Origin: an uncultured Opitutia bacterium
Lineage (GTDB): Bacteria > Verrucomicrobiota > Verrucomicrobiia > Opitutales > UBA953
Direction: 5' to 3'
DNA: 64,000 nt
NCBI GenBank assembly: GCA_945957395.1
Contig: CAMFKE010000008.1
Span: forward strand, 62,001 to 126,000
Part shown: positions 1-64,000 of the stretch, one piece after another
Numbering within the stretch: position 1 is the first letter of the stretch
Layout of the letters: every line of letters begins with the position of its first letter
The notes under the pieces: generated by a model
Database searches by the model: none
Told to the model about the DNA's origin: nothing
What the model saw: the letters and a program-made list of their open reading frames with translations, nothing else
Translations under genes and position numbers: made by a program

Positions 1-1740
1 GGTGAAGGTGTTCGCGCCCGAGAGCGTGAGGGTGCCGGCGGAGACCTTGGTGAGGCCGTGTGTGCCGGAGACGACGCCGGAGACCGTGCCGTTCGAGACG
101 GTGAGGGAGCCGCCGGTGAGCTTGATCGCGCCGGTGGCGTTGAGCGTAGTGACGGTCTCGTCGGCGCCGAGGTTCAGCGTGCCGTCGACGGACACGACCG
201 CGGCGTCGCGCAGGCCGGAGTTCACATCGTCGAGCGTGGCGCCGGCGAGGACGGTGATATCGGCGGAGGCGAGGGAGCCGGTGAGCGTGAGCGTGCCGGC
301 TTCGACGCGGGTGGCGCCGGTGTAGGTGGAGGCGCCGGAGAGCGTGAGGTTGCCCGCGCCGGCTTTGGTGAGCTTGGCGCCGGTGCCGCCGGTGAGGCCG
401 CCGTCGGCGATCACGCCGGCGAAGGTGGAGTCGCCGGCCTGGTTGACGGTGAGGCGGTGCGAGCCGAGCGCGAGGCGGCCGGTGGAGGCGCCGGAGAGGT
501 CGCCGGTCGCGCGGTCGCCGGCTTCGGAGATGTCGAAGGTGCCGTGGACGGCGAGGGCGCCGTTGGCGTTGAGCGAGCCGGTGGAGGAGAGGGCGAGGGT
601 GCCGGCGTTCACGGTGGTGCCGCCCGCGTAGGTATTCGCCGACTCGATACGCAGGAGGCCGGCGTGGGTGGCGTCGCCCACTTCGAGCGCGCCGTTGGAG
701 AACACGCCGGTGAGCACGGCCTTGGTGGTGGCGCCGGTGTTCGGGGTGACGAGGATGCGGCCGGTGGCGCCGTTCAGGTCGACGGCGTTGATGAAGGTCA
801 CATCGTGCGTGGAGGAGGCGGCGCCGAAGACGAGCGCGGAGCCGGCGGGCACGAAGGAGCCGGAGTTCCAGGTGACCCGGCGGCCGGCGTCGAGGGAGAC
901 GGTGAGGGCGCCGCCGCGGGCGGAGAAGCCGCCGTCGCCGATCCACTGCACGCGGTCGCCGCCGGTGCCGAGGAAGCGGGTGAAGGTGCCGGAGGTTTCC
1001 AGCACGCCGCCGGTGAAGGTGATGTTGCTGTTGCGGTTGATGCCCACGCCGTCGTTGGCGCGCAGCACGCCGCCGGCGAGGCGGGTGGCTCCGGAGTAGG
1101 TGTTCGCGCCGTTGAGCACCACGGTGCCGGAGGCGATTGTGAGGTCGGCGCCGGCGCCTACGCCGTAGGGGGCGCCGACGAGCGAGGACTGGCTGTTGTC
1201 GGCGATGGTGCCGTTGAAGGTGATGGTTTTGCCTGCGCCCGGGGAGAGCGTGACGAAGGCGCCCTTCTCGATGAAGAGGTCGGTACCGACCGCCTGACCG
1301 CCGGTGAAGCCGGCCGCGCCTGAGCCGCCGAGGGAGGCGTTGCGGTCGAATAGGGCGTCGCCCTGCATGAGCAGGGTGCCTCCGGATTTCACATACACGG
1401 CGCCGCCGAGGCCGTTGCCGCCGTTGCCGGTGGCCGAGGAGCCGCCGACCGCGGTGTTGGCGGTGAAGTTGACATTGTTGAGCGTGAGCACGCCCGTGGT
1501 GTCCACGAGGATGGCGCCGCCCTGGCCGTCGGCGCCGGTGGCGCCGACGACGCGGAAGTTGTTCAGCGTATAGTTTTGGATGACGCGCGTGTCGGTGACG
1601 ACGCGGCCGGGGCCGAAGGCGCCGTTCTGGATGGCGCCGGCGCCGTCTTCAACCACGGGGGCGACGGCGAGGGAATCGGGAGCCCACGCGGCGGCGGAGA
1701 GCAGGGCGGAGGCGAGGAGGGTGCGATGGGAAAGTTTCAT
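1..1740 (-). CDS. Autotransporter adhesin with PATR beta-strand repeats (N-terminal part, runs off window)
   Basis: An open frame starts with ATG at 1740 and reads without a stop to the window edge, giving 580 codons. It begins with a Sec signal peptide (MKLSHRTLLASALLSAAAWA). A parallel beta-helix-like region follows (FRVVGATGADGQGG, LNNVNFTANTAVGG), then passenger-associated transport repeats such as NGANTYSG, SANTYAGGTTVNAGTLALS and SGANTFT. It should be exported by Sec and displayed on the cell surface by a C-terminal barrel that lies outside the window. It resembles the N-terminal part of the complete paralogue upstream (1823-15025): the same signal/beta-helix/PATR order, and phrases such as SPGAGKTITFNGTIADNS. 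The two genes are 82 bp apart with a hairpin between them. No Shine-Dalgarno sequence is visible. The family assignment is firm; the ligand is unknown. Confidence 0.88.
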   Translation of the reverse strand, partial: MKLSHRTLLASALLSAAAWAPDSLAVAPVVEDGAGAIQNGAFGPGRVVTDTRVIQNYTLNNFRVVGATGADGQGGAILVDTTGVLTLNNVNFTANTAVGGSSATGNGGNGLGGAVYVKSGGTLLMQGDALFDRNASLGGSGAAGFTGGQAVGTDLFIEKGAFVTLSPGAGKTITFNGTIADNSQSSLVGAPYGVGAGADLTIASGTVVLNGANTYSGATRLAGGVLRANDGVGINRNSNITFTGGVLETSGTFTRFLGTGGDRVQWIGDGGFSARGGALTVSLDAGRRVTWNSGSFVPAGSALVFGAASSTHDVTFINAVDLNGATGRILVTPNTGATTKAVLTGVFSNGALEVGDATHAGLLRIESANTYAGGTTVNAGTLALSSTGSLNANGALAVHGTFDISEAGDRATGDLSGASTGRLALGSHRLTVNQAGDSTFAGVIADGGLTGGTGAKLTKAGAGNLTLSGASTYTGATRVEAGTLTLTGSLASADITVLAGATLDDVNSGLRDAAVVSVDGTLNLGADETVTTLNATGAIKLTGGSLTVSNGTVSGVVSGTHGLTKVSAGTLTLSGANTFT

Positions 1741-1768
1741 TATGAAAGGTGTCGAAGGGGGAAGGAAA

Positions 1769-1786
1769 GGGGCCGGACGCGGCCCC
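1769..1786 (-). terminator. Terminator-like hairpin between the two autotransporter genes
   Basis: A 7-bp GC stem (1769-1775 with 1780-1786, loop GACG) lies 37-54 nt after the stop of the 4400-residue autotransporter. Read on the minus strand it is followed by TTTCCTTCC. It is only about 30 nt before the next autotransporter ATG, so it may attenuate read-through rather than stop it. Confidence 0.45.
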
Positions 1787-1822
1787 GCCCCGCGAAGGGA
1801 AGGGCCGCGACCGGACGGGACA

Positions 1823-4800
1823 TCAGAAGCGGAAGCGCACGGAGGCCTGCACGCTGTTGGAAGGCGCGTAGCCGACGCGGCCCTGGTAGCCCAGGAAGAG
1901 CGAGGCGGATTCGGTGAGGCCGTATCCGGCGTTCACGCCGTAGAGGAACGAGGTGGAGCGCTCGTCGGACACGCCGATCGGGTAGGTCAGCGAGGGCGTG
2001 CCGGCCAGGGACGCGCTCAGGTCGTCCTGGTCGCCGGCGAAGGCCTGGTCGAGGTCGCCGGTGAGTTCCAGGCTGAGCGGGTTGCCGAAGGTGCGCGTGG
2101 TCCACACGGCCGAGGCGCCGGCGCGGGCGGAGTAGCGGGCGGTGTCGAATTCGCCGATGCGCAGGGCGTCGGAGGCGCCGCGCTCGGTGAAGGCGTAGAC
2201 GGTGGAGGAACCGGCCACGACGCCCGCGCGCGGGGCGATCGAGAAGGACTCGCCGCGGAAAGCGACATACTCGGCCATGAGGGCGCCCGAGTAGGTGTCG
2301 GCCTTGGTGTCGGCGTTCACGGAGCCGTTCAGGGTGCGGCGCTTGGTTTCGAAGTCCTCGGTGCCGTAGACGAAGGAGGCCTTGATGGACCAGTTCTCGC
2401 TGATGGCGGCCTTGGCGTAGGCGCCGACCGACGCGCCTTCGGCCTCGGTGCGGCCGATGTCGTGGCGGATGGAGCCGGTGTTGCCCGCGCCGAAGAGGCC
2501 CAGGTCCAGCGACGAGGCGGCCGCGAAGTCCGCGCCGGCGTAGAAGTCGTTGCGGGTGAAGCGGGCGTTGTGAGCGGTGTTGGTCTCGGCGTTGAGGGCG
2601 CCGGCGTAGAAGGCGGCCTTGCCGGGCTCGCGACCCGGGAGGGTCGTGAAGGGGCTCACGCGGTTGGCCAGGTTCTCGGCGAGACGGCCCGAGGCGAAGG
2701 CGTAGTCGGCCAGCGCGCCGTAGGTCTCCGGAATGTAGAAGGCCAGTTGAGCCGAGGCGGCTGCGGCGGTGGGCGCCGACAGGATGTCGGCGGCCGCGCG
2801 GCCTTCGGCGGTGGCGGTGTCGATCTGGCCCGGGGCGAGCTGGGCCCCCGCGAACACGGCGCCGATGAAGGCGCGCTCGTTGGCCGAGGCGGCCAGGTCG
2901 GTGAACTTGCTGTTCGCGGCGTTGAGGCCGGAGGTCAGCAGGGTGCCGGTGCGCAGGTCGAACACGCCGGCGGCGTTCTGAACCGGGACGCCGGGGCCGG
3001 CGACACCGTCGAGGTCGAAGGTGACCGACGAGAACGAGCCCGAGAGGGCCTTGGCGCCTCCGGAGAGATCCGAGATGAGACGGAAGGACTGGCCGCGGGC
3101 GGCGGCGAAGCCGTTGTAGCCGAGCACGCGCAGCACGCCGCCGGAGAGGGTGACATCGCCGCCGACGCGGATCTGGTCGAATCCGGTGGGGTTCATGCCT
3201 GCGGCGCCGAGGCCGCCCAGCTCCATGTCCAGAACGCCGGCGTCGGCGAAGTTGCCGGCCACGGTCATGACGCCCGGCGAGTTGCCCGGGGCGACGGTGC
3301 CGTTGTTGGAGAAGTTGCCGGAGAAGGTGAGCGTGCCGGCGACGGTGGAGCCGGCGGCGTTGGTGAAGGTGCCGGAGGCGGTGCTCACGGTGCCCGAACC
3401 CTGCAGCACCTTGTAGGTGAGGCGGGAGGCGTCATCCGTCGCGAGCGTGGCGCCCTGCTCGACCTGCAGCGTGTTGGCCGAGAGCGAGGCGTCGGTGCCG
3501 ACAATCTGAAGGCGGCCGCCGACGAGGGTGACCTTCTCGCTGAGCACCAGGGTGCCGCCGGAGGTGTCGCCTTCGGAGGTGAGCGAGCGGGTGCCCTTCA
3601 GAATGGTGCCGCCGAAGGTGCCGCCATTGAGGATGTACAGCTTGCTGTTGGCGCCGCCGTCGACGGAGCCGTTGCCGTGCAATTCCCAGATGGTGTCGTC
3701 TCCGGTGAGCACCAGGCGACCGTCCACGGTCACCACGGCCTCGTCGGAGAGGCGGTCGGCGGAAGCCAGCGTGAGGACGGAGCCGGAGCCGATGGTCACG
3801 GCGCCGGAGGCGGAGGTGCCGGCGAGCATGACGGCGCCGGTGGTGAACATGGCGCCCTTGCCCAGGTTGGCGTTGATCACCGAGCCGTCGCGCAGGTCGT
3901 AGGCGGCGGCGGTGAGCGTGGCGGAGCCGTTGAGCACGCCGGAGTTCACCAGCGAGAGCACGGTCTGGTCGGCGGAGCCGAGGTTGACGGTGCCGGCGTT
4001 GGTGAGCGTGGCGGCGGTGGAGAGACCGGAGGCGGTCGATTCCAACACGGCGCCGGAGGCGACGGACACCTCGGTGGAGGTCAGCGAGCCGGTGAGGCGC
4101 AGGGTGCCCGAATTCACGGCGGTGGCGCCGGTGTAGGTGTTCGCGCCCGAGAGCGTGAGAATCGAGGTGCCCGACTTGGTGAGCGAGCCGGTGCCGGAGA
4201 CCACGCCGGAGAAGTCTCCGAGCGAGACGGTGAGTCGGGTGCTGCCCGAGAGGTCGACGACGCCGGAGCCGGCGAGGGCGGCGACCGTCTCGTCTGCGGC
4301 GATGTCCGCTCGACCCTCGACCGACAGGAACACGGTGTCGGCGAGAGCGCCGGAGGTGTTCGTGAGGGTGCCGGACGAGGCCACCATGACGACCGAGGAA
4401 GCGAGGGAACCGGTGAGTCGAAGTGCGCCCTCGTTGATGGCGGTGAGTCCGGTGTAAGTGTTGGCGCCCGACAGGGTGAGCGTGCCGGTCGAGTTCTTCA
4501 CGAGGTCGTTGGCGCCCGACAAGTTGCCGGAGAAGTCGCCGTCGGCGACGGCAAGGAATCCGCCGTCGAGGAGGACCGCACCGGAGCCGGTGAGCGTGCG
4601 GATGGCGTCGGAGGCGCCCATGTAGAGCACACCGTTGACGGCCACGGCGGCGTCGGCGGAGAGGCCGGAGGCGAGATCGGAGAGCGAGGCGCCGGAGTCG
4701 ACGGTGACGGAGGTGGTGGCGAGCGAGCCGGAGAGGCCCAGGGCGCCGGCCTGCACGGAGAGCGGACCGGAGAAGGTGTTCGCGCCCGAGAGAACGAGCA

Positions 4801-7800
4801 TGCCGGAGGAGGTCTTCACGAGGCCGGAGGCGCCGGTGATGTCACCGGAGAAGCTGCCGGAGGACACGGTGAGGATACCGGCGTCGGTGTTCACGGCGCC
4901 GGTGCCGGCGAGCGAAGCGACGGTTTCGGCGCCGCCGAGCACGAGGGTGCCGTTCACGGTGAGCGCGGCGGTGTCGAGCAGGCGTTCGGCTGAGCCGAGG
5001 GTGGTGGTGCCGGAGTCGACGGTCACCGAGGCGGCGGCGGAGGTGCCGTTGAGGGCGACCGTGCCGTTGGCGGTGAGGGAGCCGGCGCCGAGGTTGGCGT
5101 TCACCACGGAGCCTTCGTTCAGCGCGTAGGTGGCGGCGGTGAGGGTGGCGGAGCCGTTGAGCGTGCCGGTGGAGGCGTACGCGGCGAGCGTCTCGTCGGC
5201 GGCGCCGAGGTTCACGACACCCGCGTTGTCGAGGGAGGCGAACTCGGAGAGGCCGGCGCTTTCGGAGGTGAGGGTGCCGGCGGGGCCGACCACGAGCGAC
5301 TTGGAGGCGAGCGTGCCGGTGAGCACGAGTTCGCCGCCGGAGACGGTGGTGAGGCCGAGGTAGGTGCTGGATCCCGAGAGGGTGAGCACGCCGGCGCCGG
5401 TCTTGGTGAAGCCGGTGACGGTGTTGTCCGAGGCGATCACGCCGGAGAAGCTGCCGGAGTCCGCGGCGAGCGAGCCGGCGGAGACATTCAGGCGGCCGGA
5501 GCCCAGGAGGACGCCGATCTGCTCGGCGCCGCCGGTGGCGAGCGTCGCACCGGAGGCGACGGTGATCGTGGCGGTGTCGGCGAGGCGTTCGGCGGAGCCG
5601 AGGGTGGTGGTGCCGGAGGCGATGGTGACATCGGCGGCGGTCACGGTGCCGTTGAGGCGCACGGTGCCGTTGGCGGTGACGACACCGGCGCCGAGGTTGG
5701 CGTTGATGACGGAGCCGGAGTTCAGCGCGTAGGTGGAGGCGGTGAGGGTGGTGGTGCCGTTCACGGTGCCGGAGTTCACCAGCGTGCCGATGGTGTCGTC
5801 GGCGAGGGTGCCGAGGTCGAGGGTGCCGCGGTTCACCACAGTGGCGGTGTCGGCGAGGCCGCCGGAGAGGTCGCGCAGGGTGGTGCCGGCGTCGATGGTC
5901 ACCAGGGCGGAGGCGAGGGCGCCGGCGCCGGTGAGCGTGAGGGTGCCGCCCGCGACATGGGTCTCACCCACGAAGGTGGAGGCGCCGCGCAGGGTGAGTT
6001 CGCCGACGCTGATCTTTTCGAGGCCATGGGCGGGGTCGGTGCCCGCGATGGCGCCGGCGTAATCGCCGTTGGAGACGGTGAGGTCGCCGCCGAGCAGGGA
6101 GACGACGCCGGTGGCGCCGGTGCTGCGCAGGGTGTAGACGGACTCGGCGGAGCGCACGAGCACGGCGCCTTCGGCGGTGAGCACGGTGGAGGCGGCGAGG
6201 CCGGCGTTCACCACATCGAGGGTGGCGCCGGAGTCGACGGTCACGGCGGCGGTGTCGAGGTCGCCGGTGAGCACGAGGGTGCCTTCGGCCACGCGGGCGG
6301 TGCCGATGAAGGTGCTGTGACCGGAGAGCGTGAGCGTGCCGACAGAGACCTTGGTGAGGCCGAATTCGGTGGAGTCGCCCGCAATCACGCCGGCGAAGGT
6401 GCCGGCGGAAGCGGTCATGCCGCCGTCGATGAGGTTCACGCGGCCGGTGGCGGCGCCGGAGAAGTCGGCGACGGATTCGGAAGCGTAGAGGTCGAGGGTG
6501 CCGTCGAGCGTGAGGCGGGTGGTGTCGGCGAGGCCGCCGGAGCGGTCGACGAGCGTGGCGCCGGAGGCGACGAAGACGGGGGCGCCGGCGAGGGAGCCGG
6601 TGAGCTCGAGGGCGCCGGCATTCACGCGGGTGTCGCCCGTGTAAGTGTTCGCACCCGACAGGGTGAGGGAGCCGGAGGAAACCTTCGTGAGTCCGCCGTC
6701 GCCGGCGATGGTGCCGGAGAAGGTGCCGTCGGAGACGGTGAACTGCGCGGCGGGGGCGGTGGTGACGGAGCCGGAGCCGAGGAGCGTGGTGACGGTTTCC
6801 GCGCCGCCGAGCACGAGCGAGGCGCCGGAGGAGACGGTGAGCGTGGCGGTGTCGGCGAGGCGTTCGGCGGATCCGAGGGTGGTGGTGCCGGAGGCGATGG
6901 TCACCGAGGTGGCGGAGGAGGTGCCGTTGATGGCGACCGTGCCGTTGGTGATCAGGTTGCCGGCGCCGAGGTTGGCGTTGGTGACGGAACCGTCGTTCAG
7001 GACATAGTTGGCGGCGGTGAGCGTGAAGCCGTTGAGGTTCAGCACGCCGTTTTCCGACACATAGGTGGCGATGGTGTCGTCTGCGAACAGGCTGACCGTG
7101 CCCGCGTTGGTGAGGGTGGCGCCGGCGGCGAGGCCGCCGTTCACCACATTGAGCGAGGCGCCGGAGGCGACATTGACGGTGAGGGTGGCGAGGGAGCCGT
7201 TGAGGGTGGTGGTGCCACCGTTGGCGTTGAAGGCGCCGGCGAAGGTGTTCGCGCCGTCGAGGGTGAGGGAGCCGGAGGAGACCTTGGTGAGGCCGTTGGC
7301 TCCGGAGAGCACGCCGGAGAAGCTGCCGGAGGAAACGGTGAGGTTACCTGCGGCGAGGTTCACGGAGCCGGAGCCGGTGAGGGAGCCGATGGTCTCGGCG
7401 CCGCCGAGGATGAGGGCGCCGTTCACATTCACCACGGCGGTGTCGAGCAGGCGCTCGGCGGAACCCAGGGTGAGGGTGCCGGTGGGCGTGATGTCGACGA
7501 GCGTGGCGGCGGAGGTGCCGTTGAGGATCGCGGCGTCGGTCACCACGAGGGTGCCGGAGCCGAGGTTGGCGTTGATGACGGAGCCGTTGCCGAGGTTGTA
7601 CACCGCGGCGGTGAGGGTGCCGGGGCCGTTGATCACGCCGGTGTTGTTCAGCGTGTCGATGGTGTCGTCGAGGGTGACATTGATGACGCCCGCGTTGGAG
7701 ACGGAAGCGGTGGCGGCGAGGCCGGCGTTCACATCGTTGAGCGTGGCGCCGGAGGCGACGGTGATGAAGTTCGTCGCGAGGGAGCCGGTGAGCGTGACGG

Positions 7801-10800
7801 TGCCCGCATTCACCGCGAGCAGGCCGGTGAAGGTGTTGGCGCCCGCGAGTTCGAGGGTGCCGGAGGAGACCTTGCGCACATCGGAACCGCCCGTGATGAC
7901 GCCGGCGAAGGAACCGGAGGAGACGGTGAGGGTGCCGGCGGTGTTGTTCAGGGTGCCGGCGCCGTTGAGGGAGCCGATGGTCTCGGCGCCGCCGAGGATG
8001 AGCGAGGCGCCCGAGGCGATGGTGACGGAGGCGGTGTCGGCGAGGCGCTCGGCGGAGCCGAGGGTGGTGGTGCCGGAGCTGATGGTCACCGCGGAGGCGG
8101 CGGAGGTGCCGTTGAGGGCGACCGTGCCGTTGGCGGTCAGGGAACCGGTGCCGAGGTTGGCGTTCACCACGGCGCCGTTGTTGAGCGCGTAGGTGGCGGC
8201 GGTGAGGGTGCGGCCCGCGCCGGCGAGGGTGCCGGAGTTGGCGACATAGGCGCCGATGGTGTCGTCGGCCGAGAGGGTGACGGTGCCCGCGTTGGTGAGC
8301 GTGGCGTCGGCGGCGAGGCCGCCGTTCACATCGTTCAGCGAGGCGCCGGAGGCGACATTGACGGAGCGGGAGGCGGTGGAGCCGGTGAGCGTGAGGGTGC
8401 CGGCGTTGAGGTCGGTGGTGCCGGTGTATCCGGAGGAGCCCGACAGGGTGAGGGTGCCCGCGGTGTTCTTGACGAGGCCCTGCGCGCCGTTGATGGCGCC
8501 GGCGAAGGTGCCGTTCGAGACGGTGAGGAATCCGCCGCCCACATTCACGACGCCGGAGGAGGCGCCGTTGAGGGTGGTGATGGTCTCGCCCGCGCCGGAG
8601 AGGGTGAGCGTGCCGTTGACGGTGGCCACGGTGGCGTCGACGAGGCCGCCGTTCACATCGGTGAAGGTGGCGCCGGAGGCGATGTTCAGCGTGGTGGTGG
8701 CGAGGGAGCCGGAGAGGACGGTGGTGCCGGCGTTGGCGTTGAAGGCGCCGGTGAAGGTGTTCGCGCCGGAGAGCGTGAGGGTGCCGGCGGAGGCCTTGTT
8801 GACGGCGGAGGAGCCGGTGATGTCGCCGGCCCAGGTGCCGGCGGAGACGGTGAGGGCGCCGGCGGTGTTGTTGAGGGTGCCGGAGCCGTTGAGGGTGCCG
8901 ATGGTCTCGACGCCGCCGAGCACGAGGGTGGCGCCGGAGTTGATGACGACGGTGCCGGTGTCGTTGAGGCGCTCGGCGGAGCCGAGGGTGGTGGTGCCGG
9001 AGGCGACGGTGAAGGTGGCGGCGTCGGAGGTGCCGTTGATGGTGACCGTGCCGTTGGTGGTCACATTGCCGGTGCCGAGGTTGGCGTTGGTGACGGTGCC
9101 GGTGTTGAGCAGGTAGTTCCTCGTGGTGAGCGTGAAGCCGGCCACATTGAGCACGCCGCCGTTGGACACATAGGTGTCGATGGTGTCGTCGGCGGAGAGG
9201 GTGACGGTGCCCGCGTTCACGAGCGTGGCGCCGGCGGCGAGGCCGCCGTTCACATCGTTCAGCGAGGCGCCGGAGGCGACATTGACGGTGAGGGAGGCGA
9301 GGGAGCCGGTGAGTTGGAGGACGCCGGCGTTGATGTCGGTGGTGCCGGTGTATCCGGAAGCGCCCGACAGGGTGAGGGTGCCGGCGGTGTTCTTGACGAG
9401 GCCGCCCGTGCCGTTGATGGCGCCGGCGAAGGCGCCGTCGGAGACGGTGAGGGTGTTCGCGCCCAGGTTCACGACGCCGGTGGAGGCGCCGTTGAGGGTG
9501 GTGATGGTCTCGTTGGCGCCGAGGGTGAGGGTGCCGTGGTTGTTGACCGTGGCGTTGGCGGCGAGGCCGCCGTTGGTGTCGAGCAGCGTGGCGCCGGCGG
9601 CGATGGTGACGGTGGTCGAGGCGGTGGTGCCGGTGAGCTCGAGGGTGCCCGCGTTCACGGAGACGGGGCCGGTCTGGCCCGAGTTGCCGGAGAGGGTGAG
9701 GGTGCCGGAGGAGGTCTTGACGAGGGTGCCCGTGCCGTTGATGGCGCCGGCGTAGGCGCCGTCGGAGACGGTGAGGGTGTTCGCGCCGAGGTTCACCGCG
9801 GCGGTGGCGGCGGTGCCGTTGAGGGTGGTGATGGTCTCGGAGGCGCCGAGGTTGACCGTGCCGTTGTTGGTGAGCACGGCGGTGGCGGCGAGGCCGCCGT
9901 TGTTGTCGTTCAGCGTGGCGCCGACGGCGACATTCACGGCGTTGGTGGCGAGCGAACCGGAGCCGGAGAGGGTGGTGGTGCCGGCGTTGGCGTTGAAGGC
10001 GCCGGTGAAGGAGTTCGCGCCGGTGAGCGTGAGGGTGCCGGCGGAGACCTTGTTGACGGCGGAGGAGCCGGTGATGTCGCCGGCCCAGGTGCCGGAGGAG
10101 ACGGTGAGGGCGCCGGCGGTGTTGTTCACGGTGCCCGCGCCGTTGAGGGTGCCGATGGTCTCGGCGCCGCCCAGGGTGAGCGTGGCGCCGGAGGAGACGG
10201 TGACGGTGGCGGTGTCGGCGAGGCGCTCGGCGGAGCCGAGGGTGGTGGTGCCGGAGACGATGTTGACCGTGGCGGCGTCGGCGGTGCCGTTGAGGGCGAC
10301 GGAACCGTTGGCGGTGAGGGTGCCGGTGCCGAGGTTGGCGTTGATCACCGTGCCGTTGTTCAGGGCGTAGGTGAGGGCGGTGAGCTTGGCGGGGGCGTTC
10401 GGCGTGGAGCCGACGATGATGGCGGGCCCGGCGACGGTGGTCGTGGTGGACGCCGTGGTCGTGTAGATCGGGGCGCCGGTGACGGAGTCGACGCCGATAA
10501 GGATGGGCGTGCCGGGGTTGGTGACCGTCACATCGGGGCCGGCGGCCGTGACGGGGGTGTAGGTCTGGGTGAAGTTGAGGGTGCCGCCGTTGGAGACGAA
10601 GGCGGTGATGGTCTCGTCGGAGGCGGTGAGGTCGAGGATGCCGGCGTTCGTGACGGTGGCGCCGGAGGCGAGGCCGCCGTTGATGTCGCGGAGCGTGGCG
10701 CCGGAGGCGATGTTCACCGAGTTCGTGGCGAGGGAGCCGACGAGGGTGGTGGTGCCGGCGTTGGCGTTGAAGGCGCCGGTGAAGGAATTCGCGCCGGTGA

Positions 10801-13800
10801 CGGTGAGCGTGGAGGCGGAGACCTTGTTGACGGCGGAGGTGCCGGTGATGTCGCCGGCCCAGGTGCCGGTGGAGACGGTGAGGGCGCCCGCGGTGTTGTT
10901 CAGGGTGCCGGCGCCGTTGATGGAGGTGATGGTCTCGGCGCCGCCCAGGGTGAGCGTGGCGCCGGAGGCGATGGTGACGGAGGCGGTGTCGACGAGGCGC
11001 TCGGCGGAACCGAGTGTGGTGGTGCCGGTGGCGATGGTCACCGAGGAGGCGTCGGAGGTGCCGTTGAGGGCGACCGTGCCGTTGGCGGTGAGGGAGCCGG
11101 TGCCGAGGTTGGCGTTCACCACGGAGCCGGTGTTCAGCGCGTAGGTGGCGGCGGTGAGGGTCTGGCCCGTGCCGTTGAGGGTGCCGGCGTTGGACACATA
11201 GGCGGCGATGGTGTCGGCGGCGCCGAGGGTGACGGTTCCGGCGTTCGTGAGGGTGGCGCCGGAGGCGAGACCACCGTTGGAGTCGGTGAGGGTGGCGCCG
11301 GAGGCGACATTCACCGAGGTGGTGGCGAGGGAGCCGGAGAGGGTGGTGGTGCCGGCGTTGGCGTTGAAGGCGCCGGTGAAGGTGTTCGTGCCGGAGAGCG
11401 TGAGCGTGCCGGTGGAGACCTTGTTGACGGCGGAGGTGCCGGTGATGTCGCCGGAGAAAGTGCCGGAGGAGACGGTGAGGGCGCCGGCGGTGTTGTTGAG
11501 GGTGCCGGAGCCGTTGAGGGTGCCGAGGGTCTCGGCGCCGCCCAGGGTGAGCGTGGCGCCGGCGGCGACGGTGACGGTGGCGGTGTCGGCGAGGCGTTCG
11601 GCGGAGCCGAGGGTGGTGGTGCCGGTGGCGACGGTGAGGTTCGCCGCGACGGTGCCGTTGAGGGCGACCGTGCCGTTGGCGGTGGCGGCGCCGGCGCCGA
11701 GGTTGGCGTTCACCACGGAGCCGTTGTTGAGCGCGTAGGTGGCGGCGGTGAGGGTGATGCCCGCGCCGTTGAGGGTGCCGGAGTTCACCAAGGAGGTCAC
11801 GGTGTCGTCGGCGCCGAGGGTGACGGTGCCGGCGTTCGTGAGCGTGGCGCCGGACGCAAGGCCGGAAGCGGTGACGGCAAGGGTGGCGCCGGAGGCGACA
11901 TTCACCGTGGCGGTGGCGAGAGAGCCCGAGAGGGTGGTGGTGCCGGCGTTGGCGTTGAAGGCGCCGGTGAAGGTGTTCGCGCCGGAGAGGGTGAGGGTGC
12001 CGTCGGAGGCCTTGGTCAGGCCCGAGGCGCCGGAGATGATGCCGGAGAAGGTGCCGTCGGAGACGGTGAGGTCGCCGGCGAGGGTGACGGCGCCGGCGCC
12101 GTTGAGGGTCTTGATGGTCTCGGCGGAGCCGGAAATCGCGAGGGTGCCGTTGGCGGTGACGACCGCGTCGTCGGAGAGGCCGGCGGCGGTGTCGGAGAGC
12201 GTGGCGCCGGAGGCGATGGTGATCGCGGTGGAGGCGAGGGAGCCGGAGAGCGCGAGGGTGCCGGCGGACACGGTGGTGGCGCCGGTGTAGGTGGAGGCGC
12301 CCGAGAGCGTGAGCGCGGAGGCGCCGGCTTTGGTGAAGGCGCCGCCGGTGCCGCCTTCCAGACCGCCGTCGGTGATCGCGCCGGAGAAGGTGGCGTCGGC
12401 GCCCTGGTTGACGGTGAGGGTATTCGCGCCGAGGGCGACGGTGCCGGAGCCGGAGAGCGTGCCGACTGTGCGGTTGCCGGCGCCCGAGATATCGAAGGTG
12501 CCGTTGACGATCACATTGCCCGTGGACAGCGAGCCGGTGGCGCCGAGCGCGAGGGTGCCGGCGGTGACGGTGGTGTCGCCGGTGTAGGTGTTCGCGGCGT
12601 CGAGGCGCAGCACACCGGTGTGGGTGGCGTTGCCGACGGTGAGGGAGCCGTTCGAAATCACTCCCGAGAGGACGGCGATGTCGGTGTCGGCACCGGTGTT
12701 GTCGGTGACCAGGACGGTGCGGGTGGCGCCGCCGAGGTTGAGGGCGTTGACGAAGTTTACGGTGGCGTCAGCGGAGGAGGAGCCGAAGAGGAGTTCTCCG
12801 GTGACGAAGCCGGTTGTGGCACCCCATGTGATAGCGGAGCCGCTGTTGAGGCGCACGGTCAGGTCCTCTTCGATGGCGGCGAAGCCGGAGGCATCCCCCA
12901 TGGTGAACTGGGTGATGCCGGCGCCGAGTCGGCGCGTGAACTGGCCGGAAGACTGGAAGATGGCGCCGTTGGAAAGTTCGATGCGGCTCTGCGCGTGAAC
13001 GCCTTCGCCGTCGATCGCCTGCAGGACCGTGCCGTTGACGACAGTGCGGCCGGAGTAGGTGTTTTCTCCGTTGAACACGACCAGTCCGCCGCCGCTGATG
13101 GTGATGCCGGCGCCGTTGCCCGCCGCCCGGCTTGTGTCGTAATCGGAAGTGACGCTGTCGTCGGCGATGGAGCCGTTGAAGGTGACGACATTACCCGCAC
13201 CCGGGGAAATCGTGACAACGGCGCCCGCCATGATGAACATGTCGGTGCCATAGCCGGAGCCGGCCGCGCCGGCCGCCACGGTGGAAGAGCCGGCTTGACC
13301 GTTGCCGCCCCGCACATCGTTGCCGTCGAAAGTGGCGTTGCCGATGATGGTCAGCGTGCCGCCGTTCTTGACGAAGATGGCGCCGCCGAAGCCGCTGCCG
13401 CCGTTGCCTCCCGTGACTCTGGGGTCGCTGCCGGTGCCGCCGGCGCCTGCTCCTGCGCCGAAGCCGCCGTCACCGCCGGCGCCGCCGGCGCCTTTTGCGC
13501 CATTGGGGCGGGTGCCGTTGGGGTCAGCCGGGATGTATTCCTGGCCGGGCTTGGTGATGATGGTGGTGGTGTACGCGGGGGTCTGCTCCAGAATCTGATT
13601 GGAGACCGTGCCGGTGGTGCCGTCGTTGTAGGTGACGGTGGTCGTGCCCAGTCCGCTTGAGACCGCGGAATTCTTTTGATCGAGGGTCATCGACCCTTGG
13701 ATGACAACGCGCTTGATGTCGGTGGCGGAGTTGTTGTCGGGGTCGAAGGAGTAGATGACATCGTAGACGCCGACAAGGTAGGGGTCTTCGATGACACGGT

Positions 13801-15025
13801 TGTTGACCACGACGGACTGGGTCGTGCCCGAGGCGTCGGTGTAGGAGACGGTGGTCGTGCCCAGGCCGGCGGCTATGGCGGCGTCGCGTTGCGCGGCGGT
13901 AAGATTCTGTTTTCCGGCGACTTGGCCGGAGATGGTGTTGTTCCAAGCGAGCTTATCCGGGTCGTATTCGTAAACCTTTTGGTAGCTCGCGTCGACGGAG
14001 TAGGTCTTGGTTTCCGCCGGGATGGCGGGGACTTCGGGGATGCTGCCGACATTGGCGCCGGCGCCACCGTTGCCTCCATTGCCCCCGGAGCCGCCGCCGG
14101 CGCCGAAGCCACCGAGTCCGCCGGTGCCGCCGTCGCCTGCGTCGCCGCCTGCGGCGCCGCCCTTGAAGGCGCTGAGATCGCGGTTTTTCGTGCCGTTGCC
14201 GCCGTTGCCGCCGTTGCCGCCGAAGTTGCCGCCGTAACCGAAGTCGCTGGCGCCGGCGTTGCCACCGATGCCGCCGGAGCCGCCGACACCGATCTGTCCG
14301 CTGGCGATGGCCTTGTCGTAGTAAACGAGAGCGGCGGTGGCGTTGCCCAGGTCGATGCCTGCCACGACCACCTGCGCGCCGATGGCGATGGCTTCACCGA
14401 CATCGGGAGGGAAGTTGCTCAAAGCACCCGCGATTTCCGCCGCCAGTGCGACGACATTTCCGGAGGCGGAGGTGACATCGAGGATGAACGGTACAGCCGC
14501 CTCCGTGGCGTCGCCATTTCCGCCCGCGCCGCCGTGGCCGCCTCTGCCGCCCGTGCCGTTGACGCCGACGGCGCCCATTCCACCGTTGGTGCCGTTGGTG
14601 CCGTTGGCGTCAAGATAGTGGTAGGCGGTGGGGGTGCTGCCGTCACGGCCGGCGGTCGCGCCGGTGTTGTCGATGAAGAGGCCGTTGAGTGAGCCACCCG
14701 TGAAGGAGATTCCGTCCGCGCTACCGCCGATGGCCTGGTTGCCGTAGAAATTGACGTTGGTGAGGGTGACGACCGCGCCGGTGTTCACGAACACGCCGCC
14801 GCCCATGCCGGCACCGCCGCCGGAGCCGTTGCCGCCCTGGGCGGTGAGGTTGGAAAGAGTGATGTTGTTGACCGTGACGGTGCCGGACTGGACGAAGAGG
14901 CTCTCGGTCTGAGCAGTGTTGATGGTCTGATTGGTCGTGATGATTCCGGCATCGAGCAGGGCCGGTGCGGCGCTGAAGCAGGCGAGGGCGGCTCCGGCGC
15001 GGAGCATCTTCTTGGAGAATTTCAT
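1823..15025 (-). CDS. Giant autotransporter adhesin, 4400 residues, about 20 PATR units and a C-terminal beta-barrel
   Basis: Domains in order: a Sec signal peptide (residues 1-26); a Gly/Asn-rich beta-helix segment to about residue 330 with GGNGGNGG runs; a duplicated unknown module (about 337-485); more Gly-rich sequence; a repeat array (about 630-3900) with some 20 PATR cores of the type GTLTLSGANTFTG alternating with GSLATTSVNVASGATL, ADDTI and LTAATYALN..GSVVNANLG segments; a linker; and a roughly 280-residue autotransporter barrel ending SVQASVRFRF, with the terminal Phe expected for BAM recognition. The likely role is a surface adhesin or matrix protein; the ligand cannot be predicted. 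A non-repeat insertion interrupts the array near 10375-10575. Very long open frames on the opposite strand are artefacts of GC-biased repeats. No Shine-Dalgarno sequence precedes the ATG. A hairpin lies just after the stop. Confidence 0.93.
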   Translation of the reverse strand: MKFSKKMLRAGAALACFSAAPALLDAGIITTNQTINTAQTESLFVQSGTVTVNNITLSNLTAQGGNGSGGGAGMGGGVFVNTGAVVTLTNVNFYGNQAIGGSADGISFTGGSLNGLFIDNTGATAGRDGSTPTAYHYLDANGTNGTNGGMGAVGVNGTGGRGGHGGAGGNGDATEAAVPFILDVTSASGNVVALAAEIAGALSNFPPDVGEAIAIGAQVVVAGIDLGNATAALVYYDKAIASGQIGVGGSGGIGGNAGASDFGYGGNFGGNGGNGGNGTKNRDLSAFKGGAAGGDAGDGGTGGLGGFGAGGGSGGNGGNGGAGANVGSIPEVPAIPAETKTYSVDASYQKVYEYDPDKLAWNNTISGQVAGKQNLTAAQRDAAIAAGLGTTTVSYTDASGTTQSVVVNNRVIEDPYLVGVYDVIYSFDPDNNSATDIKRVVIQGSMTLDQKNSAVSSGLGTTTVTYNDGTTGTVSNQILEQTPAYTTTIITKPGQEYIPADPNGTRPNGAKGAGGAGGDGGFGAGAGAGGTGSDPRVTGGNGGSGFGGAIFVKNGGTLTIIGNATFDGNDVRGGNGQAGSSTVAAGAAGSGYGTDMFIMAGAVVTISPGAGNVVTFNGSIADDSVTSDYDTSRAAGNGAGITISGGGLVVFNGENTYSGRTVVNGTVLQAIDGEGVHAQSRIELSNGAIFQSSGQFTRRLGAGITQFTMGDASGFAAIEEDLTVRLNSGSAITWGATTGFVTGELLFGSSSADATVNFVNALNLGGATRTVLVTDNTGADTDIAVLSGVISNGSLTVGNATHTGVLRLDAANTYTGDTTVTAGTLALGATGSLSTGNVIVNGTFDISGAGNRTVGTLSGSGTVALGANTLTVNQGADATFSGAITDGGLEGGTGGAFTKAGASALTLSGASTYTGATTVSAGTLALSGSLASTAITIASGATLSDTAAGLSDDAVVTANGTLAISGSAETIKTLNGAGAVTLAGDLTVSDGTFSGIISGASGLTKASDGTLTLSGANTFTGAFNANAGTTTLSGSLATATVNVASGATLAVTASGLASGATLTNAGTVTLGADDTVTSLVNSGTLNGAGITLTAATYALNNGSVVNANLGAGAATANGTVALNGTVAANLTVATGTTTLGSAERLADTATVTVAAGATLTLGGAETLGTLNGSGTLNNTAGALTVSSGTFSGDITGTSAVNKVSTGTLTLSGTNTFTGAFNANAGTTTLSGSLATTSVNVASGATLTDSNGGLASGATLTNAGTVTLGAADTIAAYVSNAGTLNGTGQTLTAATYALNTGSVVNANLGTGSLTANGTVALNGTSDASSVTIATGTTTLGSAERLVDTASVTIASGATLTLGGAETITSINGAGTLNNTAGALTVSTGTWAGDITGTSAVNKVSASTLTVTGANSFTGAFNANAGTTTLVGSLATNSVNIASGATLRDINGGLASGATVTNAGILDLTASDETITAFVSNGGTLNFTQTYTPVTAAGPDVTVTNPGTPILIGVDSVTGAPIYTTTASTTTTVAGPAIIVGSTPNAPAKLTALTYALNNGTVINANLGTGTLTANGSVALNGTADAATVNIVSGTTTLGSAERLADTATVTVSSGATLTLGGAETIGTLNGAGTVNNTAGALTVSSGTWAGDITGSSAVNKVSAGTLTLTGANSFTGAFNANAGTTTLSGSGSLATNAVNVAVGATLNDNNGGLAATAVLTNNGTVNLGASETITTLNGTAATAAVNLGANTLTVSDGAYAGAINGTGTLVKTSSGTLTLSGNSGQTGPVSVNAGTLELTGTTASTTVTIAAGATLLDTNGGLAANATVNNHGTLTLGANETITTLNGASTGVVNLGANTLTVSDGAFAGAINGTGGLVKNTAGTLTLSGASGYTGTTDINAGVLQLTGSLASLTVNVASGASLNDVNGGLAAGATLVNAGTVTLSADDTIDTYVSNGGVLNVAGFTLTTRNYLLNTGTVTNANLGTGNVTTNGTVTINGTSDAATFTVASGTTTLGSAERLNDTGTVVINSGATLVLGGVETIGTLNGSGTLNNTAGALTVSAGTWAGDITGSSAVNKASAGTLTLSGANTFTGAFNANAGTTVLSGSLATTTLNIASGATFTDVNGGLVDATVATVNGTLTLSGAGETITTLNGASSGVVNVGGGFLTVSNGTFAGAINGAQGLVKNTAGTLTLSGSSGYTGTTDLNAGTLTLTGSTASRSVNVASGASLNDVNGGLAADATLTNAGTVTLSADDTIGAYVANSGTLAGAGRTLTAATYALNNGAVVNANLGTGSLTANGTVALNGTSAASAVTISSGTTTLGSAERLADTASVTIASGASLILGGAETIGSLNGAGTLNNTAGTLTVSSGSFAGVITGGSDVRKVSSGTLELAGANTFTGLLAVNAGTVTLTGSLATNFITVASGATLNDVNAGLAATASVSNAGVINVTLDDTIDTLNNTGVINGPGTLTAAVYNLGNGSVINANLGSGTLVVTDAAILNGTSAATLVDITPTGTLTLGSAERLLDTAVVNVNGALILGGAETIGSLTGSGSVNLAAGNLTVSSGSFSGVLSGANGLTKVSSGSLTLDGANTFAGAFNANGGTTTLNGSLATLTVNVASGASLNVVNGGLAAGATLTNAGTVSLFADDTIATYVSENGVLNLNGFTLTAANYVLNDGSVTNANLGAGNLITNGTVAINGTSSATSVTIASGTTTLGSAERLADTATLTVSSGASLVLGGAETVTTLLGSGSVTTAPAAQFTVSDGTFSGTIAGDGGLTKVSSGSLTLSGANTYTGDTRVNAGALELTGSLAGAPVFVASGATLVDRSGGLADTTRLTLDGTLDLYASESVADFSGAATGRVNLIDGGMTASAGTFAGVIAGDSTEFGLTKVSVGTLTLSGHSTFIGTARVAEGTLVLTGDLDTAAVTVDSGATLDVVNAGLAASTVLTAEGAVLVRSAESVYTLRSTGATGVVSLLGGDLTVSNGDYAGAIAGTDPAHGLEKISVGELTLRGASTFVGETHVAGGTLTLTGAGALASALVTIDAGTTLRDLSGGLADTATVVNRGTLDLGTLADDTIGTLVNSGTVNGTTTLTASTYALNSGSVINANLGAGVVTANGTVRLNGTVTAADVTIASGTTTLGSAERLADTATITVASGATLATGGAEQIGVLLGSGRLNVSAGSLAADSGSFSGVIASDNTVTGFTKTGAGVLTLSGSSTYLGLTTVSGGELVLTGTLASKSLVVGPAGTLTSESAGLSEFASLDNAGVVNLGAADETLAAYASTGTLNGSATLTAATYALNEGSVVNANLGAGSLTANGTVALNGTSAAASVTVDSGTTTLGSAERLLDTAALTVNGTLVLGGAETVASLAGTGAVNTDAGILTVSSGSFSGDITGASGLVKTSSGMLVLSGANTFSGPLSVQAGALGLSGSLATTSVTVDSGASLSDLASGLSADAAVAVNGVLYMGASDAIRTLTGSGAVLLDGGFLAVADGDFSGNLSGANDLVKNSTGTLTLSGANTYTGLTAINEGALRLTGSLASSVVMVASSGTLTNTSGALADTVFLSVEGRADIAADETVAALAGSGVVDLSGSTRLTVSLGDFSGVVSGTGSLTKSGTSILTLSGANTYTGATAVNSGTLRLTGSLTSTEVSVASGAVLESTASGLSTAATLTNAGTVNLGSADQTVLSLVNSGVLNGSATLTAAAYDLRDGSVINANLGKGAMFTTGAVMLAGTSASGAVTIGSGSVLTLASADRLSDEAVVTVDGRLVLTGDDTIWELHGNGSVDGGANSKLYILNGGTFGGTILKGTRSLTSEGDTSGGTLVLSEKVTLVGGRLQIVGTDASLSANTLQVEQGATLATDDASRLTYKVLQGSGTVSTASGTFTNAAGSTVAGTLTFSGNFSNNGTVAPGNSPGVMTVAGNFADAGVLDMELGGLGAAGMNPTGFDQIRVGGDVTLSGGVLRVLGYNGFAAARGQSFRLISDLSGGAKALSGSFSSVTFDLDGVAGPGVPVQNAAGVFDLRTGTLLTSGLNAANSKFTDLAASANERAFIGAVFAGAQLAPGQIDTATAEGRAAADILSAPTAAAASAQLAFYIPETYGALADYAFASGRLAENLANRVSPFTTLPGREPGKAAFYAGALNAETNTAHNARFTRNDFYAGADFAAASSLDLGLFGAGNTGSIRHDIGRTEAEGASVGAYAKAAISENWSIKASFVYGTEDFETKRRTLNGSVNADTKADTYSGALMAEYVAFRGESFSIAPRAGVVAGSSTVYAFTERGASDALRIGEFDTARYSARAGASAVWTTRTFGNPLSLELTGDLDQAFAGDQDDLSASLAGTPSLTYPIGVSDERSTSFLYGVNAGYGLTESASLFLGYQGRVGYAPSNSVQASVRFRF

Positions 15026-15347
15026 GACGGTCTAAGTGATTTTGGGATTCTTTGAGAGGGCTTGGCGCAGGGCTTGGTGTATAAGCCTTTTTTGCCTTGG
15101 GTGGTCTTTTGACTTATGCGCGTAAGAAATATGTCATCCTGTGTAGTCAATGCGATGTTTGGGGGATTTCACGGGGGCGGCCTTGGTCCGGGGCGGTGCT
15201 TTTTGAAGCCCTTTCCGCATTTTTTTCATAGGGATTAATATTGGTAATAATGGTGCAGCCGGGGTGTTGGCTTGGATCGCGGTATGGGTGCGCCATGGGA
15301 AATGGCGCTTTCAGCCCCCCCATCAAGGCTTTGATTGTTAAGTGTTT

Positions 15348-15368
15348 AGTCCTTTTGTGTTAAGGACT
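15348..15368. repeat. Inverted repeat AGTCCTT / AAGGACT
   Basis: A 7-bp perfect inverted repeat with a 7-nt loop (15348-15354 and 15362-15368) lies in AT-rich intergenic DNA about 320 bp upstream of the giant autotransporter. Neither strand has a T-tract after it, so it looks more like an operator or RNA hairpin than an intrinsic terminator. Confidence 0.35.
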
Positions 15369-15750
15369 TGCGACGCTCCTGTGCTGCCGATCAGCCATTT
15401 TGCCGATGGGACATCGGGGCCCCGTTTCTAATAGCCCTGCGCCCGGGCTTTTCCCGACTCGGGGCGGCTCTCAAAATCGCCCTTGTTCTTAAAAAACCTA
15501 ATCATGACATAAACATCCGGAATGAGCATGTTTTTTGGGAAATCCTGTGTCATGTGGTCCTGAATGGGGGCTGGGCCAATGACCACACGTCGCCCCAGGG
15601 ATGGTTTTCTGGGGGAATCCCTCCGTGCCGCATGGATGTCGCCGGGGTCGGGCACGCTTCGCCCCTCAGAAATCGACGGGCGGTGTAAGGCTCCTGTTGA
15701 CGGGATGCGGGTCCGGGGGGGCGGTGCGTATACGCCGGCCCGGTTGGCCA

Positions 15751-15769
15751 TGTGCAGTCTATCTGCACA
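15751..15769. promoter_or_regulatory. Perfect 19-bp dyad TGTGCAG-N5-CTGCACA
   Basis: TGTGCAG (15751-15757) and CTGCACA (15763-15769) flank TCTAT. The symmetry and the two-turn spacing resemble a homodimeric repressor operator. There is no T-tract. It lies between the M48 protease stop and the autotransporter leader. No regulator is encoded nearby, so the binding protein is unknown. Confidence 0.35.
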
Positions 15770-15858
15770 GCCGCAAAATTACCCTCGGTGATGGCCGAAA
15801 TGCCTGATGGGGTCGCACGGCTTGGCCCGGTGCGGATCCCGGTGCTCGGCGTGCAATC

Positions 15859-17139
15859 CTACCGGGTAGTTGTCAGCGCCGCCTTGCGCTCGGGGAGCGA
15901 GGGGTGCGAATGGTGGAACAGCGCGTAGGCCGGGTGCGGCAGCGGGTTTGAGCTGTTGGCCGAATACAGTTTGGTCAGGGCCCGCACCAGCGCGTCCGGC
16001 CCGCCGGTGAGCCCGGCGGCGTAGGCGTCGGCCTCGAACTCATGTTTGCGGGAAATGCCGTTGGCGAGGGGGGAGAGCCAGTAAAGTACGGGGGCCAGGG
16101 CGAGCGCCAGCAGGGGCAGCAGTGCGCCGAACGGTGTGTGGGTGGCGTCGGGGGCGATGCCGTAGCCGAAGGCGACCGCGAGGTCAGGGCGGGCGGAAAT
16201 CCAGCCGGCGAGGCCGAACAGCGGGAGGGCGACGAGGGTGGACACGACCATGCCTTTCAGGATATGCCCGCGCTTCCAGTGTCCAATCTCGTGCGCGAGG
16301 ACGGCCTCCAGTTCCTCGCGCGACAGTTGCGCCACGAGGGTGTCGAACAGCACGATGCGGCGCATGCGGCCGAAACCGGCGAAAAAGGCGTTGGCGTGGG
16401 CGCTGCGCCTGGAGCCGTCCATCACCAGGATGGCGCTTGCGGGGAAGTCGGCTTTGCGGGCGAGTTCAAGCAGCCCCTGCTTCAGCGGGCCGTCCTCCAG
16501 CGGGGTGAGCTTTTGAAAGAGCGGCAGCAGCACGACCGACAGCAGGCCGGCGGCGAGGAAGCGGAAGAGCACGAAGGCGATCCAGGCGAACATCCACCAG
16601 GTGCCGGGAAGTTTTTGAAGAAACCAGGCGCAGGGGGTGAGCAGGGCGAAGGCCAGCGTGACGCCCACCGCGAGCCCCTTGAGCTGGTCGATCACCCAGA
16701 GTCCCGGGTTGGTGCGGTTGAACCCGAACCGGGTTTCGGTGCCGAAGGTGGACATCAGCGAAATCGGGGCCTCGAGCAGGCCGAGGGTCATGAAAAACAC
16801 GATGGCGGCGAGCGCCTCCTTCCAGACGCCGCCCGACCCGAACATGGAGGCCATGACGCCGTGCAGCGCGGCCGCGCCTCCAAGCACCATTATGATCGCC
16901 AGGGCGCCGGTCCAGAGTTCGCCCAGAAGCCCGTCGCGCGTCTTGGCGGCCGAGTAATCCATCGCCTTGCGGAAAGCGTCCTCGTCGGCGAAGCACTCGC
17001 GCGCCTGCGGCGGAATCGGCCCGCGCCTCAGGGTGCGCACCCGGGCGAGCGACAGGGACAGGAGCGTGATTTCGCCCGCCGATTTGATCAGAATGGCGAG
17101 AAGGACGGCGATGACGACGGCGGACATGACGGGGGGCAT
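15859..17139 (-). CDS. M48 family (Ste24/CAAX-prenyl-protease-like) membrane metalloprotease
   Basis: Integral-membrane zinc endopeptidase of the M48A type. The HEIGHWKRGH motif supplies the two zinc His and the catalytic Glu, and the downstream glutamate motif is KHEFEADAYAAG. Several hydrophobic helices precede the motif, including one at the very N-terminus (MSAVVIAVLLAILI). In bacteria such proteins degrade or process membrane and envelope proteins. The frame is open up to an ATG at 17199, but that would begin against the terminator hairpin at 17201-17232. I therefore place the start at MPPVMSAVV (17139, 426 residues); the Met at 17127 is equally possible. The gene follows a terminator and appears to be a single transcription unit. 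Confidence 0.88.
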   Translation of the reverse strand: MPPVMSAVVIAVLLAILIKSAGEITLLSLSLARVRTLRRGPIPPQARECFADEDAFRKAMDYSAAKTRDGLLGELWTGALAIIMVLGGAAALHGVMASMFGSGGVWKEALAAIVFFMTLGLLEAPISLMSTFGTETRFGFNRTNPGLWVIDQLKGLAVGVTLAFALLTPCAWFLQKLPGTWWMFAWIAFVLFRFLAAGLLSVVLLPLFQKLTPLEDGPLKQGLLELARKADFPASAILVMDGSRRSAHANAFFAGFGRMRRIVLFDTLVAQLSREELEAVLAHEIGHWKRGHILKGMVVSTLVALPLFGLAGWISARPDLAVAFGYGIAPDATHTPFGALLPLLALALAPVLYWLSPLANGISRKHEFEADAYAAGLTGGPDALVRALTKLYSANSSNPLPHPAYALFHHSHPSLPERKAALTTTR

Positions 17140-17200
17140 TGTCCGGGTCGCGCATCGGGCCTCAAGGGCAATGGCGCGGCAATCGCGGGGCGCGGACACG

Positions 17201-17232
17201 AAAAAGGCCGCCCCGGGCGGGACGGCCTTTTT
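17201..17232 (-). terminator. Intrinsic terminator after the GxxExxY gene
   Basis: AAAAAGGCC (17201-17209) pairs with GGCCTTTTT (17224-17232), with a partly paired GC-rich interior. It ends in a T-run in both directions. It lies 29 nt after the stop of the minus-strand gene at 17261-17671. Confidence 0.8.
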
Positions 17233-17260
17233 GAGGAAAACCTGGTTTTCGACGCCGCGC

Positions 17261-17671
17261 TTAGCGGGTGGGGTCGAAGGCGATTTTCTTCCACTGGAGC
17301 TTGCCCGACTTGAAGTTGAGCATGAGCACCATGGGCAGCTTGGTCAGCTTCAGGTAGGCGATGTTTTCCGAGAAGTCGGTCTCGTTGAAGAACGGGGCCA
17401 CGCGGCAGTCGACGAGCAGCATGTCGTTGACGATGAGGCCGAGGGTCACGACGCCGACCTTCTGTTCCGAGTAAACCACATCAACCTTGCGCTGGTACTC
17501 GAAGGTCATGCCCTGCTTGGCCAGCTCGATCATCATGCAATTTTCGTAGATTTTGGGATCCAAGCCCGGTCCGACGGTGTTGAGCACGGTGATGGCGCAT
17601 CCGGTGACCTTGTAGCAGAGGTCCTGGAGCGGGGACGGCTGGTACTGGGGGGTGAGTTCTTGTTCGGTCAT
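17261..17671 (-). CDS. GxxExxY-family protein (PD-(D/E)XK-like fold), degenerate motifs
   Basis: A 136-residue protein that matches the GxxExxY family in length and layout. An N-terminal helix (LCYKVTGCAITVLNTVGPGL) leads to the signature region GLDPKIYENCMMIELAKQG, followed by beta strands and FKSGKLQWKKIAF. In typical members the signature reads G-x-x-E-x-x-Y and the nuclease-like core has an E-x-K pair. Here the signature Glu is Pro (GLDPKIY), and the expected ELK position reads DCR (LLVDCRVAPF). This copy therefore probably has no nuclease activity and may be structural. It stands alone between a roughly 300-bp upstream gap and its own terminator. Cellular role unknown. Confidence 0.75.
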   Translation of the reverse strand: MTEQELTPQYQPSPLQDLCYKVTGCAITVLNTVGPGLDPKIYENCMMIELAKQGMTFEYQRKVDVVYSEQKVGVVTLGLIVNDMLLVDCRVAPFFNETDFSENIAYLKLTKLPMVLMLNFKSGKLQWKKIAFDPTR

Positions 17672-17973
17672 GGTTTTGTTTTGTTAATGGTTCCGATGCT
17701 TGCGCGAATGTAAAACCAAGCGCCACATCGTTTACAATTGTGCTTTCATGCCTTCCGGACGCAAGGCAAATACAAAAATGGCATCCGGGGGGAAATGCGG
17801 ATAAGCCGGTAACGATTAGGGACTTACGGATAAATGAGGTCCCTTTTATTGGGCTATTTTGCCCACTCGGAATATAGGGTTTTTTGCCCATAAATAACGG
17901 CGGGCGACCAGGTGTTGATGGCCAATTGGCGCCGTCCGGGCGTCACCTTGACGAAACAAGACCGACGCGCCGA
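17672..17973. other. 302-bp intergenic stretch, no gene seen
   Basis: AT-richer DNA upstream of the GxxExxY gene and downstream of the exonuclease. On the minus strand TTGTAA and TTTACA are 17 nt apart about 70-105 nt before the GxxExxY start. This is only a weak promoter candidate. A 10-bp palindrome GCCAATTGGC lies near 17920-17929. Nothing else stands out. Confidence 0.4.
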
Positions 17974-18657
17974 TCAGTTGAAGTCGAAGAGGTCCAGTTC
18001 CCCCTGCATGCGGTCGTTGGCGCGCGAGCCCGAAAGGCTTTCGCGCACCAGGGTTTCCAGGGAGACCCCCGCGCGGTCGCTGGCGGAGCACAGGTGGCGC
18101 AGCAGGAGCGCGGCCGCCAGTGCGTCGTAAAGGGCGCAATGGTACTTTCTCCGACCGGGAGGGCAGTGCTTCTCGGCAAGCTTTTCTAGGCGCCTCTCGA
18201 GCGAGAACCAGCGCATGAGCGTGCCCAGCTTGTGCTCGGCGAGCGCGGGGTGCCAGTTCACCGCCAGCCGATGCGTGTCCACCCACGGGCCCCAGTCGAC
18301 CACCGGGGGGGCGCCGGGTGAGGCGAAATCGGGCACGGCGCGCGGGTAGGGCCACACGCCCTTGAGCAGGCCCTGCTCCACCTGCGCATGGTGCGCGGCC
18401 AGCAGCCCGGTTTCGCGCAGGTTCAGGAAAATCTCCGCGTCGGCGGCGAAGGGCGGCAGGCCCTCGACATCGCGGGTCCGAATGCCGTGGCACTGCGTGT
18501 CCAGCGTCGGGATCGGCGCGTCGGCGGCGCACAGGCGCGTGCGCGCCTCCACCACCTCGCCGCCCAGCAGCGTGGCCACGCCGTACTCGACAATGCCCGT
18601 GCGCGATCCGCCCTCGAAATCGAGGACATGGATGGGCGTGTCTTTCCAGTGCGGCAT
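17974..18657 (-). CDS. DEDD-family 3'-5' exonuclease (DnaQ-like domain protein)
   Basis: A 227-residue protein with the three exonuclease motifs. ExoI is HVLDFEGG (Asp13 and Glu15). ExoII lies in LAAHHAQVEQGLL, with Glu where most members have Asp. ExoIII is KYHCALYDALA, an H-x4-D pattern. The family removes nucleotides from 3' ends using two metal ions. No polymerase or helicase domain is attached, so it is a stand-alone exonuclease of DNA repair or RNA trimming rather than clearly the replicative epsilon subunit. The ATG at 18657 gives a natural start just before ExoI. It is followed on the same strand by the GxxExxY gene, 302 bp downstream. Confidence 0.82.
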   Translation of the reverse strand: MPHWKDTPIHVLDFEGGSRTGIVEYGVATLLGGEVVEARTRLCAADAPIPTLDTQCHGIRTRDVEGLPPFAADAEIFLNLRETGLLAAHHAQVEQGLLKGVWPYPRAVPDFASPGAPPVVDWGPWVDTHRLAVNWHPALAEHKLGTLMRWFSLERRLEKLAEKHCPPGRRKYHCALYDALAAALLLRHLCSASDRAGVSLETLVRESLSGSRANDRMQGELDLFDFN

Positions 18658-18759
18658 GGCGGCCCGCAGAATCGGGCCGGCCCTGCCGGATTCAACCGGG
18701 AAAATGCGGCCTCGGTCTTAGAAGAGATCCACGGTCAGCTCGCCGTCGGATATGCGCGC

Positions 18760-18785
18760 AAAAAAGCCGGGCGTCGCCGCCCGGC
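18760..18785 (-). terminator. Intrinsic terminator of glyS
   Basis: On the minus strand GCCGGGC (18785-18779) pairs with GCCCGGC (18772-18766) around a 6-nt loop and is followed directly by TTTTTT (18765-18760). It lies 24 nt after the glyS stop. Confidence 0.88.
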
Positions 18786-18808
18786 CTTCTGGGAGAGAGC
18801 GAAGGGGG

Positions 18809-20341
18809 TTAGCCTTCGATCTGCTGCTCGAGGTACTTGATGAGTTCGTCCTCGGTCATGCGCACCTGCTTGCAGGTGTCGCGGTCGCGCACGGTGACCT
18901 TATTGTCGGCCTCGATGGGCGCGCCGTCCTTGCCGATGCCGACTGTCTCGAAGTCGATGGTGATGCCGAAGGGCGTGCCGATCTCGTCCTGTCGACGGTA
19001 GCGGCGGCCGAGGGCGCCGGCGGTGTCGAAGAAGACGTTCCAGCGGCGCTTGAGCTTCTTGTAGAGCTGTTCGGCGCGCTCGAGTACGACCGGGTTGTTT
19101 TTCACCATCGGGAAGACGGCGGCCTTGTAGGGGGCGATGCGCGGGTGCAGACGCAGCACGGTGCGCTTCTCGCCGTCCACCTCGTCCTCGTAGTAGGCTG
19201 CGGTGAGCACGGCGAGGAAGGTGCGGTCGACGCCGACGGAGGGCTCGATGACATGCGGGATGTACTTCTTCTTGGCGGTCTCGTCGAAGTACTCGAGGGG
19301 CTTGCCGCAGGCCTTGGAGTGCTGCTGCAGGTCGTAGTCGCCGCGCGCGGCGATGCCCTGGAGCTCCTGGACGCCGAAGGGGTACTCGAACATGATGTCG
19401 GTCGTGCCCTTGGAGTAGAACGCGAGCTTCTCCTTGGGGTGCGCGTACAGGGAGAGCTTTTCGCGCGGGACGCCGATGGAGACGAACCAGTTCACGCAGT
19501 ACTCGATCCAGTCCTTGTGCTCCTTGGCCCAGTCGGCTTCGGGGGAGATGAAGAACTCGATCTCCATCTGCTCGAACTCGCGCGAGCGGAAGATGAAGTT
19601 GCGCGGGTTGATCTCGTTGCGGAAGGCCTTGCCGATCTGCGCGATGCCGAAGGGCACCTTCACGCGGCCGGTATCCACGACGTTCTTGAAGTTGATGAAG
19701 ATGCCCTGCGCGGTCTCGGGTCGCAGCCAGGACACGGAGTCCTCGGTGGCGAGCGCGCCGACCTTGGTCTCGAACATCATGTTGAAGGCGCGCGGGGGCG
19801 TGAGGCTGCCGGGCTTGCCGGTGGCGGGCGAGGGGATGAGCGCGTGCTGCTCGGGCGTGGCCTCGGTGTAGTCCTTGAGCACGACGGGGGCGAGTTCGCC
19901 CTGCTTGGCCAGCTTGCGCTTCATCTCGGCGGCGGACTGCTCGGCCTTGGCCTGCATGCCTTCGTCTTCCATGACGGAGACATAGCCGATGGTCTCGCCG
20001 GCCACGATCACGGGGGCGAAGAAGAGCTGGTCGGCGCGGAAACGCTGCTTGGACTCCTTGCAGTCCACCATGGGGTCGGTGAAGTTGTCCACGTGGCCCG
20101 AGGCGCGCAGGGTGTTCGGGTGGTGGATGATGGTGGAGTCGAGGCCCACGATGTCGTCGCGGCGGCGCACCATGTCCTGCCACCAGGCGTCCTTGATGTT
20201 CTTCTTCAGTTCGGAGCCGAGGGGACCGTAGTCGAAGAAGCCGTTGTAGCCGCCGTAGATTTCGGAGGATTGGAAGACGAAGCCTCGGCGTTTGCAGAGG
20301 TTGATGATGTTGTCCATCAGGTTGGGCGTGGCGTCGGCCAT
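18809..20341 (-). CDS. glyS: Glycine--tRNA ligase (single-chain homodimeric type)
   Basis: A cytoplasmic enzyme that activates glycine with ATP and charges tRNA-Gly. The 510 residues start [20 protein letters not shown], and the class IIa features are clear: [17 protein letters not shown] near the N-terminus, motif 2 ([19 protein letters not shown]) with the following MEIEFF strand, motif 3 ([14 protein letters not shown]), and a C-terminal anticodon-binding domain ([14 protein letters not shown]). This is the alpha2 GlyRS type shared with eukaryotes, archaea and several bacterial phyla, not the alpha/beta GlyQ-GlyS pair. The frame is open far upstream, but the conserved domain begins at the Met at 20341. 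The gene is divergent from tatD and has a strong terminator. Confidence 0.96.
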
Positions 20342-20467
20342 GGCGGAAACGGTGCGGGATTGGCGGTTGTGAAAGTGGCGCACCTTGCGTGCGAGCCGGC
20401 CGAGCGACAAGCCGGAAGTCCGAGATTGCGCATTGCCGAGGGCGGCGAGCCGCATGGAATGCGGGGC

Positions 20468-21292
20468 ATGGGCACGCTCCGTCTTTTCGACGCGCACAAT
20501 CACCTGCAGGAATTCGCGGGGCGCGCCGATTTCGCGCGCATGGTCGATGAGGCGCGGAAGGTCGGCGTGGAGCGTATGGTGGTGAACGGCACGCGCGAAT
20601 CGGACTGGCCCGCCGTCGCCAGACTCGCCAATGAATGGCCCGAGTTGGTGGTGCCGGCGTTCGGGCTGCACCCGTGGCATGTCGCCTCGCGCACGCCGGG
20701 CTGGCTGAAGACGCTGGAGGCGCGGTTGCGCGAGTTCCCGCACGCCGCGGTGGGCGAGATCGGGCTGGACCGGTGGGTGCGCGATTTCGACTGGGACGCT
20801 CAGACGGCGGTGTTTGCGGAGCAATGGCGTCTGGCGGTCGCGTTGAACCGGCCGGCGCAGGTGCACTGTCTGCGCGCCTACGGCCACCTGGAGCAAATGT
20901 TGCGCGACGAACGGAAACCGGAGCGCGGGTGGCTTCTGCACAATTACGGAGGGCCGGCCGAGATGGTGCCGGCGTTCGCCGCGCTCGGCGCCTCGTTCTC
21001 GTTTTCCGGATACTTTTTGACCGCGCGCAAGATCGCCGACCGCACGGCGGCCTTCACGCGCGTGCCGGGCGACCGGCTGCTGCTCGAGACGGACGCGCCC
21101 GACATGGCGCCGCCGGAAGAGTTCTCCCGTTTCTCGTGCTTCCCTCGCGAGGGTGGCGGCCCCGCGAACCACCCGGGCAACCTCGCCGGGGTTTGCGAAG
21201 GCCTGGCCCGGGTGCTCGGCGTTTCCCCCGAGGCGCTGGCCGCGCGCACGACGGCGAATGCGGCGAGGATGTTCCTTGGTGACGCCGGATGA
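20468..21292 (+). CDS. TatD-family metal-dependent hydrolase (putative DNase)
   Basis: A 274-residue TIM-barrel amidohydrolase of the TatD family. The N-terminal metal site is FDAHNHL (H-x-H), then VGEIGLD supplies the metal Glu, VHCLRAYG and LLHNYGG supply His ligands, and [12 protein letters not shown] the final Asp. Family members act as 3'-5' exonucleases or DNases in DNA repair. Here the usual FHCFSG segment is LHNYGG, a small deviation that keeps the His. An ATG nine bases upstream (20459) is an alternative start; I chose the Met adjacent to the first conserved strand. It is divergent from glyS, with about 126 bp between the starts, and convergent with the phosphorylase gene over a shared bidirectional terminator. 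Confidence 0.88.
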
Positions 21293-21308
21293 GTGTCTCG
21301 GCCAATGA

Positions 21309-21339
21309 AAAGGCCGCCGGAATTTCTCCGGCGGCCTTT
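21309..21339. terminator. Bidirectional terminator between tatD and the pyrimidine phosphorylase gene
   Basis: AAAGGCCGCCGGA (21309-21321) pairs perfectly with TCCGGCGGCCTTT (21327-21339) around a 5-nt loop. There are T-rich ends on both strands. It separates two convergent genes. Confidence 0.88.
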
Positions 21340-21364
21340 CCGTGTCTGAACCCGCTGAACGGAA

Positions 21365-22726
21365 TCAGGCGACGCGCTCGACGACGAGGTCGCGCACGTT
21401 GGGCTTGTCCTTGAGCATGGTGACGTTCGGGCGCTTCGGGGCGAGGCGGTAGGCGTCGCGGAAGTAGGGCAGCGCGGCCTCCATCTTGGCCTCGTCATTG
21501 TAGTGGATCATGATGAGCGCCTCGCCCTGCTTCACCTGCGTGGCGACCTTGCGGATCTCGGTGATGCCCACGGCGGGGTCGAGCGTGCCGTCCTTGCGCG
21601 TGGCCAGGATCTGCACGCCGCGCGCGATCTTGCCGGCGTCGATGGTGTGTACATAGCCGCGCTTGGCGGCGGGCAGCTTCTTGACGTACTGCGCCTTGGG
21701 GAACTTGGCGGGATCGTCGATCCAGTCGGTCTTGCCGCCCTGGGCGCGGATCATCTCCTTGAACTTCTCGAGGGCCGAGCCGTCCGCGAGGTGCTTCTCG
21801 ACGGTCTGCTTGGCGGAGAGCGTGGAACCGGCGACGCCGGCGAGGCGCACAATCTCCATGCCCAGCTTGAGCACGAGTTCCTTGAGGTCCTCGGGGCCGC
21901 GGCCCTGAAGCAGTTCCACGGCTTCGCGGATTTCCAGGGCGGTGCCCACGGAGTCGCCGAGAGGCTCGTTGGCGTCGGTCACGAGGGCGACGCACTTGCG
22001 GTTCATGCTGCGCGCCACGCGGGTGATGGTGCGGGCGAGTTGCTTGGCCTGCTCGAGGTCGCGCACCGAGGAGCCGTTGCCCCACTTCACATCGACGACG
22101 AGGCCTTCGCAGCCCTCGGCGAGCTTCTTGGAAAGGATGCTGCCGGTGATGAGGGGCAGGCTGGGGATGGTGGCGGTGCCGTGGCGCAGGGTGTAGAAGA
22201 GGTCGTCGGCGGGCGCGATCTCCTTGCACGATTCGGTCACGGCGGTGCCGACCTTGGTGAGCAGGCCGACATACTCCTTAAGGGAGTACTTGGCCTTGAA
22301 TCCGGGGATGGAGGAGAGCTTGTCGACGGAGGAGATGACGAACTCCTCGTCCTTGCCGTTCATGCCGGGGGCGACCACGCCCGCGGCCGCGGCGAGCGCG
22401 TTGAGCACGAGGGTGGTCTTGTCGCCCACGCCGCCGGTGGAGACCTTGGCGATCTTGGGATGGTGGATCTTGCCCAGGTCGAGGACGTCGCCGGAGAGGC
22501 GCATCTCCTCGGCGAAGGTGGCGGTCTCCTGCGCCGACATCTGGCGGAAGAAGATGGCCATGGCCAGGGCCGCCTGCTGGTGCTCCGGCATCTCCCGGTC
22601 CATGATCGAATCGACGATGTAGCGGATTTCTTCGTCGGTGAACTCGCCGCCATCCCGCTTTTTCTCAATGAGATAGGCGAAGGAGGGGTTCAGGTTTCGT
22701 TTCGATTCGAGCAGCTTTTCGGCCAT
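21365..22726 (-). CDS. Thymidine/pyrimidine-nucleoside phosphorylase family protein, variant signature
   Basis: A 453-residue enzyme of the phosphorylase II family, which splits thymidine or uridine with phosphate into base and deoxyribose/ribose 1-phosphate. The alpha-helical N-terminus (TDEEIRYIVDSIMDREMPEH), the phosphate loop (KVSTGGVGDKTTLVLN), and the conserved PLITGSILSKKLAEG and VDVKWGNG segments are all present. The usual family signature with GRGLGHTGGT-D-LE is missing. At that place the protein reads PGMNGKDEEFVISSVDKLSS, so the nucleoside specificity may differ. The frame extends upstream to 23056, but the Met at 22726 (MAEKLLESKRNL) fits the family N-terminus. Transcription probably starts in the 351-bp region shared with the divergent LTA-synthase-like gene. 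Confidence 0.83.
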   Translation of the reverse strand: MAEKLLESKRNLNPSFAYLIEKKRDGGEFTDEEIRYIVDSIMDREMPEHQQAALAMAIFFRQMSAQETATFAEEMRLSGDVLDLGKIHHPKIAKVSTGGVGDKTTLVLNALAAAAGVVAPGMNGKDEEFVISSVDKLSSIPGFKAKYSLKEYVGLLTKVGTAVTESCKEIAPADDLFYTLRHGTATIPSLPLITGSILSKKLAEGCEGLVVDVKWGNGSSVRDLEQAKQLARTITRVARSMNRKCVALVTDANEPLGDSVGTALEIREAVELLQGRGPEDLKELVLKLGMEIVRLAGVAGSTLSAKQTVEKHLADGSALEKFKEMIRAQGGKTDWIDDPAKFPKAQYVKKLPAAKRGYVHTIDAGKIARGVQILATRKDGTLDPAVGITEIRKVATQVKQGEALIMIHYNDEAKMEAALPYFRDAYRLAPKRPNVTMLKDKPNVRDLVVERVA

Positions 22727-23077
22727 GTGGTGAGTCGGTTTTGAATGGTGCGGGTCACAACATCTCCTGAGAGAAGGGTGGCTCGCTGAAGCTCGCCTGT
22801 TTGCCTCTTTGCGAGCATTTGTCGAGCTTATACAGTTACGCTTTACGGGGATTTTGCGAGCAGGTCTCAGGCCGAACGGCCTAAGGATAAGCGCTTTATG
22901 GCGGGCGTGGTACAAGGGCGGGGCCTTGGGGCAAGGGCGGGGCGCCCCCCCCCCCCCTGTGGGCATAGGCGCTTGCACTTCGGAGCGTATGGCGTACCGA
23001 GGGCCGGGTCCGGCGGGCTCCCTGCGTTCCTCGACTTCGGATAGACTAAAAGACACTCACAAGCCGCTTAACGCACC
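22727..23077. promoter_or_regulatory. Divergent control region with a 13-C tract and a direct repeat
   Basis: The 351 bp between two divergent genes carry no gene. TTTGCGAGCA occurs twice (22808-22817 and 22853-22862), 45 bp apart start to start, with an AT-rich segment (TTATACAG) between them that could be a -10 box for either strand. A homopolymer of 13 C (22945-22957) lies about 120 bp before the LTA-synthase-like start. A TAGACT box at about 23044 is a weak -10 candidate for that gene. Confidence 0.5.
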
Positions 23078-25153
23078 ATGCTCCGTCGCACCCTGCTTCG
23101 CGCGCTCGCCCACCGTCACGGGGGCGTGCTGATCTTCCTTTCCCTCTTTCTGGGCGTCTCCACGCTCACTCGCCTGTTGCTCCTGGCCAAGGCTCGCGAC
23201 GGCGTGGCCTGGGATTTCTCTCTGCTCAAGGCGTTCCTCGCCGGTTTCGGTTTCGACCTGGCCATGGGCCTGCTGTTCGCGCTGCCGTTGGCGCTGGTGC
23301 TGGCGCTCACGCCGCGGCGCATCTTCGTGTCGCGCGCCTACCGCCGTGGCTTGCACGCCTTCTTCCTGCTGGCGCTGGCGGGGCTGCTCTTCACCGGTGT
23401 TTCCGAATGGTTGTTTTGGGACGAGTTCGGCGTCAGGTTCAACTTCATCGCCGTGGACTACCTCGTGTACACGACGGAGGTGATTCGCAACATCCGCGAA
23501 TCCTACAACATGCCGGCCATCCTCGGCGCGCTGGCGGTGGCGACGGGCGGCCTCTGGTATGCGGTTTGCCGCATGGGCGCTCATCGTCGCTGGATGGATT
23601 CCCCCGAGGCGGCCGAAGGGCGCGGGCGCATCGCCGGGCTCACCCTGGTGGGCGCCCCGACGCTGTTCGCCGGCGGCGCCTTGCTGGCGCTGGGCGTGAG
23701 CGAGCCGGGCGTGAGCTCCGGAGGTTTTGTGGAAGTGATGAGTTCCGGGCTTCGCCACATGGGCGAGGTGCAGCCGGCCATGACCAACTCGTACAACACC
23801 GAGCTGGCCAAGAACGGCCAGTATGCGTTCGTCGCCGCCTTCTGGGGCAACGAGCTCGAGTACGACAGGTTTTACCCGACCCGCCCCGGCGACGAATCCT
23901 TCCTGCGTCTGCGCAAGCTGCTCAAGCAGGACAACACGACCTTTGTGAGCGACGACTCAAACCCTCGCGACATCACGCGCGTGGTGCGCGGCAAGGGTGA
24001 GGGCAAGCGTCTCAATGTCATCCAGATCACCGTGGAGAGCCTCAGCGCCGAGTTCCTCGGGTGCTACGGCGAATCCTCGAAAGCGGCCGCCAGCCTGACC
24101 CCGAACCTCGACCGCCTCGCCGGCGAAAGCGTGTGGTTCCGCCACCTCTACGCCGGTGGCACGCGCACGGTGCGCGGCATGGAGGCTCTGGCGCTGAGCG
24201 TGCCGCCCACGCCCGGGCAGGCCATCCTGCGCCGCCCTCACTGCGAGAATCTGGCGACGCTCGGCTCGGTGTTCGCCAACCACGGCTACGACCTGGCCTT
24301 CGTGTACGGCGGCGACGGCATGTTCGACAACATGAACTACTTCTTCGCCAACAACGGCTTCCGTGTGCTCGATCAGCCCGCGCAGCTCAAGGCCAACCCC
24401 GACACCAAGCCGGCGTTCGCCAACGCCTGGGGCGCCAGCGACGAGGATCTTTTCGACTGGGTCGTGGCCGACGCCGACAAGGCGCACGCCGCGGGCAAGC
24501 CGTTCTTCCGCTTCGTGATGACCACGAGCAACCACCGTCCCTTCACCTGGCCGGCCGGACGCATCGACCCGAAGCTCAAGGGGCGCGACGGCGGTGTCGC
24601 CTACACCGATTACGCCATCGGCAAGTTCCTGCGCGACGCCTCGACCAAGCCCTGGTTCAAGGACACCGTGTTCGTGATCGTGGCCGACCATTGCGCGAGC
24701 GTTGCGGGCAAGCGCGAACTGGAGGTGCGCAAGTACGAGATCCCCATGTTCGTGTACTGCCCTGCTCACTTGGAGCCGCGCCGCATCGACACCCTGTGCA
24801 GCCAGATCGACTACGCGCCCACGCTGCTTGGTCTGATGGACTGGTCTTATGTCAGCCGCTTCTTCGGGCGCGATGTACTGCGCCCGGCATCCGGTGACGA
24901 CCGGGCGTTCATCAGCAACTACCAGAAAATCGGACTGCTTCAGGAGGGCGACCTGGCGGTGCTCAAGCCTGTCAAGGTCGAGCTGGAGTTCGCCTGCGAT
25001 TACAAGACCGGCGAGATTTCCCCCAAGAATCCCGACGCGTGCGTGGAGGACGCCATCGCCTGGTACGGCTGCGCCTCCTGGTTGTTCCATAGCGGCGGCA
25101 TGGCCGCGGTGCCGGCTGCTCTCGAAAAGGAATTGCTGCGCAAAACGCTCTGA
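23078..25153 (+). CDS. LTA-synthase/MdoB-type phosphoglycerol transferase family membrane sulfatase
   Basis: A 691-residue inner-membrane protein. About five hydrophobic helices fill the first 220 residues (for example VLIFLSLFLGV, LLFALPLALVLAL and FFLLALAGLLF). A periplasmic alkaline-phosphatase/sulfatase-fold domain starts near residue 310 (NVIQITVESLSAEFLGCYG, metal Glu). The nucleophile is a Thr in GGTRTVRGME (T362 or T364), and late metal ligands are in VADHC (D537, H538). Relatives transfer phosphoglycerol to lipoteichoic acid or to osmoregulated periplasmic glucans. In a diderm the glucan- or LPS-modifying role is likelier. The ATG is the natural start; recR begins 21 nt after the stop, so the two are probably cotranscribed. 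The upstream C13 tract could make expression variable. Confidence 0.87.
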   Translation: MLRRTLLRALAHRHGGVLIFLSLFLGVSTLTRLLLLAKARDGVAWDFSLLKAFLAGFGFDLAMGLLFALPLALVLALTPRRIFVSRAYRRGLHAFFLLALAGLLFTGVSEWLFWDEFGVRFNFIAVDYLVYTTEVIRNIRESYNMPAILGALAVATGGLWYAVCRMGAHRRWMDSPEAAEGRGRIAGLTLVGAPTLFAGGALLALGVSEPGVSSGGFVEVMSSGLRHMGEVQPAMTNSYNTELAKNGQYAFVAAFWGNELEYDRFYPTRPGDESFLRLRKLLKQDNTTFVSDDSNPRDITRVVRGKGEGKRLNVIQITVESLSAEFLGCYGESSKAAASLTPNLDRLAGESVWFRHLYAGGTRTVRGMEALALSVPPTPGQAILRRPHCENLATLGSVFANHGYDLAFVYGGDGMFDNMNYFFANNGFRVLDQPAQLKANPDTKPAFANAWGASDEDLFDWVVADADKAHAAGKPFFRFVMTTSNHRPFTWPAGRIDPKLKGRDGGVAYTDYAIGKFLRDASTKPWFKDTVFVIVADHCASVAGKRELEVRKYEIPMFVYCPAHLEPRRIDTLCSQIDYAPTLLGLMDWSYVSRFFGRDVLRPASGDDRAFISNYQKIGLLQEGDLAVLKPVKVELEFACDYKTGEISPKNPDACVEDAIAWYGCASWLFHSGGMAAVPAALEKELLRKTL

Positions 25154-25174
25154 GCCTCGACGCGCCCGCCGCAC

Positions 25175-25777
25175 ATGACGCCCGCCTTCGACCAAGCGCA
25201 CAGGCTGCTCAAACAGCTTCCCGGGCTCGGCCACCGTTCCGCTGAACGCGTGGCGCTGCACCTGCTGGTGGAGAAACCGACCCGGCTGGCGCCGCTACTG
25301 GACGCCCTGCGCGCCGCGGCCGAGGCGCTGAGGGGTTGCCCGGAGTGCGGCAACCTGTGCGAGGGCGAGCGCTGCTCGATATGCGCCGATGCTCGGCGCG
25401 ACGGCTCGGTGGTGTGCGTGGTGGAGCAGGTTCCGGACCTCCTGGCGATCGAGCGTTCCGGCGCCTACTCCGGCCGCTACCATGTGTTGCACGGCAGGCT
25501 TTCGCCCATCCGCGGCGTCGGTCCGGATGACCTCCATATCGAGCCGTTGGAGCGCAAGTTCGCGGCCGGCGAGGTGCGCGAGCTCATCCTGGCGCTCCCC
25601 AACGACATCGAGGGGGAGGCCACCTGCCATTACCTGACTCAGACTTTCGCCGAGGGTCGCCCGCACATCGCGGTGTCGCGCATCGGCTTCGGCCTGCCCA
25701 GCGGCGGCGCGCTCACCTTCGCCGACCCGGCCACCTTGCGCAGCGCGCTGGACGGACGGCGCGGCTTCGGCCGCTGA
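25175..25777 (+). CDS. recR: Recombination mediator protein RecR
   Basis: A 200-residue protein with the standard RecR layout: a helix-hairpin-helix (LKQLPGLGHRSAERVALHLL), a four-Cys zinc site (C55-x2-C58 and C67-x2-C70), and a Toprim domain (VCVVEQVPDLLAIERSG, then LSPIRGVGPDDL and EVRELILALPNDIEGEAT). The C-terminal Walker-B-like segment is ISRIGFGLPSGGALTFAD in family terms; here it reads VSRIGFGLPSGG. With RecO, RecR helps load RecA on gapped DNA. It sits 21 nt after the LTA-synthase-like gene and is convergent with recQ, another gene of the RecF pathway. Confidence 0.96.
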   Translation: MTPAFDQAHRLLKQLPGLGHRSAERVALHLLVEKPTRLAPLLDALRAAAEALRGCPECGNLCEGERCSICADARRDGSVVCVVEQVPDLLAIERSGAYSGRYHVLHGRLSPIRGVGPDDLHIEPLERKFAAGEVRELILALPNDIEGEATCHYLTQTFAEGRPHIAVSRIGFGLPSGGALTFADPATLRSALDGRRGFGR

Positions 25778-25817
25778 TCGGTTCAAATATGCCCCGGCCG
25801 GTTCGGCTCAGGGGCGC

Positions 25818-28106
25818 TCATTCGTGCTCCCGGATGACCGGGAGGAAGTGCGGGAAGAATTTGGCGGCCTTGGATTCGCCGATGCCGGGCACTTCGAGCG
25901 CCTCCTCCTCGGACATGGGGCGCATCTCGGCCATCGCCTCCAGCGTGGCGTTGGAGAAAATTTTCCAAGGTTCGTCCTTCATTCCCATCTTCGCGGCCAG
26001 CGCGAAGCGCTTCTTCTTGAGCGCCGCTAGCAGGTCGGCGGAGCCGCCGCCGATGGTGGGCGAGCTGGCGGAGTCGCCGGCGAGCGCGAAGTTGCCGTCG
26101 CCGCGTCGGGTTCCGCGCGATTCGCGGCGCACGGCGATGCCGGCGAACGCGCCCGGGTTCGGGTGCCCCTCGCGCGCCGCGCGGCGCACGGCGGCGAGCG
26201 CCTTGCCGCGCGTGGGCCACTCCAGCTCGAAGGCGCACGCGCCGCGCATGACGCGCGAGCCGAGGGCGGTGAGCCCCAGCAGCGGGTATTCGCCGGCGGT
26301 GACCTCCACGAGGTTCTCCGCCTCCAATTCGCGGAAGAGGGCGACGACGTAGTCCTTGCCCTCCTCGCGCAGGAGGCCGTAGGTCGAGAGCCGGTCGATG
26401 CCGGCGGCGCGGATGGGCTCGGTGTTGGCGCCCACGAGCGCCTCGATCACGCGTCCGCGTCCGTAGCGCGGGCGCCACTCGTCCGGGCCGAGCTTGTCGG
26501 AGAGGCGCGCGACGCCGCTGAGCGCCTTGCGCACGATGACGAGCTCCTCGGGGTCCGGTGCGCGCCGGTCACGGTTGGGCGCCTCGCGGCAGTTGTCGCA
26601 CTTGCCGCAGGGCTTCGGGTCGCCTTCGCCGAAGTAGCGCAGGACGGCCTGCTGGCGGCAGCCGCGCGCGTAGCAGAGCTTGATGACCGACTGCAGCTTG
26701 TTCTCGTCGCGCCGGCGCTTCTCGGCGAGCGCCTCCCAGTCCAGCTCGAGGGAGGAGGCGGAGGTATCCGGTTTCAGGAGACGCGTGCCGCGGATGCGCG
26801 AACCGGGGATGTCGAAGCGGTCGATGGCGCCGGAGCGGGAGAGGACGGAGAGGGCGGTGCCCACGGCCATCGGGTTCACCTTCTCGCCCGCCGCCTTGTT
26901 CACGCGCTCCACGAGGTCGTCCACGCCCAGGCGCACCTCGTGCGCCTCGTCGGCGAGCTTGCGCAGCGTCTCGTACACGATCTGCACGGTGAGCCGGTCG
27001 GGGTTGGTGCCCTCGATGAAGAAGTCCTGCACGCGCTTGTCGCTGTAGTTGAAAAGCAACTCGCAGTGCGCGGGGGCGCGGTCACGGCCGGCGCGGCCGG
27101 CCTCCTGGTAGTAGGCCTCGACGGAGCCGGGCAGCTCGTAGTGGACGACGAGGCGGATGTCGGCGCGGTCGATGCCCATGCCGAAGGCGTTCGTGGCGAC
27201 CGCCACATCGGCCTCGCGCCGCATGAACTTGTCCTGCGCGTTCGAGCGGTCGGAGTCGCCCATGCCGCCGTGGTACAGGACGACATTCACCTTTTTGGAG
27301 ACGAGGGCGTCGTACACCTTTTCCACGCTCTTGCGCGTGGCGCAGTAGACGATGCCGGTCTTGTGCCGGTTCACCAAATCCACGATGCGCCGGATCTTTT
27401 CGGCCTGCAGGCCCTCGTCGGAATCGCCCTTGCCCGTGCGCGTGCGCGACTTGAACGCGGGCTCGGCGTCGACGGCGGTGATGTTGAAGGAGAGGTTGTC
27501 GCGGGCGAATCCGGCGACGAACTCGGCGGGGTCGCGCAGGTCGAGCACGCGCCGGATATCGTTGCGCACCTCGGGCGTGGCGGTCGCGGTGAGCGCGACG
27601 ACGGGCGGGCGCCCGAGGCGCTCGACGGCCTCGCCGAGGCGCATGTAGTCGGGGCGGAAGTCGTGGCCCCACTGGGAAAGGCAGTGCGCCTCGTCGATGG
27701 CGAAGAGGGCGGGCTTCTCGGCCGCGAGGGTGTCGCAGAAATACTGGCTGCGGAAGCGCTCCGGCGCGATGTAGACGAGCTTGAGCTCGCCGCGTCGGAT
27801 CTGCGCGAACACCTCGCGCTGCTCCTCCTGCGTCTGCGAGCTGTTGATCATGCCGGCGGCGATGCCGCGCGCGCGCAGGGCGTCCACCTGGTCCTTCATC
27901 AGCGCGATGAGCGGCGAGACCACGACGGTCACGCCGGGCAGCAGCAGCGCGGGCAGCTGGAAGCACAGCGACTTGCCGCCGCCGGTGGGCATGATGACGA
28001 GCGTGTCGCGCCCGGCCAGGATGCCGTCCACGATGCTTCCCTGCGGTTCGCGGAACGCGTCGAACCCGAAGTATTGTTTGAGAGCCTGCGTCGCTTCGGT
28101 GGACAT
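25818..28106 (-). CDS. recQ: ATP-dependent DNA helicase RecQ
   Basis: A 762-residue 3'-5' DNA helicase of the RecF pathway. The superfamily 2 core has Walker A PTGGGKS (residues 40-46), DEAH (138-141), the ALTATAT motif and motif VI near [11 protein letters not shown]. The RecQ-Ct zinc site is [15 protein letters not shown] with the following CGKCDNC. A winged-helix region follows, and the C-terminus is an HRDC domain ([19 protein letters not shown]). The region between the winged helix and HRDC (residues about 600-680) is longer than in E. coli RecQ (609 residues) and contains a second winged-helix-like stretch, common in long RecQ forms. The ATG at 28106 fits the family. It ends 41 bp from the convergent recR. 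Confidence 0.95.
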
Positions 28107-28225
28107 GAGTTCACTTATTCACGAAGCCGCAGACCCCCGACGCAAGCGGGAAGACGGGGGAATTTCCTCCGGTGGCGTGTGCGGGCCGACGCCGAACGCG
28201 CTTCAGCCGCAGGAGGGGCGGCGAC

Positions 28226-29656
28226 TCATTCGGCACCCTCGTTCCGACGGTCCTCGTTTTCGTAGTAATACATCATCCCCTTGGCCCCGATCCAACGATA
28301 TGGCTCGGGCGGGATGATGCCCTTCAGGCCTGATTTCCTTCCGTAATACGGCGTGCTTTTCCACGGGTGGTCACGCCCGACGATGTCGGAGGCGATGACA
28401 TCGCCAAAAAGAAAGGCCATGTTCACCCCCTGGCCGTTGTAGGCCATGCCGTAGTGGATGTTTCCATACTTGCCGGTGATGCCGACCTTGGGGGACTCAT
28501 CCGAAGTCATATGAATGGGGCCGGTCCACAGGTGCTCCAATTTTATGCCTTCGAGCTCGGGATATATCTTGAGCAGCTCCTTCATCGTCAGCTCGTGCAG
28601 CCTCTTCATGTCGCCACGATGAACGAGGTCGCTCCTGAAGAAGTAGTCGGCGTACCCGCCGCCGATCACGATGCGGTTGTCTTCACGCAGGACGACATGA
28701 ACGAGTGCGTTGCGGGAGTCGAAGAACGGGAGCCGGGACTCCCATCCGATCTTCTTCAACTGCTCCTTGGTGAGCGGTTCCGTGACCGCGGTCTGCGTGT
28801 GGACCGGGATGGTGGTGAATTGGAAGTAACCCAATTTCGAGGTGAAGGCGTTCGTGGCCAGGACCACCTTTGGGGCGTGCACGCGCTGGTTGGCTGCGCC
28901 GACCTTGAGTAGCGCGACTTGCCCCTCGATGATTTCGTTGACCTTGCTGTTCTCGTAAATGACGACCCCGCTTCGCAGGGCCAAAGTCTTCAGCGCCCTG
29001 ATGAGTTTCATCGCGTGCACGCTGCCGCCGTTGGGGTCGTAAAGCGCGGCGGCGTAACGGTCCGTGCCGAGATTTCCCTCCGTCTCCTCCGCATCCCAAA
29101 ACTCGATGGGCATGCCCATCTCGCGGACTTCTCGCGCGTATGCTCGCGCCTCTGCGACATCCTCTTCGTCAACGATCGCAAAGACAACGCCGTCCAGGAC
29201 CAGGTCGCAGTCCACTCCGCTGGCCCGGCAGGCCGCCTGCATCTTCCGGATGTTCTGCGCCGTGATTTCATAGGTCTTCCGATGGACCTCCGAATCGTCT
29301 GAAATCTCAAAAGACTCGGGAGGAGGCTGGGTCAAAACCATGCCGCCATGGCGACCCGAGGCGCCGGAGCCGACCTTGCCCGCCTCCAGAAGGACAACTT
29401 TGAGTCGAGGGTTGTACTTCTTGAGGTGGTAGGCGGTGGAAAGCCCGGTGTAGCCGCCGCCGATGATCGCGACATCGGCCGTGATGTCGTTCTTCAAGGG
29501 CGGCTCGGCTTCCACTTCCTCCTTGGCCCAGAAACTGCGGTTGGGCTCAAACGGCGAATCGGCTTCTCCAAGAAGGAAGAAGACCAGCGAGGTCGTCGCC
29601 ACCACGGCGGCGATGCCCGCCGCGGCGAACAGAAGTTTGCTTTTCAGGAGTTTCAT
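28226..29656 (-). CDS. Membrane-anchored FAD-dependent oxidoreductase (DAO/PuuB-like)
   Basis: A 476-residue D-amino-acid-oxidase superfamily protein. An N-terminal hydrophobic segment (LLFAAAGIAAVVATTSLVFFLL) is a signal anchor. The FAD Rossmann motif is VAIIGGGYTGLSTAYHL, followed by GSGASGRHGG, which is typical of gamma-glutamylputrescine oxidase and glycine/sarcosine oxidase relatives. Near the C-terminus GMAYNGQGVNMAFLFG closes the FAD site. Such enzymes oxidise amines or amino acids and reduce O2 or quinones; the substrate cannot be read from sequence. An anchored form without a twin-Arg motif is unusual, because flavin proteins usually fold in the cytoplasm, so the domain may face inward. 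Base composition is lower in GC than in its neighbours. It is the middle one of three co-oriented genes (nth, this gene, recQ). Confidence 0.82.
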   Translation of the reverse strand: MKLLKSKLLFAAAGIAAVVATTSLVFFLLGEADSPFEPNRSFWAKEEVEAEPPLKNDITADVAIIGGGYTGLSTAYHLKKYNPRLKVVLLEAGKVGSGASGRHGGMVLTQPPPESFEISDDSEVHRKTYEITAQNIRKMQAACRASGVDCDLVLDGVVFAIVDEEDVAEARAYAREVREMGMPIEFWDAEETEGNLGTDRYAAALYDPNGGSVHAMKLIRALKTLALRSGVVIYENSKVNEIIEGQVALLKVGAANQRVHAPKVVLATNAFTSKLGYFQFTTIPVHTQTAVTEPLTKEQLKKIGWESRLPFFDSRNALVHVVLREDNRIVIGGGYADYFFRSDLVHRGDMKRLHELTMKELLKIYPELEGIKLEHLWTGPIHMTSDESPKVGITGKYGNIHYGMAYNGQGVNMAFLFGDVIASDIVGRDHPWKSTPYYGRKSGLKGIIPPEPYRWIGAKGMMYYYENEDRRNEGAE

Positions 29657-29900
29657 CGGGCGGCGTGCAGGTTGCCAAAAGGCGTTCGGGCGCCTCGATT
29701 GGGAGCGCTTTATTGCTGTCGACCCGGGCGGGGCTCCGGCGACATCCCGTCAAGCGCCGGGCATATGTTTGGGAGGCAGGTTTTCGTCTGCGGATTATCC
29801 GCCCGGTTTCTTGAAGCAACAACCGTCGGCAGGGCCCCTTGGCGTCGTATTAAGATCCGGCCGTGCGAAAAGGCGAACAGCGGGATGGCTCAAATGCCTT

Positions 29901-30545
29901 TCACGCGCCCGGCCGGCGGCGCGCGGCTTGGGCGAGGTGGGCGCAGATGGGGCAGGTTTTGCCGTCGCAGCCGCGGGCCGTGCAATATTCGCGTCCGTAG
30001 AAGATGATGCGCAGGTGCAGCGCGTTCCAGCTCACCTTGGGGAAGAGCTTTTTCAGGTCGCGCTCGGTTTGCGTCACCGAGGATCCGTCGGAGAGCTTCC
30101 AGCGGGCCGCGAGTCGGTGGATGTGGGTGTCCACCGGGAAGGCGGGCACGCCGAATGCCTGCGCCATGACGACCGAGGCGGTCTTGTGGCCCACGCCCGG
30201 GAGTTCCTCCAGCGCCTCGAAGTCGGCCGGCACGCGCCCGCCATGCTTGTCGATCAGCATGCGGGCGAGCCCGGCGAGCGCCTTGGACTTGCCGGGGGCG
30301 AGACCGAGCGTGCGGATGTACGGCAATATCTCCTCGGGCGTCATCGCCGCCATGGCCTCGGGCGTGCCGGCTCGCGCGAACAGAGCCGGGGTGGCCTTGT
30401 TCACCGCTTTGTCCGTGCACTGGGCGGAAAGCAGGACCGCCACGAGCAGCGTGAACGGGTCCGTGTGGTCGAGCGGGATGGGCGGGTTCGGGTAGAGCCG
30501 TTCCAGTTCGCGTGCCACATAGTCGGCGCGTTCGGTTTTCGTCAT
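29901..30545 (-). CDS. nth: Endonuclease III (DNA glycosylase/AP lyase) with unusual Fe-S cysteine spacing
   Basis: A 214-residue base-excision repair enzyme that removes oxidised pyrimidines and cuts at abasic sites. The helix-hairpin-helix ELPGVGHKTASV carries the catalytic Lys121, and Asp139 lies in VDTHIHRLAARW. LLSAQCTDKAVNKATP is the typical N-terminal signature. The C-terminal [4Fe-4S] loop differs from the canonical C-x6-C-x2-C-x5-C: here it is CTARGCDGKTCPIC, giving C-x4-C-x4-C-x2-C, and no Cys follows. The frame extends upstream to 30623, but the ATG at 30545 (MTKTERADYVARELERLYP) matches the family N-terminus. It precedes the FAD oxidoreductase on the same strand, 244 bp apart. Confidence 0.92.
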   Translation of the reverse strand: MTKTERADYVARELERLYPNPPIPLDHTDPFTLLVAVLLSAQCTDKAVNKATPALFARAGTPEAMAAMTPEEILPYIRTLGLAPGKSKALAGLARMLIDKHGGRVPADFEALEELPGVGHKTASVVMAQAFGVPAFPVDTHIHRLAARWKLSDGSSVTQTERDLKKLFPKVSWNALHLRIIFYGREYCTARGCDGKTCPICAHLAQAARRRPGA

Positions 30546-30857
30546 GGCGCCAAGGCATACCCGGCGATGCCGCTCCGGCGAGACGCGTGTCGCGCCGGGA
30601 AAAGTCGGATAAACCGAAATCATGCAGTGAAATCTCGCGCGGAGCCGCGGAGCGCGCGCGGAGAATCAAACAGAGAACATTCGTCAGGGCCGGAATCCTC
30701 GTCTTTGGTTCGGCGATCCAAGCCTGCGAAGGCCTGTTCAAGTCTTCCCCGCGTCTCTGCGTGAAAAAGCTGCCAGCATCGTTTCGGATAAAGCCGGAAA
30801 ATCCGGGAGTTCGGGAAAAACCTTCCGCCGCGCGGGGATTTCGTTGGGTTGGCCGGC
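30546..30857. repeat. 312-bp intergenic region holding a degenerate inverted-repeat element (about 30626-30768)
   Basis: No gene is seen between the divergent nth and nitrilase genes. One arm (30626-30663) is rich in GCGGAG units after TGAAATCTCGC. The other arm (30744-30768) reads CCCCGCGTCTCTGCGTGAAA. Its reverse complement has the same CACGCAGAG-ACGCGG character, so the arms face each other. This resembles the CACGCAGAG/GCGGAG intergenic repeats seen scattered in many environmental bacterial genomes. The middle, about 80 bp, looks non-coding. Confidence 0.4.
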
Positions 30858-31748
30858 ATGCACCGCAAGTCCGCCACCCGACCGCTGACCGTCGCCACGC
30901 TCGCCTACCCGGTGGGCGAGCCCCGCGCGTGGGCCGATTTCGAGTCGAAGGTGCGCGCGTTGGCGCGTGAGGCGCACGTGCGCGGCGCGAAGTTCTGGGT
31001 TTTGCCGGAGTATTTCTCCATGGAGCTCGCCGCGCTGTTCGACGACCCGGTGCGCGCGTCGCTGTCGCGTCAGCTGGAGGCGGTGCAGGGACTGTTGCCG
31101 GAGTTCCGCAAGCTGTTCGCGGACCTGGCGCGCACCCATGAGGCGACCATCGTGGCCGGCACCTTCCCCGTGGCGGTGCGACCGGGCGAGTTCCGCAACC
31201 GCTCGTATGTATACCACCCCGACGGCTCCGAGGATTTCCAGGACAAGCTGCTCATGACCCGCTTCGAGAACGAGCTGTGGAAGGTGTCGCCGGGCGACGC
31301 GCTGCGCGTGTTCCGTGCGGAGTGGGGCGCGTTTGGCGTGAGCGTCTGCTACGAGAGCGAGTTCCCTCTGCATGTGCGCCGGCAGGCCGAGGCCGGCGCG
31401 CTCGTGCTGGCCGTGCCCAGTTGCACCGACAGCCGTGCCGGCGACAACCGCGTGCGCATCGGCTGCCGCGCGCGCGCCATGGAAAACCAGTTCTTTGTCG
31501 CGCGCTCCCCGCTCGTGGGGCGTGCCGCATGGTCGCCGGCCATCGATGAGAACACCGGCGCGGCTTCCGTGTACACGCCCGTGGACCGCAAATTCCCCGA
31601 CGACGGCGTCGCGGCGAGCGGGGGCGACGAGGCGCCCGGCTGGGTGTTCGCCGACCTCGACCTGGATCGCGTCGAGTGGATCCGCCAACGCGGCATGGTC
31701 TTCAACTACGCCGACTGGCCTAGGCAGACGCGGGAAGTCACGAACTGA
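30858..31748 (+). CDS. Carbon-nitrogen hydrolase (nitrilase superfamily)
   Basis: A 296-residue cytoplasmic amidase-type enzyme. The catalytic triad of the superfamily is visible: Glu51 in WVLPEYFS, Lys130 in FQDKLLMTRFE, and Cys164 in VSVCYESEFP. The ATIVAGTFPVAVRPG and ENQFFVARSP segments are also typical. Members hydrolyse the C-N bond of amides, such as omega-amides or carbamoyl compounds; the substrate is undetermined. A TTG nine bases upstream is possible, but the ATG at 30858 is preferred. The gene is convergent with the EVE gene, with only 30 bp between the stops. Confidence 0.87.
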   Translation: MHRKSATRPLTVATLAYPVGEPRAWADFESKVRALAREAHVRGAKFWVLPEYFSMELAALFDDPVRASLSRQLEAVQGLLPEFRKLFADLARTHEATIVAGTFPVAVRPGEFRNRSYVYHPDGSEDFQDKLLMTRFENELWKVSPGDALRVFRAEWGAFGVSVCYESEFPLHVRRQAEAGALVLAVPSCTDSRAGDNRVRIGCRARAMENQFFVARSPLVGRAAWSPAIDENTGAASVYTPVDRKFPDDGVAASGGDEAPGWVFADLDLDRVEWIRQRGMVFNYADWPRQTREVTN

Positions 31749-31778
31749 TCGCGGGCGGCGGGGCGCCGGCCCGGCTGT

Positions 31779-32321
31779 TCAGGGGCGCTGCCGGCGCGCC
31801 AATTCGCCCGGGGCGAGGCCTGCGAGCGCGAGTATGCGCGCGGTGTGCGCGGCGTCCACGGGCGTGATGGAAAGCCTGTTGCCCGGGCGTGTGGCGAGCA
31901 GTCCGTCCAGCGCGAGGTCGCTCTTCAGCGTGGCCAGCGAAACAGGGCGTGGCAGGTCGGCGCGCCAGCGTACATCCACGAGCACCCAGCGGGGCGCGAC
32001 CGGGGAGGACTTCGGGTCGAAGTATTCGGACTTCGAATCGAATTGCGTGGGGTCGGGACGCGCGGCCGAGGCGACTTCGGCGAGGCCGACCACGCCCGGT
32101 TCCGCGCAATTGGAGTGATAGAAGAGCACGAGGTCGCCCTCGCGCATGGCGTCGCGCATGAAGTTGCGCGCCTGGAAATTGCGCACGCCGTTCCACGGTT
32201 CCGTGCGACCGGGGCGCGTCCGCAGATCCTCGAACGAGAATACGTCCGGCTCGCTTTTCATGAGCCACGCGGGGCGGTCGGGGTCGCCGGGGGCGGCGGC
32301 TTGGTCTTGTATGTCGGTCAT
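31779..32321 (-). CDS. EVE domain-containing protein (THYN1-like)
   Basis: A 180-residue protein consisting almost entirely of one EVE domain, a PUA-like fold. The start of the domain is AWLMKSEPDVFSFEDL, followed by the hallmark WNGVRNFQARNFMRDAM, then GDLVLFYHSN and GVVGLAEV. Single-domain EVE proteins are thought to recognise modified bases in DNA or RNA; eukaryotic THYN1 binds 5-hydroxymethylcytosine-type marks. The first 17 residues form a polar leader without structure. It lies alone between the adenylate kinase gene upstream (with its terminator) and the nitrilase. No modification enzyme is adjacent. Confidence 0.88.
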   Translation of the reverse strand: MTDIQDQAAAPGDPDRPAWLMKSEPDVFSFEDLRTRPGRTEPWNGVRNFQARNFMRDAMREGDLVLFYHSNCAEPGVVGLAEVASAARPDPTQFDSKSEYFDPKSSPVAPRWVLVDVRWRADLPRPVSLATLKSDLALDGLLATRPGNRLSITPVDAAHTARILALAGLAPGELARRQRP

Positions 32322-32401
32322 GTCGTGAAGTGCCGGCTTTCAACGGAGCGCTCCGGCCTCGCGCGGCAAATCCCTGCGGCGCTTCGCCGGCGGCGAAAAC
32401 A

Positions 32402-32434
32402 TGACGACCGCCGGCGCGAGGCCGACGGTCGTCA
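32402..32434 (-). terminator. Terminator-like hairpin after the adenylate kinase gene
   Basis: TGACGACCG (32402-32410) pairs with CGGTCGTCA (32426-32434) around a GC-rich 15-nt loop. On the minus strand it is followed by TGTTTTCG. It lies 26 nt after the kinase stop. Confidence 0.65.
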
Positions 32435-32459
32435 GGGTCATCCGGATACGCGGAGCGGT

Positions 32460-33197
32460 TTAGGCGATGGACTTGGCCAGGTTGGCGCGGACGGTCTCGA
32501 GGGAGCCGCCGGCGTCGATGTGGTGGTAGGCGAACACGCCCTTGAGCGACTGCAGCGGGGCCACGGTGCTCTCGGCGAACACGCGGTAGCGCTTGCCGGC
32601 GGCGGCCGCGTCGGTGTCGGTCTTGCGGATCTCCTGCTTGGGGCCGGGCTTCGTGCCGGCGTCCACCTCGGCGTTGTAGGCGAGGGCCTCGCGGCCGCGC
32701 TTGAGCTGGCGCTCCACGGCCACGGCCTCGGAGACGTCGAGCACGAGGATGTGGAACTCGGGCTTGGCGAACTTCGCGGGCTCGGAGGCGTTAAGCTCGT
32801 TGAGCTTGTTGAAGAGCAGCTTGAGGCAGTCGCACTGCACCTGGGTGCGAGGGAAGCCGTCCACGATCACGCCGGGGCGGAACTGGGGCTCGGTGAGCTT
32901 CTTGAAGAGCAGCTCCATCACGAACTTGTCGTCCACGAGCAGGCCGGCGTCCATGATCTTGCGCACCTCGGGGGTCTGCAGCAGGTCGCTCACCACCACG
33001 GGTCCGGCGCCGAAGCCCTTCTTCTGCATGATGAAGGCGGTGTTGGTGCCCTTGCCCGCGCCGGGGGCGCCGTTGAGCCAGAAGATGCACTTGGGGAAAG
33101 TCAGGGCGGAGCGGCCGACATTGGCCTCCAGGGAGGTCCACACGGCGTTGAAAAGTTTTACGGCCTCGGGATTGTCGACGGTGATGGCGGTGGACAT
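32460..33197 (-). CDS. Adenylate kinase family protein with extended N-terminus
   Basis: A 245-residue nucleoside monophosphate kinase. The P-loop GAPGAGKGT is at residues 43-51. The NMP-binding region has VSDLLQTPEVRKIMDAG, and the family signature VIVDGFPRTQVQCD is intact. The phosphate-transfer Arg residues lie in VERQLKRGREA and later. It interconverts ATP + AMP and 2 ADP, or another NMP. It differs from standard Adk (about 215 residues) in an extra N-terminal stretch of about 35 residues and a distinct LID region (EVDAGTKPGPKQEIRKTDTD) without zinc cysteines, so GMP or UMP is possible. I chose the ATG at 33197 because the upstream extension looks like leader sequence. It ends before a hairpin terminator. 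Confidence 0.8.
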   Translation of the reverse strand: MSTAITVDNPEAVKLFNAVWTSLEANVGRSALTFPKCIFWLNGAPGAGKGTNTAFIMQKKGFGAGPVVVSDLLQTPEVRKIMDAGLLVDDKFVMELLFKKLTEPQFRPGVIVDGFPRTQVQCDCLKLLFNKLNELNASEPAKFAKPEFHILVLDVSEAVAVERQLKRGREALAYNAEVDAGTKPGPKQEIRKTDTDAAAAGKRYRVFAESTVAPLQSLKGVFAYHHIDAGGSLETVRANLAKSIA

Positions 33198-33368
33198 GGC
33201 GGGAGTTTCTTTGAGTGGCGCAGATAGGGGCGTCGCCCGGTTCAAATGGCAAAAGCAAAAACGGGAAAGCCGCCCGGCGAGCGGTGGTCACCCGACCGGT
33301 CCGGTTCCCCCCCGTTCGCGCGGAACTTCCTCGCGTTCGCGCGGTTTCGCCATTGCGACCCACGACCC

Positions 33369-34361
33369 ATGAAGCTGAAGCCCGCCCTCGCCGCCCTCGC
33401 GCTGGCGCTCCCGTCACCGATTGTCCTCGCGGCCGAACGGACCGAGACCACCCCGCGGGCCAACCCGACCTCCGGCGTCGCAGCGCCCGCCGAAGTCACC
33501 GCGGAGACCTTCCTGGACGAGGAGCGGCGACCGTGGCGCGACGAGATGCGCCGGCGTTTCGAGCCGCTCATCCGAGGGTGCAAGACGCGCCGTGAGGCCA
33601 TCCTGGTGATCGCGCAAAACGCGGCGAGCGTGTGCGGGGTGAAGTACAGCACCGGGCGGCGCGCGGCCAACCAGTCGGTCGAGGAGTCGCTCGCCAGCGG
33701 CAAGGCCAGCTGCACCGGACTGTCCATCCTGCTCGCCGCCGCCTACAGGTCCGTGGGCATTCCGGCTCGCATTGTCGGCGTGGCGGAGTGGGGCGACCGC
33801 CCGGGCAACCACACCTGGGTCGAGGTGCTCGACGACGACGGCTGGCACTTCATCGAATATTACCCGGACAAGGCCGGCCTCGACCGCGGCTGGATTCTCG
33901 ACCCCATCGCGAACCTGGACCCGAAGAACCCGCGCTCGCGCGTGCTCGCCCGTGACGACGCCGGCGACAAGGTTTTCTTCCTTCCGTGGAACCCGGCGGA
34001 CACCTCGCTTCGCGCGGTGGACCGCACCGAGGCCTACCTCAAGATCGCCGCCGAGCAGGGCGTGCGGCGCAAGGGCGCATCGGTGCCGGCGGGGGAGGGA
34101 GTGGTGACCATCGAGGCCAGGGATGCTTCGGGCGCCCGCGTGCCGCTGGCGTTTCGCTTGGTGGACGCGGCGGGCGAATCACTTTTTTCGGGCGAGACGC
34201 CCGGTCCGTTGGACGACCTCAATAACGCGCCTCGCGCTTCGCTGCCCGCCGGTGCCGGCAACCACACCGTCGTGTACCGCGACAAATCCGGCAAGGAACG
34301 GCGCGTGACGGTGTCGGCGAAGGCCGGAGAGACCGTGACCGTCGTGCTGAAGGCGCAATAG
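33369..34361 (+). CDS. Secreted transglutaminase-like domain protein
   Basis: A 330-residue exported protein. The Sec signal peptide is MKLKPALAALALALPSPIVLA. A transglutaminase-like papain-fold domain follows, with Cys115 in SGKASCTGLSILLAAAYRSVG and His148 in GNHTWVEV. The usual catalytic Asp position, a few residues after the Trp, is Glu163 (GWHFIEYYPD). Asp178 (ILDPIAN) could substitute. The C-terminal 90 residues form a beta-rich domain of carboxypeptidase-regulatory or PEGA type (ARVPLAFRLVDAAGESLFSG). Such proteins act as periplasmic or surface proteases or amidases. The upstream frame is open, but the signal peptide fixes the ATG at 33369. It is convergent with the RND pump gene over a shared hairpin. 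Confidence 0.82.
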   Translation: MKLKPALAALALALPSPIVLAAERTETTPRANPTSGVAAPAEVTAETFLDEERRPWRDEMRRRFEPLIRGCKTRREAILVIAQNAASVCGVKYSTGRRAANQSVEESLASGKASCTGLSILLAAAYRSVGIPARIVGVAEWGDRPGNHTWVEVLDDDGWHFIEYYPDKAGLDRGWILDPIANLDPKNPRSRVLARDDAGDKVFFLPWNPADTSLRAVDRTEAYLKIAAEQGVRRKGASVPAGEGVVTIEARDASGARVPLAFRLVDAAGESLFSGETPGPLDDLNNAPRASLPAGAGNHTVVYRDKSGKERRVTVSAKAGETVTVVLKAQ

Positions 34362-34364
34362 AAA

Positions 34365-34390
34365 GCCCGGGCCTTTCGCAAGACCCGGGC
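34365..34390. terminator. Hairpin between the convergent transglutaminase and RND pump genes
   Basis: GCCCGGG (34365-34371) pairs with CCCGGGC (34384-34390) around a 12-nt loop. Only short T-stretches follow. It lies 3 nt after the + strand stop and 24 nt after the minus-strand stop, so it can serve both. Confidence 0.6.
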
Positions 34391-34413
34391 CGGACGACAG
34401 GGGGTTGGTCGCC

Positions 34414-37400
34414 TCACTCGCGGCGAGCGGCCAGCGCGCGCAGGGCGCCGGCGCGGCCGAAGTGCAGGAACACGGTGGGAGTGAGAGCGATGTCGAGCAG
34501 CGTGGATGACACGAGGCCTCCGACGATCACCACGGCGACCGGGTGCAGCAGTTCCTTGCCCGGCTCGCCGGCGGCGAGGAGCAGGGGCGTGAGCGCGATG
34601 CCGGCGGACAACGCGGTCATGAGCACGGGCGCGAGTCGCTCCTGCGAGCCGCGTATGACCATGGCCCGGCTGAACGGTTCGTTTTCGTGGCGCATGAGGT
34701 GCAGGTAGTGGTCGATCATCATGATCGTGTTGCGCGCGCCGATACCGGCGACGGCGACGAACCCGATGAGCGTGGCCACGGAGATGTCCCCGAGCAGCCA
34801 CCAGGCCGCGACGAGTCCGCCCAGCAGGGCGAGCGGGATGTTCACCAGCACCTGCGCGGCGAGCGAGAGGCTGCCGAAGTGCGTGTAGAGCAGCGCGGCG
34901 GCGAGCAGCAGCGCTGCTGCCGCGGCGACGGCCATGGTGCGCCCTGCGGCCACGCGCGATTCGTATTCACCTTCCACCGACACGCGCACGCCTTCCGGCG
35001 CCGGCGTTTCGGCCACGAGGGCCTTCACGCGTTCGGCGACGGCGGAGAGGTCGGCGCCGGAGACATTGGCGGAGAGGATGACGCGGCGTTCGCCGTTCTC
35101 GCGGTTGATCTGCGGCGGGCCGTACTCCTCGCGCACCTCGGCGAGGTCGCCGAGCCTGTATGCGCGCCCATCGGGCGCATCCACCGGCAGCTCGCGTATC
35201 GCTTCGGGCGCGAGGCGGTGATTCTCGGGCACCTGCACGACCACGGGCCTCACGAGCGGCCCGTCCCGCCACTCGGTGACGGTGGCGCCGCCGAGCATGT
35301 CGGCGGCCAACCGGGCGAGAGCGCCGGGCGCGACGCCTGCGGCGGCGCACCTGTCGCGGTCCGGGATGACGCGCAACTGGGGCACGGACGGCAGGCGCTC
35401 GACGGACACATCGGTGGCGCCGGGGATTGCGCGCACCTTGGCGGCCAGAGCGTCGGCGTGGCGCAGAGCCTTGTCGGTGTCCTGTGCGTAGAGCTTCACG
35501 GCGATCTGGGCGGAGACGCCGGAGATCATGTGGCTGATGCGGTGGGCGAGGGGCTGGCCGACATTCATGGCGGTGCCCGGGATGGTGTTCAGCCTCGCGC
35601 GCACCTCGGCGATGACCTCCTTGCGCGGGCGGCCGCCCTCGTTGAACTCGATGTCATATTCCACGACATTGGCGCCCATGACATGGTCGGAGTTCTCGGC
35701 GCGGCCGACGCGCTGGCCGACCGAGCGGATCTCGGGGATGTCCAGCAGCATGCGCGAGCCGGAGGCGCCCACCTCGGTGGCGCGCTCGAGCGAGGTGCCG
35801 GGGGCGTTCACGAGGGACACCAGCAGCGACCCTTCGTTGAACGCGGGCAGGAAGTTTTTGCCCAGCAGAGGCCAGAGCGAGAACGCGGACGCGGTCATGA
35901 GGAGCGCCGCGAGGCAGGCCAGCCACGGGTGGCGCAGCGCGGGCCCGAGCAGCAGCTTCGCGTTCGCCGCCTTCAGGGCGCGCAGCACGAGGCTGTCTTT
36001 CTCCGCCTTGAGCGCGGCGGCGGGCAGCAGGAGCGAGGCGAGCGCGGGCACCACGGTGAGCGACACGACGAACGAGGCGAGCATGGCCACGATGGTCGCC
36101 GTCGCCACGGGCGCGAACAGTCGGCCTTCGATGCCCGGCAACGCGTAGAGCGGAGCGAACGCGAGGGCGATGAGCAGCGTGGCGTAGAGGATGCCGGAGC
36201 GCACCTCGACGGACGCGGAGGCGACGACTTCGCGCACTTCATTGGCGGGCAGTCGAGCGGTGTGAGGTGTGAGGTTCGAGGTGGCGTCAGTGGGTTGGTT
36301 TTCGGCGTCACTCCCTTTCACCTTCCACCTATCACCTGCCACCTGCTTCCGCGCCGCCGCTTCGCGCAGCCGGCGGAAAACATTCTCCACATCCACCACG
36401 GCGTCGTCCACCACGAGGCCCACGGCCACGGCGAGACCGCCGAGCGTCATGGCGTTCACCGAGAAGCCGAAGGCGGCGAAGGTGAGAGCGGAGGCGGCGA
36501 GCGAGAGCGGGATGGCGGTGAGCGTGACGAGTGTGGTGCGGATGTTGGCGAGGAACAGGATGAGCACGGCCGCCACCATGAGCGCGCCGTCGCGCAGCGC
36601 CTCGGTCAGGTTGTGCGCGGCGTGCCCGATGAACTCGGCCTGGCGGAACAGCACGATCGGCGTGGCGCCTTTGGGCAGCGTGGGCGCGAGCGCCTTGAGC
36701 GCCTCCTCGACGCGCGCGGTGAGCGCGGGGGTGTCCACGCGGGGCTGCTTGGTGACGCCGAGGATGACGCCCGGCACGCCGTTCACGAGGGCGTCGCCGC
36801 GCATGGGTGCGGGCGCGAGGCGCACGGTGGCGAACTCGCCGAGCGTCACGCGCCGGTCGCCCGGCAACTTCACCGGAGTGCCGGCGATCTTGGCGGGGTC
36901 GAGCGCAAGTCCGGTCACGCGGATGGCGCGTTCCTTTTCCGGTCCGGCGGCGAAGCCGGCGGAGGCGTTCAGGCCGGCGTCGCGCGCGGCGGCGAGTATG
37001 TCGTCCCAGGTCACGCCGAGGGCTCGCATCCGGTCCGGATCCGGAGCGATCTCAAAGCGCAGCACGCCGCCGCCGATGGGCGAGATCTCGGCCACGCCTT
37101 TGACGGCCAGCAGGGCCGGGCGCACGCGGCGCTCGGCGAGGTCGCGCAGCTCGGAGGCGGAGATGACGCCCGGTTCGGCCTTGAAACCCACGAGGAGGAT
37201 TTCGCCCATGAGCGAGGTCTCGGGCACCATCTCGACGGAGGCGCCGGGCGGGAGTTGGTCGGAGAATCCGGCGAGGCGTTCCTGCACGAGCGTGCGGATG
37301 CGCCGCGAATCCCGGCCGAAGTCGAACTCGGCGATGACGAGCGCGAGACCGGCTTCGGTGCGTGTGCGCAGGCGCTCGAGTCCGGGCACGCCTTGCAGCG

Positions 37401-37614
37401 TGCGTTCCAGCGGCGCGGCCACGGAGGATTCGACTTCCTCCGGGGCGAGGCCGGGGGCGGGGGCGAGGAGCGTGACGGTCGGCCGGGTCAACTCCGGCAG
37501 CACATCCTTGGGCAGGGTGAGCGCGCTGTGCAGGCCGAGCGCGAGCACCGCGAGTGCGGCGACGAGCACGAGCGCGCGGTGGCGCAGGCAGGCGCGGATG
37601 AGGGACTCAAGCAT
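34414..37614 (-). CDS. Heavy-metal efflux RND transporter, inner-membrane pump (CzcA/CusA family)
   Basis: A 1066-residue proton-driven pump of the HME-RND family. The N-terminal TM1 is followed by PKDVLPELTRPTVTLLAPAPG, two large periplasmic loops and about 12 helices in all. TM4 reads GLVVDDAVVDVENVFRRL. The first Asp of the CzcA-type DFG..DGA..VEN pattern is absent, which resembles the VDDAVVDVEN subgroup (HME5-like) whose metal is uncertain. An in-frame insertion of about 29-40 residues (near 424-452) follows TM4. It is encoded by a palindromic AGGTG-rich element and is annotated separately. The start codon overlaps the adaptor stop by 8 nt, indicating translational coupling. It is the last gene of the metal cluster; the terminator-like hairpin lies 24 nt downstream. 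Confidence 0.93.
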   Translation of the reverse strand: MLESLIRACLRHRALVLVAALAVLALGLHSALTLPKDVLPELTRPTVTLLAPAPGLAPEEVESSVAAPLERTLQGVPGLERLRTRTEAGLALVIAEFDFGRDSRRIRTLVQERLAGFSDQLPPGASVEMVPETSLMGEILLVGFKAEPGVISASELRDLAERRVRPALLAVKGVAEISPIGGGVLRFEIAPDPDRMRALGVTWDDILAAARDAGLNASAGFAAGPEKERAIRVTGLALDPAKIAGTPVKLPGDRRVTLGEFATVRLAPAPMRGDALVNGVPGVILGVTKQPRVDTPALTARVEEALKALAPTLPKGATPIVLFRQAEFIGHAAHNLTEALRDGALMVAAVLILFLANIRTTLVTLTAIPLSLAASALTFAAFGFSVNAMTLGGLAVAVGLVVDDAVVDVENVFRRLREAAARKQVAGDRWKVKGSDAENQPTDATSNLTPHTARLPANEVREVVASASVEVRSGILYATLLIALAFAPLYALPGIEGRLFAPVATATIVAMLASFVVSLTVVPALASLLLPAAALKAEKDSLVLRALKAANAKLLLGPALRHPWLACLAALLMTASAFSLWPLLGKNFLPAFNEGSLLVSLVNAPGTSLERATEVGASGSRMLLDIPEIRSVGQRVGRAENSDHVMGANVVEYDIEFNEGGRPRKEVIAEVRARLNTIPGTAMNVGQPLAHRISHMISGVSAQIAVKLYAQDTDKALRHADALAAKVRAIPGATDVSVERLPSVPQLRVIPDRDRCAAAGVAPGALARLAADMLGGATVTEWRDGPLVRPVVVQVPENHRLAPEAIRELPVDAPDGRAYRLGDLAEVREEYGPPQINRENGERRVILSANVSGADLSAVAERVKALVAETPAPEGVRVSVEGEYESRVAAGRTMAVAAAAALLLAAALLYTHFGSLSLAAQVLVNIPLALLGGLVAAWWLLGDISVATLIGFVAVAGIGARNTIMMIDHYLHLMRHENEPFSRAMVIRGSQERLAPVLMTALSAGIALTPLLLAAGEPGKELLHPVAVVIVGGLVSSTLLDIALTPTVFLHFGRAGALRALAARRE
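36259..36345. repeat. In-frame palindromic AGGTG/CACCT element inside the RND pump gene
   Basis: The 87-bp stretch has one arm built of repeated AGGTG-like units on the + strand (36259-36284: GGTGTGAGGTGTGAGGTTCG...) and an opposite arm of CACCT units (36311-36345: TTTCACCTTCCACCTATCAC...). The arms face each other around a 26-bp centre, so the element can fold into a long imperfect hairpin. Its GC content is clearly lower than that of the gene. It keeps the reading frame and encodes a polar peptide (GDRWKVKGSDAENQPTDATS) in a cytoplasmic loop that is short in related pumps. Confidence 0.7.
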
Positions 37615-39037
37615 CGGAAACCTCCTTGTCCTTGCGGCGGCGCAGCGCGGTGAGCGCGAGACCGAGGAGGATGGCTTCGCCGGCGGCGAGGGTGGCGAGG
37701 AAGACGATCCAGGATTCAGGCTTCAGGCTCGGGATTTCAAACGAAGCGGCGGATGCCTTTTCGTCGGCGTGATCGCTGTCCGGTCCGTGCGCATGGGGTG
37801 TGGCGGCGGTGGCGTCGTGCTTGCAGTCGGGCCCGTGCGCATGCGCGCCGCCTTGCTTTTCGAGGCCGGCGAGCGGGTCGAGATCGAGGTCGGCCATGGG
37901 CGCGTCGAGGTCGTCGTCGTGCGCTGCGGGAGCAGGGGCGTCATGCTTGCAGTCCGGGCCGTGGATGTGGCCGGGGGCGGGCGAGCCGCCTGCGCTCCCG
38001 GTGGGCGCTGCGGGTCCCTTGGTGGAGGAAAGCTCTTCGCCATTGGGGCCGTGGGCGTGGCCGTGCGCGGCGTCGAGAGCCGCCTTGAGTGAGGGCGAGG
38101 AGGAGTCGGCGTAGCGCAGGGCGAAGGAGCCCTTGGTCGCGACTTTCTCTCCGGCGGCGACGCCCGAGAGGATGGCGACGAGGTGCTCGTCGCCTTCCCC
38201 CACGACGACGGGTCGCTTCGCGTAAACCCCGGGGGCGCTTTCGACGAAGACGAACAGGTCGCCCTTGTCGCCCTGCACGGCTTCACGCGGCGCGGCCACC
38301 GGCAGTGTGGATTCCGCAAGGATCACGCGCGCCTCGGCGCGGCGGCCGGGGGCGAGGGCGCCGTCGGTGTTGTCCAGGATGAACCGGGCGGTGACGGTGC
38401 CGGCGACGGGGTCGGCGAGAGGGGAGAGCGAGTGAAGGGTGAGCTCGCGCATCGGCGCGCCGGAGGGCGTGAGGCGCGCGCGGGTGAAGCCGGCGCGGAG
38501 TTCTCCGGCCCGGTTCTGCGGTATCCTGATTTCGGCGACGAGGCGTGTGCGGTCGGAAAGGCGCAGCAGGGCGGCGTCCGGCGATACGGGCTCGCCGAGG
38601 CGCGTGAGCACCTCGGTCACCGTGCCATCGGCGAGCGCGGCGACGGGCACGAGCGCGGGTGGTCCTCCGGGTTGGCGCGACTCGATGACGGCGAGCGTGT
38701 CGCCTTTTTTCACCGAGTCGCCTAGCGCGACCTTGAGCTCGACCACGCGTCCGGCGATGCGCGGGGCGGCGGAGGAGTCGCCGCGCGGGTCGGCGACGAT
38801 TGCGCCGAGGGCGAACACGGTGCGGGCGATCCGTGCGGGCGCGACGACGGCGGTCTGCAGGCCGAGGTTGGCGCGCTGGGTTTCGGAGAGCGCGACGCGG
38901 CCGGATGCGTCGGAGCCGCCGGCATCTCCGACGAATTTCGAGACATCGGCGCAGCCGCAGGCGGTGGAGTGCGCATGTTGGGCGTGCGCGGCGAGGGGCG
39001 CGAGCGCGAGGAGGGAGAGCGGGATGATGTGTTTCAT
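37607..39037 (-). CDS. RND efflux periplasmic adaptor with His/Cys-rich metal-binding tail and C-terminal TM helix
   Basis: A 476-residue membrane-fusion protein of the CzcB/CusB type that links the RND pump to the outer-membrane channel. It has a Sec signal peptide (MKHIIPLSLLALAPLAAHA) and a short Cys pair (C27, C29). The barrel-sandwich (lipoyl-like) segment is RIAGRVVELKVALGDSVKKGD, followed by beta-barrel and membrane-proximal domains to about residue 315. From about 322 to 430 it carries an unusual tail with HGHAHGPNG and two copies of HGPDCKHD plus many other His and Asp residues. A hydrophobic helix (WIVFLATLAAGEAILLGLAL) and a basic end (RRRKDKE) close the protein. Typical adaptors lack both the metal-rich tail and a C-terminal anchor. 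The stop overlaps the pump start. Confidence 0.9.
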   Translation of the reverse strand: MKHIIPLSLLALAPLAAHAQHAHSTACGCADVSKFVGDAGGSDASGRVALSETQRANLGLQTAVVAPARIARTVFALGAIVADPRGDSSAAPRIAGRVVELKVALGDSVKKGDTLAVIESRQPGGPPALVPVAALADGTVTEVLTRLGEPVSPDAALLRLSDRTRLVAEIRIPQNRAGELRAGFTRARLTPSGAPMRELTLHSLSPLADPVAGTVTARFILDNTDGALAPGRRAEARVILAESTLPVAAPREAVQGDKGDLFVFVESAPGVYAKRPVVVGEGDEHLVAILSGVAAGEKVATKGSFALRYADSSSPSLKAALDAAHGHAHGPNGEELSSTKGPAAPTGSAGGSPAPGHIHGPDCKHDAPAPAAHDDDLDAPMADLDLDPLAGLEKQGGAHAHGPDCKHDATAATPHAHGPDSDHADEKASAASFEIPSLKPESWIVFLATLAAGEAILLGLALTALRRRKDKEVSDA

Positions 39038-39083
39038 TGTGAGAAGGTCATTGTTGTGGGTGTGATTTTCAGGGTGGGCATAA

Positions 39084-39392
39084 TCAGCGGCGGCCTTGTT
39101 TCTTTTTCGCATCGGAGAATGCCCTGTTTCGGATCTCGGAGAGGTCCTTCCTGGCCTCGTCGAGAGACTTGCGGGCGGATTCGATGGCTGCCTTGTCTCC
39201 CTTTGATTCGGCGTCTCGGAGGGCGTCCCGGGCATCTTTGTATCTTTTTTCTGCAGCGTTGACCTTGGGGTCATCTGAGACGTCGATGGACTTGTATACT
39301 CGGGGGCGCACATTGCGCGCTTGGAGTGAGGGGATGATCGTACCAGAGGCGATCAGGGTGAACAGCAGGGTGATTTGGGTAAACTTGTTCAT
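39084..39392 (-). CDS. Small exported coiled-coil protein of the metal cluster, unknown function
   Basis: 102 residues from the Met at 39392. A hydrophobic signal segment (ITLLFTLIASGTIIPSLQA) is followed by a charged, mostly helical segment (EKRYKDARDALRDAESKGDK, then SARKSLDEARKDLSEIRNRA) that should form a coiled coil or helical hairpin, and a basic tail (KKKQGRR). No family is recognised. It lies between the TolC-like channel gene (89 bp) and the adaptor gene (46 bp) on the same strand, so a periplasmic helper for assembly of the pump is a reasonable but untested idea. Base composition is lower in GC than in the flanking genes. Confidence 0.65.
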   Translation of the reverse strand: MNKFTQITLLFTLIASGTIIPSLQARNVRPRVYKSIDVSDDPKVNAAEKRYKDARDALRDAESKGDKAAIESARKSLDEARKDLSEIRNRAFSDAKKKQGRR

Positions 39393-39480
39393 GTTGGACG
39401 CAGCGCCGCCGTTTCCCCTTTTAGGGGAGGTGGCGCCTAGTTTTTCGTTTTGTGTGGAGGTCTGCGCTTGGGCGCGGACT

Positions 39481-40971
39481 TTATTTGGCGGAGCCGACAA
39501 AGCCGATGCGCGCCTTGAGCGCCGGGTGGGCGGCGGAGGCGGTTTCCCATCGGATGTACGCGAGCGCGGCGTCGCGGCGCAGCGTGAGCAGGCGGGTTTC
39601 GAGCTCGGCCTCCTTCTCGCGGGCGCGCAGGAGTTCGGCGTAGCCGACTTCGCCGCGCGTGCGTGAATCCCGGATACGCTCGGTCAGCGCGCGGGCGGCG
39701 GGGAGCAGTTCCGTGCGAAGCGGGCGCATGAGCGCGCCAAGTCGCGTGTACTCGCCCCAGGCGGTGGCGGACGCACCTTCGGTCCGCAGGTTCTCGGCCG
39801 CCAGCTCGGCTTGCAGGCGCTCGCGACGGGCGCGCGCGGAGCGGATTTCGCCGCGGTTGTCGTCCCAGAGCGGCAGGGGGATGGAGACCTTGACGCCGAC
39901 GAACCCGGCGGGGTTGTTCGAGGAGCCGCCGGTCTCGCGTTCGATTTCGCCGTAGAGGCCGACGCCGATGTCGCCGGTGCGTCGAGCCTCGGCCAGTCGC
40001 ACGGCGGTGTCCGCGCCGTCGGCGAGGATTTTGCCGCGGCGGAAGTCGGGGCAGTCCTCGGCGGCCAGTGCCGGGCGTGCGCCGGGTGTGGCGTCGGGCT
40101 CGGGCAGTTCCCCGGTGATGGCGATGGGCGCGTTGGGGGCGAACCCGAGGCGGGTTTTGAGCCGGTCGAGCGCGGCGGCGCGGGCGGATTCGACGCGGGC
40201 GGATTCCGCCTTGGCGTCGGCGAGCGCGAGTTCGGCGTAGGAGGTGTCGAGCGGGGATTGCGCGCCACCGGCGGCGAGCGCGGCGGCGGATTTCGCGGCC
40301 TCGTCGGCGAGCGCGATGCGTGCGGCGAGCAGGCGCAGCTCGGCGGTGAGGGCGATCGCCTCGACGGCTTCGCTTTTCACGGCGCCGATGAGGTCGCGCT
40401 TCGCGGCGTTCACCTCTTCGCGCGCTGCCGCCACCTCGGAGGCGGCGAGTTCGCGGGCGAGGCGGAGGCGTCCGGTGATGGGGAATCGCTGGGTGATCCC
40501 GGCGGAGAAGCGGTATGCGCCGGAGGCGGTGACGCCCGGGGCGAAGCCCGTTTCGAGTTCGGGGTTGGGCATGAGCCCGGCGCCGTCGAGCCGGCCTTGC
40601 GCCTCGTCCACGATGAAGGCGGCCGCGCGCAGGTCGCGATTGGCCTCCAGCGCGCGGGCGACGGCGGATTCGACGGTGAAGGACAGCGGTGCGGACGGGG
40701 CGGCGGCGCGATCCTTCGCGCAGTCGGGGCATTGGCAGCCTTCGGGGGCGGCCGCCTGGGCGGGCTGCGCCGACGGGACGGGCGTCGCGAAGGCGACCTC
40801 AGGTTTTGCAGTGGCGGGGACGGGCACCGGCTTGGTCCGGCTGGCTGGCGATGCGGATGTGGCGCAAGTGCCGCAGGCGCATGCGTCGGGCTTTGCAGCG
40901 TGAGCCTGAAGCGCCGGATGGATGAGTGTCAGCGCGGCGATAAGGTGGCCGCGCGTAAGGAGTGTGTGCAT
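39481..40971 (-). CDS. TolC/CzcC-family outer-membrane efflux channel with N-terminal Cys clusters
   Basis: A 496-residue outer-membrane efflux protein that would complete the tripartite metal pump. A Sec signal peptide (to about residue 26) is followed by a linker with two CxCxxC clusters (C31-x-C33-x2-C36 and C79-x-C81-x2-C84), which are absent from ordinary TolC proteins. The two OEP repeats then start at about residue 95 (TVESAVARALEANRDLRAAA) with long amphipathic helices, the GAGLMPNPELETGFAPG segment and SIPLPLWDDNRGEIRSARAR. The Cys-rich linker could bind metal in the periplasm or form disulfides. It precedes the small coiled-coil, adaptor and pump genes. Confidence 0.9.
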   Translation of the reverse strand: MHTLLTRGHLIAALTLIHPALQAHAAKPDACACGTCATSASPASRTKPVPVPATAKPEVAFATPVPSAQPAQAAAPEGCQCPDCAKDRAAAPSAPLSFTVESAVARALEANRDLRAAAFIVDEAQGRLDGAGLMPNPELETGFAPGVTASGAYRFSAGITQRFPITGRLRLARELAASEVAAAREEVNAAKRDLIGAVKSEAVEAIALTAELRLLAARIALADEAAKSAAALAAGGAQSPLDTSYAELALADAKAESARVESARAAALDRLKTRLGFAPNAPIAITGELPEPDATPGARPALAAEDCPDFRRGKILADGADTAVRLAEARRTGDIGVGLYGEIERETGGSSNNPAGFVGVKVSIPLPLWDDNRGEIRSARARRERLQAELAAENLRTEGASATAWGEYTRLGALMRPLRTELLPAARALTERIRDSRTRGEVGYAELLRAREKEAELETRLLTLRRDAALAYIRWETASAAHPALKARIGFVGSAK

Positions 40972-41077
40972 GTGAATCTGAAAAAACGGACGGTGATGTC
41001 GGCACGCACGCCCGCCAACGGGTGTGCGTGATGAAGGGCCGGGCGGATTTCACCCGTCGGCGGTCACGGTCGTTTTG

Positions 41078-41506
41078 TCAGATCAACAAGGGGAGGGCGC
41101 CGCGTCCGTGCGTCTCGCGTGGGGGTTGTGACGGCGGCGCTTGGGGGCGATTCGCTTCAAGGCCGATGAGTTCACATTCGATGAAAAGCTGATTCAGGGG
41201 CGCGTAAAAGGCTACGCAGGGCTCCGGTGTCAGGTTTTTCAACGGGGCCTTCTCGCCAATTGCAGCGTCTTCGCTCTCAAACGATTTGCACACCCCCGCT
41301 TTTTTGCCCTCCGGTGTTTTTTCGCATGGCTCCTGACCGGCGGGGCATGAATCTGCCACTCCTTGGTCACAGGAATCACCCATGGCATGGAGGTGGGACG
41401 CTCCGCATGGATGCTCGCACTTCGCCACCGCAGACGGGGCTATGACCATCGTCCAGAACAGGACGAGAGTCATCACTGGCGCGAGCCATGTGTGGATGCG
41501 TTTCAT
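41078..41506 (-). CDS. Cys-rich small exported protein in the metal efflux cluster
   Basis: 142 residues with a signal peptide (HTWLAPVMTLVLFWTMVIAPSAVA, probable cleavage after AVA). The mature part has eight Cys (30, 34, 46, 54, 61, 73, 97, 111), several with neighbouring His or Glu (KCEHPCGASHLHAMGDSC). No known family is recognised. The even Cys number in an exported protein suggests disulfides, while the CxxxC and His residues also suit soft-metal binding. It sits 48 bp after the P-type ATPase stop and 106 bp before the TolC-like gene, all on one strand. Its location supports a role as periplasmic metal scavenger or chaperone. Function is inference only. Confidence 0.68.
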   Translation of the reverse strand: MKRIHTWLAPVMTLVLFWTMVIAPSAVAKCEHPCGASHLHAMGDSCDQGVADSCPAGQEPCEKTPEGKKAGVCKSFESEDAAIGEKAPLKNLTPEPCVAFYAPLNQLFIECELIGLEANRPQAPPSQPPRETHGRGALPLLI

Positions 41507-41554
41507 TAGACTCTGCCTTGGGAATTGATTGCGAATTGTAAGTCAAGCGACGAC

Positions 41555-43546
41555 TTATCGTAGCAGGCGCAGTGCGTTCGCCACGACCAGCAGTGTTGCG
41601 CCTGTGTCGGCGACTATCGCAAGCCAGAGCGAGGCATGTCCGGACAGCGTGAGCATGAGGAACAGCGTCTTGAGTCCGAGTGCGAAGGCGATGTTGAACC
41701 GGATGACGCCCATGGTGCGACGCGCCAAAATGACGGTGTCGGCGACCTTGGTGAGATCGTCCTGCATGAGCGCGATGTCGGCGGTTTCGATTGCGGCGTC
41801 ACTGCCTGCGGCTCCCATGGCGATACCCACTCCAGCGGCGGCCATGGCCGGGGCGTCGTTTACGCCATCGCCGATCATGCCGACCACGCCATGTTGTTCG
41901 CGCAGGGTTTTCACGACGGCTACCTTGTCAGCCGGAAGAAGCTCACCGTGGGCGCGGTCGATGCCGACTTGGCCGGCGATGTGGTCGGCGGCGCGCTGAT
42001 TATCGCCGCTGAGCATCACGAGGGTTGATACGCCTGCGGCTTGCAGCGCGCGCACCGCCTCGGCGGCGTGGGGGCGCACGGTGTCGCCGATAGCGATGAT
42101 GCCCAAGACCTCCCCTGCGCAGGAATCATGAGGCTTGTGGCCGACGATGACCACGGACTGACCTTTGGCTTCGATCAGCCGGATGCGGTGCTCAATTTCC
42201 GCCGAGCAGATTCCCAGCTCATGGGTGAACCGGTGGTTGCCCACGAAGTAGGCGTGATTGTCTCGGGTGCCCTCGGCACCGCGTCCGCCGGTCGCCCGGT
42301 AATTCTCCGTGCGACGCGGTTCGATTCCGACTGATTTTGCGTGGGCGACGACCGCTTTGGCGATGGGGTGCGCCGAATGCTCGTCGATTCCGGCGGCAAG
42401 GCCGAGGATGTCGTGAACTGACAATTTGCCGAGGGACTCCACATTTAACACGCGCGGCTTTCCCTCGGTGATCGTGCCTGTCTTGTCCATCGCGAGCGCA
42501 CGCAGCCTCGCGACGGTTTCCAAGTGGGCGCCGCCCTTCACAAGCACGCCGCGGCGCGCGAGCGCGGTGAGGCCCGCGACGATGCTCACGGGGGTCGAAA
42601 TCACGAGGGCGCAGGGGCAGGCGATGAGAAGTAATACGCAGGCGCGGTAAAGCCATGCCGACCAATCGCCACCGAAGAACATCGGAGGGAGAATGAACAC
42701 CAGCAAAGCCCCCAGTGTGACGGCCGGCGTGTAATAACGCGCAAAAGTGTCCACGAAACGCTGGGTGGGGGCGCGCTGTTCCTGTGCTTCCCTCACGAGC
42801 CGGATGATGCGCGCGAGTGTGGTGTCGCCAGCCACCTTGGTGACGCGGACTTCCAGCGAACCTTCGCCGTTCACTGTACCGGCGAAAACGGTGTCGCCGG
42901 CGCGTTTGTCCACGGGCGTGGATTCGCCGGTAATGGGCGATTGGTTCACGGCGGATTCCCCTGCGATCACTTCGCCGTCGAGCGGGATGCTCATGCCAGT
43001 TTTCACAGCGATGATGTCGCCTGCGGCGACCTGCTCCACCGGAATTTCGCTGAAGCGGCCGGCACGCTTCACCTCCGCCAGTTTCGGGGTGATGTCGAGC
43101 AGTGCCTCCGTCGCTCGGCGGGCGCGCCTGTCGGCCCATCCCTCAAGCCACTCCGCGACGCCGAAGAGAAAGACCACGGTCGCCGCCTCGACCCACTCGC
43201 CGATGACCGTCGCGCCGAGCGTGGCGATGAGCATGAGCAGGTTGATGTCCGGATACAGTCGTCGCAGGGCGGCGAGGGCCTTCGGAAAAACGAACCATCC
43301 GCCAGACACGATAGCGCTGATTGACAGGATTGTCGCCGCCTGCTGAGGCAGCAGCTTCGTCCATGCGTTCATCACCACGAATGCCAAGAGAGCACCCGAA
43401 ATCAAAAGGCTCAGGCCCTCGGCGTTGGATTCCGCATGTGAAGAGCCGCAGTCTCCACACCCCTTCCTTTCCCCGGGTGCATTTTGGTGGTCATGTTTAT
43501 GACCCGAGTGGCAGGGTGCGGATTTGTGATGATGCAGGCGGGACAT
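41555..43546 (-). CDS. Heavy-metal P1B-type ATPase (ZntA/CadA-like)
   Basis: A 663-residue metal-exporting ATPase. It has TGES in the actuator domain, the CPC transport motif in LIACPCALVISTP (C310, C312), phosphorylation Asp354 in DKTGTITEGKPR, the HP motif in DEHSAHPIAKA, GDGVNDAPAMA in the hinge, and about eight helices. The pattern with CPC and downstream KTLFLMLTLSGHASLWLAIVADTG is that of Zn/Cd/Co/Pb exporters (P1B-2). There is no N-terminal HMA domain; a His/Cys-rich leader (HHHKSAPCHSGHKHDHQ, then GCGDCGSSH) takes its place. I start at MSRLHHHK (43546) because it begins the His-rich leader; an ATG at 43597 is possible. It is the first gene of the cluster. No ArsR- or MerR-type regulator adjoins it. 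Confidence 0.95.
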   Translation of the reverse strand: MSRLHHHKSAPCHSGHKHDHQNAPGERKGCGDCGSSHAESNAEGLSLLISGALLAFVVMNAWTKLLPQQAATILSISAIVSGGWFVFPKALAALRRLYPDINLLMLIATLGATVIGEWVEAATVVFLFGVAEWLEGWADRRARRATEALLDITPKLAEVKRAGRFSEIPVEQVAAGDIIAVKTGMSIPLDGEVIAGESAVNQSPITGESTPVDKRAGDTVFAGTVNGEGSLEVRVTKVAGDTTLARIIRLVREAQEQRAPTQRFVDTFARYYTPAVTLGALLVFILPPMFFGGDWSAWLYRACVLLLIACPCALVISTPVSIVAGLTALARRGVLVKGGAHLETVARLRALAMDKTGTITEGKPRVLNVESLGKLSVHDILGLAAGIDEHSAHPIAKAVVAHAKSVGIEPRRTENYRATGGRGAEGTRDNHAYFVGNHRFTHELGICSAEIEHRIRLIEAKGQSVVIVGHKPHDSCAGEVLGIIAIGDTVRPHAAEAVRALQAAGVSTLVMLSGDNQRAADHIAGQVGIDRAHGELLPADKVAVVKTLREQHGVVGMIGDGVNDAPAMAAAGVGIAMGAAGSDAAIETADIALMQDDLTKVADTVILARRTMGVIRFNIAFALGLKTLFLMLTLSGHASLWLAIVADTGATLLVVANALRLLR

Positions 43547-43879
43547 GGAGGTTGTAAGGTTGCTGTTCGAAATGAAACACGAGTGGAGACTGCTCACTGT
43601 CTGGCACCAAAATCGGCGCGGGCCATGTGCGGGGTTGCTTCATTCTCTCTACCGATGGCGCTACTCGCCACGACGGCTCTGTCAAACCCGCTTGCCCATT
43701 CGTTGGGTTCCCATGTTTCTCTTGGAACCCATCAGGCCGGGGTGTTTGCCTCTCGCGTTGGTCTGCGGTGATGGCCGGAGGAGGCCGGGAGGGGCGTCCG
43801 CGGGTGCATGCGAATCTTGTGCGCCGGGGATTTATCCGGGCTTGCCCGTCGTGCTCGCATCCCTACGAACCCCCGACCC
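43547..43879. promoter_or_regulatory. 333-bp divergent intergenic region (metal cluster / fabV)
   Basis: No gene is seen. It should contain the promoters of both the metal cluster (minus) and fabV (plus). An imperfect dyad, AGTGGAGACTGCTCACT at about 43583-43599, lies about 40 bp before the ATPase start and could be an operator. No convincing -35/-10 pair was found on either strand. Confidence 0.4.
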
Positions 43880-45082
43880 ATGTCGAACACGCAAGTCGTC
43901 AAGCCCCGCATTCGCGGATTCATTTGCATCACCGCCCACCCGGAGGGATGTGCCGCGCATGTGCGCGAGCAGATCGCGCATGTGAAGAAGGACAAACCGC
44001 TTAAGGACGGCCCCAAGAGCGTTCTGATCATCGGTTCGTCCACAGGCTACGGACTCGCTTCGCGTATTGGCGCCGCCTTCGGTTCCGGTGCGGCCACCCT
44101 TGGCGTTTTCTTTGAGAAGGAAGCCGAGCCCGGCCGCCCCGCGTCCGCCGGCTGGTACAACACCGCCGCCTTCCATCAGGAGGCCAGGAAGGCCGGTCTG
44201 AAGGCGGTCTCCATCAACGGCGACGCCTTCTCCAACGAGATCAAGGCGCAGACCATCGAGGCCATCAAGTCGCAGATGCCCGGCGGCAAGGTCGACCTCA
44301 TCGTCTACTCGCTCGCCTCGCCCCGCCGCGTGGACCCCAAGACCGGCGATGTCTATCGCAGCGTGCTCAAGCCCATCGGCCAGCCCTTCAGCGCCAAGAA
44401 CCTCGACACCGACCGCAAGGCCATCTGCGATGTCACCATCGAGCCCGCCTCCGGCGACGACGTGAAGAACACCATCAAGGTGATGGGCGGCGAAGACTGG
44501 CAGCTGTGGATCGAGGCGCTCGAGGAAGCCGGCGTGCTCGCCGAAGGCGCGCAGACCACCGCCTACTCCTACATCGGGCCCAAGGTCACCTGGCCCGTGT
44601 ACCGCGACGGCACCATCGGTCAGGCCAAGAAGGACCTGGACCGCGCCGCCTCCGCCATCGACGCGATCATGAAGTGCCACCGCGGCCGCGCTTTCGTGGC
44701 CGTGAACAAGGCCGTGGTCACCCAGGCCTCGTCCGCCATCCCGGTCGTGCCCCTCTACAACTCCATCCTCTTCAAGGTCATGAAGGAAAAGGGCCTTCAC
44801 GAGGACTGCATCGAGCAGATGTGGCGTCTCTTCACCAAGCAGATGTACAACCACAACTGCCTGGAGTTCGACGAGGACGGACGCGTGCGCATGGACGACT
44901 GGGAGATGCGCGAGGATGTGCAGGAAGCCGTCTTCAAGATCTGGCCCACCGTCTCCACCGAGAACATCGACCAGACCACCGACTACGACGGCTACCAGGC
45001 CAACTTCCTCAAGCTGTTCGGCTTCGGTCTGCCCGGCGTGAACTACGACGCCGAAGTGGAACTGGACGCGCCGCTCGTGTAA
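43880..45082 (+). CDS. fabV: Enoyl-[acyl-carrier-protein] reductase / trans-2-enoyl-CoA reductase FabV
   Basis: A 400-residue NADH-dependent reductase that carries out the last step of each fatty-acid elongation cycle. The dinucleotide loop is IIGSSTGYGLASRIGAAFG and the FabV-type catalytic pair is Tyr241-x8-Lys250 (VYRDGTIGQAKKD). Other family marks are VKPRIRGFICITAHPEGC at the start, and MWRLFTKQMY and DDWEMREDVQ near the end. The ATG at 43880 fits the conserved N-terminus. FabV proteins tend to be resistant to triclosan, a property known of the family. The gene is a single unit with an excellent terminator. Confidence 0.97.
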   Translation: MSNTQVVKPRIRGFICITAHPEGCAAHVREQIAHVKKDKPLKDGPKSVLIIGSSTGYGLASRIGAAFGSGAATLGVFFEKEAEPGRPASAGWYNTAAFHQEARKAGLKAVSINGDAFSNEIKAQTIEAIKSQMPGGKVDLIVYSLASPRRVDPKTGDVYRSVLKPIGQPFSAKNLDTDRKAICDVTIEPASGDDVKNTIKVMGGEDWQLWIEALEEAGVLAEGAQTTAYSYIGPKVTWPVYRDGTIGQAKKDLDRAASAIDAIMKCHRGRAFVAVNKAVVTQASSAIPVVPLYNSILFKVMKEKGLHEDCIEQMWRLFTKQMYNHNCLEFDEDGRVRMDDWEMREDVQEAVFKIWPTVSTENIDQTTDYDGYQANFLKLFGFGLPGVNYDAEVELDAPLV

Positions 45083-45106
45083 GCGGCGTATTCGCACATG
45101 GAAGAC

Positions 45107-45147
45107 GCAAGGCCGCCCGGGAATTTCCCGGGCGGCCTTGCGCTTTT
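45107..45147 (+). terminator. Intrinsic terminator of fabV
   Basis: GCAAGGCCGCCCGGGA (45107-45122) pairs perfectly with TCCCGGGCGGCCTTGC (45126-45141) around a 3-nt loop, followed by GCTTTT. It lies 25 nt after the fabV stop. Confidence 0.9.
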
Positions 45148-45249
45148 CGCCGCGGGCATCCCCGTGCGCCGCCTAAGTTTTCATGCGCCTGAAAACTTCG
45201 TTGGTATGAAGCTCCCCATTGGCGCGAAGGGCTGTGTCAGCCCGGCGAC

Positions 45250-45900
45250 TCAGAAACGCCAGACGAGCCCGACCTCGAGTGAGTTGTGCAGGAAGGTGAC
45301 CGTTCGGTAGCCGATGAGGTCGGTGTTGTAGAAAGGCGACATCAGGGCGAACTTGTAGGCGGCGTAGACATTGAGGTGCCGCGTGGGCTTCCACACCAGC
45401 ATGGGCTTGATTTGAAGCACCCAGTCCCAGTTGCCCTGCGCGTCCACCGAGGTGCCGTCGTCGCTCTCGCCGAAGAAGGCCCCGGTGCCCATGCCGAACA
45501 TGGCGCCCATCTCCCAGCTGCGGCCCAGGTTGGCCGTGGCGCCGTATTCGAGCACCACATACCCCGCGTCGATGGTCGAATCCACACGGCGGCCCCGGAT
45601 GGTTTCCGAGCCCGAGGTGGAGAAGTAGGTGAAAGACGCGCCCCACTTGGTGTGCCAGGAGGGGTTGTCCCGGTTGTCCGGCAGGACATAGGCGCCGCAG
45701 GTCATGCCCCACCCGGTCTGATCCGGCGCATCCGGTCCCAGTTCGAACACCCAGTCGCCTCCGGCGAAAACCTCCAGGGACTCGCGCGCGTTCAGCCGCG
45801 CGTTCATCGCCGGATCCAGGTCGCGGATGCGGTCACCTTCCGCGGCGTATGCGGAGACGCTCAAAAGCGAGAGGGCGGCGGCGAGGGCGGCTTGGCGCAT
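45250..45900 (-). CDS. Small outer-membrane beta-barrel protein (paralogue 1)
   Basis: 216 residues with a clear signal peptide (MRQAALAAALSLLSVSAYA). Alternating hydrophobic strands (WGASFTYFSTSG, YVVLEYGATANLG, WDWVLQIKPMLVW, LNVYAAYKFAL) fit a barrel of about eight strands, and the protein ends in Phe (LEVGLVWRF) as outer-membrane proteins do. No named family is recognised. It is similar along its C-terminal half to the next gene upstream (DAG-strand, G.G.G turn, LQIKP..W strand), so the two form a tandem paralogous pair 9 bp apart. They follow uppS and cdsA on the same strand, suggesting coexpression with envelope lipid synthesis. Confidence 0.75.
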   Translation of the reverse strand: MRQAALAAALSLLSVSAYAAEGDRIRDLDPAMNARLNARESLEVFAGGDWVFELGPDAPDQTGWGMTCGAYVLPDNRDNPSWHTKWGASFTYFSTSGSETIRGRRVDSTIDAGYVVLEYGATANLGRSWEMGAMFGMGTGAFFGESDDGTSVDAQGNWDWVLQIKPMLVWKPTRHLNVYAAYKFALMSPFYNTDLIGYRTVTFLHNSLEVGLVWRF

Positions 45901-45909
45901 GGCGAAGGC

Positions 45910-46500
45910 TTAGAAAGAGTAGGAGACGCCCAGTCCGATGGTGTTCAGGGCGAGCGCCCGGTCGTCACTGGAGGAGAAGAAGTTGTTGGCGAGGTCGGCG
46001 GTGCGCAGGTGGCGGTACTCCGCGAAAAGCGCCCAGTTTTTGGCGAAGTGCCAGGTCACGCGCGGCTTGATCTGCAACGCGCAGTCGAGCGCCAGGTCCT
46101 TGGAGGCCGTCGCGCCGGTCAGGCTTCCGGTGCCGAAGCCCATGCCCACGAAGATCGCGCACGAAAACGCCTGTCGGCGTGCGCCCAGACCTATGTTGAG
46201 CATGGCGAACCCGGCGTCGAGCGTCTCGCTGTGGGACGGTCCGCCTATGGAATTCGTGCCGGCGGTGTGCACGAAGATGCCCTCGAACTGCCCCAGCATC
46301 TGCTCGCCGTATTTGGAATCGGGAAAATCATACACGGCGGTCACCGCGCCCGAGACGCCCCAGCCGCTGTGCCCCGAGTAATCGGAGCCGGCGGACGGCG
46401 CGTAGAAGGAGGAAATCTCCACGCCCGGAGTCGTTCCGGCGTAGGCGACTGTCGCGAAAAGGGCCGGCGCGGCGAGGGTGAGGAGGCGGGTGGGATTCAT
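45910..46500 (-). CDS. Small outer-membrane beta-barrel protein (paralogue 2)
   Basis: 196 residues from the ATG at 46500. A signal peptide (LLTLAAPALFATVAYA) is followed by amphipathic strands (GWGVSGAVTAVYDF, SCAIFVGMGFGTGSL, DCALQIKPRVTWHF, WALFAEYRHL) and a terminal Phe (TIGLGVSYSF). It shares the LQIKP strand, the preceding Gly-rich turn and the tail layout with the adjacent gene, so they arose by duplication. It begins 26 bp after the cdsA stop, in line with one transcript. Function unknown; a surface or transport barrel is likely. Confidence 0.75.
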   Translation of the reverse strand: MNPTRLLTLAAPALFATVAYAGTTPGVEISSFYAPSAGSDYSGHSGWGVSGAVTAVYDFPDSKYGEQMLGQFEGIFVHTAGTNSIGGPSHSETLDAGFAMLNIGLGARRQAFSCAIFVGMGFGTGSLTGATASKDLALDCALQIKPRVTWHFAKNWALFAEYRHLRTADLANNFFSSSDDRALALNTIGLGVSYSF

Positions 46501-46526
46501 GGGGAAAGGGCGTGGGGGGCTGTCCG

Positions 46527-47423
46527 TCAGGCCGTGATGGCGAGGTAGAGCGCCAGGGAGACGGGGGCGGTGAGCAGCAGGGAGTCGGCCAGGTCGTAGG
46601 CGCCGCCGATGCCCGGGATGGTGCGACCGGAGTCCTTCACGCCCGTGAGGCGCTTGAACACGGATTCCACAAGGTCGGAAGGCACCGACATGACGGCCAG
46701 CGGCAACGCGTACAGCGCGGCCTTGGCGGGCGGCAGGTCGAGCGTCCAGCCGAGCTTGGCGAACAGCGCGGCGAATGCGGCGCCGACGCCGGCGGAGGTG
46801 AGCACGCCGCCCACGCAGCCTTCCCAGGTTTTGCCGGGGCTCACGGCGGGCCACAGCTTGTTGCGGCCGAACGCCTTGCCGGCCAGGAGAGCTCCCACAT
46901 CGGTGAACTTCGTGGCGGCCACGCACCAGACGACCCAATACACGCCGGTCAGGTCGCCGTTGCGGCCCCAGTGGATGCCAGCGGGCCAGGCGTACAGCGA
47001 CATCATGAGCGGGAAGCCCAGCAGGCCGAAGGCGGTGGGGGCGCGCAGGATGGCCTGCAGCGGCGCGGAGTGCCGGGCCAGTTGCACGAAGAAGACGGCC
47101 GCCACGAGCGCGCCGGCGGCGGCGAAGGCGAGCATGTCCGTGCGCAACTCGCCCGTCGTGGGCGCGCCTGCCTCGTCGCCGCGCAGGCTCGCGAGCAAGC
47201 CGCTGCCCTTGGCGAAAACCGCGATGGGCAGCGTGGCGCCGGCGATCAGGCCGAGGACCTTGCGGGGCGTGGCGCCGAGCTTTTCCAGAAGCGTGTAGAA
47301 CTCCCACTGGGCGGCGGCGCCCATGAGCACGAGGAGCAGTAGGCCCGCATAGGCTTGGCCGAAATAGAGAGCGGCGGAGATGCCGGCCCAAAGGGCGAGG
47401 GTGGAGGCGATACGGGCCTTCAT
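46527..47423 (-). CDS. cdsA: Phosphatidate cytidylyltransferase
   Basis: A 298-residue integral-membrane enzyme that makes CDP-diacylglycerol from CTP and phosphatidic acid, the branch point of phospholipid synthesis. The core signature region is KFTDVGALLAGKAFGRNKLW with AVSPGKTWEG, then SDLVESVFKRLTGVKDSG and IPGIGGAYDLADSLLL. In the classical signature the last part reads PGHGG..DR.D. Here His is Ile and Arg is Leu, a variation of the PG-x-GG-x-x-D type also seen in other phyla. About eight hydrophobic helices are present. The gene lies 43 bp after uppS, the usual uppS-cdsA order. Confidence 0.92.
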   Translation of the reverse strand: MKARIASTLALWAGISAALYFGQAYAGLLLLVLMGAAAQWEFYTLLEKLGATPRKVLGLIAGATLPIAVFAKGSGLLASLRGDEAGAPTTGELRTDMLAFAAAGALVAAVFFVQLARHSAPLQAILRAPTAFGLLGFPLMMSLYAWPAGIHWGRNGDLTGVYWVVWCVAATKFTDVGALLAGKAFGRNKLWPAVSPGKTWEGCVGGVLTSAGVGAAFAALFAKLGWTLDLPPAKAALYALPLAVMSVPSDLVESVFKRLTGVKDSGRTIPGIGGAYDLADSLLLTAPVSLALYLAITA

Positions 47424-47466
47424 GGAATATGGTTTTTGAAACTTAAAAGCGGGGACGGGCGCACTC

Positions 47467-48216
47467 TCAGCGCCCGCATCGGACCTGCTCGCCGGTCTTG
47501 CCGAAGCGGCGTTCGCGGCGGCGGAAGCTGTCCACCGCCTCCTTCAGGCGCTCCGGTCCGAACTCGGGCCAGGGCACGGGCGTGAAATACATTTCCGCAT
47601 AGGCGGCCTGCAGCAGCAGGAAGTTGCTCAGGCGCGTTTCGCCGGAGGTGCGGATGATGAGGTCCGGATCGGGCAGGCCGGCCGTGTACAAGCGCTGCGA
47701 CAACGCGGCCCAGTCCAGGCTCTCCGGGGTCGCGCGTCCCGCGGCCACATCGCGCGCGAAGGCCTTGGCGGCCTCCACGATCTCGGTGCGCGAGCCGTAG
47801 TTGAGCGCCAGGCACAGTGTCCTCTTTCGGAAGTGCGAGGTGCGTTCCATGGCCGCCTCCACCGCGCCGCGGGCGCCCGCAGGCAGGGCGGAGATGTCGC
47901 CGGCCACGCGAAGTCGGGTTTCGCGCTGCACGAGCCTGTCGGTGTGCAGGCCTATGAAATGCTCAAGCAGCCCCATGAGCGCCGCGACCTCCTCGGCCGG
48001 CCTCTGCCAGTTCTCGACGGAGAAGGCGTAGAGGGTGAGCACCTCGATGCCCATTTCCGCGCCCGCATCGAGGATGGCCAACACATTCTCGACGCCGCGC
48101 CGGTGCCCCTCGATGCGCGGCAGCCCGCGCGCCTTCGCCCAACGACCGTTCCCGTCCATGATGATTCCTACATGGCGGGGCGGGGGCAGCAGCGACGGTT
48201 CTTCGTTGGGGGACAC
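47467..48216 (-). CDS. uppS: Polyprenyl diphosphate synthase (undecaprenyl diphosphate synthase, UppS)
   Basis: A 249-residue cis-prenyltransferase that builds the C55 lipid carrier for peptidoglycan and O-antigen. The catalytic Asp lies in HVGIIMDGNGRWAKARGLPR. SVENWQRP, and RTSGETRLSNFLLLQAAYAE near the C-terminus, are hallmark segments. No ATG is available before the essential MDGNGRW, so a GTG (48216) giving VSPNEEPSLLPPPRHVG is the probable start. It follows the M42 peptidase and its hairpin terminator and is the first gene of the uppS-cdsA-barrel-barrel group. Confidence 0.94.
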   Translation of the reverse strand: MSPNEEPSLLPPPRHVGIIMDGNGRWAKARGLPRIEGHRRGVENVLAILDAGAEMGIEVLTLYAFSVENWQRPAEEVAALMGLLEHFIGLHTDRLVQRETRLRVAGDISALPAGARGAVEAAMERTSHFRKRTLCLALNYGSRTEIVEAAKAFARDVAAGRATPESLDWAALSQRLYTAGLPDPDLIIRTSGETRLSNFLLLQAAYAEMYFTPVPWPEFGPERLKEAVDSFRRRERRFGKTGEQVRCGR

Positions 48217-48297
48217 GCCCGCGCAGCAAAACGCAAAACCGGCGATGGGGAAGCCCCGTTTGCGGCAAAGTCCCGAGCGCTCGGCGTCGCATACGGG

Positions 48298-48330
48298 AAG
48301 GCCCCGCCGACACGTGTCCGGCGGGGCCTT
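48298..48330 (-). terminator. Strong hairpin after the M42 peptidase gene
   Basis: AAGGCCCCGCCG (48298-48309) pairs with CGGCGGGGCCTT (48319-48330). The interior ACACGTGTC is itself mostly palindromic. On the minus strand only CTTCCC follows, so a T-tract is weak. It lies 24 nt after the peptidase stop. Confidence 0.7.
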
Positions 48331-48353
48331 GTCGAAGTCCGAAGCAATTCCGG

Positions 48354-49475
48354 TTACCAGTCGAAGCGTTCGCCCTTCTTGAGCGACTTGGTGAACTCGA
48401 CGAGCAGCTGCACGCACTGCTCGACGACAGCCAGGTCGACGATCTCGCCGGGCGTGTGCATGTAGCGCAGCGGGATGGAGAGCAGGCCGCAGGCGACTCC
48501 GGGTCCGGCCATCTGGATGGCGCGCGCGTCGGTGCCCGTGGGGCGCGGCTCGCACTGGATCTGGTAGGGGATGCCGAGCCGTTCGGCGGCGGCGATCATG
48601 CGGTCCACCACGAGCGGGTTCAGGTTCGGGCCGCGGCCGATGACGGGGCCGCCGGAGAGCGTGAAGCGGCCGAACTTGCGGTTGTCGGCGTCGGGGTGGT
48701 CGGTGGCGTGCGTCACATCCACGGCGATGGCGACATGGGGCTGCACGCCCTGGGCGGCGACCTGCGCGCCGCGCACGCCGATCTCCTCCTGGGTGGTGGC
48801 GACGGACACGACCTTGGCGGCGAGCGTCTTCTTGTCGGCGGCGAGTCGGCGGAGGGCCTCCATGACGATGTAGGCGCCGGCCTTGTCGTCGAAGGCGCGG
48901 GCGATGCCGAGGGTGCCGCGCAGGAACTCGAAGGATTCGCGGTACACGATGGGGTCGCCGATGCGCACGATCTGCTCGGCCTCGGCGCGGTTCTTCACGC
49001 CGATGTCGATCCACATCTCATGGCGTTCGGGGACCTTGCGGCGGTCTTCCGGCGACATGAGGTGCACGGCGCGCTTGCCGGTCACGCCGAGCACGTCGCC
49101 GTGCTTGGTGAGGATGGTGACGCGGCGGCCGGAGGGGATGATGTTGTCGTGACCGCCGAGGAAGTCGAAGTACACGAAGCCCTTGTCGTCGATGTAGGAG
49201 ACGGTGAGGGCGATCTCGTCGATGTGGCCGGCGAACATCACGGTCACGTCACCCTTCGGGTTGAGCGTGGCGATGCGGTTGCCGATGGTGTCCTTGGCGT
49301 ATTCGTCGGCGACCGGGCGCATGTAGCTGTCGACGACCGCCTGGGCCTCGAATTCGTGGCCGGTGGGCGAGCGCGCGTCGATGAGCTCGACAAGGAATTC
49401 GGGGGCGTGGGGCTTGGCGGGCGCCTTCTCGGGAGCGGCCTTGGCGGGGGCCTTGGGGGAGGATTTCTTGGACAT
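48354..49475 (-). CDS. M42 family metallo-aminopeptidase
   Basis: A 373-residue cytoplasmic dinuclear-metal aminopeptidase of the tetrahedral (TET) type. The conserved metal and catalytic residues are in VMFAGHIDEIAL, IARAFDDKAGAY, TTQEEIGVRGAQ, AVDVTHATDHP and RYMHTPGEIVD. Members form dodecamers that trim peptides released by proteases. A Lys/Pro/Ala-rich leader (MSKKSSPKAPAKAAPEKAPA) of about 22 residues precedes the domain and is not a signal peptide. The frame is open further upstream, but the ATG at 49475 is the natural start. The gene is followed by its own hairpin. Confidence 0.92.
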   Translation of the reverse strand: MSKKSSPKAPAKAAPEKAPAKPHAPEFLVELIDARSPTGHEFEAQAVVDSYMRPVADEYAKDTIGNRIATLNPKGDVTVMFAGHIDEIALTVSYIDDKGFVYFDFLGGHDNIIPSGRRVTILTKHGDVLGVTGKRAVHLMSPEDRRKVPERHEMWIDIGVKNRAEAEQIVRIGDPIVYRESFEFLRGTLGIARAFDDKAGAYIVMEALRRLAADKKTLAAKVVSVATTQEEIGVRGAQVAAQGVQPHVAIAVDVTHATDHPDADNRKFGRFTLSGGPVIGRGPNLNPLVVDRMIAAAERLGIPYQIQCEPRPTGTDARAIQMAGPGVACGLLSIPLRYMHTPGEIVDLAVVEQCVQLLVEFTKSLKKGERFDW

Positions 49476-49500
49476 GGGAAGGGTCACAAAGCGGATTTTA

Positions 49501-49540
49501 CCCGCTTCCGGAATGCCGAAATGAATTCGGCGGAAGCGGG
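49501..49540 (-). terminator. Hairpin after the large Asp-box protein gene
   Basis: CCCGCTTCCG (49501-49510) pairs with CGGAAGCGGG (49531-49540). An inner stem CCGAA (49516-49520) with TTCGG (49526-49530) extends it. The minus strand continues TAAAATCC rather than a T-run. It begins 7 nt after the stop. Confidence 0.65.
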
Positions 49541-49546
49541 CGCGTG

Positions 49547-52500
49547 TCACTCGGCGGATTGCGCCTCGAAGGCCGGCGCGGGGACGACCACGGGGGCGGC
49601 TCCGGAGAGAGAGGCGGGCACGGGTTCCCCCTTGCTCTCCACGTGCGCCTGACGCGCCGCGAGGAATTCGCCCATGTCGGACTTCGGATCCGCCTTCGGC
49701 TTGGCCACGCCGACTTTGCCGTAGAACTCGGCCTTGCTGCACGCGAAGCGCAGGTTGGCCAGCGGCGTGCGGCCGGGCACGAGCGGAGACTCGGCGTCGG
49801 CCTTGGCGAACGCGTCCTGAAGTCGCGAGTCGGCCAGCAGCGTGGTGACTGCCGCCGGCGCGAAGGTCTCGCCGGAGGCGAGGTCCACGCAGCGCGAACC
49901 GCCCAGGAGCGTGTTGAAGTCGAGGTAGGCGAGCGCGCCTTCCGGCGCCACGCCGGAGTTGGCGGCGGCGAGCGCGACGAGCTGCGCGGGCGTGGCGGCT
50001 AAGGGCATCACGAGCGCGTCGTCGAGCGCGCCGAGGAAGGCGGACTTGTCATCGCCGAAGCGCAGGGCGTCGCCGCGGGCGAATTTCATCGGGGCGGTCG
50101 GCTTCAGCGCGGCCTCGCCGGCGGGTTGGCCGTCGATGAAGAAGCGCACCTTGCCCGGCTCGAAGGAGGCGGCCACATGCGTGGTCCTGCCCATCGGCAC
50201 AAGCGGCCCGTCGGCGTGTTCGCCGGCGCGCGTGGCGCCGATTCGTCCGGTGGCGTCGAGCGTGACGGCCACCGTGTCGGATGCGCCGTCGAGAGCGATG
50301 ACGCGCGCGGTGCCGGAGGGGGCGGCGGCGGGCGTGATGCGGGCGGCCAGCGTGAGGGCGCCCGTCGCGACATCGGCGCCGAGGGGGGACTCCAGGTGGC
50401 CGGGCGCGGTGAATTCGAGGCGAGAGCCGGTGCCGGCGACGACCGGGGGCTTCTGCGTGCCCAGCTTCATGGCGGCGCGGCCGACCCAGGTGTAGGAGCG
50501 CACGCCGTCATGAATATCCAGATACGCGTCGTAGTTGCCGGGCTTGTCATAGGTGACGGTCGCCGCCGCGCCTTCGGCCGCGGCGGGCTTGCCCCCGGGG
50601 AAGCGCCACTTGAACTTCGCCTTGCGCGAGATGGCGGAGACATCGAACCACTTCACGGTGTAAGGGCCGCTCTTGGCGTACTGGGTGAAGCCGTCGGCGC
50701 GCACCCACACGAACGGCGTGGAGGCCTCGACGAGCGGGCGTTCGAACACGCCCTTGTTGGAGCATACGCGCACGAGGTTGAGCGAGGGCGCCGTCTTCAC
50801 GTAGTTGATGATGTTCGCGGCGGGCAGTCCGGCGCTCAGGTCCGTCCAGTCCGCGGAGGCGGCGTTGCGGTAGGCCACGCGCGAGGCGGTCGCCGCGTAG
50901 AGGCCCGCGTTGGTGCCGGCCTGGCAGTCGAGATCCTTCACGGGACCGTCCCCGGCGATCTTGGTGTAGAGCGAGCCGGTGATGTCCGTCCAGGTTTTGC
51001 CGTCGTCGGTGGAGACGATGACGAAGCCCTTGTTGCCCGGCGCGGCGCCGGCGGCGTAGAGGGTTTTGGCGGTCTTCTGGTCGGCCGCCACAAGACGCAG
51101 TCCGTATCCGGTTTTGCCCCACGGCGTGGCGGGCCCGCCTTTCTCCATGACCACGCCGGAGGGCGTGATGTCGGCGAACTTCTCCCCCGAGTCGCGCGAA
51201 AGCCAGAGACGGCCGCCTTCCACAAGGAGGACGAATCCGGGCACGGCGTGGGCGGTGGTGATGTCCTGGATCTTGGATTGGAAGACGCGCACGCCCTTCT
51301 CCACGGATTTGCCGTTGATGAGCACCAACTCCGAGCCCTTGCCGTCCTTGGGCTTGCGCTGGCCGTAGAAGGCGTAGGCGGAGATGGCGTCGAAGGGCGT
51401 GGCCACGCTCTCGGGCAGGTCGGCGCCCAGTCCGTGGGATTTCACGGCGCGGCGGGAGCCCGGGCCCTTTTCCTTTTCGGACGGGAGGAAATGCACGCAG
51501 CTCCACGGGCCGTAGGCGACGGAGGCGTCGGCGGGGTTGGCGAAGCAGCGCGAGGAGTCGCCGCCGCCCATGTTCATCCAGTCGTCGCCCCACAGCTTGG
51601 GGTACTTGAGGTGCACCGGGCCGTGGTTGCAGGCGATGAGCATCACATCGGGGTCCTGCCACGACATGTCGAAGCCCCACGGCTCCACGCCGGTCACGCC
51701 GATGTCTATGGTCCGGATGGAGCGCAGGCGGTTGTCGGAGTAGGTCAGGCCGCCGTCGTTGCCCATCCAGATCTTGTCGCCGATGATGCGGCAGCTTTGG
51801 AAGTCGCCGTGGAACCAGTGGTTTCGTGTGGCCAGGGGAGGTGAGCCGTCGCCCTTGATCTCGGGATTGGCCTCGGCCTGCGTCTCGTAGTGGTACTTCC
51901 AGGTTTTGCCGCCGTCGGTCGTGATCCACGGGGACTGGCCGCCGCACACCATGAGCTCGGGGTTCTCCTCGGAGATTTCGAAGACCATGTCCCAGGCGCC
52001 CTGGTGCAGTCCGTGCACATTGAACTTACGCGACTTGGTGCGGTCCTGCAGGTTCACCGTCTCGAGGTTCGTCGTGAGGTTGGGCCGGTTGGCGCCGGGC
52101 GGCAGCACATCGTTGATGTCGTTCCAGGTGTTTTTGAAGGTCTTGCCCGAGTCGTCGGAGATCCAGAAGCCTTTCACGCCGTAGAGGGGTCCGGAGGTGT
52201 CCTTCTGGTTCCACATGCTGGGGATGCCGTGCTTGTCGGCCAGGTCGTAATTGCCGCCGAAGCCCATCAGGTATACGCGGTCCGGATACTTGGGCGTCGT
52301 GCGGATGAAGGTGATCGCGAACTGCTCCTTCTTGTTCTTGTGCTTCTCCACGGGCAGCCCGGAGGTGATTTCCGTCCAGGTCTTGCCGCCGTCGTCGGAG
52401 CGATGGAACTCTATCCAGTTGGCTGCGTTGATATTGCCGTACTTCATCGCCGTCACATAGATGACATCGGGGTTGCCGGGCTTGAACTTGAAGGAGGTGA

Positions 52501-53104
52501 CGGGCTTGTTGAACACCTTCGACCAGGTCTCGCCGCCGTCGCGGCTGACGCACAGGCCGGCGGAGTTGCCGAAGCCGACCACCTCGCCCTTGCGCGCGCT
52601 CTCGACAAAGACGGCGTGCATGTTGAACGGCTCGCGAGGGTAGTCCTTCGAACGGTCTATCTCGGGCGCCTCGAGTTTTTTCCAGGTGCGGCCGCCGTCG
52701 GAGGAGCGCATGACGCCGAACCCGCAGCCGGCGTAGACGAGGCCGGGGTTGTCGCGCACGAAGTGGATGGCGCGGAAGTAGTTCAGTCCGCCCACCTCGA
52801 AATCGATGTTCTTCCAGGTCTTGCCGGCGTCCTCGGTGAGCCAGAGGCCGCCCAATTGGGTGGCCGTCAGGATGCGGTTGTGGTTCGAGGGGTCCACATC
52901 CACGGCGACGAAGACGCCCTGAGCGCCCGAATGTCCGTCAACCCAGGAGCCGAACCCCACGTTGCGCCAGGGCGATTTGGTGTCGAACTGCACAAGGCCC
53001 GGAGTGGGCGTCGCGAACAGTGCGCCGGCCACGGCGGCTTGTGCGGTGACCATGGGCAGGAATCCGGCTAAGGCGATGGCGCAGAGGAGTCGGGCGGGTG
53101 TCAT
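49547..53104 (-). CDS. Large secreted Asp-box (sialidase/VPS10-like) beta-propeller protein with LamG-like domain
   Basis: A 1185-residue exported protein: signal peptide MTPARLLCAIALAGFLPMVTAQA, then one or two beta-propellers. At least eight Asp-box motifs of the S/T-x-D-x-G-x-T-W type are visible (LTEDAGKTW, SSDGGRTW, SRDGGETW, SDDGGKTW, SDDSGKTF, TTDGGKTW, SRDSGEKF, STDDGKTW). A PKD-like segment (WRFPGGKPAAAEGAAATVTY) and a LamG/concanavalin-like domain (ALTLAARITPA to FFIDGQPAGEAAL) follow, then an unmatched tail. Relatives include sialidase-fold glycosidases and sortilin-type proteins; no catalytic Tyr/Glu pair of true sialidases is obvious. A role in polysaccharide binding or breakdown is plausible. 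The ATG at 53104 is chosen from the signal peptide. Confidence 0.84.
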   Translation of the reverse strand: MTPARLLCAIALAGFLPMVTAQAAVAGALFATPTPGLVQFDTKSPWRNVGFGSWVDGHSGAQGVFVAVDVDPSNHNRILTATQLGGLWLTEDAGKTWKNIDFEVGGLNYFRAIHFVRDNPGLVYAGCGFGVMRSSDGGRTWKKLEAPEIDRSKDYPREPFNMHAVFVESARKGEVVGFGNSAGLCVSRDGGETWSKVFNKPVTSFKFKPGNPDVIYVTAMKYGNINAANWIEFHRSDDGGKTWTEITSGLPVEKHKNKKEQFAITFIRTTPKYPDRVYLMGFGGNYDLADKHGIPSMWNQKDTSGPLYGVKGFWISDDSGKTFKNTWNDINDVLPPGANRPNLTTNLETVNLQDRTKSRKFNVHGLHQGAWDMVFEISEENPELMVCGGQSPWITTDGGKTWKYHYETQAEANPEIKGDGSPPLATRNHWFHGDFQSCRIIGDKIWMGNDGGLTYSDNRLRSIRTIDIGVTGVEPWGFDMSWQDPDVMLIACNHGPVHLKYPKLWGDDWMNMGGGDSSRCFANPADASVAYGPWSCVHFLPSEKEKGPGSRRAVKSHGLGADLPESVATPFDAISAYAFYGQRKPKDGKGSELVLINGKSVEKGVRVFQSKIQDITTAHAVPGFVLLVEGGRLWLSRDSGEKFADITPSGVVMEKGGPATPWGKTGYGLRLVAADQKTAKTLYAAGAAPGNKGFVIVSTDDGKTWTDITGSLYTKIAGDGPVKDLDCQAGTNAGLYAATASRVAYRNAASADWTDLSAGLPAANIINYVKTAPSLNLVRVCSNKGVFERPLVEASTPFVWVRADGFTQYAKSGPYTVKWFDVSAISRKAKFKWRFPGGKPAAAEGAAATVTYDKPGNYDAYLDIHDGVRSYTWVGRAAMKLGTQKPPVVAGTGSRLEFTAPGHLESPLGADVATGALTLAARITPAAAPSGTARVIALDGASDTVAVTLDATGRIGATRAGEHADGPLVPMGRTTHVAASFEPGKVRFFIDGQPAGEAALKPTAPMKFARGDALRFGDDKSAFLGALDDALVMPLAATPAQLVALAAANSGVAPEGALAYLDFNTLLGGSRCVDLASGETFAPAAVTTLLADSRLQDAFAKADAESPLVPGRTPLANLRFACSKAEFYGKVGVAKPKADPKSDMGEFLAARQAHVESKGEPVPASLSGAAPVVVPAPAFEAQSAE

Positions 53105-53274
53105 GGAGCGGTGAAAAAAGGTGGCTGTGCTCCAAAACACAAGCGGCGCGAGCGCCCGTTCCATGGGAATTCCCCCCGGTTTCGAATCTGCCGGTGCGGG
53201 AGCGGATGCGGCCTCCGCTTCGGTCGAAAAAGAAACTTCACACCCGCGCCTTGGTCGCGAAAGTCGCGCCCCCC

Positions 53275-53955
53275 ATGCCCGCCCGCATCCTTCTCATCGA
53301 CTGCGACTCCACGCTCTCCGCCATCGAGGGCGTGGACGAACTCGGCCGTCTCCGCGGCCCCGACATCTTTCGCGCCGTCGAGGACATGACCAACGCTGCG
53401 ATGAACGGAGGGACGCCCCTGCAGGAGGTCTTCGCCAAGCGTCTTGACATGATTCGGCCCACCCGAGCGATGGTGTCCCAGGTGGCCTCGCAGTACATCC
53501 GCCGTCAGGCGCCCGGCCTGGCGTCAGCCTTGGCCGCCGTCCGCAAGGCCGGCTGGACGCCGGTCATCGTTTCCGGCGGCTTCCGCCAGGCTATCCTGCC
53601 GCTGGCCAGGCACCTTGCCATCGGACGAGTGGAGGCGGTGGACCTGGTGTTTTCCAAAAACGGCAATTATGCGGGATTCGACAAGGAGGCTCCCACCGCA
53701 CGCGCGGGGGGCAAGCCCGAGGTCGTGCGCATGCTTCGTCGCGAAAACCCCGGCGCCGCAGTGGTCATGCTCGGGGACGGCGCCTCGGACCTGGAGTGCC
53801 GAGGCGTAGCCGATCTGTTCGTGGGCTTCGGCGGTTTCGTCGAGCGCGAGAAGGTCAAGGCTGCCGCCGAGGCGTACATCCACGGCTTTGACGAGCTTCC
53901 GGAGCTGCTGGCGGCCCGGTTCGACGCTCCGGGCGCAAGTTCCCTGCGGGCGTGA
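53275..53955 (+). CDS. HAD-family phosphoserine phosphatase-like protein
   Basis: A 226-residue cytoplasmic phosphatase. Motif I is LLIDCDSTLSAIEG (nucleophile Asp9, acid Asp11), motif II VIVSGGFRQAI, the motif III Lys is in GGKPEVVRML, and motif IV is VVMLGDGASDLE. The DCDST and FVGFGG segments are typical of SerB/PSPH, which makes L-serine from phosphoserine. The cap region ELGRLRGPDIFRAVEDMTNAAMNG with TPLQEVFAKRL is the PSP-type helical cap. The gene is preceded by about 170 bp after the Asp-box start and transcribed divergently from it. The first 59 codons of the longer open frame are ignored, since the fold starts at MPARILL. Confidence 0.86.
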   Translation: MPARILLIDCDSTLSAIEGVDELGRLRGPDIFRAVEDMTNAAMNGGTPLQEVFAKRLDMIRPTRAMVSQVASQYIRRQAPGLASALAAVRKAGWTPVIVSGGFRQAILPLARHLAIGRVEAVDLVFSKNGNYAGFDKEAPTARAGGKPEVVRMLRRENPGAAVVMLGDGASDLECRGVADLFVGFGGFVEREKVKAAAEAYIHGFDELPELLAARFDAPGASSLRA

Positions 53956-54065
53956 TGCGGCCGGCTGCCTCGGGGGCGTGAATCCGGACCCGGGGGTCTT
54001 GTTTTTAGGGTTGGGAGCCGACGGCGAGCCGGCAGGTTGCGCGCCGCGCCCGTCGGGCGTCTCCC

Positions 54066-54698
54066 GTGGAAATCCGGACCTTCACCATCCCTTTGTGGCT
54101 CGACCTCACAGCCGCCTTCGTCGGCGCGCTTTCGGGGGCCACGGCGGCGTCGCACCGCAAGTACGACATCATCGGGGGCGTGGTTCTGGCCATCGCCGCC
54201 GGCTTGGGCGGGGCGCTGATGCGCGACGGCCTCTTCATTCAGAACGGCCCGCCGGGCGTGCTGCGCCGGGAAAGTTACATCCTCGTGTGCGTGGTGACGG
54301 CGCTGCTCATGCCCGTTTTCAAACGCTGGTCCACGCGCGCCACCCTGCTGGCGATCGGGTGGACGGATACGCTGGCCCTGGGACTTTACGGGATGATCGG
54401 CACGCAGACGGCTTTGGCCAGCGGCCTGGGCATAGGCCCCTCGATGATCGCCGGCATGATCAACGCCGTGGGCGGAGGTCTGGTGCGCGACCTGATCATC
54501 AATGAGGAGCCCATGGTGTTCAAACCCGGCAACTACTACGCCGCCACGGTGCTGGTCGGTTCGGGCGCCTTCATTTTCTGCACGCGGTTCGCCTCCATGA
54601 ACGCTTTCGCAGCGGGTGTGGCGGGTGCGGCGATCATCGTGGGCCTGCGCGCCCTGGCCATCCGCTACGATCTTCGCACCGGCCCCATCCCGGAGTAG
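54066..54698 (+). CDS. TRIC/UPF0126-family trimeric cation channel
   Basis: A 210-residue membrane protein with the internal duplication of the family: three helices, then about three more (VGALSGATAASHRKYDIIGG in the first repeat and GIGPSMIAGMINAVGGGLVRD in the second), and the conserved Gly-rich turns GGALMRD and GGGLVRD. Bacterial members form homotrimeric K+ channels. The best start is GTG at 54066; no ATG precedes the first helix. It follows serB by 110 bp and ends 6 bp before the convergent ligA stop. Confidence 0.88.
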   Translation: MEIRTFTIPLWLDLTAAFVGALSGATAASHRKYDIIGGVVLAIAAGLGGALMRDGLFIQNGPPGVLRRESYILVCVVTALLMPVFKRWSTRATLLAIGWTDTLALGLYGMIGTQTALASGLGIGPSMIAGMINAVGGGLVRDLIINEEPMVFKPGNYYAATVLVGSGAFIFCTRFASMNAFAAGVAGAAIIVGLRALAIRYDLRTGPIPE

Positions 54699-54704
54699 CG
54701 GCGC

Positions 54705-56951
<2,247 letters not shown>

Positions 56952-59900
56952 TCAGAACGAGATGGGAGCGAGCACGATGCGGAAGCCCAGGTCGTCGGAC
57001 ACGGTGGAGGCGGACATGGGCTCAAGCTGCCGGTAGGCGCTGCGCGCCTCGGCGGCCGGAGTTCGCCAGGAGCCGCCGCGCGCCGAGAAGGCGTCGGACG
57101 AGAGGTCGGGCTGCGGGTTGTAGTCGGTCTTTCGTCCCCCGGGAAGGTGGCGCTTGTGCGGGTCGAGAACCCATTCGCGCACATTGCCGTGCATGTCGAA
57201 AAGTCCGTAGGCGTTCGGCTGATACGAGGCCACGGCGGACGTGGCCCTGTCGGATGCCGGCGCGAGGCGCGAGGTCGTCGGGTAGGCGCCGACAAAGTTG
57301 CCGTTCGTCGGCGAGGCGGCGGCGCCGAAGGAGAAGGCTTCGGTCGAGCCGGCACGGCACGCGTATTCCCATTCGAGCTCGTTGGGCAGGCGGAATTCGT
57401 AGCCCTCGGGGATTCTTCCGGCCTGGGCCTCGCGACGCGTCAGCATCTTGCAGAAGCGCACGGCGTCGGCGCGGGACACGCTTTCCACCGGGCGCCTGGC
57501 GCCCCTGTGCTTGGACGGGTTGCTGTCGAGAATCAGCGCATACTGCTCCTGCGTCACCTCGGTGACGCCCATCCAGAATCCGCGCGTGAATTTGGCGCGC
57601 GTCAGGGGCTCCTCGGCCACGGAGTGCCCCGCCTCGGCGGGCGAACTGCCAAGCCGGGTTTCGCCCTCGGGAATCCAGGCCAGGCGCGTGCCGTTCATGT
57701 AGGGGACCTCGTAGTCGCGCCCGGGCGGCGGGGGCGCCATGCGGACGACACGGGGTTCAACCAGGAGCTCCTGCCTGGGGCGGGCCGTGAAACTGCCGGT
57801 CCAGGTCACGTGGTCGCGAGCCTCGACTTCTATTTGCAGCGGTATGTCGGCGGGCACTTCGGCGGGCGGCTTCTCGTATTCGCGTGAGTTGATGCGCAGG
57901 GTGTACCGCAGACCCGGGGGCAGTCCCACCAGGGCGAAGCGCGCGGGCAGCGCGCGCAGCGCGGCCTCGACCTTGGTGACCTCGTTGTCCTTGACGACAA
58001 AGGCGGTCTGGTAGGTCTCGTAATCCGGATGGCTCACGCGGAGCATGTAATGGCCTACGGCGACCTCGGCGGGCAGGCTGCGCGCTTCGCTCCAGCTTCG
58101 GTCGACAAGGTTGTCGTCGTTGCGGGCTACGGTGATCGCGGCCAGTTCGTCCGCACGCGGGGCGCGGCCGGAGAGGGTCACCGAATACTCGATGGTCCCG
58201 CGGGCGGGCGGCAACGGGCCAGCCTCGATCGTCTTGTTCTCACCTGCGTCGAGGACGACTTTGCGGGAAATCTCACGGTAGCCCTCCTTGGAAAACACGA
58301 AGGTCAGCTCGCGCCCGGGCTTGAGCTTTTCGAGCAAAATCGGGGTCACTCCAAGGTCGCTGCCGTCAAGGGTGACGCGCGCGCCGGTGGGAATGCTGGC
58401 CAGCTTCAGGGTGGCCGGTGCGCCCTCGACGGTCACCGTGCGTTCGGTGCGGGCGTTGATGCGCACGACCACCCCTGCCACGCGCGCAGGCTTGCAGTTC
58501 TCCTTCTCCACGAGGAGCGAATAGGTGCCGGGCGCCGCCTGGGCGCTCACTTTGCCGTTCTCGTCGGACGTCCCCATCGCGAGCGTGGTGCCGTCTTCGG
58601 AGACGAGCGTGACGCTCGCAGCGGGGGCGGTGGTGACCTCGAGGGTGCCGGCTTCCTTCAGCAGGTTGACGGTCGCGGCGAACGGTTTGCCCTCCGCGAC
58701 GCTGACGGTGAGTTTGCGCTGGAGGTAATCCGGGGCGTCGATGGTCAGCGTGTAGGTGCCGGGCCGGGCGTCGAGCCGCACCTCGTCGGAGCCCACGCCG
58801 AAGCGGGCGCCGCCTTCGGCCACCGTGATGACGGCTTGCGCCGGGGTGACCTTGAGGTTGATCGTTCCGGGTGATGCGCCCGCATGGCGCGTCACGGGGG
58901 ATCCTGCGGCGACAAGGTCGGCAGCCGGGGCGGAATCGCCGGAAAACACCATGTATCCGGCGGCTGCGGCGAGAGCCAGGGCCGCCGCGGCGGCACCGAT
59001 GAGGAGGCGCTTGCGCTTGCCGTTGTCACGGCGCGCCTGCGGCATGCCGTCAGGGTTGGTGTGGTCGTCGGCGTAGCCCGGACCGGCGAGCTGGGAGAGG
59101 TTTTCCAGGTCCTTCAGGGCCGCCTTGGCGTTCGGGTAGCGCTTGTTGCGCTCCCTAGCCAGGCATCGGGCGAGGAAGATATCCCAACCGGGGTTGAGCG
59201 CGGGCACGATGCCGGAAGGGGGGCGGTAGTTGGCTCCGGGCTTCAGTCCGGTGAGCATCCAATAGACGGACATGCCGAAGGCGTAGAGGTCGGCGCGAGC
59301 GTCGGGCTCCTGCTTGAGGTGAACCTCGGGGGAGATGATGTCGGCCGTATTCAGGCGCACGTTGCGCGGGCCGAGCGAGACGGGCGGGATGCCGGCGGAG
59401 ACCAGCAGTTCGATGGATTGTGTGCCGATGCTGCCGTAAAGACCGAAGCCGAGCACCTTGGTGTCGCCTCCGCTTTGCAGCAGCATGTTGCTGGGCGTGA
59501 GGTTGAGGTGCAGCACGCCGTGCGTGTGGGCGATGTCGAGCGCCTCAAGCACATCGCGTGCAATCTTTTGCACCTTGTCGGGTGTGAAGTCGCGGGCCGC
59601 CTCCGAGGGTTGCGCGCGCACGATGCCCTGCGGATTTTGGAAAGTCGGGTAGATACCCGCGGCGCCAAGCAGGTCGGGAATCGATTTGCCGTCGCAGGGC
59701 TCGGCGACCAGGCAGATGCGCCCTTCGATGTTTTGCGATTCGCCCAGCGCGAGGATACGCGGGTGCGTCAGGTGGACCATCTTCTCGCGAAAATCACGGA
59801 AGTGGCGCAGGAAGGCCTCGTCCTCCGAGAGGAGCTTGGGCAGGACGAAAAGCGTCTTGGCGCTGCCGTCGGACGAGGTGACATGGTAAAGGCTGCCGAG

Positions 59901-60029
59901 AATGTCGTAGGCCAGGCAGGATTCCACGGTGAACTCGCCGAGCTGCTCGCCGGCGGTGAGCACTTCGTATACGCGGCCCGGCGGAGGTGTCGGCGAGGCG
60001 GCTTTGGTGGCGTCAGTATCGGCGGGCAT
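56952..60029 (-). CDS. Pseudokinase-TM-PEGA-SUMF1 membrane protein
   Basis: A 1025-residue multidomain protein. Residues about 30-310 form a Ser/Thr-kinase-like domain, but the catalytic loop reads GVLHLNLTPSNMLL, with Asn176 for Asp, and the DFG motif is GFG (Gly194). The Gly-rich loop is also lost, so it should be a pseudokinase. A hydrophobic helix (LLIGAAAAALALAAAAGYMVF, about 340-360) crosses the membrane. Several PEGA-type beta-domains follow (for example IPTGARVTLDGSDLGVTPI). The C-terminal domain (about 778-1025) is a formylglycine-enzyme-like SUMF1 fold (FWMGVTEVTQEQYALI, then FDMHGNVREWVLDP and ARGGSWR). The kinase half faces the cytoplasm and the rest the periplasm. Start at MPADTDATK (60029). 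The target is unknown. Confidence 0.88.
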   Translation of the reverse strand: MPADTDATKAASPTPPPGRVYEVLTAGEQLGEFTVESCLAYDILGSLYHVTSSDGSAKTLFVLPKLLSEDEAFLRHFRDFREKMVHLTHPRILALGESQNIEGRICLVAEPCDGKSIPDLLGAAGIYPTFQNPQGIVRAQPSEAARDFTPDKVQKIARDVLEALDIAHTHGVLHLNLTPSNMLLQSGGDTKVLGFGLYGSIGTQSIELLVSAGIPPVSLGPRNVRLNTADIISPEVHLKQEPDARADLYAFGMSVYWMLTGLKPGANYRPPSGIVPALNPGWDIFLARCLARERNKRYPNAKAALKDLENLSQLAGPGYADDHTNPDGMPQARRDNGKRKRLLIGAAAAALALAAAAGYMVFSGDSAPAADLVAAGSPVTRHAGASPGTINLKVTPAQAVITVAEGGARFGVGSDEVRLDARPGTYTLTIDAPDYLQRKLTVSVAEGKPFAATVNLLKEAGTLEVTTAPAASVTLVSEDGTTLAMGTSDENGKVSAQAAPGTYSLLVEKENCKPARVAGVVVRINARTERTVTVEGAPATLKLASIPTGARVTLDGSDLGVTPILLEKLKPGRELTFVFSKEGYREISRKVVLDAGENKTIEAGPLPPARGTIEYSVTLSGRAPRADELAAITVARNDDNLVDRSWSEARSLPAEVAVGHYMLRVSHPDYETYQTAFVVKDNEVTKVEAALRALPARFALVGLPPGLRYTLRINSREYEKPPAEVPADIPLQIEVEARDHVTWTGSFTARPRQELLVEPRVVRMAPPPPGRDYEVPYMNGTRLAWIPEGETRLGSSPAEAGHSVAEEPLTRAKFTRGFWMGVTEVTQEQYALILDSNPSKHRGARRPVESVSRADAVRFCKMLTRREAQAGRIPEGYEFRLPNELEWEYACRAGSTEAFSFGAAASPTNGNFVGAYPTTSRLAPASDRATSAVASYQPNAYGLFDMHGNVREWVLDPHKRHLPGGRKTDYNPQPDLSSDAFSARGGSWRTPAAEARSAYRQLEPMSASTVSDDLGFRIVLAPISF

Positions 60030-60165
60030 ATGAAAGAGTGGGGCGCGAAGCTTGGTGGGGCCCGCGTATCGAACGACGGTCGCGCACCTACGCAAGCCCC
60101 CGCTTGGTCAAGAGCCCATCATAGACGAGCTTCGGGGCGCAATGCGCCAACCGCGCCGTGTCCGT

Positions 60166-61125
60166 TCAGGAGAAGCGCGCGGCCAGTTTCCCGCCGACCC
60201 AAAGCCAGGCGGGCAGCGTGGCGGCGGCGGCCAGCGAGGTGGCCACCGCCACGCGCAGGGAGACCTGGGGGGCCTGACCGTAGTGCTGGCACATCACGAT
60301 GGGCAGCAACGCGGCGGGCATGGCGGCCTGAAGCAGCAGGATGCGGGAGACCTCCATGGGCAGGGGCAGGAAGAGCGCGGCCCCCACGAAGAGGGCGGGG
60401 ATGACGCCGTTGCGCAGCAATATGGAGCCGGCGGTGATTCTCAGGTCATGCCGGGCTCGGAAGCCGTCGAGCAGCGCCGGCAGAGCCATGCCGATGAGGA
60501 GCAGTCCGCAGGGAATGGCGCACGCGCCGAGCATGTCGACGAAGCTGAAGACGAACTTCGGCGTCTTTTCGGCCAGGCCGGTGCGGTTGAGCAGCATGGC
60601 CGCGATCATCGCCAGGGTGATCGGGTTGAAGAGGCGCTTCCAGGCGTCTTTGCCCAATTTGCCCGAGAGCAGCACGAGCCCGACGGTCCAAAGGCACAGC
60701 TCGATGCCGACATTGAAAAGCAGGAGCACCGCCACGCTGTCCGGTCCGTAGAACGCGACGGACATGGGGATGGCCAGGTAGCCGTAATTGTAATTGCCGG
60801 TCGTGTACGCGAAGGCCCGGCGACGCTCCATGGTGTCCGCGCCGCTGAGGCGGGCGAAAATCCAGCTGACCAGATAGCCGAGCGCCAGGGAGACGAAGCC
60901 GGCGGTAGGCGCGAGCAGGGCGACGGCGTCGTTCTTGAGCGCGACATTGTGCGAGACCTTGGCCAGCACCAGCGCCGGGAAGAAGACCCAGATCACCAGG
61001 TTCATCATGCCGCTTCTGAGCTGCTCGTCCACCACGCCGCGCTTGCGCAGGGCGTAGCCGGTGACCAGCAGGAGTACCACCGGGGCGGTGGCGGTTAGGA
61101 TGAGGGAACCGGAGACGGCGGACAT
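60166..61125 (-). CDS. AEC (auxin efflux carrier)-family transporter
   Basis: A 319-residue membrane permease with about ten helices in two five-helix repeats, typical of the AEC/bile-acid-anion fold. Family marks are LVIWVFFPALVLAKVSHN near the first helices, GNYNYGYLAIPMSVAFYG with the conserved GN-x-G pattern, and the Gly-rich ACAIPCGLLLIGMAL in the second half. Substrates of bacterial members include malonate and other organic acids; none can be chosen here. It lies upstream of the pseudokinase gene on the same strand (136 bp) and diverges from the PrimPol-like gene. Confidence 0.9.
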   Translation of the reverse strand: MSAVSGSLILTATAPVVLLLVTGYALRKRGVVDEQLRSGMMNLVIWVFFPALVLAKVSHNVALKNDAVALLAPTAGFVSLALGYLVSWIFARLSGADTMERRRAFAYTTGNYNYGYLAIPMSVAFYGPDSVAVLLLFNVGIELCLWTVGLVLLSGKLGKDAWKRLFNPITLAMIAAMLLNRTGLAEKTPKFVFSFVDMLGACAIPCGLLLIGMALPALLDGFRARHDLRITAGSILLRNGVIPALFVGAALFLPLPMEVSRILLLQAAMPAALLPIVMCQHYGQAPQVSLRVAVATSLAAAATLPAWLWVGGKLAARFS

Positions 61126-61246
61126 GCACCGTCACCTCTGCGCTTTGTGCGCCTTTCTACAAGTGTGTATCAGCCGGTTTGATTTTGACACCGCAGGGGG
61201 TGTCCGGGCCGTTTTTTCTGTCCAATATTTCCGATTCCGCGCTTGG

Positions 61247-62101
61247 ATGGGGCCCATGATCATACCCCGTCATTGGATTCGCGAGATGCAGGACACCCCC
61301 TCAGGCCAGTCGCGCCCGGTGCTCGGATGGTCCGATGTGAGCGAGGAGGACGCCCGCGCTCACGCCAGGACTCGGTGGCGGCGCATTCTGTCCAGAATCT
61401 CCGGCGGACAGGAGCGAGAGGACGACTACTCGGTCGCCGTTCGCGAGCCCATCGTGAGCGAGCTCGAAGGCCCGTTGCGCGCCGTCATAACCCGCAACCG
61501 CTACGGCGCCCGGGTGCTCAATTGCGAAAGGCTGTGTTTCATCGACATCGACAAGCCCCGCGTCGGGTCGCTCTTCGGCGGAATCTCCTCGCTGTGGCGC
61601 CGCCTGCGCGGGCTTCCGTACGACAGCGAGGGCCGTCTGCTGGAACGGGTGCGGACCGTGGCCGAATCCGCGGGGCTGCGACTGCGGGTTTACCGCACGC
61701 ACTCCGGCTGGCGCATCGTCGTTCTCAACCGGACCTACGACCCCGCCTCCGATGAGTGCGATCAGCTTTTTCGGAGCTTCCCTGGTGCCGACCGGCTCTA
61801 TCGCGAACTCTGCCGCAAGCAGGATTGTTTTCGGGCCAGGCTGTCGCCCAAGCCATGGCGTATCAAGGCCACCGGATTTCCCGATCGGACCTATCCGCGA
61901 GGGTTCCCCTGGGCCGACACCGCCGCCAAGGCGGCCGCCCGGGACTGGGTGGCGCGTTACGAGGAAACCTGCGCCGGTCGCAAGGTTTGCGATAGGGTGG
62001 GTGAGTTCGGCTCGCGCGCTCCGCTTCGGGAAATCCTGGCCGTGATGGAAGTCCATGACGCCGAATGCGGCGTGAATCTGCTTGGGGGTAAGCTCGTCTG
62101 A
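61247..62101 (+). CDS. Conserved hypothetical protein with PrimPol-like motif pattern
   Basis: 284 residues from the ATG at 61247 (281 from 61256). Two conserved-looking blocks stand out: LCFIDIDKPRVG, a hydrophobic-D-hydrophobic-D strand, and LRVYRTHSGWRIVVLNRTYDP, where THSG resembles the s-x-H motif of archaeo-eukaryotic primase/polymerase folds. A third block, QDCFRARLSPKPWRIKATG, looks strongly conserved and basic. No transmembrane segment or signal peptide is present. I recall proteins of similar design annotated only as hypothetical; the PrimPol assignment is inference from motif spacing. The gene stands alone, with a perfect terminator after it and a TTGACA box about 60 nt before the start whose -10 partner is not clear. 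Confidence 0.62.
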   Translation: MGPMIIPRHWIREMQDTPSGQSRPVLGWSDVSEEDARAHARTRWRRILSRISGGQEREDDYSVAVREPIVSELEGPLRAVITRNRYGARVLNCERLCFIDIDKPRVGSLFGGISSLWRRLRGLPYDSEGRLLERVRTVAESAGLRLRVYRTHSGWRIVVLNRTYDPASDECDQLFRSFPGADRLYRELCRKQDCFRARLSPKPWRIKATGFPDRTYPRGFPWADTAAKAAARDWVARYEETCAGRKVCDRVGEFGSRAPLREILAVMEVHDAECGVNLLGGKLV

Positions 62102-62495
62102 GGTCCCCGAAGGGCGCCCGGGCCTCAAACCGGGCATTGCTCGTTGCGGTTCTTGGTCGCGACGGGGCGTCGAATCCGGAAATGGAAACGGGCCGCGTAC
62201 CCCTACGCGGCCCGTTTTTATTTTCTATCTCGTTGCTTATTTACCCCATCTCCCGTAGGAGAAGTAGTTCAAAGTTGTGAGATGCATCCAACGGCCTTGT
62301 CCGAAATGTGCAAGATTTATTTTTGTAAAATTATCCGATTTTTTAGCAGCCCCTTTTCCCTTCGTGATTTTCGCGCATTTCGCAGCCCACACCCCTTATC
62401 CGGGGGCCCGCATACGGTGACCGGTGACGCGGATTGCCTCCGTCATCACAAGGGGGCCCCATTGCCGATATCACGCCCCGATTCATTCCACCACC
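62102..62495. other. 394-bp region between the PrimPol-like gene and yraN
   Basis: After the terminator (62188-62224) the DNA is AT-rich to about 62345, with TTATTTTTGTAAAATTATCC and a small TCTCC-CGTA-GGAGA hairpin (62249-62262). A promoter for yraN-zwf is expected here, but no clean -35/-10 pair is seen. No gene is supported. Confidence 0.45.
62188..62224 (+). terminator. Intrinsic terminator of the PrimPol-like gene
   Basis: ACGGGCCGCGTA (62188-62199) pairs perfectly with TACGCGGCCCGT (62204-62215) around CCCC, followed by TTTTATTTT. This is the clearest terminator in the window. Confidence 0.93.
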
Positions 62496-62939
62496 ATGCT
62501 CGAAGACCTTCTCGTCACCCTGCGCCGCCTGTTGCGCCGCCGCCTCCCTACACGCACGGCGAGTCGCGAGCTCGGCGACCGGGGCGAGGACGCCGCCACC
62601 GACTTCCTGGAATCCGTCGGGTACACCATCCTGGCGCGCAACTGGCGCTGCGGGCGCGACGAGATCGACATCGTGGCGAGGGCCCCCGGCGGCGCGACGC
62701 TGGTGTTCGTGGAGGTAAAGACGCGCGACGAACTCGACCCCAAGGGCGGCTACTTCGCGGTGGATGCGCGCAAGCGGCGCGCGTTGCGCCGGGCGGTCGC
62801 CGGATACCTGCGCGCCATCGGGCGCCCGGGCGCGCCCTTCCGGTTCGACATCGCGGAGGTGCGAGTTGAGGGGGATGCGATAGGGAATGTTACCCTGCGC
62901 GTGATTCACCATTGCGCCGTGCCGCTCTTCCATAAGTAA
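62496..62939 (+). CDS. YraN/UPF0102 family protein (Holliday-junction-resolvase-like fold)
   Basis: A 147-residue protein of UPF0102. The nuclease-like core is [25 protein letters not shown], then [26 protein letters not shown], giving the E/D...D..E-x-K pattern of the PD-(D/E)XK fold, with an extra residue in the usual GEIDLI segment (GRDEIDIV). The biological role of the family is not settled; a nuclease role in DNA metabolism has been proposed from the fold. The upstream frame is open, but the ATG at 62496 fits the family. It is followed by zwf after 36 bp on the same strand. Confidence 0.88.
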
Positions 62940-62975
62940 CACCGCCCCTTTCAACGCCACGCCCATACCCTGCAC

Positions 62976-64000
62976 ATGAGCGACACCGCCGAACGCCATC
63001 CGTTCCTGACCGGCCTTAGCAAGCACCGCGGCGCCCCGGCCACCTGCCTCGTCATCTTCGGCGCCTCCGGCGACCTGACCGCCCGCAAGCTTCTGCCCGC
63101 CCTGTTCAACCTCGGCGTGGACAACCTGCTGCCCGCGCGATTCACGCTCATCGGCTTCGGCCGCAAGCCCATCCCGGACGACGAGTTCCGCTCCGTCACG
63201 GTGAAGGAGATTTCCAAGTTCTCCCGCCGACCCTTCAACGACGCCATCTGGAAGCGCGTGGAGGCCGACACCCACTACCAGTCCGGCGGCTACGACGACC
63301 CCGCCTCGTTCGAGGCGCTCAAGGCGCGCATCGACTCGCTTCAGGCCGCGGCCGGGCAGGAGTTCCAGCTCGTCTTCTACATTTCCACGCCCCCGGGCGT
63401 GTTCGCCGACATCATCACCAACCTCGGCGCCGTCGGCCTCGCCTCGCGCGCCCTGGGCACCGACCGCGAGACGAAGGTGATCATCGAAAAGCCCTTCGGC
63501 AAGGACCTGTCGACCGCCCGCGAACTCAATGCGGTGATCACGCGCCACTTCGAGGAGCGTCAGGTGTATCGCATCGACCACTACCTGGGCAAGGAGACCG
63601 TGCAGGACCTGCTCGTCCTGCGCTTCGCCAACGCCATCTTCGAGCCGCTCTGGAACCGCAACTATGTCGACCATGTGCAGATCACCGTGGCCGAGGAACT
63701 CGGCGTGGGCACTCGCGGCGGTTATTACGACACCTCCGGCGCCACGCGCGACATGCTGCAGAACCACACCATGCAGCTGCTCGCGCTCACCGCGATGGAG
63801 CCTCCCGTCTCGCTCGACGGCGAAGCCATCCGCGACGAAAAGGTGAAGCTGCTCAAGGCCATCCGCCCTCTCTCGCTCGACGCCGACAACCCCGACTTCG
63901 TGCGCGCCCGCTACGAGGAAGGCCTCGTGGGCGGCGACAAGGTGCCCGGGTACACGCAGGAGAAGGACATACCGGCCGACTCCTCGACCGAGACCTACTG
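62976..64000 (+). CDS. zwf: Glucose-6-phosphate 1-dehydrogenase (5' part, runs off window)
   Basis: The first 341 codons of the enzyme that oxidises glucose 6-phosphate with NADP+ at the entry of the oxidative pentose phosphate pathway. The dinucleotide loop is CLVIFGASGDLTARKLLPALF, IIEKPFGKDLSTARELN is conserved, and the substrate/catalytic signature YRIDHYLGKETVQDL with its Lys and His is intact, followed by FANAIFEPLWNRNYVDHVQIT. The ATG at 62976 is 36 bp after yraN. The remaining C-terminal part lies beyond the window. Confidence 0.96.
   Translation, partial: MSDTAERHPFLTGLSKHRGAPATCLVIFGASGDLTARKLLPALFNLGVDNLLPARFTLIGFGRKPIPDDEFRSVTVKEISKFSRRPFNDAIWKRVEADTHYQSGGYDDPASFEALKARIDSLQAAAGQEFQLVFYISTPPGVFADIITNLGAVGLASRALGTDRETKVIIEKPFGKDLSTARELNAVITRHFEERQVYRIDHYLGKETVQDLLVLRFANAIFEPLWNRNYVDHVQITVAEELGVGTRGGYYDTSGATRDMLQNHTMQLLALTAMEPPVSLDGEAIRDEKVKLLKAIRPLSLDADNPDFVRARYEEGLVGGDKVPGYTQEKDIPADSSTETY

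Follow-up and report, generated by a model that had tools for sequence, protein, structure and literature searches.

In a 64,000-nucleotide stretch of DNA (the whole of it hereafter called the window) lies a bacterial toxic-metal export unit of known kind, which pairs a metal pump of the inner membrane with a three-part efflux pump. On balance, we favor the view that it exports divalent soft metals (Zn2+ and Cd2+, possibly Pb2+) in two steps. The gene set, the folds, family membership, the conservation pattern and the recurrent neighbourhood are established here. The two-step view draws on the P1B-2 signature of the ATPase and its 49% identity to a plasmid Pb/Zn/Cd-type enzyme, the lack of two CusA Met positions in the RND pump, the gene set recurring among the class loci and at locus L200, domain and fold assignments that fit, an adaptor motif (HGHxH) invariant in 37 sequences with a C-terminal transmembrane (TM) helix in 49 of 49, and published precedents from Cupriavidus, Pseudomonas aeruginosa and the metal-RND adaptors (PMC11647595; PMC7242495; PMC4446572).

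Gene set and layout

Six open frames form one run on the minus strand. From the ATPase to the RND pump, the intergenic distances are 48, 106, 88, 46 and -8 nt. The features, in coordinates of the window, are:

41555..43546, minus strand: P1B-2-type heavy-metal ATPase, 663 aa (domain models, PDB match, signature motifs)
41078..41506, minus strand: small exported protein, 142 aa, with 8 Cys and 5 His, in the CzcI/SilD position 5' of the channel gene
39481..40971, minus strand: TolC-family channel of CzcC/CusC type (OEP domains, fold match)
39084..39392, minus strand: small exported coiled-coil-type protein, 102 aa (ATG at 39392)
37607..39037, minus strand: RND periplasmic adaptor (barrel and lipoyl domains, TIGR01730, C-terminal TM helix)
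34414..37614, minus strand: CusA/CzcA-type RND pump, subgroup VDDA[IV]VDVEN (ACR_tran, PDB matches, motif)
36240..36345, minus strand: in-frame insert of roughly 32 aa in the TM4-TM5 cytoplasmic loop of the RND pump
34364..34391, minus strand: GC-rich hairpin 3' of the last gene, candidate terminator

The six-gene, one-strand cluster described in an earlier note on this DNA is borne out by these frames and by their domain and fold identities, the Pfam and NCBIfam assignments being E1-E2 ATPase/TIGR01525, OEP, HlyD_D23/TIGR01730 and ACR_tran. The longer listed frames of the adaptor and the coiled-coil protein are over-extended, and their starts were placed at ATG 39037 and ATG 39392. A longer GTG start of the ATPase is possible at 43597.

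GC content is 0.635 for the ATPase, 0.594 for the 8-Cys protein and 0.560 for the coiled-coil protein, and 0.73, 0.72 and 0.71 for the channel, adaptor and RND triad. We infer co-transcription of the six genes; the 106-nt gap and the 88-nt gap between channel and coiled-coil genes, which contains a hairpin, leave room for internal promoters or partial termination. This hairpin was considered as a dispersed repeat and rejected, as the genome holds no second copy. The terminator candidate is weak, because such sites are no commoner in the window than in shuffled sequence. No metal regulator adjoins the cluster, and a promoter scan and an Rfam search over the cluster region found nothing. Origin on a plasmid was also rejected, since matches in a plasmid collection were all below 60% identity, with none for the 8-Cys protein.

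The ATPase, the RND pump and the channel

The ATPase carries CPCALVISTP in TM6 and DTGATLLVVANALRLLR, as in ZntA, together with the TM8 Asp context of the P1B-2 group, and is nearest to ZntA and PbrA. Its scores exceed the cut-offs of TIGR01525 and TIGR01512, and its best PDB match is a zinc ATPase (4umv). Identity is 49% to the Pb-type ATPase beside cadR on pMOL30 and 39% to CzcP. An HMA domain is absent. The His-rich leader noted earlier is present (8 His and 3 Cys within the first 50 aa), and it is placed in the cytoplasm rather than the periplasm because the N-terminus of P1B pumps is cytoplasmic. In the ATPase phylogeny the protein clusters with ATPases from another RND-type cluster, so the present cluster looks as if put together from modules.

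The VDDAVVDVEN-type RND pump was correctly recognised. It has a full-length ACR_tran domain (723 bits), is nearer to CusA, ZneA and CzcA than to drug pumps, as expected of the HME type, and has CusA and ZneA as top PDB matches. The best CusA/CzcA model, TIGR00914, scores 624 bits against a cut-off of 701; the protein is therefore filed as CusA/CzcA-like rather than as CzcA or CusA, and its substrate class is not certain. The SilA Met positions are occupied by Ser, Val and His; the two missing CusA Met positions are accompanied by a third that is His in most relatives. A Cu/Ag pump of Cus/Sil type is disfavored by this absent Met triad. The pump contains no CxC, CxxC or HxH. The insert, overlooked in the earlier note, brings its TM4-TM5 loop to 53 aa, while 54 of 62 relatives have a loop of 21 aa. 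It is made of GGTGRNA heptads and an inverted arm, both recurring elsewhere in the genome.

The channel has OEP domains and the TolC/CusC fold, with SilC and CusC as best matches. Both of its CxCxxC clusters (residues 31-36 and 79-84), reported previously, are there. They lie in a disordered N-terminal extension of the mature protein (about residues 22-90) located at the outer-membrane end. They are not due to chance, because, by our estimate, at about 1.4% Cys only some 1/700 such proteins would be expected to have one CxCxxC. The clusters were absent from all of about 60 relatives compared. Three apparent CxC in relatives fell within a signal peptide or, as it seems, ahead of the real start, and CxCxxC as a trait of the channel family was rejected.

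The adaptor, the small exported proteins and their relatives

The most interesting feature of the cluster is the class of its adaptor, which is free of an alpha-hairpin, anchored C-terminally and endowed with an invariant HGHxH before the anchor. Barrel and lipoyl domains are present and TIGR01730 scores 99.0 bits (cut-off 94.9). The N-terminus is cleavable and signal-like, with a CGC nearby and no lipobox; there is no N-terminal TM or lipid anchor, the TM helix being C-terminal instead. HGHAH occupies residues 325-329, just before this helix. HxHGPN/D units lie at 327, 357, 399 and 415, and a 114-residue linker contains three HxHGPD units beyond HGHAH; two of the units carry CKHD, in agreement with the repeated HGPDCKHD of the earlier note.

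Across 37 adaptor sequences SLxxALDAAHGHxH..DG is invariant, and AxHGHxH with a C-terminal TM helix was found in 49 of 61 class adaptors, every one of the 49 with the motif also having the helix. The His motif is thus an old, nearly universal family trait. No adaptor among those of about 60 relatives has the Cys-bearing HxHGPDCKHD repeats. As judged by these comparisons, the His-rich parts are common to class relatives, and only a few Cys clusters, the channel CxCxxC pair and the adaptor repeats, are the window's own.

The small exported protein before the channel gene does have eight Cys (positions 30, 34, 46, 54, 61, 73, 97 and 111), and at least 36 of 59 class loci have a gene for a small exported Cys/His protein ahead of the channel gene. 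A Pfam search with it gave no matches. Comparison with SilD gave E 0.08, with CzcI no match, and with relatives' profiles E about 0.002-0.005 in a set of 35. Homology to CzcI was not accepted as proven, the likeness being one of position. The coiled-coil protein, also confirmed, has neither Cys nor His. It has four paralogues in the genome, those at C6 adjoining a predicted protease-like gene, and no relatives among 289 genomes; it was rejected as a metal part on these grounds.

The census covered 62 class loci having the RND type of the window, with a channel in 59 and an adaptor in 61. In 9 of the 62, the same strand carries a P1B ATPase gene no more than 6 kb away, and L200 reproduces the set of five genes on a single strand. 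The ATPase-RND association recurs independently over families and RND types. A contig scan of genomes gave three loci, with an RND pump of the same type, 43% identical, at L048 (a Deltaproteobacteria MAG). The gene-neighbourhood check proposed earlier therefore supports ATPase and RND triad belonging together, but relatives have the pump genes without the Cys additions, which is half of one outcome that the note named as refuting its proposal.

Comparison with known systems and passage of metal

A close parallel in gene order is czcNICBA...P of Cupriavidus metallidurans pMOL30, with a small Cys/His protein (CzcI) followed by CzcC, CzcB and CzcA, a metal P1B ATPase (CzcP) within the same island, and His-rich ends on CzcB. 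However, its CzcA is 30% identical to the window pump (IDGAVVIVEN instead of VDDAVVDVEN), CzcB has an N-terminal TM and lacks both the C-terminal TM and HGHxH, CzcC lacks the Cys extension, CzcP is P1B-4 rather than P1B-2, and czcRS, czcD and czcE have no counterpart in the window cluster. In Cupriavidus, CzcCBA is fed by inner-membrane exporters, and CzcI is described as a further control on its activity (PMC11647595). In P. aeruginosa a P1B-2 ATPase (CadA/ZntA) is likewise paired with a CzcCBA-type pump in two-step Zn/Cd export, CadA and CzcCBA acting in sequence (PMC7242495); in that species the genes answer to different regulators (CadR, CzcRS), whereas those of the window lie side by side on the same strand and no regulator adjoins them.

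The genome also contains a second cluster (contig C13, L060), which has an ATPase 82-84% identical to that of the window, with a Cys/His leader, a coiled-coil protein 57% identical, a small Cys protein and an RND triad. In contrast to the window, its RND pump is 47% identical to CzcA and its channel lacks the Cys extension. Its adaptor ends in KGGAGCGC, those of relatives in KGGGHSH, and a Tn3 transposase is close by. The best PDB matches of the window adaptor, CusB, ZneB and BesA, share its barrel, membrane-proximal and lipoyl fold, and BesA also lacks the alpha-hairpin, but none has the C-terminal anchor with invariant HGHxH. N-terminal anchors are the only adaptor anchors described in a review, in which metal-RND adaptors bind metal and present it (PMC4446572).

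In the two-step reading, for which we infer metal specificity and every transfer step, the ATPase would move ions from cytoplasm to periplasm, and the CzcCBA-like RND pump, with its adaptor and channel, would carry them out of the cell. The adaptor HGHxH, beside the inner-membrane anchor, probably catches metal close to where it enters the RND pump, and either hands it to the pump or gates the pump. Judging by position and composition, the 8-Cys protein probably buffers metal in the periplasm or regulates activity, as CzcI and SilD proteins do. Cys on channel and adaptor look like local embellishment; they may be recent additions that give more periplasmic thiol capacity, rather than links in one chain starting at the ATPase.

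Such a chain had been proposed in the earlier note, where metal passes from the ATPase through Cys/His clusters of exported protein, channel tail and adaptor tail to the RND pump. The joint recurrence of ATPase and RND genes, an adaptor His segment well placed for metal leaving the ATPase, and the CusF-CusB-CusA precedent for Cu/Ag (PMC4446572) speak for it. Nevertheless, it is improbable, and one Cys/His relay extending as far as the channel is hardly likely. The leader of the ATPase is on the cytoplasmic side, and the coiled-coil protein and RND pump carry no Cys/His motifs, so that extra Cys/His in "nearly every periplasmic part" was an overstatement. The supposed shared addition is not supported either, the adaptor His motif and the pre-channel Cys/His protein being widespread in the group. 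Furthermore, the channel clusters face the outer-membrane side, channel and adaptor Cys occur in 0 of about 60 relatives, and the ATPase descends from a different lineage of clusters.

Somewhat less doubtful, but still unlikely, is that tails and small protein serve only as a store or sensor of periplasmic metal that adjusts pump activity. Metal would then not be passed on in any direction, and the periplasmic pool would be all that ATPase and RND pump have in common. The Cys/His tails are disordered, evolve fast and differ in both length and ligands, CzcI is described as controlling CzcCBA activity (PMC11647595), and the P. aeruginosa ATPase-RND link runs via periplasmic sensing; the invariance of the adaptor HGHxH, however, exceeds the needs of a plain buffer. 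Chance neighbourhood of a horizontally acquired ATPase and small protein with an independent RND operon is very improbable. The GC contrast, the ATPase phylogeny and the 106- and 88-nt gaps would suit it, but ATPase-RND pairing arises independently across families and RND types, and the small protein goes with the triad elsewhere.

Less likely is an extension of the two-step reading to the whole class, in which the HGHxH of the C-terminally anchored adaptor would take up metal at the inner-membrane surface on its exit from a P1B ATPase and pass it to the RND pump. In the lineage of the window this site would have been multiplied and furnished with thiols (HxHGPDCKHD), and the channel would have gained another thiol zone. 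In Zn/Cd systems, inner-membrane ATPases may hand ions directly to the RND pump or may only discharge them into a common periplasmic pool. In this regard, the conserved membrane-proximal HGHxH of the adaptor offers a small, mutable site at which handover and pool could be told apart.

Gene layout and metal-ligand motifs

The cluster consists of six genes on one strand, of which channel, adaptor and RND pump are called here the triad. Coordinates are those of the window:

41555-43546, minus: P1B ATPase
41078-41506, minus: 8-Cys exported protein
39481-40971, minus: TolC-type channel
39084-39392, minus: coil protein
37607-39037, minus: adaptor
34414-37614, minus: RND pump
36240-36345, minus: in-frame insert in the RND gene, a dispersed (GGTGRNA)n heptad repeat with an inverted arm

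It is flanked by a convergent transglutaminase-like gene (ending at 34361) on one side and divergent fabV on the other, and the intergenic gaps, from ATPase to RND gene, are 48, 106, 88, 46 and -8 nt. A promoter scan of the cluster region found no sigma-70-like promoter, and terminator-like sites were no more frequent there than in shuffled sequence. It is thus likely, as a prediction only, that the six genes form one operon. At 1823-15031 of the window (minus strand) lies an exported Gly/Thr/Ala-rich repeat protein of about 4400 residues; it contains a single Cys, and its C-terminal barrel is autotransporter-like.

Motif positions were taken by direct reading of the protein sequences. The 142-residue exported protein contains eight Cys, the channel carries two CxCxxC motifs (residues 31-36 and 79-84), and the adaptor has CGC at residues 27-29 and four HxHGP[ND] units (at 327, 357, 399 and 415), with CKHD after two of these. 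The RND sequence lacks CxC, CxxC and HxH, and the coil protein has neither Cys nor His. The earlier note had seen Cys/His clusters in nearly every periplasmic part; of the five parts in the periplasm or envelope, three have them, the coil protein and the RND pump being without. The ATPase leader (three Cys, eight His) is not among these parts, since the N-terminus of P1B pumps is known to face the cytoplasm. The coil protein belongs to a small exported charged family with four copies in the genome, among them 39084-39392 of the window, G000:C6:112534-113173 and G000:C13:12065-12364; no relative was found among 289 genomes of the phylum.

Class-wide and window-specific features

The census covered 62 loci of the same class, with RND proteins 41-51% identical to that of the window and all carrying VDDA[IV]VDVEN. 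A channel gene is adjacent in 59/62 and an adaptor gene in 61/62. A simple filter picked out a small exported Cys/His-rich protein, encoded directly before the channel gene, in at least 36/59 loci. These proteins split into several sequence groups, e.g., CDCGG...DHCHGPHG and ...DKPPLI, and their only Pfam match was a sub-threshold one to DUF2946, common to CzcI. One small exported family, CDCGG...DHCHGPHG..CH, precedes CzcC-like genes at L164, L167, L241, L243, L245 and L262; the one member tested, that of L243, had no Pfam match. A conserved small exported protein ending in CxEC..AEYACxC follows CzcA-like RND genes (L196:6469-6984, L197:6688-7197, L199:11088-11576 and L060:6340-6804), of which the L060 member matches nothing in Pfam, and small proteins beside metal RND genes at L196:6954-7331, L201:8411-8749 and L203:16242-16673 are PII-like by eye.

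The His-rich adaptor is a family trait and not an added feature, because H325, H327 and H329 are invariant in an alignment of 37 adaptors, where S-L-x-x-A-L-D-A-A-H-G-H-x-H is among the best-conserved stretches, and because AxHGHxH occurs in 49/61 census adaptors, all 49 with a C-terminal hydrophobic helix (0/59 in the census channels, as control). The adaptor profile aligns uninterrupted to biotinyl-lipoyl carriers. In the structural model (pLDDT mostly >90 at residues 50-310) barrel and lipoyl domains are present and the alpha-hairpin is absent, residues 340-436 are disordered, and a helix spans 440-475; by fold the adaptor comes closest to CusB, ZneB and BesA, the last of which also lacks the hairpin. 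Its predicted anchor is C-terminal, whereas a review describes adaptors as held in the membrane by an N-terminal TM helix or lipid (PMC4446572). A limited literature search found no paper on C-terminally anchored RND adaptors.

Peculiar to the window is the linker from HGHxH to the TM helix, which has 114 residues and two Cys; in the other 49 the median length is 34 residues, and Cys is absent. The additional HxHGPDCKHD units of the window linker seem to repeat the core HAHGPNGEE, and a repeat search found two copies 77% identical across 44 nt. In a second metal-export cluster of the same genome, on contig C13 (L060), the adaptor terminus is GCGC as against GGHSH in four relatives, so that thiol has taken the place of imidazole in two systems of the lineage. 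Before their adaptor domain, the RND adaptors at L202:6686-8512 and L204:6082-7971 have tandem units (e.g., WCKEHDRYEDRCWLCHPELEEKDR) that contain 23-25 Cys. The channels of the relatives all lack a Cys cluster in the mature N-terminus. The window channel is modeled with a SilC/CusC fold, residues 24-74 being disordered and the first ordered element lying near residue 96, about 30 residues ahead of the first barrel strand; from this we infer that its Cys clusters would be located in the outer half of the periplasm, distant from the ATPase exit.

The TM4-TM5 loop of the RND pump has 53 aa vs. 21 aa in 54/62 relatives. Matching heptad arrays are found at other places in the genome as well, among them the ends of contigs C1, C2, C8 and C11. 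The loops of five relatives (32-45 aa) are unrelated to the window insert, and the loop thus tolerates insertions. The insert has no relation to metal ligands.

Origin of the ATPase

The window ATPase is of P1B-2 type by its CPCALVISTP motif, with ZntA as the nearest solved structure, and is 49% identical to the pMOL30 ATPase adjoining cadR, which we take to be PbrA. The functional pairing of ATPase and RND pump proposed earlier gains support from 9/62 census loci with a P1B ATPase on the same strand within 6 kb of the window-type RND gene. Seven of these nine ATPases are 53-57% identical to that of the window, six without bias, as L200 was chosen via its ATPase; in L200 a single strand encodes the small Cys/His protein, channel, adaptor, RND pump and ATPase. 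Another four genomes have an ATPase with 66-71% identity to the window ATPase beside a different RND type. The ATPase tree joins the window and C13 proteins as sisters (100/99) within the group linked to that other RND type, separate from the ATPases linked to window-type RNDs. This placement, together with the GC contrast between ATPase (0.635), 8-Cys protein (0.594) and coil (0.560) and the triad (0.71-0.73), indicates that the cluster was probably put together from modules. Genes for a Tn3-family transposase and a phage-type integrase lie close to the C13 cluster (G000:C13:1-19999), and directly upstream of its ATPase is the C-terminal part of an RND pump, with a stop.

Proposed export route

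A relay built on shared added Cys/His ligands is not borne out, as the adaptor His motif is class-wide and the channel Cys clusters are not in relatives. We favor a route from ATPase to periplasm to RND complex, because two-step export is established for such gene sets, in Cupriavidus (inner-membrane exporters, then CzcCBA; PMC11647595) and in Pseudomonas (CadA, then CzcCBA; PMC7242495), the adaptors ZneB and CusB are known to present metal (PMC4446572), and CzcI is said to control CzcCBA activity (PMC11647595). From the ATPase class and an RND pump without the Met triad, we infer that the cluster may be specific for Zn/Cd/Pb. The P1B-2 ATPase would move metal into the periplasm, from where the RND complex would export it, with the adaptor HGHxH as a putative capture or gating site and the small 8-Cys protein as a possible buffer or regulator. 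The window-specific Cys may provide additional metal-binding capacity.
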